In this document: positions 1 to 35,621 of the stretch, piece after piece
Numbering within the stretch: position 1 is the stretch's first letter
Layout of the letters: the number at the start of each line of letters is the position of its first letter
Source of the DNA: a virus
Length of the DNA: 35,621 bases
Strand: one strand, 5' to 3'
IMG/VR virus record: IMGVR_UViG_3300011113_000127
Coordinates: 1-35,621 of that record
Notes under the pieces: generated by a model
What the model saw: only the letters and a program-made list of their open reading frames with translations
What the model was told of the DNA's origin: nothing
The model's database searches: none
Position numbers and translations under genes: made by a program

Positions 1-78
1 GAGAGATACGACCTTGTGCATGACATTGTTGGCATTATTACTGAAGATAACTTTACCCCAAGATTTACCAAGCATTGA
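1..78 (+). CDS. C-terminal end of an unrecognised protein (partial)
   Basis: The first 25 codons of the window are open in frame 1 and end in TGA. The residues read ERYDLVHDIVGIITEDNF and then TPRFTKH. The start lies outside the window, so length and family cannot be judged. It has the same strand as the following small genes and is separated from them by a 73-base gap with two hairpins, so it is probably the preceding gene of the same operon. No function can be assigned. Confidence 0.5.
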   Translation, partial: ERYDLVHDIVGIITEDNFTPRFTKH

Positions 79-85
79 TACCTAC

Positions 86-148
86 AAGCCCATGCACTGC
101 GTGGGTTTGTGGATTATCAATCCTGATAGTCATAACTGCTAGGAGAAT
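86..148 (+). promoter_or_regulatory. Intercistronic element: two hairpins plus extended Shine-Dalgarno
   Basis: Hairpin 1 pairs AAGCCCATGC (86-95) with GCGTGGGTTT (99-108) over a 3-base loop, with two G-T wobbles. Hairpin 2 pairs GATTATCA (112-119) with TGATAGTC (124-131) over the tetraloop ATCC, with one wobble. They are followed by AACTGCTAGGAGAAT (134-148), whose AGGAG lies 6 bases before the next ATG. The same order of two hairpins and the identical 15-base SD string recurs at 2355-2420, which suggests a duplicated processing, termination or translation-control element. Confidence 0.5.
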
Positions 149-151
149 TAA

Positions 152-511
152 ATGGAATCGACTACCAAATTAGATTTATCCCAGTTTTACGGGACTGAGA
201 ATTACTACTCAACATTCATTTTTGCACCTAAATTGGTTCACACTGATGGGGTTCAATACTTTGCCGACAATGCAGGTAATGGTGCTTACTGGTTCTTGGA
301 TATTGTTGCTACCGAGATTTATCCCTTGACCAAAAAAGACCCATTCTTGGCGATCAACCTGAAAGCAGAAGATGGTGAAGCCACAATCTCAGTTGAGGAT
401 GGCGATCTCGGTCTGCTTTTCTCTAAGCATATTGCTCACACTGACTGCCCTAGCGGACTCTATGAGTTCTTCCTGACTGACAATGTTCTCATGCTGACCT
501 CGGAGCATTAG
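152..511 (+). CDS. DUF6876-like phage protein, 119 aa
   Basis: The protein starts at an ATG preceded by the extended SD CTGCTAGGAGA. Its layout fits what I know of the DUF6876 family: an N-terminal QFYGTENYY segment (like the QFTGTExWY motif), then HTDGVQYFADNAGNGAYWFLD (T-D-G-V-Q-Y-x-A and A-Y-W-x-L-D), then a beta-rich half with DGEATISVEDGD and a C-terminal FFLTDNVLMLTSEH (like FFxxDxVLLLPSE). The length is usual for that family. The family is common in phages and plasmids and has no assigned function. There is no signal peptide or membrane segment. It is followed after 2 bases by the next ATG, so the two genes are probably translationally coupled. The family assignment is from memory of motifs, not a search. 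Confidence 0.6.
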   Translation: MESTTKLDLSQFYGTENYYSTFIFAPKLVHTDGVQYFADNAGNGAYWFLDIVATEIYPLTKKDPFLAINLKAEDGEATISVEDGDLGLLFSKHIAHTDCPSGLYEFFLTDNVLMLTSEH

Positions 512-513
512 CC

Positions 514-816
514 ATGACTACATACTTTATCGGCAAAGAGACCTTTACCGCACCATTGATTATGGAAGGCAGTTGGGGCGAAAAGGATATCGGGACTCAC
601 GAATCCACCATGGAGTTGTATTTCAATGATGATGCCACTGGGTTTATTGAGTGGGATATCGAGAATGTGGGTTTTGAGCATATTGGTCTGTGGTTCACCA
701 TTGACCAGTTTGGTATCCGCACCTTGGATGAATATGATGGGGTCATGTGCCTGTCTGACAAGGCAATAGCCCTGTTGCGTAAGTTTGATGTCATTGTGCC
801 GAAGGAGTTTGAATAA
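514..816 (+). CDS. Hypothetical acidic protein, 100 aa
   Basis: The gene begins 2 bases after the preceding stop and ends in TAATG, sharing one base with the next start, so it belongs to a tightly coupled operon. The product is acidic and beta-rich, with many aromatic residues (FIGKETF, TGFIEWDIENVGFEHIGLWF) and ends in VPKEFE. I do not recognise a family, and there is no membrane segment, cysteine cluster or catalytic motif. Position and size suggest a small cytoplasmic phage accessory protein; the function is unknown. Confidence 0.7.
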   Translation: MTTYFIGKETFTAPLIMEGSWGEKDIGTHESTMELYFNDDATGFIEWDIENVGFEHIGLWFTIDQFGIRTLDEYDGVMCLSDKAIALLRKFDVIVPKEFE

Positions 817-1001
817 TGAGAATCGTTGAATGCCAAGATACTGGTCGGATTCTGTGGCGGGAATGGAAGTGCCAGTGCAATAGAAAGGTTTGCTCGGATG
901 GTTCAGGCGAGGATGTTGCCTGTGATTGTGGGCAGTTGTTCAATGCCTTTGGGCAAAGGTTAGTTGATCCTTGCCTGTGGGAAGAAAACGAAGATTACTA
1001 G
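816..1001 (+). CDS. Small Cys-rich protein, 61 aa, possible zinc-binding fold
   Basis: The start overlaps the preceding stop by one base (TAATG). Seven cysteines lie in 61 residues: EC, KCQC, VCS, ACDCG and PC. The CxC pairs (KCQC and CDC), spaced about 15 residues apart, look like a zinc-ribbon or rubredoxin-type metal site. The C-terminus is acidic (EENEDY). No longer family is recognisable. A small zinc-binding phage protein of this kind could bind nucleic acid or a host protein, but this is inference. The next gene is 127 bases downstream. Confidence 0.65.
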   Translation: MRIVECQDTGRILWREWKCQCNRKVCSDGSGEDVACDCGQLFNAFGQRLVDPCLWEENEDY

Positions 1002-1128
1002 GCAAACTGAGGATGACTTGAATAGTCGAAACCCCCCTAATTACCTTACTGAGTATATGACGCAATATGCCTGTATGAGTAAACGAAGCAGTCGGGGGGT
1101 CTTTGTCAAACTGCTAGGAGATATGGAT
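1002..1128 (+). promoter_or_regulatory. Intercistronic gap with C6/G6 pairing and extended Shine-Dalgarno
   Basis: An upstream in-frame extension of the following gene (to 964) overlaps the Cys-rich gene and is unlikely to be translated. The gap holds ACCCCCC (1031-1037) that can pair with GGGGGGT (1094-1100) around a 56-base loop, followed by TCTTTGT and then AACTGCTAGGAGAT (1109-1122). The SD string is the same as at 134 and 2406. This may be a degenerate version of the hairpin-plus-SD element seen there. Confidence 0.35.
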
Positions 1129-1410
1129 ATGCCGACAATCAAAATCAAAGCCTATGATGCAGTCATAAATTGCGACTGGTTAGGTAATGGTGCAAGTGTT
1201 TTACTCGGAGTTGTAGAGGAAGGGCATCCTGAAGATGCCTATTTTGATAGTTGGGCAGATGAGAAGATTTACTTCTTCCTGACTGAGCAAGAAATGCAAT
1301 CGCTGAAAGTGGGTGATGTTCTTAATGATGGTGAGGACTTCACCATTGTTGAGATTGATAAGGTTGATCCCACTGTTTTTGAAGTTGAATACATACTTGA
1401 GGAGTGCTAA
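1129..1410 (+). CDS. Hypothetical acidic protein, 93 aa
   Basis: I choose the ATG that gives MPTIKIKAYDAV because AGGAG lies 8 bases before it; the ATG two codons upstream is only 2 bases from the SD. The product is acidic and beta-rich: KIKAYDAVINCDWLGNGASV, then EKIYFFLTEQEMQSLKVGDVL, then DFTIVEIDKVDPTVF. The middle part (FLTEQEMQSLKVGDVL) has the look of a small ligand- or protein-binding barrel, but no family is recognised. It ends in EEC, whose codons carry the SD (AGGAG) of the next gene, so translation is coupled. Confidence 0.65.
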   Translation: MPTIKIKAYDAVINCDWLGNGASVLLGVVEEGHPEDAYFDSWADEKIYFFLTEQEMQSLKVGDVLNDGEDFTIVEIDKVDPTVFEVEYILEEC

Positions 1411-1412
1411 TC

Positions 1413-1991
1413 ATGGGATGGACTGGGACACAATGGTTTGGGTCTGGAAGCCGTAAGGACTTCTTGAAACATACTTTTTTACAAAAGAGTGAGACGCATA
1501 CTTGGTGGATATCGGATGTCTCCATGCGTGGTGCAGTGGCTTACTGTATCCATTGGCAAAGGGATGAAACCACTGGGATAGAAACCCATGAGGGAATGGT
1601 TATTCTGACTGAAAAGCGTAAAAATGATCCGCATTGGATTTATCACAAAGAAATGGGCGAGACTGTATTGCCTTATTACTTTGACGCACCTGTAAGCCTG
1701 ATTAAGAAGTTAAACGAGTTGGGCGAGCCATTCAATGACAATGCTCGTCAATGGCGGGATCGTTGTTTGGAGAATGCTCAACGAGCCAAGATCAAGGTGG
1801 AGTTGGGGACAATCATCCAGTTTATGAAAACCTTTAAGTTCACCAGTCGCACTGGTGGATCATTTGAGGAAAACACTTTCACAATCGCTACGGACTGGAA
1901 TGGGAAGAAAGCATTTAGGACTCAAACTGGGCAGTTGTGCAGAATCCCAAACTGGAAGAAGTTGGAGTATCGGGTATTGGGGGTGCAGTAA
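1413..1991 (+). CDS. Phage protein with MGWTGTQ N-terminus, 192 aa (possibly DUF6927-like)
   Basis: The ATG at 1413 is preferred to the in-frame GTG at 1404 because AGGAG at 1400-1404 is then spaced by 8 bases. The product begins MGWTGTQWFGSGSRKDFL, followed by a beta-rich stretch (THTWWISDVSMRGAVAYCIHW, GMVILTEKRKNDPHWIYHKEMGE) and YYFDAPVSLIKKL, and ends in a basic RNA-binding-like tail (TFTIATDWNGKKAFRTQ and RIPNWKKLEYRVLGVQ). The MGW start, the aromatic beta core, the conserved KEMGE and the 'cP' strand resemble a widespread phage family I know as DUF6927, but the C-terminal third is extra. Function is unknown. TAATG couples it to the next gene. Confidence 0.7.
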   Translation: MGWTGTQWFGSGSRKDFLKHTFLQKSETHTWWISDVSMRGAVAYCIHWQRDETTGIETHEGMVILTEKRKNDPHWIYHKEMGETVLPYYFDAPVSLIKKLNELGEPFNDNARQWRDRCLENAQRAKIKVELGTIIQFMKTFKFTSRTGGSFEENTFTIATDWNGKKAFRTQTGQLCRIPNWKKLEYRVLGVQ

Positions 1992-2068
1992 TGTGGGACT
2001 GGATCGTGCCAATAGCAATAGCCTACACTGCCTATGTGGTGTGGAGTGCAATCGTTGTATTTAACTAA
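1991..2068 (+). CDS. 25-residue single-span membrane peptide
   Basis: An ATG overlaps the previous stop (TAATG) and opens a 25-codon frame, MWDWIVPIAIAYTAYVVWSA followed by IVVFN. Almost the whole product is one hydrophobic helix with Trp near both ends, typical of a membrane-interface anchor. The coupling and clean composition argue that it is real despite its size. Small hydrophobic phage peptides can act in lysis timing, superinfection exclusion or membrane stress; which applies here is not shown. The stop overlaps the SD (TAAGGAG) of the next gene. Confidence 0.6.
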   Translation: MWDWIVPIAIAYTAYVVWSAIVVFN

Positions 2069-2078
2069 GGAGAGTGTG

Positions 2079-2345
2079 ATGAAAAAACTGGATCAAATGA
2101 ACAACAAGGAGTTGGATAACTACTGGGAAGATGTTGCCAAAAAACTGTTGTTGCATAAACGAATTGTTAATGTGCGTTATCTGACCAAGGAAGAATCAGC
2201 AGATATGGGTTGGTATGAACGGAGTGTGGCATTCCAAACCCAAGATGGATTGTGGTTCTTCCCTAGTCGGGATGATGAAGGTAATGGGGGTGGTGCATTG
2301 TTTACCAGTGATAACAAAGAAAGTTGTTTGCCAGTAATGCCCTGA
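2079..2345 (+). CDS. Hypothetical protein, 88 aa
   Basis: The ATG at 2079 has AGGAG 6 bases upstream and gives MKKLDQMNNKELDNYWEDVAKKLL; the longer frame to 2034 overlaps the membrane-peptide gene and lacks an SD. The protein has an amphipathic N-terminal helix and a beta-rich C-terminal half with SVAFQTQDGLWFFPSRDDEG and a Gly run, ending ESCLPVMP. The pattern 'fq...dglwffPsrDdEGN' looks like a conserved turn in phage proteins, but I cannot name a family. It is the last gene before a hairpin-bearing gap. Confidence 0.65.
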   Translation: MKKLDQMNNKELDNYWEDVAKKLLLHKRIVNVRYLTKEESADMGWYERSVAFQTQDGLWFFPSRDDEGNGGGALFTSDNKESCLPVMP

Positions 2346-2423
2346 GTGATACTTCTATGCCTTTGTGTGAGGGCATAGGGATTGTCATTCGGCAATCATA
2401 ACTTTAACTGCTAGGAGAATGTT
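2346..2423 (+). promoter_or_regulatory. Intercistronic element: two hairpins plus extended Shine-Dalgarno (second copy)
   Basis: Hairpin 1 pairs CTATGCC (2355-2361) with GGCATAG (2372-2378). Hairpin 2 pairs GATTGTC (2380-2386) with GGCAATC (2391-2397), one wobble, over the tetraloop ATTC. Then follow CATAACTTT and AACTGCTAGGAGAAT (2406-2420), identical to 134-148. Architecture and SD string match the element before the 119-aa gene although the hairpin bases differ, so pairing seems to be kept while sequence drifts. Confidence 0.5.
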
Positions 2424-2894
2424 ATGGGTTTAGATATGTATTTAACTGCCAAGAGATATCTTTGGTCTGACAAGGACAAAGAGATCGCAAAGGATATCAA
2501 TGATGCAGTAGGTGTGGAGTTTAATCCTGAGAAACGATTTGTTGGTTCAAGCATGATGGTCAAAGAAGTATCTATTGATGCCATGTATTGGAGAAAGGCA
2601 AACGCTATCCATGGGTGGTTTGTGGAGAAATGCCAAGGGGGTAGGGATGAATGCCAAGAGACCTATGTTCCAAGGGAGAAACTGGTGGAGTTGCGGGATT
2701 TGTGCAAGAGCATTCTTGACAATCCTGATGCTACTGGAGATGCGGATTTAGAGCCGACAGAGGGATTCTTTTTTGGGTCATACGAAAAAGATGAATGGTA
2801 TTACCAAGACTTAAAGAACACTGTCGAGGGCATTACCAATGCATTGTCGTTGCCTGAACATAAATACGAGTTTTACTATCAAGCCAGTTGGTAA
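2424..2894 (+). CDS. Phage protein with MGLDMYL N-terminus, 156 aa
   Basis: The start has AGGAG 6 bases upstream, inside the extended SD element. The product starts MGLDMYLTAKRYLW, a signature I recognise from many phage and prophage proteins of unknown function. Further conserved-looking parts are the segment IDAMYWRKANAIHGWFVEKC, a histidine/tryptophan-rich core typical of that family, and a C-terminal half ending EFYYQASW, also usual. Families with this N-terminus are sometimes labelled as a kinase in databases, which nothing in this sequence supports. There is no membrane segment. The next gene's SD begins right at its stop, so the operon continues. Confidence 0.75.
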   Translation: MGLDMYLTAKRYLWSDKDKEIAKDINDAVGVEFNPEKRFVGSSMMVKEVSIDAMYWRKANAIHGWFVEKCQGGRDECQETYVPREKLVELRDLCKSILDNPDATGDADLEPTEGFFFGSYEKDEWYYQDLKNTVEGITNALSLPEHKYEFYYQASW

Positions 2895-2905
2895 AGGAGA
2901 TAAAT

Positions 2906-3178
2906 ATGCAGAACATTTGTGAAGATGGGTATCAAGGAAATCATGATCCAGTATCGGATGATCTTGAAGTGCAAATGAGCACTGAGGTATTAGACGATAA
3001 ATCGGTTGTGGTTAATTTTGATGTCTTTGATAACGATCAAGGGTGCGTTGTCAAAATGGGTGGATATGTCATGGTCAAACAAGATGATGAGGGAAAGTGT
3101 TTTTCTGTCTTGGTATTTGATGCAGATGGCAATATCCAATCAGAAACCCATGTGCCATTTAACTTTCAGGAGTGCTAA
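2906..3178 (+). CDS. Hypothetical acidic beta-rich protein, 90 aa
   Basis: ATG at 2906 has AAGGAG 7 bases upstream; the longer frame starting at a TTG would overlap the previous gene. The product is strongly acidic with alternating beta strands (SVVVNFDVFDNDQGCVVKMG, GYVMVKQDDEGKCFSVLVFD). It ends FQEC, and these last codons contain the AGGAG for the next gene, the same junction type (AGGAGTGCTAAT-ATGG) seen at 1400-1416. No family is recognised. Confidence 0.65.
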   Translation: MQNICEDGYQGNHDPVSDDLEVQMSTEVLDDKSVVVNFDVFDNDQGCVVKMGGYVMVKQDDEGKCFSVLVFDADGNIQSETHVPFNFQEC

Positions 3179-3180
3179 TT

Positions 3181-3477
3181 ATGGACTTTGATGAATGGTA
3201 TGACAAATACAAACCGATTAAGAATCACCTTGCAAGGGGTGAGAATCGGGATTACTTTGAGACCTATGACCTTGAACTGGGTTATGTCTTAGGTATTGCA
3301 GATACTCAGCCCAAAAGGGTGTGGACTTATGTGGATGGGGATGGTGGGACTTATGTGGTGGATGGTTATCACTTGGTCAATCGTATCTATTACTACATTA
3401 CCGAAGTGCCATACGAGGGTGATGGGTTAGAGGTCTGCGTTAGCACTGATGAACATGAGGAGTGTGAGGATGCCTAA
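3181..3477 (+). CDS. Hypothetical acidic protein, 98 aa
   Basis: ATG at 3181 is 9 bases past AGGAG; the GTG at 3172 lies inside the SD region and is rejected. The product is acidic, begins MDFDEWYDKYKPIKNH and has a central beta-rich part with VWTYVDGDGGTYVVDGYHLV and RIYYYITEVPYEG. The central WxYVDGDGGTYVxxGYHxVNR stretch looks like a conserved fold, but I do not know the family. Its final codons GATGCCTAA overlap the next start by 8 bases. Confidence 0.65.
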   Translation: MDFDEWYDKYKPIKNHLARGENRDYFETYDLELGYVLGIADTQPKRVWTYVDGDGGTYVVDGYHLVNRIYYYITEVPYEGDGLEVCVSTDEHEECEDA

Positions 3478-3607
3478 TTACTATCGGTGGGGTTTGCGTA
3501 GATTACGCAATCTTCTGGTCGAACTTAAAACTGGCGGGGTTGGCATGAAAGATATGCTAATCATTCGACAGATTGAAAACCTTATTTGGGAGAAAGAGAA
3601 TGCCTAA
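3470..3607 (+). CDS. Small basic protein, 45 aa
   Basis: The start ATGCCTAA overlaps the previous stop by 8 bases. The product is basic and helical: MPNYYRWGLRRLRNLLVELK, then a GG turn, then DMLIIRQIENLIWEKENA. Two amphipathic helices separated by TGGVGM suggest a helical hairpin that could bind a partner protein or nucleic acid. It ends in ENA and overlaps the next start in the same ATGCCTAA manner. Too short for family recognition; support comes from the two matching junctions. Confidence 0.55.
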   Translation: MPNYYRWGLRRLRNLLVELKTGGVGMKDMLIIRQIENLIWEKENA

Positions 3608-3755
3608 TTTAGTTGATGAAGTAATCGAACAAATCAGGAGTGATGTTGCGGTAGGTGATATGACTGCCATTGAGGAATTCTTAATAATTGCTTTATTTTA
3701 TGTGCCTGAAAAATACTTAATTGCTTACTTATCTGAGGAAAAACAAAATGCCTAA
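3600..3755 (+). CDS. Small acidic helical protein, 51 aa
   Basis: The ATGCCTAA start overlaps the previous stop by 8 bases; a longer frame to 3573 would overlap the previous gene far more. The product begins MPNLVDEVIEQIRSDVAVGD and continues with a helical hydrophobic segment (EEFLIIALFYVPEKYLIAYL). The hydrophobic stretch is broken by Pro and charged residues and is more likely a buried helix than a membrane span. It ends QNA, overlapping the next start by 8 bases. No family recognised. Confidence 0.55.
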   Translation: MPNLVDEVIEQIRSDVAVGDMTAIEEFLIIALFYVPEKYLIAYLSEEKQNA

Positions 3756-4392
3756 TTGGTGCGATAACACTGTGTATATAACCCATGATGATCCCAAGAA
3801 GATTCAGGTTCTTGTGGATGCGTGGAAAGCAAACAAATTCTTTGGAACTATTTATCCTGAGCCTGACTACACCAAAGTTAAGGTCAAACCAACATTCCCG
3901 CAAATCACGGGGAATGACGATCCAGTTAGCGTTGAATCAGCATGGTGGGACTGGCGGGTTCAGAACTGGGGAACAAAGTGGGAGATCACAACGGATGAAG
4001 CCTACATTGATATTCAGGAAAATGAGATAAAAGCATCATTCGCTACTGCGTGGTCTCCGCCTACGGGCATTTTTGACAAACTGGTAGAGGATGGGTATGG
4101 GGTCAATGCTCTTTACTACGAGGGTGGTTGTGCATTTTGCGGTGAGTATGTAAATGGTTCAGATGAGACCTATGACATTAGCGGTAAGTGGATGGATGTC
4201 AAAAACAATATCCCAGAAAACATTGACCTTGAGTTTAGCATCAGCGAGAGCATGAAAGAATGGGCTATGCAAGAACTGGCTGATGAAATTGAGGAACTGG
4301 AACAGTCTTTGTCAGAGGATAAAGACAATCACGAAACGATTGCCCAGTTGATCGCCAAGAAAAAAGAACTTGAGGAGATGGAAGATGCCTAA
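3748..4392 (+). CDS. Api92/YubB-like ferredoxin-fold protein, 214 aa
   Basis: The N-terminus MPNWCDNTVYIT, the middle segment WWDWRVQNWGTKWEI and the later ATAWSPPTGIFDKLVEDGYGV match the layout of a phage/plasmid family with a ferredoxin-like fold (Api92-like, YubB, DUF1281 C-terminal domain), known for MPNWCxN, NWGTKW and W(S/R)PP motifs. The ALYYEGGCAFCGEYVNG segment also fits. The length (about 200) is usual; the C-terminal 45 residues are an acidic coiled coil ending EMEDA. The family is common in phages, plasmids and integrative elements and has no proven function. The start is fixed by the ATGCCTAA overlap with the preceding stop. Confidence 0.8.
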   Translation: MPNWCDNTVYITHDDPKKIQVLVDAWKANKFFGTIYPEPDYTKVKVKPTFPQITGNDDPVSVESAWWDWRVQNWGTKWEITTDEAYIDIQENEIKASFATAWSPPTGIFDKLVEDGYGVNALYYEGGCAFCGEYVNGSDETYDISGKWMDVKNNIPENIDLEFSISESMKEWAMQELADEIEELEQSLSEDKDNHETIAQLIAKKKELEEMEDA

Positions 4393-4555
4393 ATTCACGG
4401 GGTATGTAAAGCATATTTATTACTACAAGGTTGAGGTAGAAGCCGATTGTTGGGGGACTGCTAAAGACAAAATTTGGGAAACCAACATTCATTTGGCAAA
4501 GCCTGAATACACCGATTCAGAGGTGGTAGATGTTCAGGAGTTAGAAAATGCCTAA
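4385..4555 (+). CDS. Hypothetical protein, 56 aa
   Basis: The start is the ATG of an ATGCCTAA overlap with the preceding stop; the track-type extension from a TTG at 4370 is unlikely. The product begins MPKFTGYVKHIYYYKVEVEA and continues with a helix (DCWGTAKDKIWETNIHL) and an acidic tail. The order beta strand, helix, strand resembles the next gene's product (MPKFYVVFTEESTKDYGYYV and then AKSKEDAHQIAQDKY), so the two may be distant relatives of one small alpha/beta fold. Function unknown. Confidence 0.6.
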   Translation: MPKFTGYVKHIYYYKVEVEADCWGTAKDKIWETNIHLAKPEYTDSEVVDVQELENA

Positions 4556-4730
4556 ATTCTATGTAGTGTTTACAGAGGAATCCACAAAAGATTATGGCTA
4601 CTATGTTGATGCTAAAAGCAAAGAAGATGCCCATCAGATAGCACAAGATAAGTATTTAGCCATGGAAGATGCCGATTGTATTAGCACAAGTTATTCAAAT
4701 ACTTTAGGAAGCGAGGTGGAAAAAGCATGA
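4548..4730 (+). CDS. Hypothetical protein, 60 aa
   Basis: The ATGCCTAA start overlaps the preceding stop by 8 bases. The product MPKFYVVFTEESTKDYGYYV followed by DAKSKEDAHQIAQDKYLAMEDADCIS has the strand-helix-strand pattern of small phage proteins where a 'V.A.s.eeA...A.e' helix follows a beta hairpin. This pattern is common in proteins of the DpnD/PcfM type, but I cannot claim membership. It ends EKA with a 4-base ATGA overlap to the next gene. Confidence 0.6.
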   Translation: MPKFYVVFTEESTKDYGYYVDAKSKEDAHQIAQDKYLAMEDADCISTSYSNTLGSEVEKA

Positions 4731-4966
4731 GCAAAGAACGACACCTAAAACGGATTGCCAAAATACTGTGGGATAAGTATGAGGATGAGATAAGGGAAAA
4801 CGAAGATTGGTTTTGGGCTACTAGAAATTGGGAGATCAATTTCACCTACGAGCCTGATTCTGAAAGCGTGGTTGCATACAAACGCACAAATGGCATGACC
4901 GATTGGAGTGATTCCGTAGTGCTTGAAAACAGAAAAAAAATATGGAAGGAGTTAGATCATGCGTAG
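4727..4966 (+). CDS. Hypothetical protein, 79 aa
   Basis: The ATG overlaps the previous stop as ATGA. The product is Trp-rich and charged: MSKERHLKRIAKILWDKYED, then ENEDWFWATRNWEINFTYEP, then a tail NRKKIWKELDHA. No family recognised. The last codons CATGCGTAG contain the next gene's start, giving another 8-base overlap of the form ATGNNTAR. Confidence 0.6.
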   Translation: MSKERHLKRIAKILWDKYEDEIRENEDWFWATRNWEINFTYEPDSESVVAYKRTNGMTDWSDSVVLENRKKIWKELDHA

Positions 4967-5132
4967 ATATGGAATGAGTGTCAAATTTATTGGCACGACT
5001 TATGTTGAGGTGGATGTGCCAAATGGTGAAGATCCTGAAGAATGTGGGATGGATGTGGCTAACCCAAAAGATGTTGATAACTGGGAGATCGTTGAGGTTT
5101 ACGGATTAGATGAGGTAGATCCGAATGACTAA
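4959..5132 (+). CDS. Hypothetical acidic protein, 57 aa
   Basis: This frame begins in ATGCGTAG, overlapping the preceding stop by 8 bases, and ends in ATGACTAA, overlapping the next start by 8 bases. The product MRRYGMSVKFIGTTYVEVDV followed by PNGEDPEECGMDVANP is acidic with a beta-hairpin start. No family recognised. Its existence is supported by the matching junctions on both sides. Confidence 0.55.
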   Translation: MRRYGMSVKFIGTTYVEVDVPNGEDPEECGMDVANPKDVDNWEIVEVYGLDEVDPND

Positions 5133-5271
5133 AAGTATCTTAGAACTGATTAGAGAACACTTAATTACATGGCCTCAGTCGGTGGATTCCCAGTTATGGA
5201 ATGACCGAGTTGATACCTTAATTAAGAGGGTTGAGGAGTATGAGGAAAAGAAAGATCCAAAACCTGAGTAG
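5125..5271 (+). CDS. Small charged helical protein, 48 aa; last gene of the left operon
   Basis: The start is in an ATGACTAA overlap with the preceding stop. The product begins MTKSILELIREHLITWPQSV, followed by a helix DTLIKRVEEYEEKKDPKPE. It is fully helical and charged. The operon terminator begins 20 bases after its stop, so it is the last gene. No family recognised. Confidence 0.55.
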   Translation: MTKSILELIREHLITWPQSVDSQLWNDRVDTLIKRVEEYEEKKDPKPE

Positions 5272-5290
5272 ATTACCTAGCAGTAAAAGG

Positions 5291-5324
5291 AAACCCCCAG
5301 TGCCGTAAGACTGGGGGTTTTTCT
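5291..5324. terminator. Bidirectional intrinsic terminator between convergent operons
   Basis: AAACCCCCAG (5291-5300) pairs perfectly with CTGGGGGTTT (5311-5320) around a 10-base loop and is followed by TTTTTC on the plus strand; A-rich sequence precedes it, so it can also end minus-strand transcripts. It lies 20 bases after the left operon's stop and 4 bases from the Toprim gene's stop. A terminator with the same CCCCCAG stem core occurs at 9194-9225. Confidence 0.9.
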
Positions 5325-5327
5325 ATA

Positions 5328-6134
5328 TTATCTGGCTATAAGCACTTTTTTGAGGGATTGAGACATCCTAAATAGACCATGAGCAACATAGTCATCATTG
5401 AAATCATGCCCGATTGTGTCGCTGATCCAATAAGGTTTGCCTGTCTCTTTGGCGATTCTTTCTCCGACACCACTGGCATCATTGTCAGCAACGACTATCC
5501 CATTGGGGATAAGCCTTGCTACTTCCTTGAGGTTGCCTGCACTGAAGCAGACATGGATTGTGTATCGCATTTTATTGGCTCTCATTACCGCCTGAATCGA
5601 CAAACCCGTAGCAAGACCCTCGCAGAAGATCGGGATACCTTTTGCGTCAAAGGTGAAAGTTGCCCCCTTCGTCTGTTGACCATAGAGAAACTTCTTATCC
5701 CCCTCGTCATTGATGAGTTGGCATCCTACTATTTTTCCATCTTTCCGCATCGCCACTACTAATTTGCCGTCATGCACTGGCATTTTTTCGTCTGGAAATC
5801 CTTTTTTTAACAAGTAGGGGTGGTGCATAACTTCAGTATGGTGCATGATCCAGCCCGCTTTTGCACAAGCACGATCAGCCAGAGCCTTGCGTTTTTGATC
5901 TTCTTGATCCCGCAGTTTTAGAAACTGTGGGGTTGTTGCATAATTTCCGTTATTTCGCCACATACTGGGTTTATCCATGGTTGCCCAGTTTTGCACCCAG
6001 CCAACATCGCCCATGAATTTATACCGCCCATTACGCTTGTGGGGATGGTCATCTGTTGAGGTTGCTACCCACTTAAAGGGAACAACATTGTTAATAATCA
6101 GCCCATGGGAACGGGCAAAGTCTTCAAACCTCAT
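5328..6134 (-). CDS. Toprim-domain primase-like protein, 268 aa
   Basis: The C-terminal half carries Toprim motifs: IFCEGLATGLSI with Glu172, VVADNDASGVG with Asp217 and Asp219, and GHDFNDD at about 242-248. Upstream, HHPYLLKKGF (about 104-113) matches the HPYLxxKG motif found before the Toprim domain in TraC-like and phage/plasmid primase-helicase proteins. Toprim residues bind the metal ions used for nucleotidyl transfer in primases. At 268 aa the protein has no helicase part; the SF2 helicase is encoded directly upstream with an ATGA overlap. The likely role is priming phage replication with that helicase. The N-terminal 75 residues show no zinc finger. It is the last gene before the convergent terminator. 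Confidence 0.85.
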   Translation of the reverse strand: MRFEDFARSHGLIINNVVPFKWVATSTDDHPHKRNGRYKFMGDVGWVQNWATMDKPSMWRNNGNYATTPQFLKLRDQEDQKRKALADRACAKAGWIMHHTEVMHHPYLLKKGFPDEKMPVHDGKLVVAMRKDGKIVGCQLINDEGDKKFLYGQQTKGATFTFDAKGIPIFCEGLATGLSIQAVMRANKMRYTIHVCFSAGNLKEVARLIPNGIVVADNDASGVGERIAKETGKPYWISDTIGHDFNDDYVAHGLFRMSQSLKKVLIAR

Positions 6135-7609
6135 CTATCTCTCCTCTTTGCCCATTGAATGTCTTTACTCCTGATCCACTTCTGGGTAGTCATGGATGGG
6201 GGGATGGTGGTGTCAGCCAAACCTTTAGGCCATACCCCAAACTTTTCCCGATACTTATGACTAGCCCAGTTGGGGTTATATCTTCTCTGCTCTGCGATAT
6301 ACAGGAGTTCGGAGTAAAAGATCTGCTTGTCATCTTTTTTTGCCTTGATACCCGATACCAGTTCGATTAACTCACCCGCTACGGCATCTATTTGGTTGCG
6401 TCTCTTGCGCACATGACCACAGGCAGGACAAGTATCACTGTTCTTGGGCCATAAATACCCACAGGATGGGCATTTAGACTCATTTTTGATCTTCTCAGTG
6501 GGTTCTTTCTTGGCTTTTTCTTGCTTGCCACGCAAAGAACGCACCCCATCCTCATATATTTCATCCCAATCACTACGAAAACGAATGTAGTTGCCAGAAT
6601 GATCAAGCCATAGGGCAAACTCCTTACCTTCGTGCGCTCGCATAACACGCCCCATCTGTTGGATATGTGAGGACAGGGATTTAGAAAAGGGTCGGGCAGA
6701 AACTCCGATCATTACATCCGATACATCAAAGCCACGGGTCAGAATGTCGGTGGCTATCAATCCGTTGATCTGAGTATCTGGCTTGGCAAAGTCTTCAATC
6801 GCAGCCTTCTTGAACTCGTCATTATCTTTGTAGGATATGGAGACAAAGTTATATCCCTTGATGGCAAACTGCTCTACAAGGTCTGCGCCATGGGCTACAC
6901 CCGAACAGAACACAATGGTCTTCATGGGTTTGCCATAGATTTCATGGGTCTTTTTGATCCACTCATCTACGATATCGCCCGTAATACGCATACCTCGTTC
7001 TGTTACTTGGTCAGCAGACCACTCGCCAGCGACCTTCTTTACCCCAGTCATGTCAATCTCTTTGGCAATATAGACCTTTAAGGGGGTAAGCCATTTCTTA
7101 TTGACTAGATCTTCGGTGGTTGCGCCACACACCACATTGGTATAGAGATCCCCTAGCCCCTTAGTAAACGGGGTTGCGGTAAGCCCTATGACCTTGATGT
7201 GGGGGTTATTTAGGATGAAGTCAGATGTCTGCTTCCTAGCGATATGGCACTCATCCACGATCATTAGATCGACCTCTGGAAAGTCTGATCTGCGTTCTAG
7301 GGTCTGGGCAGAACATACCTGAATGCGGTTACTGCGGTCAAACATCCAGTGGTCAGCCTGAAACACACCATGGTTGATGCCATATTTGGTCAAGCGCATA
7401 CTGGTTTGATCGACCAGCACCACCCGATCTAGGACCATGGATGTTCGTTTGTAGTTATTGGATGTGGCTTTCATAAGGTAGATTGCTACCTCAGTTTTGC
7501 CAAATCCAGTTGGTGCATAAAGTAATTGGGATCTATGACCACGCTTAAATCCCTCTCGTAGAGCATCTACCACGCTGATTTGATGCTCACGCAATTCTAA
7601 AGACTGCAT
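6131..7609 (-). CDS. DEAD/DEAH-box superfamily 2 helicase with C-terminal zinc ribbon, 492 aa
   Basis: Ordered SF2 motifs are visible: an N-terminal Q-like segment (LREHQ, 6-10), Walker A APTGFGKT (32-39), motif Ia (VLVDQT), motif II DECH (119-122), motif III TATP (144-147), motif V (ATDILTRGFDV) and motif VI QQMGRVMR (317-324). A four-cysteine zinc ribbon follows (C380, C383, C394, C397) and then a basic tail. This is the layout of phage replication or recombination SF2 helicases (UvsW/RecQ-independent, ResIII-like). It translocates on DNA using ATP and may act with the Toprim protein downstream. The SD TTAGGAG sits in a 15-bp palindrome, so translation may be controlled. Confidence 0.93.
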   Translation of the reverse strand: MQSLELREHQISVVDALREGFKRGHRSQLLYAPTGFGKTEVAIYLMKATSNNYKRTSMVLDRVVLVDQTSMRLTKYGINHGVFQADHWMFDRSNRIQVCSAQTLERRSDFPEVDLMIVDECHIARKQTSDFILNNPHIKVIGLTATPFTKGLGDLYTNVVCGATTEDLVNKKWLTPLKVYIAKEIDMTGVKKVAGEWSADQVTERGMRITGDIVDEWIKKTHEIYGKPMKTIVFCSGVAHGADLVEQFAIKGYNFVSISYKDNDEFKKAAIEDFAKPDTQINGLIATDILTRGFDVSDVMIGVSARPFSKSLSSHIQQMGRVMRAHEGKEFALWLDHSGNYIRFRSDWDEIYEDGVRSLRGKQEKAKKEPTEKIKNESKCPSCGYLWPKNSDTCPACGHVRKRRNQIDAVAGELIELVSGIKAKKDDKQIFYSELLYIAEQRRYNPNWASHKYREKFGVWPKGLADTTIPPSMTTQKWIRSKDIQWAKRRDR

Positions 7610-7615
7610 GAAAAC

Positions 7616-7630
7616 TCCTAACTGTTAGGA
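7616..7630 (-). promoter_or_regulatory. 15-bp palindrome covering the helicase ribosome binding site
   Basis: TCCTAAC and GTTAGGA flank a single base in a perfect palindrome. On the transcript, the right arm contains the AGGAG of the helicase gene, with the start 6 bases downstream. It can act as a protein operator, or as a hairpin that hides the SD. It follows a C6/G6 run. The SD string is a variant of the AACTGCTAGGAG element found elsewhere in the window, so part of the symmetry could be chance. Confidence 0.4.
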
Positions 7631-7656
7631 TTCCCCCCTAACTTGGGCTTGGGCAA

Positions 7657-7821
7657 TTATTTGCCCAGTTCTTTTTTAAGTGCTTCCTCTAACTGCGTTG
7701 CCAGTGCGGTAAGGAATCGGGCTTCTTCCAAAGCCTCTTTGAGTTTCCTTTCATTGGCTAGTTCGTATGCGGTGCGGATCGTATGCTTGATCGCTGTGCA
7801 TACATCGGAGTAATCGGTCAT
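7657..7821 (-). CDS. Small helical protein, 54 aa
   Basis: A 54-codon frame starts with an ATGA overlap to the ParB-like gene's stop. The product MTDYSDVCTAIKHTIRTAYE followed by a helix (NERKLKEALEEARFLTALATQ) and LEEALKKELGK is almost wholly helical and amphipathic, fitting a small coiled-coil or helical-bundle protein. Downstream are about 45 bases without a gene, holding a GGGCAA/TTGCCC hairpin around the stop codon. No family recognised. Support: overlap, codon-like composition and the GAAGGAGACAG SD before the start. Confidence 0.65.
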   Translation of the reverse strand: MTDYSDVCTAIKHTIRTAYELANERKLKEALEEARFLTALATQLEEALKKELGK

Positions 7822-8687
7822 TCTGTCTCCTTCTCTAGTTTTTTAAGTTTGTTCATTAATGATTTATTGGTTCTCATTAGTTCGGAGTTGCGGTTCTGAT
7901 ACATATCCCTGCCTTCACGCAAGGATTTGTTCTCAATCTCCAATACTCGGATCTGCTCACGCAGGTTCTTGATGGTATCTTCGGCATCAATCTTCTCAAT
8001 CTCCGAGGCATTCCACTGTCCGATAGCAATCTTGTCCCGTAGCAGGGTGTTTTCGTCTGCTAGTGAGTTCACTGTATCGGTCAGTTCGTTTACCTTTTGC
8101 TCCAGTTCTGCGGTGGGGCTCTCAGTTGTGACATCAGGCTTGGTGGTTGGTCTTTGGGTTGACGCCTTTTTCTTAGATTTGTCGGTCTTCATGGTTGTTG
8201 TGTTGCCATGCTTATCGACATAAGTAACAGTGGTTTGGGCTGGCGCTTTTGCTTCTTCTTGCATCGCTACACGCACACGCCCCACAGTCATGCTGGAGAC
8301 ATTCAGTTCCTTGGCAATATGGTTGTTTGACATTTTGCCGTATTCCTCATCGGCAAGCATAATGCGAATAATTGCACGAATATCTTCTGCTTTGAGACGA
8401 TTACCATGCTTGTTGTTGGCTTTCCATGCGTAAAACCTTGCTTCACGTAGTGTGCCCGTATGAACAATGGCTTCGATACTGGTTAGCCCATTGGCTTTAT
8501 AACCAAAGTAGCGGTGGAATCCATCGACTAGCCAGTACTCTGAGCCATCATGGAATACCTCGACTGGTGGGAATACCACGCCCTCACGCATAACCTCGGC
8601 ATATTCTTTCACTAGGTCTTGATCCAGCTTGACACGGGGCTGAGTCCCCCCATCGGTGCGGATGTTTAGTAGGTTTAGTTTCTTCAA
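7818..8687 (-). CDS. ParB/sulfiredoxin-fold domain protein with HTH and coiled coil, 289 aa
   Basis: The N-terminal 90 residues have the ParB nuclease-like layout: TQPRVKLDQDLVKEYAEVM, then VFPPVEVFHDG and the signature WLVDGFHRYFGYKANG (DGFHR, 55-59). A helix-turn-helix follows (SNNHIAKELNVSSMTVGRVR, about 120-140), then a Lys/Thr-rich linker and a long C-terminal coiled coil (about 190-289). The start is a TTG, because AGGAG lies 7 bases upstream and no ATG or GTG precedes the domain. In phages such proteins serve as DNA-binding nucleases or transcription regulators; partition cannot be assumed without a ParA gene. The gene overlaps the 54-aa gene by ATGA and follows the 52-aa gene closely. 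Confidence 0.88.
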   Translation of the reverse strand: MKKLNLLNIRTDGGTQPRVKLDQDLVKEYAEVMREGVVFPPVEVFHDGSEYWLVDGFHRYFGYKANGLTSIEAIVHTGTLREARFYAWKANNKHGNRLKAEDIRAIIRIMLADEEYGKMSNNHIAKELNVSSMTVGRVRVAMQEEAKAPAQTTVTYVDKHGNTTTMKTDKSKKKASTQRPTTKPDVTTESPTAELEQKVNELTDTVNSLADENTLLRDKIAIGQWNASEIEKIDAEDTIKNLREQIRVLEIENKSLREGRDMYQNRNSELMRTNKSLMNKLKKLEKETE

Positions 8688-8696
8688 TTTTTTCTC

Positions 8697-8855
8697 CTAA
8701 AATGGGGCTTCTTCAAACACATAGGCTGGTTTATCTTGCTTCAATCGCTTGTACGACCAGCCCTTACGCACAGCGACTAAACTCTTTGCTTCCTCTAAGC
8801 GCCCGACTATTCTCATCAGTTCGCCTGTCTCATCTCGTATCTCGTATTTCGTCAT
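8697..8855 (-). CDS. Hypothetical protein, 52 aa
   Basis: The ATG lies 2 bases after the stop of a short GTG-started leader ORF, and the stop TAG forms part of the SD (TTTTAGGAGAAAA) for the ParB-like gene. The product begins MTKYEIRDETGELMRIVGRL and continues EEAKSLVAVRKGWSYKRLKQ. The pattern of a short beta hairpin followed by a helix with EEA occurs in many small phage proteins. No function is known. It is probably co-translated with the ParB-like gene. Confidence 0.7.
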   Translation of the reverse strand: MTKYEIRDETGELMRIVGRLEEAKSLVAVRKGWSYKRLKQDKPAYVFEEAPF

Positions 8856-8857
8856 AG

Positions 8858-8908
8858 TTAAGTAAGTAATACAGTCAAGTAAGAAGAGTTGCTTTTTGGT
8901 GAACGCAC
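8858..8908 (-). CDS. Possible 16-residue leader ORF with GTG start
   Basis: TAGGAG lies 8 bases upstream of a GTG that opens MRSPKSNSSYLTVLLT, ending 2 bases before the ATG of the 52-aa gene. Strong SD and tight spacing suggest a leader peptide coupled to it. Two other intergenic TAGGAG-N7-GTG(C/T)G sites are on both strands (GTGs at 9124 minus and 9286 plus), so the signal might not mean translation. Confidence 0.28.
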   Translation of the reverse strand: MRSPKSNSSYLTVLLT

Positions 8909-8929
8909 CTAGCCTCTCCTAGGTTGCCT

Positions 8930-8995
8930 TCAACTGTTGCTTTTTGGAGCCACAGCACCCGCCAGACGTTCGATCAAGGACTCTGGCTTCGCCAT
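8930..8995 (-). CDS. Possible 21-residue peptide
   Basis: An ATG with AGGGGAAAGG immediately upstream opens MAKPESLIERLAGAVAP, ending KSNS. Its last codons carry the same CCAAAAAGCAAC bases as the leader ORF downstream, where they also read PKSNS. This could be a real small amphipathic peptide or chance within a repeat-rich region. Confidence 0.25.
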   Translation of the reverse strand: MAKPESLIERLAGAVAPKSNS

Positions 8996-9119
8996 CCTTT
9001 CCCCTGTTTCAAATCTAATCCCACAGTAGGGGTTCTTCCCATATAGCTGCTGTTATGTCCGACCTATATGGTGTAGCGAGGGGAGATAAAGTGGAGACGA
9101 TTGCAGTTACGCAATCATC

Positions 9120-9290
9120 CACACGATATTTCTCCTAGCACGATTAGATTAAACCAACAGAAATATTTTTGCAACAAATTTTTGCACAAAAGAAAAACCC
9201 CCAGGAGTGTGAGCCTGGGGGTTTTGTGGTGAGTGTGTGTCACCGAGGGGCTTGCATTGCACAAGTCTCTGCTAGGAGATTTATCGTGCG
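9120..9290. repeat. 21-bp imperfect inverted repeats around a terminator
   Basis: Left arm 9120-9140 and right arm 9270-9290 match in inverted orientation at 18 of 21 bases. Each arm read outward contains GCTAGGAGA, then 6 bases, then GTG. No target-site duplication is visible and the 129-base middle carries only AT-rich repeats and a terminator, so a small non-autonomous element is possible but not shown. The outward reading gives an SD-GTG on each side. Confidence 0.65.
9194..9225. terminator. Bidirectional intrinsic terminator
   Basis: AAAACCCCCAGG (9194-9205) pairs perfectly with CCTGGGGGTTTT (9214-9225) around an 8-base loop. A and T runs on the outside make it usable on both strands. 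It would end minus-strand transcription from the recombination operon before the ParB/helicase operon. The stem core is the same as in the 5291-5324 terminator. Confidence 0.9.
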
Positions 9291-9356
9291 TTACCAGTGT
9301 GGGCTGGTACACTAAATGTACCACATGAGAGGAATAAATGTCAATATATTGTGTTC

Positions 9357-9396
9357 CATAGACATCCATGGGCATCCATAGACATCCAAAGATATC
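9357..9396. repeat. Four tandem 10-bp repeats (iteron-like)
   Basis: The stretch has an exact 10-base period. Units 1 and 3 are CATAGACATC; unit 2 differs at two positions (CATGGGCATC) and unit 4 at two (CAAAGATATC). All end ATC and begin CA. A 10-bp period puts each copy on the same face of the helix, as expected for a cooperative DNA-binding protein. The last base touches the stop codon of the HNH gene. Confidence 0.7.
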
Positions 9397-9689
9397 TATT
9401 TGATATTAACCATGCCGTTCTCAAAGAGCCAGCCTATAGTCTTGCGGTGGGCTTCTTCCCATAGATCTCTGCGTTCTTCCTTGCTCATCTGGTAGCCCTG
9501 ATCCAGATTGGAATGACAGCGATAACATAATGCTGCAATGCGGTAATCGTGAGCTTTTAAGGATCTGCCCTTGCCGTCACGGAGCTGATTGGAGTGCGCA
9601 GCGCAGACAGTTCCATCTTGTTTGCCACAGTTCTGGCATGGGCTGGTTCTAACGAGTTCTAAGAGCTTCTTATTGCGGTAGATGGTCAT
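9396..9689 (-). CDS. YbcO/DUF1364-like HNH-type nuclease, 97 aa
   Basis: The product has a treble-clef metal site: CQNCG (C18, C21), then AAHSNQ (His32), then KAHDYRIAALCYRCHSNLDQG with C55, C58 and His59. This matches the layout of the E. coli prophage protein YbcO (DUF1364), with a CxxC, an AH near a Gly-rich loop, an IA-x-xC-xxCH and an (N/E)-(L/I)-D sequence. YbcO-like proteins are small phage DNA endonucleases often placed near rusA, as here. The length is usual. It starts with an ATGA overlap to the sigma-like gene and is the last gene of the recombination operon before the control region. Confidence 0.8.
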   Translation of the reverse strand: MTIYRNKKLLELVRTSPCQNCGKQDGTVCAAHSNQLRDGKGRSLKAHDYRIAALCYRCHSNLDQGYQMSKEERRDLWEEAHRKTIGWLFENGMVNIK

Positions 9690-9874
9690 ACAAGATCATC
9701 GGGGGAATAGACATCATAGCGAGCTCTCAAAGCTATTCTGACTTTATCCAAAGCAGACTTCTCCAAAAAAGATACATAAGCACGGGATATACCCATCTCT
9801 TTAGCTATCTCTTCGTGGGTTCGTTCTGCTTCAAAACCCGTTGTTTTATTAACATCTACCATCGTCTTCATCAT
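9686..9874 (-). CDS. Free-standing sigma-70 region-4-like HTH protein, 62 aa
   Basis: Residues 19-50, THEEIAKEMGISRAYVSFLE followed by KSALDKVRIALR, fit the region-4.2 helix-turn-helix of sigma-70 factors (T-x-EEIA-x-x-x-GIS-x-x-x-V-x-x-x-E-K-x-AL-x-K-x-R), the part that binds the -35 element. No other sigma regions are present and the total length is 62. Alternatives are a small phage transcription activator acting through RNA polymerase, or a terminase-small-like HTH. Two ATGs lie in tandem; the second (9871) is better spaced from GAGG. The gene overlaps the previous one by 26 bases in another frame and the HNH gene by 4. Confidence 0.7.
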   Translation of the reverse strand: MMKTMVDVNKTTGFEAERTHEEIAKEMGISRAYVSFLEKSALDKVRIALRARYDVYSPDDLV

Positions 9875-10022
9875 TTATCCTCACACTAGAAGACACATTG
9901 TATGCCCGATTCCAAGCTGCTTGCCAGACGATCCAATAATTTTGTAGGATCTTTTGAGGATGAGGCCAAGGCTCTATGTTATTCATAGCCCATTGATTAA
10001 ATTCTTCTTCCATTCTGTTCAT
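9849..10022 (-). CDS. Small Trp-rich protein, 57 aa
   Basis: This frame starts with an ATG right after the stop of the 70-aa gene and runs 26 bases into the sigma-like gene. The product is MNRMEEEFNQWAMNNIEPWP followed by HPQKILQNYWIVWQAAWNRA and an acidic tail. Five tryptophans in 57 residues and the WxxWQAAW pattern resemble the short 'FxxWQxA' helices of many small phage proteins. No family is assigned. It closes an otherwise empty 150-base gap in the operon, which supports it as real. Confidence 0.6.
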   Translation of the reverse strand: MNRMEEEFNQWAMNNIEPWPHPQKILQNYWIVWQAAWNRAYNVSSSVRINDEDDGRC

Positions 10023-10023
10023 A

Positions 10024-10236
10024 TTAATATGGAATCCCAGCTTGTCTTAATATATTTTGTAATCTTTGGCATTCAGCCTGAACAATATGCAACTGCTCTC
10101 GCAACATCTGTTCTCGGTCTTCTTGGTCATTAATGGCTACCATACCCGCAAACGGGATAGGCTCATAGCTTGCCCCGCTAGTTACTACGTGTGGGGGTGA
10201 TGCGTTTTCACGATCTTCGGTAGTCCAAGTGGTCAT
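10024..10236 (-). CDS. Hypothetical protein with C-terminal coiled coil, 70 aa
   Basis: The product has a Pro/Ser/Thr-rich, probably disordered N-terminus (ENASPPHVVTSGASYEPIPF) and a C-terminal helix EQMLREQLHIVQAECQRLQN ending LRQAGIPY. The heptad pattern suggests a dimeric coiled coil. No family recognised. It starts next to the previous stop and lies in the same operon. Confidence 0.65.
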   Translation of the reverse strand: MTTWTTEDRENASPPHVVTSGASYEPIPFAGMVAINDQEDREQMLREQLHIVQAECQRLQNILRQAGIPY

Positions 10237-10449
10237 TTATCTTTCTCCTTCAATAGTTTTCTTTAGATCTGCAAATCGTTCTGCCTGTGCCTTATTCATC
10301 GCTATGCTAGACTCCAAACCCTTTTCTAGTTGGGCAATGTAGTCTGCTTGTTGGCGAAGCATATTGGCGGCATTATCAAACAACTTGTAATCTGTTGGAT
10401 AATACGGCTCAGTTTCCTGAAGTGCATCTGCTAATTCGTATGCGTTCAT
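10237..10449 (-). CDS. MNAYELAD family protein, copy 1, 70 aa
   Basis: Begins MNAYELADALQETEPYYPTD, then DNAANMLRQQADYIAQLEKG and a coiled coil. The gene two places upstream encodes a relative (MNAYELADELQ, then LRQQADRIAELEK). DNA identity at the starts is exact over 28 bases and in a second 20-base block, while the middle parts differ. The protein is helical and probably dimeric; I know the 'ELAD-L...LRQQA..I..LE' pattern from small phage proteins without known role. AGAGG lies 7 bases before the start. Confidence 0.75.
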   Translation of the reverse strand: MNAYELADALQETEPYYPTDYKLFDNAANMLRQQADYIAQLEKGLESSIAMNKAQAERFADLKKTIEGER

Positions 10450-10640
10450 TTCAACACCTCTGCTGATTTAAGTTCGCCTGTTGTTTTATCAAAAACAATT
10501 TTAATGTTGTAGTCATGGTCTTTAAACAATGGCGTTCCAACCCATAACGACTTTACATTCATATTTGGAATTTGAAGTCTGCCGTAAAAACTTACTTCAT
10601 TTTCGTTATCAGGACTTTTATCAAACCAATCTAAATTCAT
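10446..10640 (-). CDS. Hypothetical protein, 64 aa
   Basis: The product begins MNLDWFDKSPDNENEVSFYG and has a beta-rich core (RLQIPNMNVKSLWVGTPLF, DYNIKIVFDKTTGELKSAEV). It overlaps neighbours by 4 bases on each side. It lies between the two MNAYELAD relatives. The pattern is compatible with a small beta barrel, but no family is recognised. Confidence 0.65.
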   Translation of the reverse strand: MNLDWFDKSPDNENEVSFYGRLQIPNMNVKSLWVGTPLFKDHDYNIKIVFDKTTGELKSAEVLK

Positions 10641-10885
10641 TTAATCCCATGCCTTTCTTCTATTGCTCTAGCAAACTTAATATCTTCTTCAGTCCAATCA
10701 TCTGCATATAGATTCCAATAAATTTCACCTATTTCCTCATCACTTAATGGCTTTGTTTGCTTTTCCAACTCCGCTATTCGGTCTGCTTGTTGGCGAAGCA
10801 CATCAGGTATCTCATGGATAAGCCTGTCATATTCTTCTCCTACAAACATTTTTTGTAATTCATCTGCTAATTCGTATGCGTTCAT
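10637..10885 (-). CDS. MNAYELAD family protein, copy 2, 82 aa
   Basis: I choose the internal ATG giving MNAYELADELQKMF because it overlaps the stop of the upstream membrane gene as ATGA and has AGGA 7 bases upstream; the longer frame adds six residues inside that gene. It is related to copy 1 at the N-terminus (MNAYELADxLQ) and in VLRQQADRIAELEKQ. The C-terminal half differs (SDEEIGEIYWNLYADDWTEE and DIKFARAIEERHG), a tail pattern (eigeiy....d......FARAIE..HGI) I know from other small phage proteins. Confidence 0.78.
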   Translation of the reverse strand: MNAYELADELQKMFVGEEYDRLIHEIPDVLRQQADRIAELEKQTKPLSDEEIGEIYWNLYADDWTEEDIKFARAIEERHGIK

Positions 10886-11055
10886 TTCTGAATCCTTTCC
10901 CATAACTCAGACAACGGCATCCCTTTGATCTCTCTCCAGCCAACGTATATACAGGCATACATAATAAACAGGAAGAAGCTAAACACCACTATAAATATCA
11001 GCACCGCACAGGTAGCCACAAACAGGGCAAACATATTGAGGATGGTGACTATCAT
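10882..11055 (-). CDS. Small membrane protein, 57 aa
   Basis: Frame starts as ATGA over the stop of the previous gene and ends as ATGA over the next start. Residues 1-40 are hydrophobic (MIVTILNMFALFVATCAVLI, FIVVFSFFLFIMYACIYVGW), enough for one long or two short spans, followed by a charged tail (REIKGMPLSELWERIQK). No signal peptidase site is seen. It could be an inner-membrane phage protein such as an exclusion factor; nothing specific identifies it. Confidence 0.7.
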   Translation of the reverse strand: MIVTILNMFALFVATCAVLIFIVVFSFFLFIMYACIYVGWREIKGMPLSELWERIQK

Positions 11056-11246
11056 TTTTTAACTCTTTTTTTAATTGCTGGCAATCCTATTGTTGATTTT
11101 GGCTCTCTAGCTTCCATCATCTCATCTGCATATTTATATGCCAATACTGCTGGCTCTTCTCCAACATCATAGTTGCAAGACAAAATTCCATTTAAAGCAA
11201 ACATAGCCATAAGATCACGCAGATACTCTCTATCTTGGTCGGTCAT
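11052..11246 (-). CDS. Small phage protein, 64 aa
   Basis: The product MTDQDREYLRDLMAMFALNG, then ILSCNYDVGEEPAVLAYKYADEMMEAREPK, matches a pattern frequent in small phage proteins (R-x-x-x-AMFALNGLL ... AYxxADAMLEAR) of unknown function. The tail is basic (IKKRVKK), and such proteins often sit in recombination or early operons. ATGA overlaps couple it on both sides. Confidence 0.7.
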   Translation of the reverse strand: MTDQDREYLRDLMAMFALNGILSCNYDVGEEPAVLAYKYADEMMEAREPKSTIGLPAIKKRVKK

Positions 11247-11527
11247 TTCTTAATCTCCAATCCTTCAATTTGATCCGTTAGGATAGAGCCAAGATCTTTC
11301 CCTTTTATGGCTATCATCTGAGCTTCTGGACAGTCATAGACAAGCTGGGCTGCATCCTTGACCGCCTTGTTATAGCCACTGGTATATGCATCATTCCCAT
11401 CAATAATCATGCAAATAGCATCCCGTATTAGCTTGGATGCTGTGCGATTTTTGGCTTCTTTCTTTAGCCGAGTATGCATCTCGACTGGCAGATATACCGA
11501 ATAGGGAACTAACTTTTTTTGTTCCAT
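11243..11527 (-). CDS. Ribbon-helix-helix domain protein, 94 aa
   Basis: The N-terminal 45 residues, VPYSVYLPVEMHTRLKKEAK followed by NRTASKLIRDAICMIIDG, fit the ribbon-helix-helix fold: a short strand with alternating exposed residues, helix A, a turn and helix B. Such proteins dimerise and bind DNA with the strand. The C-terminal 50 residues may be a regulatory part. It may repress the early operon or bind the operator-like repeats, but no target is shown. It overlaps the preceding gene by 19 bases. Confidence 0.7.
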   Translation of the reverse strand: MEQKKLVPYSVYLPVEMHTRLKKEAKNRTASKLIRDAICMIIDGNDAYTSGYNKAVKDAAQLVYDCPEAQMIAIKGKDLGSILTDQIEGLEIKK

Positions 11528-11928
11528 TCGTTAAATTCCTTCATTAATTTGTTAAATAAAATCCTTGCTGGTTCATTGGTTTTAAGTTCAGAACGAGATT
11601 GAACATTCAGATAATTGCGTAGCCAGTCTGTTGCCATCTCCTCTTCTTCCTCAAAGATCTGCCCATCGTCATAGAGATATCTCCAAAACTTAGGGTCACG
11701 GCATAGTAAACCAGCAGTGCGAACATACTTATCCCCAACAAACTCTTCTCTGTTTAACGGGGACTCATCTGCTCCAATCCTGACCATGACAACCTGATAT
11801 CTAGCACCGACAAAATCCCGAAGGAGATCCTCTGGAATATCGTCTGGGTGCATAGATAGGGTCAAAACATAGCCAGTCTTATCCTGTTTGAGAGCAACCT
11901 TAACTCCCTCAAATTGGATTGTCTTCAT
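11509..11928 (-). CDS. Hypothetical phage protein, 139 aa
   Basis: The N-terminal half is beta-rich (IQFEGVKVALKQDKTGYVLT, LSMHPDDIPEDLLRDFVGARYQVVMVRIG) and the C-terminal half helical, with TAGLLCRDPKFWRYLYDDGQ and an acidic EEEEEMATDWLRNYLNVQSR. I recognise the pattern 'DDIPxxLlxdxvGaRYqvvmVRIgdDe' from a widespread phage protein placed near single-strand annealing genes, probably linked to recombination but without a proven role. It overlaps neighbours by 4 and 19 bases. Confidence 0.72.
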   Translation of the reverse strand: MKTIQFEGVKVALKQDKTGYVLTLSMHPDDIPEDLLRDFVGARYQVVMVRIGADESPLNREEFVGDKYVRTAGLLCRDPKFWRYLYDDGQIFEEEEEMATDWLRNYLNVQSRSELKTNEPARILFNKLMKEFNEWNKKS

Positions 11929-12158
11929 TGGCTTTTCCCAAGTCCTAATTGATGCTCAAGATAAGAGATCACAGCCTTGTAACCAACAATCTGATGATTT
12001 AACTCCGCAATCTGAACATCCTTAAGATCAATGGTTTCATGTAAAGATGCAAGATGAGACTCTTTGTACAAACTAATTTTTTGTTTAGCGGAGTTTGCAA
12101 ATCGCTCAGCCTCAGAATTGATATCGTCAAAGGTGTATATCTTTTTAGTTCTTCCCAT
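11925..12158 (-). CDS. Small coiled-coil protein, 77 aa
   Basis: The product has a basic N-terminus (MGRTKKIYTFDDINSEAERF) and a helical remainder (KESHLASLHETIDLKDVQIA, ELNHQIVGYKAVISYLEHQL) with heptad spacing. The likely structure is a dimeric coiled coil. The start has AGGAG upstream (CTACTAGGAGCAGACATG). No family recognised. It lies between the recombination genes. Confidence 0.65.
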   Translation of the reverse strand: MGRTKKIYTFDDINSEAERFANSAKQKISLYKESHLASLHETIDLKDVQIAELNHQIVGYKAVISYLEHQLGLGKSQ

Positions 12159-12166
12159 GTCTGCTC

Positions 12167-12421
12167 CTAGTAGGGTAGGTCGTTATCAACAGGCTTGACA
12201 TACGGCTCAGAGGCAGAGATTGATAAGGTCTTCTTGCCATTGATCTCTTTCTTCCATCCAGCCACGGAGATCTTAATGAGATCATCATCCGTTTTGGCAA
12301 GCATATCTTTTAGGAAAGACCGATCAAGGTTCAAATCACCCCGTACATCAGGGTGCATATCAGTCTTCTTCTTATCGTTAGGCCACAGTGTGCCTGTATT
12401 GGGTTTTGGTACAAATGCCAT
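12167..12421 (-). CDS. Small phage protein of recombination operon, 84 aa
   Basis: The product starts MAFVPKPNTGTLWPNDKKKT, then DMHPDVRGDLNLDRSFLKDM and ISVAGWKKEINGKKTLSISA, with an acidic tail VKPVDNDLPY. The pattern 'P..GTLW.NDKK....HPD..G ... i....WKKe..gk.ylSi..SEP' is a small beta-barrel family often found beside annealing proteins. The acidic C-terminal tip is also typical of single-strand DNA-binding proteins, so an SSB-like role is possible. It overlaps the ERF stop by one base (TAATG). Confidence 0.7.
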   Translation of the reverse strand: MAFVPKPNTGTLWPNDKKKTDMHPDVRGDLNLDRSFLKDMLAKTDDDLIKISVAGWKKEINGKKTLSISASEPYVKPVDNDLPY

Positions 12422-13113
12422 TACGCTTCCTCCTTAGTAAATTCGTTTTTCTTGGCAGTAAACTTGCCCATCATTTCCTTAAAGAACGTGGCATCGGTAG
12501 CCTTAACAGTATCAAACAACACTTTGTTCTTCTTAAAAATCAACATAACATCTTCCTCGTTCTCGGTAAGATCAAGTAATGCGTGTGAAGCAGTCTTGAT
12601 TAGATCAAGCCAGTCTTCTGCGTTCTCGCCTGGTTTTCCTGGTGCTACGATCTGCCACTCGCCCTTCTGACCTTCAATCTTTGGAACTGGCTTTGGCGTA
12701 GGCTTGGACTCAACCTTGGCTACTGGCTTTACTTCTACCGCACCAGTAGTGGCATCCAAGGCATCATGCTCCACGATCTCAAAGGCATTAGTCCACAGAT
12801 ACCTACGCAGATAGGTCTGCACCGCACCAAGGTTCTGTACATCATGGCAACCTTTGAGGGCTGCTGAACTCATGGGCGATGTAAACATGATGGATGTGCC
12901 ATCTTCTACATCGTTGATCTGTAGGTATGCCATATGCTCGGTAAACGACACCGCACCGCACAGCCCTATCTCATGGCAGATTTTCTGAATTGCTGGAAGA
13001 AAATCGCCTAACTCAAAGTATTCGTAGCCAGCAAACTTATTCTTGCCTGACTTCGTTAACTTTGTACCCTGTAGCAACATCCTAGCCTGTTGCAGTTTTT
13101 TATACACACTCAT
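12421..13113 (-). CDS. erf: ERF-family single-strand annealing protein, 230 aa
   Basis: The N-terminal domain shows the ERF superfamily signature: KLQQARMLLQGTKLTKSGKN, then KFAGYEYFELGDFLPAIQKI, and later VQNLGAVQTYLRRYLWTNAF with EHDALDA. The conserved Q-x-LGAxxTYxRRY segment and the YxYxxLxD part near the N-terminus define the family. ERF proteins form rings on ssDNA and anneal complementary strands in phage recombination and genome circularisation (P22 Erf). The C-terminal third is a Pro/Lys-rich linker and a variable helical end. It is preceded by AAGGAG. Neighbours (RecB-like nuclease, SSB-like, RusA, HNH) support the role. Confidence 0.9.
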   Translation of the reverse strand: MSVYKKLQQARMLLQGTKLTKSGKNKFAGYEYFELGDFLPAIQKICHEIGLCGAVSFTEHMAYLQINDVEDGTSIMFTSPMSSAALKGCHDVQNLGAVQTYLRRYLWTNAFEIVEHDALDATTGAVEVKPVAKVESKPTPKPVPKIEGQKGEWQIVAPGKPGENAEDWLDLIKTASHALLDLTENEEDVMLIFKKNKVLFDTVKATDATFFKEMMGKFTAKKNEFTKEEA

Positions 13114-13126
13114 ATACGCTCCTTAA

Positions 13127-13270
13127 TTAACAACCGATTGGTTTCCATGGTCCATTGACTTTGGTGTCCCAACAGCACATACCGCCACGACCATCAGACT
13201 CGCATTTGACCTGAGCCATAGCACCAGTGGATAACAAAGCGATAAACGCCACAGCAATTAGCTTCTTCAT
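13127..13270 (-). CDS. Secreted Cys-rich peptide, 47 aa
   Basis: Frame starts as ATGA over the stop of the nuclease gene with GGAG upstream. Residues 1-19 form a clear Sec signal peptide: MKK, a hydrophobic core (LIAVAFIALLSTG) and AMA before Gln20. The mature part has about 28 residues with Cys23, Cys32, Cys33 and Cys47, enough for two disulfides in the periplasm, and ends WKPIGC. There is no lipobox cysteine. Such a product is unusual in a recombination operon. A periplasmic or envelope role, such as superinfection exclusion, is possible. It fills an otherwise empty gap before erf. Confidence 0.7.
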   Translation of the reverse strand: MKKLIAVAFIALLSTGAMAQVKCESDGRGGMCCWDTKVNGPWKPIGC

Positions 13271-14145
13271 ACATTCTCCTTAGTTGATAAATAATCCCGA
13301 TACTGTTGGCAGTACTGGGAGACTGGGCAAAAGTTTGCACACCGAGTACGTTCGCCCTGACGCACTTCGATCTCATAGTCCTTGCCTAATTGCTCTAAGG
13401 CTTCTTTGGCAAAGACTTCTGATTCATATAAGGCTTTCGCCCTGACATTACCTTTCTTACGCACCGCCCATACTGTGGGCTTTTCCCACATCTCTTCTGG
13501 GGTGCAGTCTGGCAAACCGCCATCGGTTTCAATGGCAAACTCACAGGCACTGTGTAAGGAGATCCGCTTGGCAATATAAGCCTCACGCTCTTGCATAGAC
13601 CACAGGGTCATAGGGATCTCAAGGATTGGGGCTTTTGGATAGCCTTCTTTCTCACGATCTCGTCTGCTCCAATCACGCAACATGGCTACGATGGTGACTG
13701 ACTTAACAGGCACTTTCTTAACCTTCTCAACAAGCCATGCGTAGATATTCAACTGACTCTCCCAATCGGGCTTATCGTTCATAGCAGCCCAAACAGAGGT
13801 GAACTTATAGTCCTTGACATGGATGCCATCAGACTCAACCTCTTGGAGATCAATCGCCCCAGTGATGTGCCAACCATCATGCTCAACATGAATCCGTTGC
13901 TCAACGATGTGGTTCTCATCCTTGCCTTGTTCTAGGAAGTTGTGCATGGCTGATCCGACTACTGACCATACCATTTCAGATACATCTTGCTCCAGTTCAT
14001 CTTCGAATTTACGGGTAAGCGCCACGATCTTAGGGCTATTGAGTAACTGTGTAGCCGACAAATGTGCCTTGCCCTTGTTGTAGGTGGGTCTTTCGAGTAC
14101 GTTAACAAAGGTCTGGGGGATGTTGTATAGGTTAGTTAATTTCAT
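13267..14145 (-). CDS. PD-(D/E)XK nuclease, RecB/Cas4-like, 292 aa
   Basis: The nuclease core is visible: GSAMHNF (His68), GAIDL (Asp99), VKDYKFT (Asp112, Lys114) and the QLNIYAW motif (Gln131, Tyr135), the order expected for RecB/Cas4-family exonucleases. Near the C-terminus TRCANFCPVSQYC gives Cys269, Cys273 and Cys279, like the three C-terminal Fe-S cysteines of Cas4/AddB-type nucleases; the fourth ligand is not obvious. It probably resects DNA ends to give ssDNA for the ERF protein. It overlaps the 53-aa gene by 14 bases and the secreted peptide by 4. Confidence 0.88.
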   Translation of the reverse strand: MKLTNLYNIPQTFVNVLERPTYNKGKAHLSATQLLNSPKIVALTRKFEDELEQDVSEMVWSVVGSAMHNFLEQGKDENHIVEQRIHVEHDGWHITGAIDLQEVESDGIHVKDYKFTSVWAAMNDKPDWESQLNIYAWLVEKVKKVPVKSVTIVAMLRDWSRRDREKEGYPKAPILEIPMTLWSMQEREAYIAKRISLHSACEFAIETDGGLPDCTPEEMWEKPTVWAVRKKGNVRAKALYESEVFAKEALEQLGKDYEIEVRQGERTRCANFCPVSQYCQQYRDYLSTKENV

Positions 14146-14293
14146 GCTTAGTCCTTGTGGCTAATTCCATCTGCATTTGTTCGTACATATGTTGGCGCAT
14201 CATTCGGAAGAACTGGAGTTTCTGATCCCGTTCATCTCTCTTATCCTCAAAGTATTTGCGCTCGTCCATGCGAGTCTTCCATCCCTTTCTCAT
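14132..14293 (-). CDS. Small basic helical protein, 53 aa
   Basis: The ATG at 14293 gives an ATGA overlap with the previous stop; the frame is open further upstream but inside that gene. The product MRKGWKTRMDERKYFEDKRD followed by ERDQKLQFFRMMRQHMYEQM is very basic and helical, rich in Met, Arg and Gln, and ends KHEIN. It may bind nucleic acid. No family recognised. Confidence 0.6.
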   Translation of the reverse strand: MRKGWKTRMDERKYFEDKRDERDQKLQFFRMMRQHMYEQMQMELATRTKHEIN

Positions 14294-14517
14294 TTGCTTG
14301 CCATCAATAAAACAATGCCAAGAATCATGACAAACCCAGTGCATCCGATTAATACCATGCGCTCTATGTTGCGCTGGCGATGCCACTCTGGGGGGAAGAT
14401 AAACAGGCTTTGGATATAGATCATGTCCTCATCATCAATGGGCATGGGCTTAGGGCATTCGTTATAGCGACAGCCAATCTGAATGCCTTTAGAGGTGGTA
14501 TACGGAATTGTTTTCAT
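14290..14517 (-). CDS. Membrane protein with C-terminal anchor, 75 aa; first gene of the recombination operon
   Basis: The start has AACTGCTAGGAGAAC, the extended SD string found before left-operon genes. The N-terminal half is soluble (TSKGIQIGCRYNECPKPMPI) with two cysteines; the C-terminal part has a single span (MVLIGCTGFVMILGIVLLMA) after a basic stretch (PEWHRQRNIER). It is predicted to be a tail-anchored inner-membrane protein with its N-terminus in the cytoplasm. Role unknown. A consensus-like promoter lies 31-59 bases upstream. Confidence 0.75.
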   Translation of the reverse strand: MKTIPYTTSKGIQIGCRYNECPKPMPIDDEDMIYIQSLFIFPPEWHRQRNIERMVLIGCTGFVMILGIVLLMASK

Positions 14518-14547
14518 TTAGTTCTCCTAGCAGTTAAACTAGACTCA

Positions 14548-14576
14548 AGTATCTATCATAGTTTTTGCTATGTCAA
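14548..14576 (-). promoter_or_regulatory. Sigma-70 promoter of the minus-strand recombination operon
   Basis: On the minus strand TTGACA (14571-14576), a perfect -35, is followed after 17 bases by GATACT (14548-14553), a 4/6 match to TATAAT. The spacer carries CATAG-6 bases-CTATG (14557-14572), a possible repressor site. It is 31 bases before the first gene's start. Confidence 0.65.
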
Positions 14577-14580
14577 TAGG

Positions 14581-14610
14581 TTGTACCCAATATAATTCAT
14601 GTGCTATATT
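14581..14610 (+). promoter_or_regulatory. Candidate extended -10 promoter of rusA
   Basis: TGCTATATT (14602-14610) is an extended -10 (TG-n-TATATT). A weak -35-like TTGTAC lies 18 bases upstream. The same TGTGCTATA(C/T)T string occurs before the GIY-YIG gene at 34839-34848. It is divergent from, and back to back with, the minus-strand promoter. Confidence 0.5.
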
Positions 14611-14611
14611 C

Positions 14612-14634
14612 TCACCATAACACTGTTATGGTGA
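14612..14634. promoter_or_regulatory. Perfect 10+10 bp palindromic operator in front of rusA
   Basis: TCACCATAAC and GTTATGGTGA flank a 3-base centre (ACT) with no mismatch. It begins directly after the -10 and covers the expected transcription start, ending 16 bases before the rusA ATG. A dimeric repressor binding here would block initiation. On the RNA it would also form a 10-bp hairpin just before the weak ribosome binding site. Confidence 0.75.
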
Positions 14635-14650
14635 CATAGGGAAAACACTA

Positions 14651-14998
14651 ATGCATATACAACTCGTATTACCTTATCCACCCAGCGTAAATCATTATTG
14701 GGGGCAGGCTGGTAATCATCGATTCATTGGCAAGAAGGGCAAAGAGTTTAGGGCTGCGGTATCCAATGCCGTATGTGAGGCTGGAATACAGCCCCTAGAA
14801 GGCCGTCTAGCGGTTCATGTGGCTCTATACCCTCCCGATAAGAGAAAGAGGGATATAGACAATGTTTTAAAGTCACTGCTAGATGCCTGCGAGCATGCGG
14901 GCTGTTATGAAAATGACTCCCAGATAGACGAACTGCACATTACTAGGCGTGAGATTATCAAAGATGGCTCATGCACAATTGTCATCATTCAGATCTAA
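14651..14998 (+). CDS. rusA: RusA-family Holliday junction resolvase, 115 aa
   Basis: The N-terminal PYPPSVNHYW and the central DKRKRDIDNVLKSLLDAC match RusA. Asp68, Asp70, Lys74 and Asp89 correspond, with a shift of two, to the catalytic Asp70, Asp72, Lys76 and Asp91 of E. coli RusA. RusA dimers cut four-way DNA junctions symmetrically and so resolve recombination and replication intermediates and debranch phage DNA before packaging. The length is usual. The gene stands alone on the plus strand between the minus-strand operons, with its own promoter, palindromic operator and terminator, so it is controlled apart from the other recombination genes. Confidence 0.93.
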   Translation: MHIQLVLPYPPSVNHYWGQAGNHRFIGKKGKEFRAAVSNAVCEAGIQPLEGRLAVHVALYPPDKRKRDIDNVLKSLLDACEHAGCYENDSQIDELHITRREIIKDGSCTIVIIQI

Positions 14999-15000
14999 AA

Positions 15001-15065
15001 TGAAGATGCCGCAGCAATGTGGCTTCTTCACGTTTTGGGGGGCTTAGAACACCCCCCCTTTTTTT
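15001..15065 (+). terminator. rusA terminator with a preceding hairpin
   Basis: GGGGGG (15037-15042) pairs with CCCCCC (15052-15058) and is followed by seven T (15059-15065). Just upstream TGAAGA-GCC/GGC-TCTTCA forms another hairpin (15001-15030, one mismatch). The T run is shared with the stop codon of the convergent giant gene; in that direction no T run follows the hairpin. Confidence 0.85.
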
Positions 15066-18000
15066 ACAGCCCAGAGTCTAAGCGCATCTGGATAATTCCC
15101 TCTAGCAGCTCCTGCTTAGAACGCTGTAAATCCGTGATCTCCTCTCTACGTTGATCAGGCGTGAAGCGCTTGTCCTTTACCTCACCAGTTATGCGAATCT
15201 GGCGGTTTAGGTCACGCAAGGCTACTTCCATGCCAGTCACATAGTCACGGGCAGAAATCAGGTCAGCATGCTTATTAAAGTACTTGTCAGCCTCATCTGC
15301 CTTATCACGCTCTAAGAGCTTCATATAGGTCTCGTACTTGTTATCGACCATCTTCTTAAAGTCGTAGAACAATTCCTCGTTACCACGGGCTACATCAGGG
15401 GCAACAAATGAGCCATACAGTGGGTTCTGTCTGGTTGTAGCGCTTGGGCGGTCTTCTCCAAACATATTGGATAGCCACTGAACAGCAGAGCCAGTCGTTC
15501 CAAACAAACCACGAACTAGGTGATCTGCCTCGATTGGATTCAGAACACGCTTATTTTCCGTAAATGGAATGCCAGTCAAAGCACTGATAACCTTGCCAAG
15601 CTGGGAAGTCGATGCGGTGTATTGCTCCACAGCGTCTAAGTCTTCCATACCCTTGGGAGTTACTGTTCCACCAGTAAAGAAGTTACGATTTAAAGTAATT
15701 TCTACAAATGGTTTAACACCTGTTGAGATTAGGTTTGGACCAAGCAAGGAGTCAAATGCAGCTTCACGCAGAGCAGTCCGTAGTCGTGTGCCATCCATCT
15801 CATTTTCAGTTCCCTGTGTGGTTACATAGTTGTAAGTTAGCTCAGGGATAGACTTAAACATGAAGCTGGCAGAGGTGTGCATTGGGATAAGGATGTTGTT
15901 ATCCAAGCCAGTCCAGTTTTTTGATAGGAAGATATTGCGAACTTTGGTTTGGTCATCGAGCTTCTGATACTCATCGTCATCACCAACAGCCATGCTGTAA
16001 AGCATTACATAGAAGCCAAAGGTAGCTCCAGTCTTAGCCAGCTGTGCTAAAGCAGCGCCACGGGCTTTGCCAGTCAAGCGTTTGCCAACTAAGGACATCG
16101 CCAAGATATCAATCTGCTGAGCGTATGCGTTCATAAACGATACAGTCTTGGTCAAGAACTGGGCGTGTCTAGCGCTACCACGCTTGAGGAAGTCGATTAC
16201 GTTGTTGGCTTGAAGCAACGCAAGCATCTCATCGCCAGTCTGTCTGAGGGTATTGTTATATACCGACACACGCTGTCCGTAGTCTGAGGCATCGCCTACA
16301 CGATCTAGCAGACCCATCAAGGCATCAAACTTGTTCTTTTCCATTAAACCGATCTGTTGCTTGTACTCAATCTCTGGGGTACGGGTATAGGACTGATATC
16401 CACCAATACCATAGGACTTGAGCATATCGACTACAGGATCATCAGATTGCAAGGCTTTAATGAAGCCACGGAATGTGCCAGCCCAGACCCTAGTTGGATC
16501 TTTTAATCCAGTGACCAAAGCTGCGGTAGGCGCATCCATGAACAGCTGACGGATCTGGAACTGAGGCCATAAGGTAACGCCTCTGCGTAAGCCATTTGCC
16601 AAGGCTGCAAGCATATCCATGGCTGGCATGCTGATATTCTCCATGCCTATTACAGACTCAGCAATCAACGGATCTTTGATCTCAATAACGATTCTGCGAC
16701 CATTAACAAGAATGTTGGTGCGAACTGCTCCTTCTGGGGTACGACCTTCCTCTGGGAATACAGCAATCTGTCCCTTCTTATTACGGGTAGCGTACTCCTG
16801 TGCCACACGATTGGCAGCGTAGTTACGCATGGAGTTACGGGTAATCATGGCTACGTTGTGGAGCATGTTATCCACGATGTCATCAATATCCTTAACGACT
16901 ACAGTATCCTCAAAGCGCTTCTCCTTGCCGACATTGGTTAGACGTTTCACGCCACCCATTTGTGAGGCTTGGTGTAGGTCTTCCATGTCATCCTGGATGC
17001 GATACCAAGGCACATAGTCCTTAATGCCTTTAAGCTGTTTAGCTCTTTTCTCGCTAATAATCTTGCCAAACAACATCATATCAATCATGTTGGAGTTGAC
17101 TTGAGTCCAGTTATCGAGCATGGTGCGCAGCTCTGGATTTGTTTTTTCCAAATCGCCATAAAACTTGATCTGCTCTTCGTCAAAGCGAACTTTCTTCTTG
17201 GCGATGTTAATCATCCGCAAGCCTTTCTCAGCTTGAAGGATCTCATCTAACAGCAAAGCCTGACGAGCAGCCGAGGTTCTTGGATCACGCATCTCGTTGT
17301 TTAGGTCTTGGAGTTCTTTCTCTCTAGCCTTGAACTCATCCATGATGCTCTTAGAGCGCTTGGCTTCAAAGAATGTATTAATCATGTCAGTAGCCCGTTG
17401 CAAGCCTATACGCTCAATCAGATCATGCTTAGCCATTAACACATTAGCCATGGAGAATGGGCGTCTAATAGCTTGGAACATCTGGGTTTTGGCGTTAAAC
17501 GCCAGCGCACCACGGATAATGACCTCAGAGGCAATATGACCAGCATGCAAGGCGTTAGTAACGGCAATAGAGGCAATAGCTCTCATTTCGCCATCACGCA
17601 ACATACCCTCTAAACCTCTGGCTTTTTGCAACGCCAAATCAGCCATCTCTAAACCAGCACCATACCAAATATTCTTATTGCGAACAGAAGTTATGGCACG
17701 GACAATTTTTCCACCCATAGCCTGTGAAGCCATCAGAGGAGCATCTTTGGCATCTCTGTAGACTTGTCTTGCACCTCTAAATCCACCAAGCAACATATCC
17801 TTAACGCCACGGCTAGGCTTAACTGGGGTATGGTTTAAACCATCCTCTTGGAACTTCTTATCAAAGTCTTCTACGTTATTAAGAAACTTAAGTGCGTCTG
17901 CGTTATCAATGACATATTCAACCAGCATCGTATTTGTAATGCGTTGTTGATCGCCAGACATAATACGGGCAAACTCACGATGAATGGCTCTTTTGTTATC

Positions 18001-21000
18001 AAATCCTAGGATATCTTTAATTGTTTCCAACAGGCGCTGCATTGCTTTCTTAAATTTCTGCCAGCCACCGCCTAGCTGTGCCTTGAGTAATGGTTCAGCA
18101 TTAACCGCCCAGTACTCTGATGGGTTGATGAACTGGTATAGCTTATGATCTGGAAGGGCGTTAGTAGCTTTTCTGTAATTTTCTTCTGTTGGCTTCTGTA
18201 GATAATCAAACACCGCCTCAAAGTAGTCTTGTGATACTTGATCTGTATTGTCTTCAATCGCCTTTTGTAAAGCGTCAGCCCATGCATTGACTACCGCAGT
18301 CTGCGCCTCTGGAGTCATCATCTGCTCCATGGAGTGGGCAATCTCATGGCGCATGGTCTTGTCTTTTGGTAAAGGACCAATAATGTCAAAACTCTTATAT
18401 ATTGTTACAAGACGTTTTACAGGCTCAAAATTACCAGACACGCCAGTCACTTTAGGTTGTTGAATTGATAATGACAGACCATCTAAAACTGCTGGATAGC
18501 GTGTAGCAAGGGCATCAACAACCCTGTATGTATCGTTATCTATGTTATCAGCTGCTAATTCAGCAGCGGCTTTAGCTCTAAACCATTCCGCTGTCTTGCG
18601 AGGTGGCTTGGTTTTGGCTATCTCTTTATTGATCTCTTTCTTTGCTTGCTCAAGGAATGTAAGCTCACGCTGGATATTGATGCCAATGTTGCCCTTAATG
18701 ATCTGGCGTTTGATAGCAGATATGCCACGGCTTAACTCAGCGCTGCGCTTAATCTTTTCAGCCCTAATCTCATCTCTGCGAGTGTCAATCTCTTTTTTGG
18801 TAATGCCAGTAAATTCCTCTAGCGTTGTCTTGGGAGCAAACATCTTACGAGCTTGTTCTTGGCGGGTAATTGCTTTAAAGAACTGCTCTTTCTCTTTCAT
18901 CAGGTAATCCATCGCTTTCACAAACTCAGATGGATCACGGGTGTAATTCAGCATGGATGAGCCACGCTTGTAGAAATCTCTGTTGCCTAGGGCATCAGTC
19001 AAATTCTTATCGAGGAAGTAATCGCCACCAGAGCGCTTGTTTGATGGCACTTCTATCATATATGTATCGCCACGCTTGGTAATCCGTATGACGTTGTCAT
19101 CGCTGGCAATAACACCACCTAGCTCATCAAGGAAACGCAGCATGTCCTGTGGATTCTTAATGCGCACATCGGCTTGCTTCTTCTCACGCTCAAAGTCAAA
19201 CTGGCGGGATAGAAGGATACCCTGTCCTGTTGTGCCATCGTTCTTGGTGTAAGTAAGGATCTGACCAGGATAGGTTGCAAATCCAGCCAGGATGTTGCCA
19301 GTAATCATCCAGCGTTTCTCACGCCTGACGGTTGCACCCTTATCAAAGATATCAATGATTGGGATGTATTCGCCTTGCTGGGTCTCTGGGTTGAGGTAGT
19401 TGACTACCGACTCTTTTTCCAGCGTATAGTTCGTGCCGATCTGCGAGAAGTTGAGAGTCAGGCTTCTGGAGTCACCGTTGGCTACAGCCAGCGTCATCTT
19501 CCAGTCTGATCCAGAGGCTGGGTTAGCCGTACGCTTGACGTTCTTGATATCGGTAATCATGCCGTAGACATATACGCCATTCTTATCTTTGATTGTGACT
19601 GGATCACCAATCTGAAGGTTTTGTAAGACAGAACGGATCTGCCCAGCCATGAGGCGTTGTCTACCTTGCTGCTCATCTATCTTGATGGGATCAGTCTCTT
19701 TCTCCTTGAGATCTGCCATCTTCTTGTTGAAGTATTCGTTCTCACGCTGATCGAACTCGTCAATAAAGTCCTTGGCGATCTGCTGCTTGGTCTTGCCATC
19801 AAGGTTCTTTTGAACCAGATCACGGACTTCTTGGCTGCTGTAGGGCTGAACTGTGCGGTTAACTTCTACACGCTCCATGTAAGCGGGAGCAGAGAAAATA
19901 GAATCCTCACCCTTGTCCTCAGTAATTGGCTCTATGGCTAATGTCTCAGCCTCTAAGTCAAAAGCCTTCGCCTCTAACTTGTTGCTTCCCATACTGTTCT
20001 CACGCTCCAGCAATTCGTTGTAGCGGTCAATCAAGTCAGAATAAACTTCTTCCTGTTGGGATAGTGGAAGGATTGGAATATAGCCAGTAAACCTACGGAT
20101 GTCGGCTTCAAGCGCTTCGTTGGTATCCTCAGAAATCGCCAGCATCTTGTCACCACCCAGTGCCTCATGGATCTCTGGGTTATCACGCAGATACTCTTGG
20201 GCTACCTGACCACCGTAGTCATTCATAAAGTCGACCACGCCCTCAGCAGTAACGGCTGACTTACGGGATGCTGTGGTGTTGGCGTTGAGCGATGCCATCT
20301 TCTTGAGCAGTACGGCAGCTGGGCGCATCTCTGCTGGAATATCAGCCATCATCTGTGAGTAGGATGGGGTAATTACTTGACCAGTCCTGTGAACACGACC
20401 CAACATCTGCATGTGGGTATCGATGTTCTTCTCAGGCTGAACAATAATCATGTGGCGTTTTTTCTTATCCTTAAACTCCTTCTTGGCATGCAGAGACAAG
20501 CCAGTAGAACCTGCCTGATTCAGGATGATGACATCGGTTTCGCCACTGTTAAAGTTGCGCACCGCATTAACACGCTGCTTGATATTGGCTGATCTGCTGG
20601 TAAGGATAGGCTCGCCAGTAGCGTAGTTCAGGGTAATCGTGCGCCCTGTAATCTCATCGGTCTTATAGCCAGCCTTACGCAACTCGTTGTGCATGTAGTC
20701 GATAGGCGAGATTGGGGCTGAGCCAAAGCCAGAGTTTTGGATTTGCTCACGAATCTGGTTGTATCGTGCAACCAGAGTCGGACCAAGCTCTTCATCGGTT
20801 AATCTGCGCTTTGTCTTTTTGCCATCAGGAGCTTTGATGGTAATCATGCGCTGCTTATCTAGGTAGCGGACATATAGATCTGCAAAGGATAGATCGACCT
20901 TGTCACCGACCTCAATTCCCATATCCTCGGCATAGTTCTGTAAAAACGAGCCCATGGTGTTGGATACGGTCATTACTACCTTCTCACCAGCCTTGAGACG

Positions 21001-24000
21001 GTTGATAGCGTGACTGACAGATTCTTTAGCCTTCAATGACAAGAGCATCTGGTCAATCAGGTTGTGCATAACAGAGCCAAAGTTAGCACCTTGGACTGTT
21101 GTTTTCTCACCACCAAACTCAGCGACCTTCTTGGCTTCTTTATCAAATTGCTTCTGCATCTGCTTTAAAACAACATCTTTGCTGCGGGAGAACGCTAGGA
21201 TGTCACGCATGGCGGTTGCCATGTTCTCAGCGGTCTGCTTGTCTACTGGAGTGTCTACAGTGTTGTATGCCACACCAGCAAAGGTTCTTTCTCTACGGAT
21301 ATATTGACCATCCTTGGTCAGCATGGTTGCCACAATCTGTTGCATTGGCACACCACCACGCTTGATGGCTTCTGCCAGCTCTGCGGGTTTGTCTACTGCC
21401 AGCATCATGTTTGTGCTGGAATACAGATCCATCACATCTGGGCGCTTAGCGTAGGTAGCCGATGAGAAGAATGTGCCAAAGGCATTACGTACCAGATTGC
21501 GTACGAATCCAGCACGACCAGTGGTAAGGCTCTCGCCCTTCTTGGCAGCCTCTTTCTGATCCTTAGTCCTTGCTTGAGTTTCACCAGCGCCACCAGCGTT
21601 GTGCGACTCATCAAAGATCATGTAGTTGCCTAGGCCAAAACTGCTAATAAAGTTCTGGCGTTCTGTGGCTTTTCCCTTGACGTTCTGGAGCTGGCTATAG
21701 GTAGTAAAGATTACCTTGTAATCGCCAAGGCTTTCCTTATTACGCATCTCTTCCATCATGCCATCGAGCGCTTTACCAGTCTTAGGAGCTTTCAAAGTCA
21801 GGTTGATTTCCTCAATCTGATCGCCTTTCTTGCGGAGAAGCTGATAGGGAATGGATTCGCCACCGTTGGTGATAAATATCTTAGGCTTGGTTGTATCTAG
21901 TCCAAGCTCTTTGGTCATGCCGATATCGTCTAGATCTCGGATCATGTCGGAATATAGGTTTGGCTTCTCGGTAACAAAGATCGGGATCTTGTCGTTGCGC
22001 AAAGCGTAACGAATCATTGCAGCCACTACACGACCTTTACCAATACCAGTCTGGTCTCCAATGATGAAGCCCTTACCAGCCTCAGCGTTACGGATGGATA
22101 AGGCTAGAGCATCAATCTGTTCTGCGGAGAAGTCCTCACGCAGTGTCTCAATATCCATGCTCAGACTGTCTGCAACATACTCATCAATGTTGCCCATTTG
22201 ATCTTCGACCTTCTCAAGCGATTGCTGAATCGAATCACGCATCGCCCGTGGCACTAGCGTACCAACGGATGTAGCCTGAGAGCTTGGCTCGTAGGTAGCC
22301 TGTTGCTCGGTCTCGACCTCTTCGCCTCTGCGCTCTACGAGTCCAGACTTGACTCGCTCACCTGAGACAACGCTAGGTCCACCCAGTCCGCTAGGTTTAC
22401 GTTCTTCAGGGACTCTTCTGCCAGTAGGTTCGACTCCTTCACCTCTTGGAATGGGTTCTCCTTCAACTCTGCCACGTTCAGATACGTCAGTAGGTTTAGG
22501 TTGTTCTGCACGAGGTTCTGCCCTAACTCCGCTGGGTTCTCCACCAGTGGTAGGTCTAGCAGCCGACACGCCTGTAGGCTCGCCTCCTCTGGGTTCTCTT
22601 CGTTCTGTGCCAGCTGGCTCACTCGGTCTGACAGCGCCTCGACCCACTGCTTGTGGTTCACCTTCCCTAGTGGCAGCCTCACCGAGGTCAGCTCTGGCGG
22701 GGCGCTCAGCCCCTCTGGATACCATGCGACTAGCTTCATCTAGCTTCTCCTTTAATTGCTCATATGAGCTATATATTTTTGGAAGATCAGAAGTAGGTAA
22801 TTCTCTTTCTGATTTACCATCACCATTAATCACAATGACATCTACAGGGTATGCAGCCCCCTGTTTCTTATATAAATCACCAGCCACGGTGAAATGGTCT
22901 ACTACGTTGTATTTGTTGTAGAGATTAAAATAAAAATTACGTTTGGCTGGAGAGCGATACCCCTCTCTTCTGCCATCTTCGTTTTGTGCAAGAACACCGC
23001 CAACGATTAAAACAGCCTTACCATTTGTTGGCTTCATGTTCTGTAAAGACTTCATTACGATGGCATGGTCTATTTCTCTGGTTTTAAACCCGTCAACATC
23101 AAAGTTTTCTCCAGTAGATCCAAACGGAGGATTCTCAATAACAACGTCTACTAAAATTGCTTCTTGTTTTAAAGCATTACCAATAGTAACTTCAGCTTTA
23201 GGGAAAACCCGTTTGAGCATTTCAGCACGGGTAGCGTTTAGTTCATTAACTGTAACGCTGTTAGGGTTAGCTCCAATTAGAAGCATCCCGTTACCAGCAG
23301 TCGGTTCATAAACAGTATTGTTTTGATTAATTCCAGCTAATTGGCTGGCAACATACGCTAATGGAGCTGGGGTAGAGTAAGCCTGTTCTCTAACGCTGGT
23401 AGAGGTACGGACTGCTAAATTAGGCTGGCGATTATATAAACTTATCAAATCATCATAGATCTGATCTGGTTTCTTATTGCTTTGCACAATATCACGAGCA
23501 GTCAATACGATGCCTACCTCAACGGCTTCGTCTGCCTCTTTTGCCTGTGCAGTGCCAGGTTCTATCTTCTGACCTGTAATGTTGGTAATAAACTTACGGG
23601 CTTCGATAATGTCCTTAAATCCGTTGCCATCCAAAAAGTGCTTAGAGATGTCCTCGGCAATCTTAAACTTGCCACTTGGATCCATCAGATCAACAGCACC
23701 CTCAGTGGTGTCTGGTAATTCAGCCTTTTGGACTTGCTCGTAGGTATCCATGTCATCTACCAATGACTTGGCAGAGGGGTCATCACGGACAGCGTTGTAC
23801 CACTGTTTGAGGTATGGCTTAACTTTATCGCCCAAATCAGCAATCATTGCCTTAGCGTAAGCTGCAAAGGTACGAGCACCCTTCTCAATGTGATAGCCAG
23901 ACAGGGTAATACCATCAATCAGGAACTCTGGATCTATGCCTGAGTTCAGACGATTGAGCTTGGAGCGTAAGCGGTTACGAGCTTTGGTCGCTGCATCCTC

Positions 24001-26955
24001 AGTAAATATCTTATTGGGCGTGACCTGAATAGCTGGTGCTTCTTCTTTCTTTGGCAACTCGACTACTGTTTTAGGAGGCTGCAAGAAAGCTGTGAGCTTT
24101 TTCATATCATCAGATCCAGCAAACGGACGGAATGATGATGTAATACCAGCTTCGTTAGCCTCTTTTGAAACAAATACCTTGCCGTTTTTTTGATTTATTA
24201 ATCCAGCTTTTTCTAACTTATTAAGTAATGGCTTTGCAGAATCCTTATAGCTTAAACCGTTACCAGCCAGGACTATCTGAGCGGCAGCATTTATTTCATC
24301 AATATTAAATTCTTGAGGAATAATTTTGCGAACTGGTTTAGCAGCTTCCGCAGCTTCTTTCTTTTCAGCCTGACGCTGGCGATTAATCTCTGCTTGAGTT
24401 AAGGTTGGAGTTACTGGCTTTGCACCAGGCTCTCTAATAATTACCTTATTGCTTACTTCGCTTGGCTGGAATCCAAACTTGCCATAGAATTGAGATAACT
24501 GTTCAGCTGTCATCCCGCCTTCTTCAAGCTGGGCTGGCTCACCATAAATTGTGTAGTTGTTCTTATCAGCAACTTCTATCAAATCTTTAATGGCTTGAGT
24601 AGCTTTACCCTGTTTTCGCTGATCTTTATCTACACCAATGAAGTGCCAAGTTATTTGATTTGATTCGCCATAACCTAACATTGGTGAACGATTAGGATAA
24701 TTTGGATCAGCAAATACAATTTCGCCTGGATTAAGAGCTAGACGAACACCATCTTTTTCAATGGTTCTGTACTTCTTGCCACCCTTAGTTTCATAGGTGC
24801 GTGGATTATCAAAGCCAAGAACTTTGTATCCCTTGTCTGCCATATCAACAAACAATGGGAAGGTTAATTTTTCACCCTCATCATCAGTAACTGCTTTACT
24901 TGGAGCGCCAGATGGCATGCCAAGAGTTTCTTTAACTGTATTTAAAGTTTCTTGTGGCGTTGCACCAATTTCTAAATCTAGTTCTTTAGCAAGTGGATTT
25001 ACATTTCTTGCTGTAACTTTTGTTGGATCTTTCTCAAGCTCCTCTATTGCGCCTCTAATCCTAAATGCTTGCTCCGACTTTAAATCTATTGGTTCCTCGG
25101 CTAGAGCCTCTGCTACCTCTGGCTCACGCACTACTTCTTCGGCAACTGGCTCAGCTACTGGCAACGCCATGAGCTGGTCTGGCGTATAGGCAGCCAACTC
25201 ATCTACGCTAGTGATTAAGCGTGGGCGGTTCTCATCTTGCTCTAGGAAGCCGTAAATCTGTTCGCCATTGGATAGCCGTTGCTCTGCCTCCATGCGAGAT
25301 GCAACAGGCTCGCCACGTTCTTGGATATTGGAAAGCAGTTCTTCATCTACGGGTGGAGCAACTTGGGGGGCAGCATGTGGAGCTTGGATTAACTGGCTAA
25401 TCTCTTGCTGAATTAGGTTCTGGCGCTCATTAAATATCTGTAATTCTTCTTCGGTCAAATTGGGATCGAGCTTGCGTTGCTCAATCATTTGGAATTGACC
25501 CTCTAAGTTTTGAACTTGACTAGCGACTTCTGGTGCTAAGCCAGCGGTCTGCAACAGCATTGGTGTAGGCGTAGGTGCTACTCGTGGTGCTGGTGCTATA
25601 GCCTCTATCTCTGCTTCCTCTATGGTTGCAGATGGAGCAGGTGTAATGGGAGGGGTTACACCTGGGGCAGGAGGAGCTGCTGCGGCTGGAGGAACGCCCT
25701 CACCAAGATCCAAACGCATCTGCGCATCAATATCAGCTTGAGTAGGTGCTTTGGCTGCCTTCTCTGCCTCTTCCTTGGTCTTGGCTACTGCGCCACGGTA
25801 TGCACCTGGACCAGCGCCACCCATTGCACCAAGGACAAAGTTAGCAAAGGACTCTTCGCCAATCTCTTTGATGACGGCTTTGTTGATACCTAGGTCTTTG
25901 GCAATGCCTTCTAGGAACTCTTGTGTACCTTCTTCTGCTGCGCCAGCTGTAGTACCCAGTGCTATACGACCAAGGCGGTTCTTGACTGGACCAGTCATTA
26001 GCTTGTCAAACTGACCAGTAATTAACTTACCAGTAATAACGCTACCAAATGCCGATACAGAGCCTTGTAATTGAGCTGCATACTCTGCTGCTTTATCAGC
26101 AACTACTTGACGGGCTTCTGCTGGATTAACGCCATCTTCAACCATCTTCTTGAAGTATGGGCTGGACTGCATTAACTGTTCATCAGATAGGCTAGAAACA
26201 TATTTCTGCGCATCTTGTACTGCTTCACCAGCACCCATACCAAAGCCGACTGTACCAACAGCCTTACTGCTTCCTCTGGTTACGACTGCTGTAGTAATGA
26301 TTGGAGCTAGAGAGCCTAAGACCTGAGATCCTTGTAGGGCATAACCCATGAAGGATGGGTTCTTACCAAAGGATAGGTTCTCAACACTGCGATTCTGGAT
26401 AGCCTCTAACAGGTTTCCTTCTACCTGAGAGTCTGCAATAGCCTGTTTACCAGCTGCTGATACGCTTTCACGGAAGCGTTCTGATACTTTCTCTCCTGCA
26501 TCTGCCAACTGAGATAAGCCAGGAATACGAGGCAGTCCAGAGATAGCACGATCTACAGCAATCTGTTCTTGCGTTTGGCGTTCTTGTTGCTTCTCAAAGG
26601 ATTCGCCAGTAGCGCTCTTAATAAACGCCCTAGCGGTATTGGTAAATAGCTGGGCTGGACCCTTCTTGACAAGCTCTTCGGCAAAGGTCATTGGCCCTAC
26701 TTTAGATACAGGAGTAATCCCCTGTTGCTCGACTACTTGGCGGGGGACATTACGGATTGCAGATTCAATACCTAATGGGATGGCTGCGGTAGGACCAACA
26801 GCCCCAGCAGCAATCATCTTGGCTGGATCAAGGATCTGGCTAGGCTCTTCCTCTTGCGGTGTTAGATACTTGGCAAACGGATTTTCGGGAGGCGCTTCAG
26901 CTGGTTGTTCAACGTATTTTGCAAACGGGTTGACGTTCTCAGGCTTAGTCGCCAT
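15064..26955 (-). CDS. Giant polyvalent protein, 3963 aa: GNAT, N6-adenine methyltransferase, strawberry-notch helicase, metallopeptidase-like and LPD38-like parts
   Basis: Order of parts, residues approximate. 1-35: two NPFAKY motifs. 200-400: Gly/Ala-rich helices like ejection proteins. 705-850: GNAT fold (GVDKDQRKQGKAT near 780, FYGKFGFQ). 1190-1370: N6-adenine methyltransferase with EPTAGNG (1217) and catalytic NPPFG (1275). 1408-1555: disordered Arg/Gly/Glu/Pro linker. 1600-2400: strawberry-notch helicase with GDQTGIGKGR (Lys1640), DESH (1782) and QMLGRVHRTGQ (2183-2193). 2870: HEIAH with Glu2947/2954 as possible third zinc ligand. From 3400: LPD38-like RRGVTLWPQFQIRQLF. The methyltransferase-helicase pair resembles P1 DarB, an antirestriction protein packaged in the virion. 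The likely role is injection with the DNA to protect it. Last gene of the virion operon. Confidence 0.87.
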   Translation of the reverse strand: MATKPENVNPFAKYVEQPAEAPPENPFAKYLTPQEEEPSQILDPAKMIAAGAVGPTAAIPLGIESAIRNVPRQVVEQQGITPVSKVGPMTFAEELVKKGPAQLFTNTARAFIKSATGESFEKQQERQTQEQIAVDRAISGLPRIPGLSQLADAGEKVSERFRESVSAAGKQAIADSQVEGNLLEAIQNRSVENLSFGKNPSFMGYALQGSQVLGSLAPIITTAVVTRGSSKAVGTVGFGMGAGEAVQDAQKYVSSLSDEQLMQSSPYFKKMVEDGVNPAEARQVVADKAAEYAAQLQGSVSAFGSVITGKLITGQFDKLMTGPVKNRLGRIALGTTAGAAEEGTQEFLEGIAKDLGINKAVIKEIGEESFANFVLGAMGGAGPGAYRGAVAKTKEEAEKAAKAPTQADIDAQMRLDLGEGVPPAAAAPPAPGVTPPITPAPSATIEEAEIEAIAPAPRVAPTPTPMLLQTAGLAPEVASQVQNLEGQFQMIEQRKLDPNLTEEELQIFNERQNLIQQEISQLIQAPHAAPQVAPPVDEELLSNIQERGEPVASRMEAEQRLSNGEQIYGFLEQDENRPRLITSVDELAAYTPDQLMALPVAEPVAEEVVREPEVAEALAEEPIDLKSEQAFRIRGAIEELEKDPTKVTARNVNPLAKELDLEIGATPQETLNTVKETLGMPSGAPSKAVTDDEGEKLTFPLFVDMADKGYKVLGFDNPRTYETKGGKKYRTIEKDGVRLALNPGEIVFADPNYPNRSPMLGYGESNQITWHFIGVDKDQRKQGKATQAIKDLIEVADKNNYTIYGEPAQLEEGGMTAEQLSQFYGKFGFQPSEVSNKVIIREPGAKPVTPTLTQAEINRQRQAEKKEAAEAAKPVRKIIPQEFNIDEINAAAQIVLAGNGLSYKDSAKPLLNKLEKAGLINQKNGKVFVSKEANEAGITSSFRPFAGSDDMKKLTAFLQPPKTVVELPKKEEAPAIQVTPNKIFTEDAATKARNRLRSKLNRLNSGIDPEFLIDGITLSGYHIEKGARTFAAYAKAMIADLGDKVKPYLKQWYNAVRDDPSAKSLVDDMDTYEQVQKAELPDTTEGAVDLMDPSGKFKIAEDISKHFLDGNGFKDIIEARKFITNITGQKIEPGTAQAKEADEAVEVGIVLTARDIVQSNKKPDQIYDDLISLYNRQPNLAVRTSTSVREQAYSTPAPLAYVASQLAGINQNNTVYEPTAGNGMLLIGANPNSVTVNELNATRAEMLKRVFPKAEVTIGNALKQEAILVDVVIENPPFGSTGENFDVDGFKTREIDHAIVMKSLQNMKPTNGKAVLIVGGVLAQNEDGRREGYRSPAKRNFYFNLYNKYNVVDHFTVAGDLYKKQGAAYPVDVIVINGDGKSERELPTSDLPKIYSSYEQLKEKLDEASRMVSRGAERPARADLGEAATREGEPQAVGRGAVRPSEPAGTERREPRGGEPTGVSAARPTTGGEPSGVRAEPRAEQPKPTDVSERGRVEGEPIPRGEGVEPTGRRVPEERKPSGLGGPSVVSGERVKSGLVERRGEEVETEQQATYEPSSQATSVGTLVPRAMRDSIQQSLEKVEDQMGNIDEYVADSLSMDIETLREDFSAEQIDALALSIRNAEAGKGFIIGDQTGIGKGRVVAAMIRYALRNDKIPIFVTEKPNLYSDMIRDLDDIGMTKELGLDTTKPKIFITNGGESIPYQLLRKKGDQIEEINLTLKAPKTGKALDGMMEEMRNKESLGDYKVIFTTYSQLQNVKGKATERQNFISSFGLGNYMIFDESHNAGGAGETQARTKDQKEAAKKGESLTTGRAGFVRNLVRNAFGTFFSSATYAKRPDVMDLYSSTNMMLAVDKPAELAEAIKRGGVPMQQIVATMLTKDGQYIRRERTFAGVAYNTVDTPVDKQTAENMATAMRDILAFSRSKDVVLKQMQKQFDKEAKKVAEFGGEKTTVQGANFGSVMHNLIDQMLLSLKAKESVSHAINRLKAGEKVVMTVSNTMGSFLQNYAEDMGIEVGDKVDLSFADLYVRYLDKQRMITIKAPDGKKTKRRLTDEELGPTLVARYNQIREQIQNSGFGSAPISPIDYMHNELRKAGYKTDEITGRTITLNYATGEPILTSRSANIKQRVNAVRNFNSGETDVIILNQAGSTGLSLHAKKEFKDKKKRHMIIVQPEKNIDTHMQMLGRVHRTGQVITPSYSQMMADIPAEMRPAAVLLKKMASLNANTTASRKSAVTAEGVVDFMNDYGGQVAQEYLRDNPEIHEALGGDKMLAISEDTNEALEADIRRFTGYIPILPLSQQEEVYSDLIDRYNELLERENSMGSNKLEAKAFDLEAETLAIEPITEDKGEDSIFSAPAYMERVEVNRTVQPYSSQEVRDLVQKNLDGKTKQQIAKDFIDEFDQRENEYFNKKMADLKEKETDPIKIDEQQGRQRLMAGQIRSVLQNLQIGDPVTIKDKNGVYVYGMITDIKNVKRTANPASGSDWKMTLAVANGDSRSLTLNFSQIGTNYTLEKESVVNYLNPETQQGEYIPIIDIFDKGATVRREKRWMITGNILAGFATYPGQILTYTKNDGTTGQGILLSRQFDFEREKKQADVRIKNPQDMLRFLDELGGVIASDDNVIRITKRGDTYMIEVPSNKRSGGDYFLDKNLTDALGNRDFYKRGSSMLNYTRDPSEFVKAMDYLMKEKEQFFKAITRQEQARKMFAPKTTLEEFTGITKKEIDTRRDEIRAEKIKRSAELSRGISAIKRQIIKGNIGINIQRELTFLEQAKKEINKEIAKTKPPRKTAEWFRAKAAAELAADNIDNDTYRVVDALATRYPAVLDGLSLSIQQPKVTGVSGNFEPVKRLVTIYKSFDIIGPLPKDKTMRHEIAHSMEQMMTPEAQTAVVNAWADALQKAIEDNTDQVSQDYFEAVFDYLQKPTEENYRKATNALPDHKLYQFINPSEYWAVNAEPLLKAQLGGGWQKFKKAMQRLLETIKDILGFDNKRAIHREFARIMSGDQQRITNTMLVEYVIDNADALKFLNNVEDFDKKFQEDGLNHTPVKPSRGVKDMLLGGFRGARQVYRDAKDAPLMASQAMGGKIVRAITSVRNKNIWYGAGLEMADLALQKARGLEGMLRDGEMRAIASIAVTNALHAGHIASEVIIRGALAFNAKTQMFQAIRRPFSMANVLMAKHDLIERIGLQRATDMINTFFEAKRSKSIMDEFKAREKELQDLNNEMRDPRTSAARQALLLDEILQAEKGLRMINIAKKKVRFDEEQIKFYGDLEKTNPELRTMLDNWTQVNSNMIDMMLFGKIISEKRAKQLKGIKDYVPWYRIQDDMEDLHQASQMGGVKRLTNVGKEKRFEDTVVVKDIDDIVDNMLHNVAMITRNSMRNYAANRVAQEYATRNKKGQIAVFPEEGRTPEGAVRTNILVNGRRIVIEIKDPLIAESVIGMENISMPAMDMLAALANGLRRGVTLWPQFQIRQLFMDAPTAALVTGLKDPTRVWAGTFRGFIKALQSDDPVVDMLKSYGIGGYQSYTRTPEIEYKQQIGLMEKNKFDALMGLLDRVGDASDYGQRVSVYNNTLRQTGDEMLALLQANNVIDFLKRGSARHAQFLTKTVSFMNAYAQQIDILAMSLVGKRLTGKARGAALAQLAKTGATFGFYVMLYSMAVGDDDEYQKLDDQTKVRNIFLSKNWTGLDNNILIPMHTSASFMFKSIPELTYNYVTTQGTENEMDGTRLRTALREAAFDSLLGPNLISTGVKPFVEITLNRNFFTGGTVTPKGMEDLDAVEQYTASTSQLGKVISALTGIPFTENKRVLNPIEADHLVRGLFGTTGSAVQWLSNMFGEDRPSATTRQNPLYGSFVAPDVARGNEELFYDFKKMVDNKYETYMKLLERDKADEADKYFNKHADLISARDYVTGMEVALRDLNRQIRITGEVKDKRFTPDQRREEITDLQRSKQELLEGIIQMRLDSGL
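22335..22739 (-). CDS. Candidate overprinted gene inside the giant gene's linker, 134 aa
   Basis: In the +1 frame relative to the giant gene, an ATG preceded by AAAGGAG with a 7-base spacer opens a 134-codon frame (MKLVAWYPEGLSAPPELTSV ... ending VSESSLDS). It lies exactly over the Arg/Gly/Glu/Pro-rich disordered linker, where the main frame is under weak constraint. The product is helical, rich in Leu, Asn and Glu, and not low-complexity like the main frame. Against: the opposite strand also shows long open frames here because of base composition, so openness alone proves little. I recognise no family. Confidence 0.32.
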   Translation of the reverse strand: MKLVAWYPEGLSAPPELTSVRLPLGKVNHKQWVEALSDRVSQLAQNEENPEEASLQACRLLDLPLVENPAELGQNLVQNNLNLLTYLNVAELKENPFQEVKESNLLAEESLKNVNLADWVDLALSQVSESSLDS

Positions 26956-26972
26956 GGTTAAATCCTCGAATT

Positions 26973-29123
26973 TTATTTGCCTAGCGCTCTTTGCGCTGCA
27001 CCAGGACCAAATATAGCATCAAATTGAGCTCTTGTTTCAGCAGTATCCATATTTTTTAACTGTTGGACAGCTGCTTTTGGAGGAACTTTAGCAGGTGCAC
27101 CTGGAGGAGGAGTGCCTGGAGCAGGAGCAGTTGGAGCTTGGAAGCCAAGAGTTTCACGCAGTTGTGGTGATAATTCGTTCATTGCAGCGGCACGAGCATC
27201 CCTATTCATAGCGCTAGGATCGTCTTTGTACTTCCTGTAGTTAATACCACCAGGTTTAGCTGTATCTTTTAGATTATCTAAGGCATTGTTAAATAAGCTG
27301 TTATAGGCAGTCTGCGCTCTTGTAAAGTCTAGCTGTTTATTCCTAGATGCAGTTTCTCCACGAGCAGCGGCAGTAGCCTCAGCCGAAGCTCTACGCCCAA
27401 GCATCTGACCAAGGGCAGTCTGTTGAGATCCCAAAAGGGCAGTCTCACGAGCAAACTTAGACTTCTCACGCTCACCAGCCTGTTGCAAGAGTAACTTGTT
27501 CAGATCACTCTGTTCACGCTGAGCCTGTGAATAACTTCTAAGTCCCTCAATACCACCTAGTCCTAGGTTAGATAAGGCGTGTTGAGATGTACCAGCCATT
27601 GTTCCAAGACCAGCCATAGCTAATGCTCGATATGGAGCTGTCTTACGAATGTTTTCTATTTCTGCTCTTGTTTTAGCTTCCTCAGCCTTTGATTCTGCAT
27701 AAGGATCACCCTGTTCTAAAGCCTTTTGCCGTCTCTTAATGTCTTCTAGCATTAAGTCTTCGTAGGCAGCAAACTTGTCTTGAACCTTATTTCCCGTGGC
27801 AAACGCTACAATCCCGCCACCAGCCATTTCTTCTGGAACCATATCGCCTGTAGCAATGCTGGCAATACCAGAACGCAAAGCAGGAGCCATGATCTGATCC
27901 GACTCAGGATTCATAGCCATGCGTCTACGAATCATTAACTGTCTTTCAACCATGTCTACTTCTAAAGGCGTTAGACCTGGATTTTCTAGTAGCGCCTCTA
28001 ACTGGTCAGTAGTCATCGTTTTGATGTCACCGCCAGTAGCATAGGCTAGACCACCTTTTGCCATTTCTTTAATTTGACCGCCCTTAGCCTTAAATCCACC
28101 TGACATGCCATAGATACCAAGGGCAGACATACCTAAGCCGCCAAGCTGTGAGGCTGCACTTGGAGGTGCTGTGTATACCTGTTGGGCGGCTTGAGATAAA
28201 GGAATACCACGAGTCATATCAGACATAAATGCCAATTGCTGATATGGGTAGTTACGCTGCTTGAGGAAGTCCTGATACGCCAAATCCAGACCCTGCTGAG
28301 CCTGAGCTTGCTGAACAGCTCCTACGTTTTGTAGTCCTTGATTAATTGCTTGCTGTTGTCCAAACTGAGTTTGACCAAGCTGACCTAGAGCACCAGCGCC
28401 TTGGAGAGCCTGTCCGTAACCCTGTAGTCCAGCAGTCGTACCAAACTGTTGAGCCTGTTGAGCAGCTTGGAAAGCATTCTGCGTACCAGTGGCTTGAATG
28501 TTAGCCATCTGTTGCTGGAGATTGCGATTGCGTTCTTGCTCAGCCAATACTTGTCTTGCACCACCATAGGTTCCCTGACGGGCAGCACCAAGATTTGCAC
28601 CAATGTTACGCATCTGTGCATCTCGGAACGCTTCATTCTTTTGAACATCAACAACATTCTGCATATAGGGAGACATATAAGCAGCAGTCGCATTTGGATT
28701 AGTAGCCATGTTGCGATAGTCTGCCCCTGCGCCTAATGATCCTAAGCCAGCTGCTCCAGCCATGGCAGTTCCTGCGCCAACCTGACCAGCTACCTGTTGA
28801 TTCGTTATATTTTGGAATGCCCGTTCTTGCGTAGGATTAAACCCAGCAATTCTCTGACCACCATAGGCTTGATAGGGGTTCTGGTTAATGTCTGTAAGAG
28901 CCTCAGACTTACCAAGCATGGTCTCTACATATGGACGAGCATACTCAGGGATAGAGGTTTGAGTAACAGTCTGGCTTGCTGGGGGAGGACTGCCGCCACC
29001 ACCGCCACCGCCCTTACCACCGCCACCACAGATGTATCCACCACCGAGCTTACGCTGGGTGACGCTATCGCCTAGGGGCTCACCAAAGGCTTCTAACTCT
29101 CTACGAGACCAATTCTGTTTCAT
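26973..29123 (-). CDS. Gly/Ala/Gln-rich internal virion (ejection-like) protein, 716 aa
   Basis: The N-terminus has MKQNWSRRELEAFGEPLGDS and a Gly run (about 28-44), followed by the conserved IPEYARPYVETMLGKSEAL. Residues 90-330 are Ala/Gln/Gly-rich helices (AQQAQQFGTTAGLQGYGQAL), typical of ejection proteins. AKGGLAYATGGDIK and AGGGIVAFATGNKV are short Gly motifs I know from virion proteins of aquatic phages. The C-terminal half is a coiled coil (KAEEAKTRAEIENI) and a Pro-rich tail. The likely role is ejection into the host with the DNA. It overlaps the GNAT gene by 23 bases and precedes the giant gene. Confidence 0.75.
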   Translation of the reverse strand: MKQNWSRRELEAFGEPLGDSVTQRKLGGGYICGGGGKGGGGGGGSPPPASQTVTQTSIPEYARPYVETMLGKSEALTDINQNPYQAYGGQRIAGFNPTQERAFQNITNQQVAGQVGAGTAMAGAAGLGSLGAGADYRNMATNPNATAAYMSPYMQNVVDVQKNEAFRDAQMRNIGANLGAARQGTYGGARQVLAEQERNRNLQQQMANIQATGTQNAFQAAQQAQQFGTTAGLQGYGQALQGAGALGQLGQTQFGQQQAINQGLQNVGAVQQAQAQQGLDLAYQDFLKQRNYPYQQLAFMSDMTRGIPLSQAAQQVYTAPPSAASQLGGLGMSALGIYGMSGGFKAKGGQIKEMAKGGLAYATGGDIKTMTTDQLEALLENPGLTPLEVDMVERQLMIRRRMAMNPESDQIMAPALRSGIASIATGDMVPEEMAGGGIVAFATGNKVQDKFAAYEDLMLEDIKRRQKALEQGDPYAESKAEEAKTRAEIENIRKTAPYRALAMAGLGTMAGTSQHALSNLGLGGIEGLRSYSQAQREQSDLNKLLLQQAGEREKSKFARETALLGSQQTALGQMLGRRASAEATAAARGETASRNKQLDFTRAQTAYNSLFNNALDNLKDTAKPGGINYRKYKDDPSAMNRDARAAAMNELSPQLRETLGFQAPTAPAPGTPPPGAPAKVPPKAAVQQLKNMDTAETRAQFDAIFGPGAAQRALGK

Positions 29124-29553
29124 GTTTTACACGCTCCCTAATCCAGCGACAGTCAGCTTTATTCATTTCTAAAACTACCAAATCTCCACCGTCATCATGC
29201 ATACCTTCCAACCGCACAACCTCGGTAAAGCCTAATTTCTTGTCATAATTCATAGCCCTAGTATTAAGACTATTAACTATGGCAATTATCTTTTCTACGC
29301 CTAAATAGTTAAAAGGAAAATCAAACGCTCCAAATAAAAGTCCTTTTGGGGTGTACGACTCTACCAAGTTAATAACGTGCATCTGGCAAGTCTTTCCTAT
29401 AAAAGCCGTAAACCCTACTACCCATTCAATTTTATTCTCTTCATCTACCCAAAACAATGCTTCTAAATCACCGCAAGGTTGCACCCCAACATGTTCAAGC
29501 AATATCTCTGCTGCTCTTTGCTTGGCTTCATATGACTGGGCGCTCTGTAGCAT
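29101..29553 (-). CDS. GNAT-family acetyltransferase-like protein, 150 aa
   Basis: The second half has the GNAT pattern: IIAIVNSLNTRAMNYDKKLG followed by FTEVVRLEGMHDDGGDLVVL and EMNKADCRWI. The order 'N..N..A..ydkKLGF.e...leG' and a closing 'vlem.+..CrWi' is usual for RimJ/RimL-type N-acetyltransferases. The upstream strand segment (EWVVGFTAFIGKTCQMHVIN) fits the central sheet. Such genes are common between virion genes of aquatic phages; the substrate is unknown. It starts directly after the previous stop. Confidence 0.8.
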   Translation of the reverse strand: MLQSAQSYEAKQRAAEILLEHVGVQPCGDLEALFWVDEENKIEWVVGFTAFIGKTCQMHVINLVESYTPKGLLFGAFDFPFNYLGVEKIIAIVNSLNTRAMNYDKKLGFTEVVRLEGMHDDGGDLVVLEMNKADCRWIRERVKHETELVS

Positions 29554-30978
29554 TTATGCAGGAAGATACTTCTCAGCTTTAATTTGCTTACCTTGTTTCT
29601 TATTACCTGTTCTAGCTTTACGAACCTTATCCATCATGGCATAAAGACGCTTGGCGCCAGCATCGGTAGAACCATTACCTAAATGACTTACTACATCCGC
29701 TGGAACAACAAACTCCCCATCAGCCAATCGTGCTGGCTGTTTACTACCGATAACCCCAGGAATAGAATCAGACATACCATCACCAGGGCCTTTAAGCATC
29801 CTTCCTCCATCTGAGTACCCTCCTAAACTAGTCATACCGCCAGCTGCCATTGGTTGTGTGTTTGTTTCATATCGATTTGCATTTGGATCAAAACGGTATC
29901 CTCCTAAAGAAGGAGCAGATCCCATTGCAGATTGGCTAAGAGTGTTATACCGTTGTGTGCCTTGGTCAAATTGATACTTAGGCATTTGGTTTTGTTCTGC
30001 TTGACGCATCAAATTTTCTATAAGTGCTAAGCCACCAAAAGAATATTTCTTTACTGAACCGCCACTAGCATATCCTCCGCCAAATAAACCTTTTTGCATA
30101 TTGCCTTCATCCATGCCCATAGCGGAGTAGTCACCGCCTAGCTCATCATCATAATTTCTCATAATACCCCCACCCGCAGCCTTAATTGAGCTACTCGATG
30201 GCAAAGGTATATTTGGATTTACAGCTCCAGTTTTTGCTGAGTATGGTTGCAATGCAGCAAAGTCTTGGTCAAAGTAATTACGCTCTCTAGTATCAAGAAT
30301 TGGGTTTCCTGATGCCTCATATCTGGCTGTGGCATATGGCGATGGGTAGTCACCTGTTGGCGTTATTGGAGTTGAGCTATATTCAAATGGTCGAACCATA
30401 CCAGGGTCTGGCATTGTTCCTGCCCCTGGTCCCTTTTGTCTGCCACCTAATAAAGATAAGGCTGTAGTTCCAGCTAATCCATAACCAAGCATTTCTTTGC
30501 CTGTTAATCCAGCTGCGGTTTGAGCTGCTGGTGCAGTAAATTGCATACTGGCTGGTAATACTGTATTAGCTGCTAATCCTGTATTTGCTGCTGGGGCCAT
30601 GCCAGCAACAGTTGATCCTTCAGCTACAGCTGCTGCATCTAGAGCTGCTGCTTGCATTGCTGGGGTTACAGTATTTACTGCGGTTGCTGCTGGTGCTGCT
30701 GCTTGACTTGCCAATGCACTACCTCCAGCGCCCGTTGCTCCACCAGCTCCAGTTGCTGCACCGCCAGCACCGACTCCAAACGCATTCAGTCCAAACGCTC
30801 CAACACCACCAATAAGACCGCCAGTGAGCATGCTGTTTAGGATGTTTCCATCCCCAGTAACGGCACTGTATAAACCGCCAACACCAGCACCAATAAGTGC
30901 ACCACCACCAATCGTGGCTGCTACTCCAGTTAGCCCTACGGCTGTTCCAACAGAGGCTGCTACCGCAACGAATGCCAT
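29554..30978 (-). CDS. Glycine-zipper virion protein, 474 aa
   Basis: The N-terminal 160 residues are Gly/Ala-rich hydrophobic (VGLTGVAATIGGGALIGAGV, GGLIGGVGAFGLNAFGVGAG), a glycine-zipper pattern suited to membrane insertion. The middle has repeats of Gly with Tyr or Met (GGGYASGGSVKKYSFGGLAL, AAGGMTSLGGYSDGGRML). The last 65 residues form a conserved domain: PARLADGEFVVPADVVSHLG, then AGAKRLYAMMDKVRKARTG and a basic end ending YLPA. I know this C-terminal domain from internal virion proteins of aquatic phages. The likely role is DNA ejection across the envelope. Confidence 0.75.
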   Translation of the reverse strand: MAFVAVAASVGTAVGLTGVAATIGGGALIGAGVGGLYSAVTGDGNILNSMLTGGLIGGVGAFGLNAFGVGAGGAATGAGGATGAGGSALASQAAAPAATAVNTVTPAMQAAALDAAAVAEGSTVAGMAPAANTGLAANTVLPASMQFTAPAAQTAAGLTGKEMLGYGLAGTTALSLLGGRQKGPGAGTMPDPGMVRPFEYSSTPITPTGDYPSPYATARYEASGNPILDTRERNYFDQDFAALQPYSAKTGAVNPNIPLPSSSSIKAAGGGIMRNYDDELGGDYSAMGMDEGNMQKGLFGGGYASGGSVKKYSFGGLALIENLMRQAEQNQMPKYQFDQGTQRYNTLSQSAMGSAPSLGGYRFDPNANRYETNTQPMAAGGMTSLGGYSDGGRMLKGPGDGMSDSIPGVIGSKQPARLADGEFVVPADVVSHLGNGSTDAGAKRLYAMMDKVRKARTGNKKQGKQIKAEKYLPA

Positions 30979-30979
30979 A

Positions 30980-31399
30980 TTATTTTCCTCCCTCTAATAG
31001 AGGTTTTGAGTTATCTACACACATATTTTCCAGCTTTTCTATATCCGTTTCAGGGGTTGAATAGATATTTTGGAAAACTACGGTTTCTATAATGTAAGCC
31101 ACTTTCCTGCCTGGCTTCGCCATAAATGTCATAGGAGCTACTAATTCTTGGGTTGTGCCATCTTCTAACAGGATTCTCATCCGACCCGAAACCATATTGC
31201 ATAGATGCTCCATGCGATGGTGTTTGCCAATAATCAAGGCTCCAGCTGGCATGGTCACTTCTTTAATATAGATGTTGGGTCCAAAATGATGCTTCTCTTC
31301 GCACTGAATTTGAGGCTGGGCAATAGCAGCTTCGTATAAAGTATTGACCTTCTGCTCTAACAGAGAGGATTCTTTAGGCTTCAGTGCAACTACAGTCAT
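30980..31399 (-). CDS. Cupin-fold protein, 139 aa
   Basis: The segment IYIKEVTMPAGALIIGKHHR followed by MEHLCNMVSGRMRILLEDG and MTFMAKPGRKVAYIIETVV has the double-stranded beta-helix pattern of cupins: G-x(n)-H-x-H-like (KHHRMEH), then a strand with SGRM, then PGRKxAY. The likely metal ligands are the His residues in GKHHRMEH. Cupin genes occur between virion genes in some aquatic phages, where function is unproven. It overlaps the next gene by 4 bases (ATGA). Confidence 0.75.
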   Translation of the reverse strand: MTVVALKPKESSLLEQKVNTLYEAAIAQPQIQCEEKHHFGPNIYIKEVTMPAGALIIGKHHRMEHLCNMVSGRMRILLEDGTTQELVAPMTFMAKPGRKVAYIIETVVFQNIYSTPETDIEKLENMCVDNSKPLLEGGK

Positions 31400-31914
31400 A
31401 TGTTTGCCTTGAACTTATACTTTGGATTGTCAGACCGCATGACCTGAGCACCTAACTGTTGGAACATTTGGATTGTGATGGGCGCTGGAATGGAATCATA
31501 TACTGTGCTAATTCCTTTATCTTTTAAGAACTTATAAAAGTACTTCATATCATTAGCCAAATCCTTCATAGTTCCCACTGTGAAGAAATGGATCTGAGCT
31601 ACGCCTTTTCCTAGTGGCTTAAACCCCATAACCGAACTTTCAAACGGAATTAATTCAAGACCATTTTCAATCTCTTTCTGGACACCAGCCATTGCTTTGT
31701 CTACGGGTAAACCCTTATTTTTAAAGTAATTAGCAATTACTTTCATTATTTGGATTTGCTTGATATTCTCATTGGCAGCGGTCAGTCCACCTTTTGCCAT
31801 GCCTTGTGGTGGGGTCATGGTCTGTGGCAACGCAGCTTGAGGCGCACCAGCTGGTCTCGACATTATTTGAGATTGATAGGTAGGCGTATCTATTAAACTG
31901 TCAAAGAAGCTCAT
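31396..31914 (-). CDS. Small phage protein with MSFFDSL start, 172 aa
   Basis: The frame is open to a TTG at 31971, but the ATG giving MSFFDSLIDTPTYQSQIM, with GAGG upstream, is the better start because the longer form would run nearly up to the preceding gene. Residues 15-55 are Pro/Ala/Gln-rich and end AKGGL; the rest is a compact alpha/beta domain (IMKVIANYFKNKGLPVDKAM, MGFKPLGKGVAQIHFFTVGT, TVYDSIPAPITIQMFQQLGA). The compact part resembles a short GNAT fold in strand order, but lacks clear motifs. It is probably a virion-module accessory protein. Confidence 0.6.
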   Translation of the reverse strand: MSFFDSLIDTPTYQSQIMSRPAGAPQAALPQTMTPPQGMAKGGLTAANENIKQIQIMKVIANYFKNKGLPVDKAMAGVQKEIENGLELIPFESSVMGFKPLGKGVAQIHFFTVGTMKDLANDMKYFYKFLKDKGISTVYDSIPAPITIQMFQQLGAQVMRSDNPKYKFKANI

Positions 31915-31954
31915 GTGGGCCTCATATGGTTGGATTGATTGAAGTTTATCATTA

Positions 31955-32794
31955 TTACACCGCAGATACAAAGGTTACGGTTAAGATTAATGATGGAGAA
32001 ACGGGGTGGACTGGGGTTGTTCCTGCGGGGAAAGTCGCTAAAACCGTATTGCCCGTATCTGATGTCCAATAAAACTCAAAGTAATCTCCAGCCGCAAACT
32101 GATCCACGTAGTTCCAAGCCGTAATTTGGCTACCAGGAGTACTTCCATGTTTAGCGTTAACCTGCTGTAAACCAGCGCTATATGGCACGTCTACCCCGTT
32201 TTTTCTAAGCCAAATCGTGACGTTATCTTCTGAAGTTGTAAAGTTTAAGAGCTGTACGCCAAATTGAATGTTATAAAACCCAGCATTGGTAAAGTAAACC
32301 TTAGAGTCTGGTACGGTGCAAGTTACCCCATTTGAGGCGATTACCGTATCAATAACCATAGATGCTGAAGAACCAGCCGTTACCTCTGCCGCCTCTGTTA
32401 CTGCTACCCCCGCTGTATGAGCTACGTTAGTTGTGCCTTTAACCCCACGAGTAATTCCTGTAAAGGTCGTAGCCGTTTTGCCTGTGTATTGGATTAGTTC
32501 ATTCGCAATCAAAATAAGCCCAGCACTTTGAAAGTCCGCCGTAGAAGTTACTTGAATTGGCGTTGTAGATACGTTGCTTATATTAGCCGTTAGCGCAGTT
32601 GACCCATTTTGGTAAAAAGACCCATAAGGAAAACTTAGTAAAGCTCCACCTGTCCCTCCAGATAACTCTGTTAAAAAGCCATCTAAACGATTAAAGTACA
32701 GCCGTAAGGCGTTCTGAAACTGATCCTGTTGAGCCTGTAGATACTCTGGGGTTGGTAGCGGTAGTGCTGGCGCACGGACGTTATATTTTGGCAT
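31955..32794 (-). CDS. Virion protein with C1q/TNF-like C-terminal domain, 279 aa
   Basis: The N-terminal 40 residues form a helix (PTPEYLQAQQDQFQNALRLY, FNRLDGFL) that typically trimerises. Then a Thr/Ser/Gly-rich beta region (about 45-145) and a C-terminal beta-sandwich: VYFTNAGFYNIQFGVQLLNF, VTIWLRKNGVDVPYSAGLQQ and VDQFAAGDYFEFYWTSDTGN match the C1q-like jelly roll (Y-N-I, WLRxNG, aGDYfEf). Such domains form trimers and often bind receptors, so a tail-appendage or virion surface role is likely. TAATG couples it to the 680-aa gene. Confidence 0.72.
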   Translation of the reverse strand: MPKYNVRAPALPLPTPEYLQAQQDQFQNALRLYFNRLDGFLTELSGGTGGALLSFPYGSFYQNGSTALTANISNVSTTPIQVTSTADFQSAGLILIANELIQYTGKTATTFTGITRGVKGTTNVAHTAGVAVTEAAEVTAGSSASMVIDTVIASNGVTCTVPDSKVYFTNAGFYNIQFGVQLLNFTTSEDNVTIWLRKNGVDVPYSAGLQQVNAKHGSTPGSQITAWNYVDQFAAGDYFEFYWTSDTGNTVLATFPAGTTPVHPVSPSLILTVTFVSAV

Positions 32795-34836
32795 TAGCGT
32801 CTTCCATCTGGTCTGCCGTCCAAGCGAGGACTACCTAACTGCCACTGGACGTCTAACTCTGTAGAAGCAATTTCAATAGCCATTTGTCTAGCCCTAGCTC
32901 GCATAAAGATCTGTTCGGTATACACGTCTACCGAGGTTTCAATGACATTTCCTGATTCTGTATTGCTGTAAGCGTTGCCAGGGAAGTTCCTAGGCTTGAT
33001 GTACATTGTGACGGTTGGGGTATTAGCAGTTGAACCTGTAAAACTTAAATCAGGAATAATTCGTTTAGTCAAAATAAACTGATCCCCGTCTACCAAATCA
33101 AAGTCTGAAGAAGCAATGTAAGACGTCATTGCTGTTGTATTGTCATTTAAACCCTGTTCATGGTTATAGATAATGCTGTCGGATGTAATGGAGGTTGATA
33201 CGACTAATTGAGAGATATTGACGGTATACGTCCCAATTCCGCCTGTGCCCGTACCTAGGGCAGTAATCGTAGTTCCTATAGCTATGCCTGTACCGCTAAT
33301 AACGCTACCAACTTGCAAAAGCCCTGCGGAGACTGCTGTAACAGTTAAAGTCGTTGACGAAATAGACCCTGTCACATATGTTCCTGTCAGGGCTTGAGGG
33401 TATTCCCTTAGTGATGAATCTGACCACGCAGTGCGGTCTATTGTGCCGTAGTACCAAATCTTTTCGAGGTGGTTGTAGATGATGTAAGCGTTATTAACTT
33501 GACTATCTGCTGTGGGATAGAACCACCAAATCTCATTCCAACCTTCATTAGTTCCTGAAATAATCTGGTCGGCTTGATCGTAGTTAAGGTTAGTAAAAAC
33601 GTGATTTCTGAGGGTGCAAGGCAGAGTCTCTACCCGTCCAGAATAGGCATAGAACTTATCATGCCCCATCCAGTAAGCCGTGTTATTAACAGTAACAACC
33701 GCCCGTGGGCTAAGAATAGATATGTTATCAGCAAGCTCTTGAAGGCTAAAAACGTCCGTTGTGCCTACAAACTGCAAAGAATTTAATGTTCCCTCTGTAT
33801 AAACAAGAATTTCTTGACGAGTTGCTATAGCACAGACTATGGCAGAGCCACGAGAAACCCGCAAAAAACCTGCTGAATTAGTGACTAGCGGAGTCCAAAC
33901 ATTAGGCTGATCTTGGGTTGCCCAACGAATTAATAAAGGATCAAATGAACCCCCTCCATATGGGGTAGCACCAAAACAAAGCAAATGTTTATCGTTCTGA
34001 GAAACTAAAATTTGCATTGCTTGTGTTGGTACATCCGCAGGAGCGACTCCGTCTATAGTTGTGGCAGAAAGTAAAGTAGCTCTAGTTGATAAACCACCTG
34101 AATATTTCCAATAATAAATGGCTCCGTTACGAATATTGGCAACTAAATCATCATCAAAATTTTGTAAAAACCAATCTCTTTGAGGATTTACAACTGGCGT
34201 AGCAGATCCAGTCCCCCATGATCCTGTACCCCAAGATCCTGCACTCCAACCATATCCTATTGACGCATTAGCGTTTCCTACTGGTATTTGAAAAGCAGCT
34301 GTAATTGCAGTGCCACCGCCTGAAGCAGAAGATGTAGCCGCCGTTGCAACGGTAATCGTAAAAGAATTAGCCGTAATTTGATCAACAATAAACTCAGTAT
34401 TAAGGTTTGCTGCTGTAATTCCTCCAACTGCTACTGCACCTGAAAAGGTGACAAAATCACCGTCTAATGCTCCGTGAGACGTAATTGTTACAGTCACAGT
34501 TTTAGAACCATTAACAGTCGTAAAACAATTATTGGTTGTTGGAGAAGTAAATGTTGCCCGTATGGGCGTTATGTCATTAAGAATCTGACCCGCTTCAATA
34601 TAGAGTTTTTTAGACGTCCCTAAAGCTAAGTAGTTATCAGAAGCCGTGGTAATCCAGTTAAAGACTTGCCGACAGATACCCGCTACAACAAACGTTCCAT
34701 AGCGTAGCCAGCCGCCTAGTTTTTGCGGATAGCCTGAACGAAAACGGATTTTGTCGCACTCGTAAAAACCACCCTCGTTGGTGTAGTTAGTCTGATCCCG
34801 ATTGACGCCTGGTTTGAATTGTAATTTTTGGAGCAT
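32794..34836 (-). CDS. Tail hub/DNA-stabilisation-like virion protein, 680 aa
   Basis: The N-terminus [20 protein letters not shown] followed by [20 protein letters not shown] is a conserved start of a phage structural family I know from podovirus-like genomes, sometimes linked to the head-completion or 'packaged DNA stabilisation' protein. Two inserted Thr/Gly-rich domains are seen (about 95-185, and [20 protein letters not shown] near 505). The middle is a beta-propeller-like region with recurring aromatic strands ([34 protein letters not shown]). The end [16 protein letters not shown] is also typical. The start is just after AGGAG, overlapped by the GIY-YIG promoter. Confidence 0.7.
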
Positions 34837-34848
34837 TTGTGCTATACT
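34819..34848 (+). promoter_or_regulatory. Candidate extended -10 promoter of the GIY-YIG gene
   Basis: TGCTATACT (34840-34848) is an extended -10, with TTGTAA (34819-34824) 18 bases upstream as a 4/6 -35. The TGTGCTATA string matches the rusA promoter. The same bases on the minus strand hold the AGGAG of the 680-aa gene, so the two signals overlap. Confidence 0.5.
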
Positions 34849-34877
34849 CCTGTTGAACTATTAATAAGGAGCATATT

Positions 34878-35561
34878 ATGTTTGTATATGTTTGGAAACA
34901 CAACGACACCCCTTTTTATGTTGGTATGACTAAAACCATCGGAAGAACAAACCCTCTTAATGCTGGCGGCAGAGGATGGCTTTGCAAGCAAAAACTTGAA
35001 GAGTTTGGAAGAAAAAATGTAATTACAGAACTTCATGTTGTAGACACCTTAGAAGAAGCCCAAGTATTAGAACGTAGTTTAATTGAAAAATACGGACGAA
35101 TACAGCTTAATAATGGCACTCTAACAAATTTAAAAGTCGGCGGTGATGGTGGCGGTGGAATGAGCGAAGCTGGTCGTTTGGCAACTAGCAAACGTATGAA
35201 GGAAAATAATCCATCTCTTAGACCCGAAGTAAGAGAGAAGCACAAAAAACGTATGCAGGATCCAGATGTAAAAATTAAATTTACGGGTGATAACAATCCA
35301 GCAAAACGTCCAGAAGTCCGAGCAAAAATACGTGCTAAATGGGCTGACCCAGAATTTAGAGAAAAGCAAAGACAAAGAAAAATTGGTCGCCCAATACATT
35401 CAGACGCTGAAAAAGAAAAACGTAGAAAAGCTCTTTTGGATCCAAGCCATCCAATGAGAAATGCGCACATTATATTAAATACAGATCCTGAAATTAACAA
35501 AAAACGCTCTGCTGGTGTAAAAGCATGGTGGGCTAAACGTAAGGCGCTCATATTAACTTAA
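34878..35561 (+). CDS. GIY-YIG homing endonuclease with NUMOD3-like repeats, 227 aa
   Basis: The N-terminal catalytic domain has FVYVWKHNDTPFYVGMTKT (Tyr4, Tyr14-Val-Gly16), an Arg in GRTNP, VLERSLIEKYG with the likely catalytic Glu65, and LTNLKVGGDG (Asn84). The basic remainder carries DNA-binding modules of the NUMOD3 type: NNPSLRPEVREKHKKRMQDP and GDNNPAKRPEVRAKIRAKWA. The enzyme would nick or cut a site in phages that lack the gene. It is free-standing, plus strand, inside a minus-strand virion operon, with its own AAGGAG and promoter. The 3' end overlaps the neighbour's stop by 9 bases. Confidence 0.9.
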   Translation: MFVYVWKHNDTPFYVGMTKTIGRTNPLNAGGRGWLCKQKLEEFGRKNVITELHVVDTLEEAQVLERSLIEKYGRIQLNNGTLTNLKVGGDGGGGMSEAGRLATSKRMKENNPSLRPEVREKHKKRMQDPDVKIKFTGDNNPAKRPEVRAKIRAKWADPEFREKQRQRKIGRPIHSDAEKEKRRKALLDPSHPMRNAHIILNTDPEINKKRSAGVKAWWAKRKALILT

Positions 35562-35621
35562 GAATAAGGCTCGTTCATCGTTCCTGCGGGTTACTAGTCC
35601 TTTTAGTACTTTACCGCCAGC
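35553..35621 (-). CDS. C-terminal end of a virion-operon protein (partial)
   Basis: On the minus strand one frame is open from the edge for 22 codons, reading AGGKVLKGLVTRRNDERALF and then LS before TAA. The other two frames have stops in the first few codons. It lies upstream of the 680-aa gene in the same direction, so it is probably another virion gene. The basic end has no recognisable motif. Confidence 0.45.
   Translation of the reverse strand, partial: AGGKVLKGLVTRRNDERALFLS

Follow-up and report, generated by a model that had tools for sequence, protein, structure and literature searches.

The window, that is, the whole stretch of 35,621 bases analysed here, is a single metagenomic record of an uncultured virus. 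One gene on its minus strand (15064-26955) encodes an uninterrupted chain of 3963 amino acids with no internal stop, and the coordinates given in the initial annotation, which had claimed it as one gene, proved exact. Full-length homologous ORFs exist in the loci L003, L004 and L005/L007, so an ORF of this size is not due to chance; the giant proteins of L005 and L007 are identical to each other. The product is a phage-type polyvalent protein, a class already known: it unites disparate domains (methylase, helicase, GNAT and LPD38) in a single chain and is located among late and structural phage genes, with genes for a DNA ejection protein, a virion structural protein and tail fibres directly upstream. 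The features of the locus are as follows.

15064-26955, minus strand: whole gene, phage-type polyvalent protein of 3963 aa (ORF, Pfam and PHROG matches, full-length homologues)
15067-17877, minus strand: conserved C-terminal module, residues 3027-3963, with LPD38 at 3660-3846 (above cut-off)
17896-18666, minus strand: putative zincin metallopeptidase region, residues ~2764-3020 (HEIAH at 2870-2874 and NPSEYWAVNAE downstream)
19936-22185, minus strand: strawberry-notch type SF2 helicase/translocase, residues 1591-2340 (AAA_34, Helicase_C_4; 80 related loci)
22636-23388, minus strand: N6-adenine methyltransferase core, residues ~1190-1440, YSTP/EPTAGNG/NPPFG (motifs, phrog_3820, Pfam)
23551-24069, minus strand: conserved region before the methyltransferase, residues 963-1135, at the position of LPD36 in DarB-type proteins (phrog_10089, phrog_938)
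24070-25395, minus strand: variable payload slot, residues 521-962 (identity drop against near relatives, other domains in relatives)
24358-24399, minus strand: recurrent inter-module linker motif TQAEINRQRQAEKK, residues 853-866 (pattern scan)
24427-24897, minus strand: GNAT acetyltransferase cassette, residues ~687-843 (DNA identity to L010/L011, Pfam in seven homologues, dN/dS)
24913-25044, minus strand: small module B, residues 638-681, also exchanged (DNA identity to L004/L005)
25792-26370, minus strand: N-terminal hydrophobic segment, residues ~196-388, putative ejection region (phrog_2206 E 2e-14, tblastn)
26863-26934, minus strand: N-terminal tandem tag, residues 8-31, NPFAKY twice, candidate virion-targeting tag (tandem self-similarity p<0.01)
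26973-29123, minus strand: putative DNA ejection protein, 716 aa (phrog_4287 E 1.5e-19)
29101-29553, minus strand: separate acyl-CoA N-acyltransferase gene, 150 aa, distinct from the cassette (phrog_4470 E 5e-22)

The motifs named in the initial annotation were all located (EPTAGNG at residue 1217, NPPFG at 1275, GDQTGIGKGR at 1633, DESH at 1782 and QMLGRVHRTGQ at 2183), and its assignments of a methyltransferase, a strawberry-notch helicase, LPD38 and a GNAT are supported by Pfam, PHROG and motif evidence. The profile search that it had called for gave matches above the curated Pfam cut-off for AAA_34 (E 2e-21) and Helicase_C_4 (1e-22), which define the helicase as strawberry-notch type, and for LPD38 (75.1 bits against a curated cut-off of 27, E 1e-20). 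The structure prediction that it had also proposed was carried out with AlphaFold on the GNAT (3-sequence alignment, pLDDT 37) and on the peptidase region (5-sequence alignment, pLDDT 49); both models were unusable. A scan of the giant protein against NCBIfam returned no useful match, and blastn with a 4.9-kb piece found nothing among cultured phages. The initial annotation had overlooked the variable slot, the metallopeptidase region with HEIAH and the tandem tag at the N-terminus.

The methylase core matches phrog_3820 (DNA methyltransferase, 1.4e-11) and reaches 18.4 of the 20.4 bits needed for Pfam N6_Mtase, just below the cut-off. YSTP lies upstream of EPTAGNG, and NPPF conforms to NPP(Y/F), as in gamma-class adenine methylases. 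The SF2 helicase is fused C-terminally to the methylase, the DarB-type dyad. The conserved region before the methylase is matched by phrog_10089, a DarB-like antirestriction family, and by phrog_938, and in tblastn it finds DarB-like proteins of cultured phages at 36-60% identity; it stands at the place corresponding to LPD36, a family with a GXG(G/A/S) motif; LPD36 is not among the Pfam matches. Further downstream in the protein, HEIAH or HELTH together with NPSEYWAVNAE is kept across homologues that are 38-93% identical, so that HExxH is accompanied by a downstream Glu, and HExxH occurs at the corresponding position in most relatives. This putative peptidase region fits the zincin-type peptidases of polyvalent proteins.

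Taken alone, the GNAT of the window scores below the curated Pfam cut-off for Acetyltransf_7 (E 3.7e-4, 21.2 of 27 bits). Acetyltransf_7 and Acetyltransf_1 nevertheless both match all seven GNAT homologues, which comprise, besides the window's own, those of four other viral contigs (L010, L011, L029, L030) and two plasmid genes, one of them annotated as "GNAT family N-acetyltransferase". Invariant in the seven are V93, R98, G101, A103, Y142, G146 and F147, which correspond to motif A (V..R..G.A, including the pattern (R/Q)xxGx(G/A)) and motif B (Y...GF). A profile built from the homologues has N-terminal or RimI-type protein acetyltransferases as its top structures (6wqb, E 0.0017; 5isv, E 0.023), and at the level of sequence a GNAT fold is supported. 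Scans of genome contigs for this GNAT revealed no bacterial relatives, and tblastn recovered just the single-domain genes on the two plasmids and one weak phage match. The dN/dS ratio against L010 and L011 is ~0.08-0.10 (dN 0.07-0.08, dS 0.78-0.92), which indicates that the GNAT is kept under purifying selection. The adjoining N-acyltransferase gene (29101-29553) was considered as the source of the cassette and is disfavoured, as it belongs to a different family (phrog_4470).

The GNAT lies in a slot whose contents differ between near relatives. Identity to these is mostly 80-100% outside residues ~521-962 and falls abruptly to 0-60% within. The giants of L003, L004 and L005/L007, which are 77-88% identical to the window protein in amino acids over its C-terminal three-quarters and 79-94% at its N-terminus, are without the GNAT residues and ~170-215 aa shorter. 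The same GNAT is 86-87% identical in amino acids and 83-84% in DNA to those of L010 and L011, over ~460-470 bp with sharp edges; beyond this segment L010 has no DNA match with the window, and the only others in L011 are two stretches of 40-45 bp. Module B is also exchanged, with 97.7% DNA identity to L004/L005 over 132 bp against 84-89% for the backbone. When 58 methylase-helicase proteins, some of them near-duplicates, were scanned with Pfam upstream of the methylase, a GNAT occupied the slot in one, the window's own; the others held InPase, a pyrophosphatase (9), ddrB-ParB, a ParB nuclease (6), ART-PolyVal, an ADP-ribosyltransferase (2), LPD1 (2), PBECR1 (1), SLT (1) or FtsK_gamma (1) where a domain was matched. 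A profile specific for the window-type GNAT found it in none of 80 helicase-bearing loci, a set that takes in the four relatives L003, L004, L005 and L007 and a few loci that end before the slot. In the helicase tree the window is nested among GNAT-free relatives with support 1.0. Gain of the GNAT by a recent single-domain exchange in the lineage of the window is the simplest reading of these data. The initial annotation had judged an acetyltransferase in this place not to be standard, and that stands for this backbone (1/58; 0/80 related loci); it does not stand for polyvalent proteins as a class, in which GNATs are already listed, and the recent insertion into an exchange slot had not been recognised.

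Exchange may not be confined to the slot. Residues 1141-1320 form an allele patch that is 95-96% identical to L004 and 56-68% to L005, and both at the methylase core (22636-23388, minus strand) and at the peptidase region (~17950-18860, minus strand) identity to L004 and to L005 differs sharply. This suggests that these two domains are also mosaic, with further exchange at both. On a larger scale, the C-terminal module is 70% identical to the window in L018/L026, 49% in L029 and 47% in L030, and the middles differ. In L018 and L026 the N-terminal 31 residues are 94% identical to the window and the C-terminal ~940 are 70% identical, and between these ends they carry a different peptidase, LPD1, and a methylase and helicase just 29-34% identical to the window's. 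The C-terminal module and the GNAT recur together in L029 and L030, surrounded there by other domains. The giant ORF at L029:4816-13848 has a GHKL (HATPase_c_3) ATPase domain with the GNAT and LPD38. A YkuD-like L,D-transpeptidase segment stands beside the GNAT in the giant ORF at L030:7121-16030, where the profile match is just below the cut-off, and in that at L011:6377-12958, where it was recognised by sequence motif and has no profile match.

A linker motif, KTQAEINxERQAxKK, is met repeatedly between the modules of giant ORFs that otherwise differ, with three copies in L030. The pattern was found in 17 stretches in 2.9 million viral contigs (IMG/VR), 14 of the 17 in long ORFs of polyvalent type; the scan used a degenerate codon pattern, which in part imposes the conservation seen in the amino acids. 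Some of the linker-bearing ORFs have nothing else in common with the window. Besides the window, the carriers are L003, L005, L009, L011, L026, L029, L030, L033/L039, L034, L038, L040, L041 and L044. The synonymous codons of the linker vary freely, which implies that the constraint acts on the protein and disfavours an origin as a pure DNA scar left by a recombination adaptor.

Of 56 distinct giant ORFs, 27 have significant short tandem motifs at the N-terminus, whereas among 56 internal control windows the number is 2. The N-terminal motifs belong to many unrelated motif types and, in the loci that were checked, are essentially confined to the giant protein. The observation concerns the N-termini of the window (26863-26934, minus strand), L008, L010, L011, L018, L029, L030 and L054-L133. 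In L008 the tag is replaced by WEQDPVV/WDQDPIV and the remainder is 90% identical to the window, and in L018 the 31 N-terminal residues are 94% identical and most of the remaining protein, apart from the C-terminal module, ~30-40%. A tandem tag was not found in SopranoGao, JC1 or Pag-Yong1, the last of which has a record that begins inside the gene, so that the start may be missing. We regard these motifs as candidate packaging or ejection tags, for which the capsid targeting sequence of T4 offers an analogy only. Behind the tag, phrog_2206 (virion RNA polymerase) matches the N-terminal part with E 2e-14, and tblastn with this segment leads to the virion RNA polymerases of ZX86 (4e-4) and Pollock (8e-3). 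Residues ~196-388 thus resemble in sequence the N-termini of N4-type virion RNA polymerases, with a putative role in ejection.

The architecture, the family relation, the slot, the exchange of the cassette and the purifying selection are directly supported, and we infer a way of working in which packaging, ejection, self-cleavage, antirestriction and the target of acetylation are parts. According to the reading that we consider the probable one, with some reserve, the window encodes an anti-defence protein that is delivered by the virion and processes itself, its ends being conserved and its payload exchangeable, and the GNAT was acquired as a cassette of the slot. The giant protein would be packaged in the virion and enter the cell along with the DNA, delivery being served by both ends, the N-terminal tag and hydrophobic ejection segment on one side and the C-terminal LPD38 module on the other. 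Delivery, which the initial annotation had assumed in calling the protein injected, is suggested by the late neighbourhood with an ejection protein and virion proteins, the synteny with SopranoGao and JC1, the N-terminus similar to N4 virion RNA polymerases and the co-ejection of the Dar proteins of P1, which enter with the DNA (PMC12810830). The metallopeptidase may then cleave the chain into working pieces, as the conserved HExxH region and the peptidase precedent in polyvalent proteins (PMC5512222) would suggest, and the DarB-like adenine methylase and the strawberry-notch translocase would act on the incoming DNA and shield it against restriction. Soon after entry the GNAT could acetylate a protein of the host, adding a further means of counter-defence or take-over; AcrVA5 acetylates Cas12a (PMC9114340), so a GNAT can serve counter-defence. 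The cassette would have entered the slot between the N-terminus and the methylase, where related phages hold other effectors.

Other explanations for the GNAT have to be weighed against this one. Phage Mu Mom is a DNA-modifying protein with a GNAT fold, and in a similar way the GNAT of the window might work on DNA with the methylase and the translocase and modify the bases of the incoming genome, which would suit its position directly N-terminal to both in the same chain. We hold this to be very unlikely, since the same GNAT occurs in giants in which neither a methylase nor a helicase was detected (L010, L029, L030), and is therefore independent of both, and since its profile matches are protein N-acetyltransferases and the GNATs of polyvalent proteins have been placed in a RimI-like clade (Iyer et al., PMC5512222). 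It is rather unlikely, and less so than a role on DNA, that the GNAT serves the programme of the phage itself, acting on its own internal proteins, a small molecule or a toxin. Acyl transfer does seem a recurrent need, given that the late operon includes a separate N-acyltransferase gene (29101-29553) and that SopranoGao and JC1 have one too; however, the cassette is dispensable, as near relatives lack it, and it is replaced by effector-type domains, which variable host targets would fit better.

An artefact, in which metagenome assembly had fused the GNAT segment to the ORF, is extremely improbable. The window is a single metagenomic record and the insert is missing from all near relatives, which speaks for a chimera, but the frame is intact at both junctions, the edges fall in inter-module linkers, the cassette is ~84% identical to its closest copies rather than near-identical, and the GNAT is present in five independent contigs with five architectures. 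As regards the giants in general, we consider it unlikely that they form a payload system similar to polymorphic toxins, in which swappable tags and the C-terminal module would deliver, single effectors would be swapped in the slot before the methylase, and KTQAEINxERQA would be a cleavage or recognition site through which the metallopeptidase releases them.

The near-isogenic backbones show that single effector domains can be exchanged within a phage protein of ~4000 residues that is probably injected. The slot between the N-terminus and the methylase is therefore a place to seek new anti-defence enzymes, its occupants being candidate effectors, and the linker and the N-terminal tandem motifs offer testable handles on the packaging and processing of giants.

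Much of this architecture has precedents. For polyvalent proteins the methylase-helicase pair, strawberry-notch versions, GNATs, metallopeptidases and LPD38 have all been described (Iyer et al. 2017, PMC5512222), and the window protein resembles them in being large and multi-domain, in its late locus and in its methylase-helicase, zincin-type peptidase, GNAT and LPD38. In the same work zincin-type peptidases are the commonest polyvalent-protein domain, the independent accretion of GNATs is stated and recombinational variability is suggested for another subset of these proteins (PMC5512222). Under its GNAT panel 4D that paper cites WP_020485828.1, a strawberry-notch ATPase protein of Methylomonas whose GNAT is deduced from the panel letter (PMC5512222). 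The words linker, tandem and targeting signal are not used in its main text. What the window adds, and what is new here, is the exchange of a single domain between near-isogenic backbones at a defined slot, the rarity of this GNAT placement (1/58), and the linker and tandem tags.

Among cultured phages, the DarB-like giants of the Lessievirus/Lastavirus group (JC1, CSP3, SopranoGao, Bcep22 type) are about 4400-4500 aa long (PMC10269572), and their loci, like the window, combine virion proteins, a solo N-acetyltransferase and a giant gene with the conserved pre-methylase region, methylase and helicase; the N-acetyltransferase gene stands in a similar order in the SopranoGao and JC1 loci. Sequence similarity to the window is, however, limited to short stretches, and the Burkholderia-type giants are annotated with an N-terminal transglycosylase and a HepA-type helicase, whereas the helicase of the window is of strawberry-notch type and is accompanied by a GNAT. 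DarB of phage P1 also has a methylase followed by an SF2 helicase, in 2255 aa as opposed to 3963 (PMC11109961). The mechanism of DarB is undefined, and antirestriction by plasmid-borne darB is an effect of the DNA sequence for which the protein is not needed (PMC11109961).

The contig of L005 carries a terminase, a portal and a major head protein, and its terminase and portal are closest to those of the Pelagibacter phages HTVC023P/HTVC027P, of phage DSL-LC04, of phage 023Pt_psg01 and of the Planktothrix phage Pag-Yong1. The giant of L010 (ddrB-ParB, GNAT, HELLH, ART-PolyVal, LPD38) has the same GNAT as the window (87% in amino acids, 83% in DNA) and differs from it in that a methylase-helicase was not detected; its combination of GNAT and ART agrees with the published description of a phage GNAT family that is usually found next to an ART domain (PMC5512222).

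Follow-up and report, generated by a model that had tools for sequence, protein, structure and literature searches.

A 134-codon open reading frame that lies in the +1 frame inside a giant viral gene is, with near certainty, a genuine overlapping protein-coding gene. We draw this conclusion from sequence comparison; expression of the gene has not been shown. The gene is very probably old, and it is common to many phages, plasmids and cyanobacteria. The host gene encodes an N6-adenine methylase followed by a strawberry-notch helicase, and we lean, by a modest margin, towards the view that the nested gene is made from its own start and that its product is a partner of this methylase-helicase dyad, with both expression and binding being inferred.

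The nested gene and its host gene

We analyzed a 35,621-nucleotide stretch of viral DNA (IMG/VR record IMGVR_UViG_3300011113_000127, positions 1 to 35,621), which we call the window. The nested gene lies on the minus strand at 22335..22739, with its ATG at 22739-22737 and its stop codon TAG at 22337-22335, and it is enclosed entirely by a main frame of 3963 codons (15064..26955, minus strand). A Shine-Dalgarno sequence, AAAGGAG (22747..22753, minus strand), is situated 7 nt upstream of the nested ATG, the spacer being AAGCTAG, and a stop codon TAG in the +1 frame (22740..22742, minus strand) abuts the start codon. The initial annotation had reported this ORF, its 134 codons, the AAAGGAG motif and the 7-base spacer, and these details held exactly.

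The giant protein (3963 amino acids) contains a methylase domain with an MTase_II match and a main-frame NPPF motif (22969..23397; main-frame residues 1187-1329), the AAA_34 half (21229..22083; residues 1625-1909) and the Helicase_C_4 half (19987..20658; residues 2100-2323) of a strawberry-notch helicase, and an LPD38 polyvalent-protein domain (15418..15978; residues 3660-3846), all encoded on the minus strand. The host gene fits the published definition of a dyad (PMC5512222), in which an adenine methylase with NPP(F/Y) and TP motifs has an SF2 helicase C-terminal to it. No LPD36 domain was listed in a domain search of the giant protein at E ≤ 0.01. In one cyanobacterial protein (L203, 2450-8548), the methylase part resembles mad2 (mads_2) of PADLOC (E = 1e-13). 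The giant gene of the window stands among consecutive tail and virion genes, and the gene before it (26973-29123) matches a DNA ejection protein (phrog_4287). Because of this position, it is possible that the giant protein is packaged and ejected. The initial annotation's statement that the nested product would come from the same late mRNA as the giant protein remains an inference.

The length of the ORF by itself is weak, merely suggestive evidence of coding. When main-frame amino acids were held fixed and synonymous codons were reshuffled 20,000 times, the chance of an open +1 run of at least 134 codons was P = 0.0166 with the codons of the region and P = 0.0138 with the gene's codon usage. 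The antisense strand is also open in the window, as the initial annotation had cautioned, but this openness is not common to homologs: the most open antisense frame has no stops in 27 of 49 homologs and one to five stops in the other 22, whereas the +1 frame is open in all 49. We therefore rejected an antisense gene. A chance ORF is rejected on the comparative evidence from homologs.

The +1 frame and its start signals are kept in homologs

Using the +1 protein as a query we found 31 loci in IMG/VR. Including the window, 32 of 32 loci keep the ATG, an SD-like motif and the same offset within a long main frame; they comprise 20 distinct +1 proteins, the others being 47–94% identical to the window's. 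Because this sample was selected by the +1 protein itself, we repeated the search with a helicase query, which is blind to the +1 frame. Among the 80 loci selected in this way, 66 match the +1 profile at E ≤ 1e-3. Three of the 14 that do not match have no linker, and the other 11 are distant (41–48% helicase identity), although most of these 11 still have a +1 ORF at the same place.

An SD-like motif precedes an ATG or GTG in 146 of 155 nested or candidate ORFs (ATG in 139). A +1-frame stop codon is found immediately before the start in 51 of the 146 ORFs with such a start, and within 5 codons of it in 103, the window included. The initial annotation had proposed checking whether the +1 frame and its Shine-Dalgarno stay open in homologs; both are kept, and this attempt at refutation failed.

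Selection on the overlap

The codon-position test used 49 sequences (reduced from 54; two were dropped for incomplete flanks and the rest as duplicates). Third positions of the main frame differ at a rate of 0.61 upstream and 0.59 downstream of the overlap, compared with 0.29 within it. In the overlap, the most variable positions are the first positions of the main frame (0.45), which are the third positions of the +1 frame. Aligning the overlap by the main-frame protein gave the same picture (0.45, 0.37, 0.30). Identity over the overlap averages 50% for the +1 protein and 37% for the main frame. When the full length of the giant gene was scanned blind (50-codon windows, 13 sequences), third positions varied less than first positions in only 4 of 140 scan windows, all of them within 22749-22371. 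Depressed synonymous change in the main frame, for which the initial annotation had also suggested looking, is thus found; the depression is strong and falls exactly over the overlap.

To estimate selection we made a simplified, OLGenie-like count of single changes, and did not use OLGenie itself. In 44 close pairs, dNN/dNS for the +1 frame is 0.13 (95% interval 0.08–0.20). This means that, per site, a change affecting both proteins occurs at 0.13 times the frequency of one affecting only the main frame, which indicates purifying selection on the +1 protein. For the main frame, dNN/dSN is 0.52 and dNS/dSS is 1.05, so that main-frame changes silent in the +1 frame are as frequent as doubly silent changes (there were only 8 doubly silent differences). 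Cyanobacterial genes show the pattern again: with pairs picked by flank identity, third-position variation is 0.42 and 0.33 in the flanks and 0.11 in the overlap. One earlier comparison had picked pairs by +1 identity, which is biased toward a coding reading; it was redone with the pairs picked by flank identity that are reported here, and the result was robust.

Phylogenetic distribution of the nested gene

In a helicase-anchored survey of viral contigs, genome contigs and plasmids (for plasmids, 12 of the 377 records that had a helicase match were included), we collected 184 distinct helicases, 171 of which have a complete linker. The +1 profile matches 141 of these linkers; in another 14 a +1 ORF is in place but escapes the profile at E < 0.001, and 16 are clearly without one. 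Since the segments counted here had also served to grow the iterative profile, the independent supports are a +2-frame control and a profile-profile comparison. Matches are confined to the +1 frame (141 of 312 +1 segments versus 0 of 152 +2 segments), and the independently built alignments of the phage and cyanobacterial families match each other with a probability of 97.1 and an E-value of 6.6e-11 over 114 columns.

Our helicase tree has 170 of the 184 sequences as tips, 13 being excluded for incomplete linkers and one for being under 300 amino acids. The 140 positive tips are all in one 151-tip clade (support 0.926), with no clear absence inside it. Carriers of the +1 family include phages, plasmids and cyanobacterial genomes. 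Outside the clade, the nested gene is absent from Bacteroidetes genomes, from Pseudomonas, Cupriavidus and Vogesella plasmids, and from an Acinetobacter phage, so a methylase-helicase dyad can exist without it. The distant giant gene of Bacteroides phage BS-TP4 (L039), another from outside the clade, contains a +1 ORF at the corresponding position (5608-5971). Its profile E-value is only 0.11; the C-terminus of this ORF resembles the nested family, which is suggestive. DNA and protein searches of INPHARED with the nested region gave no match. Scanning genome contigs with the +1 alignment alone also found none, which was a failure of sensitivity because a helicase scan of the same collection found carriers.

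Linkage to the host gene and origin of the linker

Profile hits are nested in the host gene in 162/162, 153/155 and 239/240 cases, and the exceptions fall in two broken copies. In a copy from a Leptolyngbya MAG (L219, 3265-9244) a frame shift joins the nested family and the helicase in one frame, and L253 (3599-3824) is a decayed copy. Pairwise identity of the +1 protein correlates with that of the methylase flank (r = 0.80) and of the helicase flank (r = 0.70).

The distance from the methylase NPPF motif to the helicase Walker A motif is 0.996 times the nested length plus 233 codons (r = 0.82, n = 122). This fit left out 13 loci with a spacing of 440 codons or more, and if they are included r is 0.40. 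In these long-spacing loci (L110, L114, L129, L139, L144, L152, L172, L182, L197, L199, L204, L237 and L246) the two domains are 454–577 codons apart, which mostly exceeds what the nested gene explains; in many of them there is apparently an extra insert between the nested stop codon and the helicase. Outgroup genes without the nested ORF have a spacing of 240–263 codons in 8 of 13 cases, and outgroup spacings of 334–661 also occur.

Because spacing tracks nested length, and outgroup spacing is short, the linker appears to be as long as the nested gene and to have come with it. The initial annotation's overall reading, an overprinted gene in the giant gene's linker, is supported by comparison, but its suggestion that a disordered linker allowed a new gene to arise may have the direction reversed. 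The +1 protein is more conserved, folded and rich in hydrophobic residues, and since linker length follows nested length, the linker is more likely there as a consequence of the main frame crossing the small gene. From the match in length and the weaker constraint on the main frame, we infer that the small gene arrived as a unit, through insertion or through the fusion of adjacent cistrons, and that the main-frame linker is secondary. In evolutionary terms, the small gene would once have been an insert or a cistron in its own right, with the main-frame linker being the overprinted newcomer.

Properties and predicted fold of the nested protein

Nested proteins have a median length of 132 residues and a median net charge of −7.2 per 100 residues, and 141 of 146 are acidic. 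Hydrophobic residues make up a fraction of 0.34 of the +1 protein versus 0.12 of the main frame. AlphaFold predicted a fold with confidence from two independent alignments, one of 13 phage sequences and one of 24 cyanobacterial sequences. Each model has a pLDDT of 86.2 and a pTM of 0.82, and the two agree in the predicted order of secondary structure: two short strands, then helices. The initial annotation had described the product as not of low complexity and as looking helical; its predicted fold is mostly helices. In a phage alignment of 24 members, the residues M, W, P, L, R, N and A occur as invariant ones, and W, P, L, R, N, A and V account for most of the near-invariant ones. Judged from sequence alone, the conserved residues do not look catalytic.

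We found no sequence relatives of the nested protein in PHROGs, Pfam, NCBIfam, PADLOC or PDB sequences, and no fold relatives by Foldseek at E ≤ 0.001; the best VIA-align Z-scores for the models were 2.2 and 3.4. Missing relatives of either kind do not prove a new fold. No paper describing this nested gene was found in the open-access literature that we searched. Plasmid pAQ6 of Picosynechococcus sp. PCC 7002 carries a nested ORF (L275, 6405-6908 plus stop). A proteomics study of this strain (PMC3364912) mapped 364 orphan peptides against the chromosome, and its passages do not mention pAQ6.

A putative partner of the dyad, and alternatives

We propose that ribosomes would start independently at the internal Shine-Dalgarno and ATG within the giant mRNA. 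The +1 reading of the overlap would then give a 134-residue acidic, mostly helical protein, and the main-frame reading of the same bases a near-neutral, disordered Arg/Gly/Glu/Pro-rich linker from the N6-adenine methylase to the strawberry-notch helicase. The small protein would be a dedicated, non-enzymatic partner that binds or regulates the dyad, and nesting would keep the partner's gene in cis with it. We infer a partner role because the gene occurs only inside this enzyme's gene (bar the two broken copies) and is co-inherited with both flanks. This strict linkage and co-inheritance are shown by the sequence evidence, as are the coding constraint, the start signals and a predicted fold, but the partner role rests on linkage alone, with no known family or fold and no data on binding or expression. 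For the dyad, section 14 of PMC5512222 proposes a role in methylating or protecting DNA as it enters; that the nested protein is expressed, is a physical partner and has a role in such protection is inferred.

The main rival, which remains possible, is that the nested gene is real but encodes an independent effector, for host takeover or anti-defence, that shares the mRNA without contacting the giant enzyme. In its favor, the protein is small and acidic like DNA mimics (its charge is negative in 141 of 146 cases), and accessory proteins are a usual product of overprinting (PMC8227390). Against it, the gene is never away from the dyad except in broken copies, it is also on cyanobacterial plasmids and in bacterial genomes, and it forms one lineage with a conserved core, whereas effectors tend to be patchy.

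A selfish out-of-frame homing endonuclease of the ShiLan kind, open in the host frame, is an unlikely identity or ancestor for the nested ORF. A closely similar architecture has been reported for phage methylases and for a helicase-methylase, Pacc40 gp60 (PMC11855218); here, too, the insert looks disordered when read in the main frame, and spacing is short in dyads that do not have the nested gene. However, there is no match to HNH or any other endonuclease in Pfam (E ≤ 10 for the window's protein, E ≤ 1 for 7 diverse relatives), the conserved residues are not a catalytic set, and no clear uninvaded member exists within the 151-tip clade. Presence is not patchy, no transfer between divergent hosts is seen, and the gene is co-inherited with both flanks. 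We rejected an HNH homing element on the Pfam nulls, the clade-wide presence and this co-inheritance.

A programmed frameshift into the +1 frame, giving a truncated methylase with a +1 tail, is very unlikely. SD-like elements are able to stimulate frameshifting, but the +1-frame stops immediately before the start (51 of 146) or within 5 codons of it (103 of 146, window included) argue against entry from upstream, and the spacing and ATG are typical of initiation; we rejected it. That there is no protein, and that an RNA or DNA signal or composition bias keeps the frame open, is all but excluded: length alone reaches just P of about 0.015 and so allows it, but variation tracks +1 codon positions and +1 amino acids, the protein profile is conserved between phages and cyanobacteria, and RNA structure at the nested start is rejected by a fold z-score of −0.47.

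Our preferred reading, a partner of the dyad, has a bolder form, which we would as readily doubt as accept: that the nested protein is an unrecognized third component of methylase-helicase DNA-protection machines, encoded out of frame in the enzyme's own gene in phages, plasmids and bacteria alike, with the small gene being older and the disordered linker an overprinted by-product of fusing methylase and helicase through it.

Implications for annotation

On plasmid pGMOR1 of Gloeobacter morelensis (L276), the nested ORF (2914-3363) is annotated as the hypothetical protein WP_230844304.1. The giant gene is annotated from 3360 only (3360-7838), although the open main frame already begins at about 1900 and takes in the methylase motif. 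Here annotation called the nested gene and then truncated the giant gene at that point. More generally, a new protein family has been overlooked because annotation rarely calls genes within genes. The nested gene is traceable from phages through to cyanobacteria, and it accounts for a 'disordered linker'. Its protein is a testable candidate partner of enzymes whose supposed role is to protect phage and plasmid DNA on entry, and the result suggests scanning other polyvalent giants for dips in third-position variation.

Comparison with known systems

The archetype of the polyvalent methylase-helicase dyad is P1 DarB (Iyer et al. 2017, PMC5512222). As in DarB-type dyads, the host gene here encodes an N6-methylase (TP and NPPF motifs) and then a strawberry-notch SF2 helicase, plus LPD38. 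P1 darB has no NPP[FYW] motif, and tblastn searches of phages with 1234-aa and 448-aa queries did not list P1. The words 'overlapping' and 'frameshift' do not occur in the text of PMC5512222, and its section 14 names no third component.

In ShiLan-type elements (Arsenault et al. 2025, PMC11855218), an out-of-frame HNH gene is inserted in a phage methylase and the host frame stays open. The nested gene resembles these insertions in being an other-frame gene within a methylase gene, with an open host frame that reads as a disordered insert. It differs in having no HNH match, in having a conserved SD and ATG at one fixed site, and in being co-inherited and present across a whole clade of 151 tips that includes phages, plasmids and bacteria; its product looks structural and not like a nuclease. 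Gene E within gene D of phiX174 (PMC8227390) is likewise an internal out-of-frame gene. Unlike E/D, the nested frame here is more constrained than the host frame, and what is overlapped is a dispensable linker, part of a giant enzyme that occurs in viruses, plasmids and bacterial genomes.
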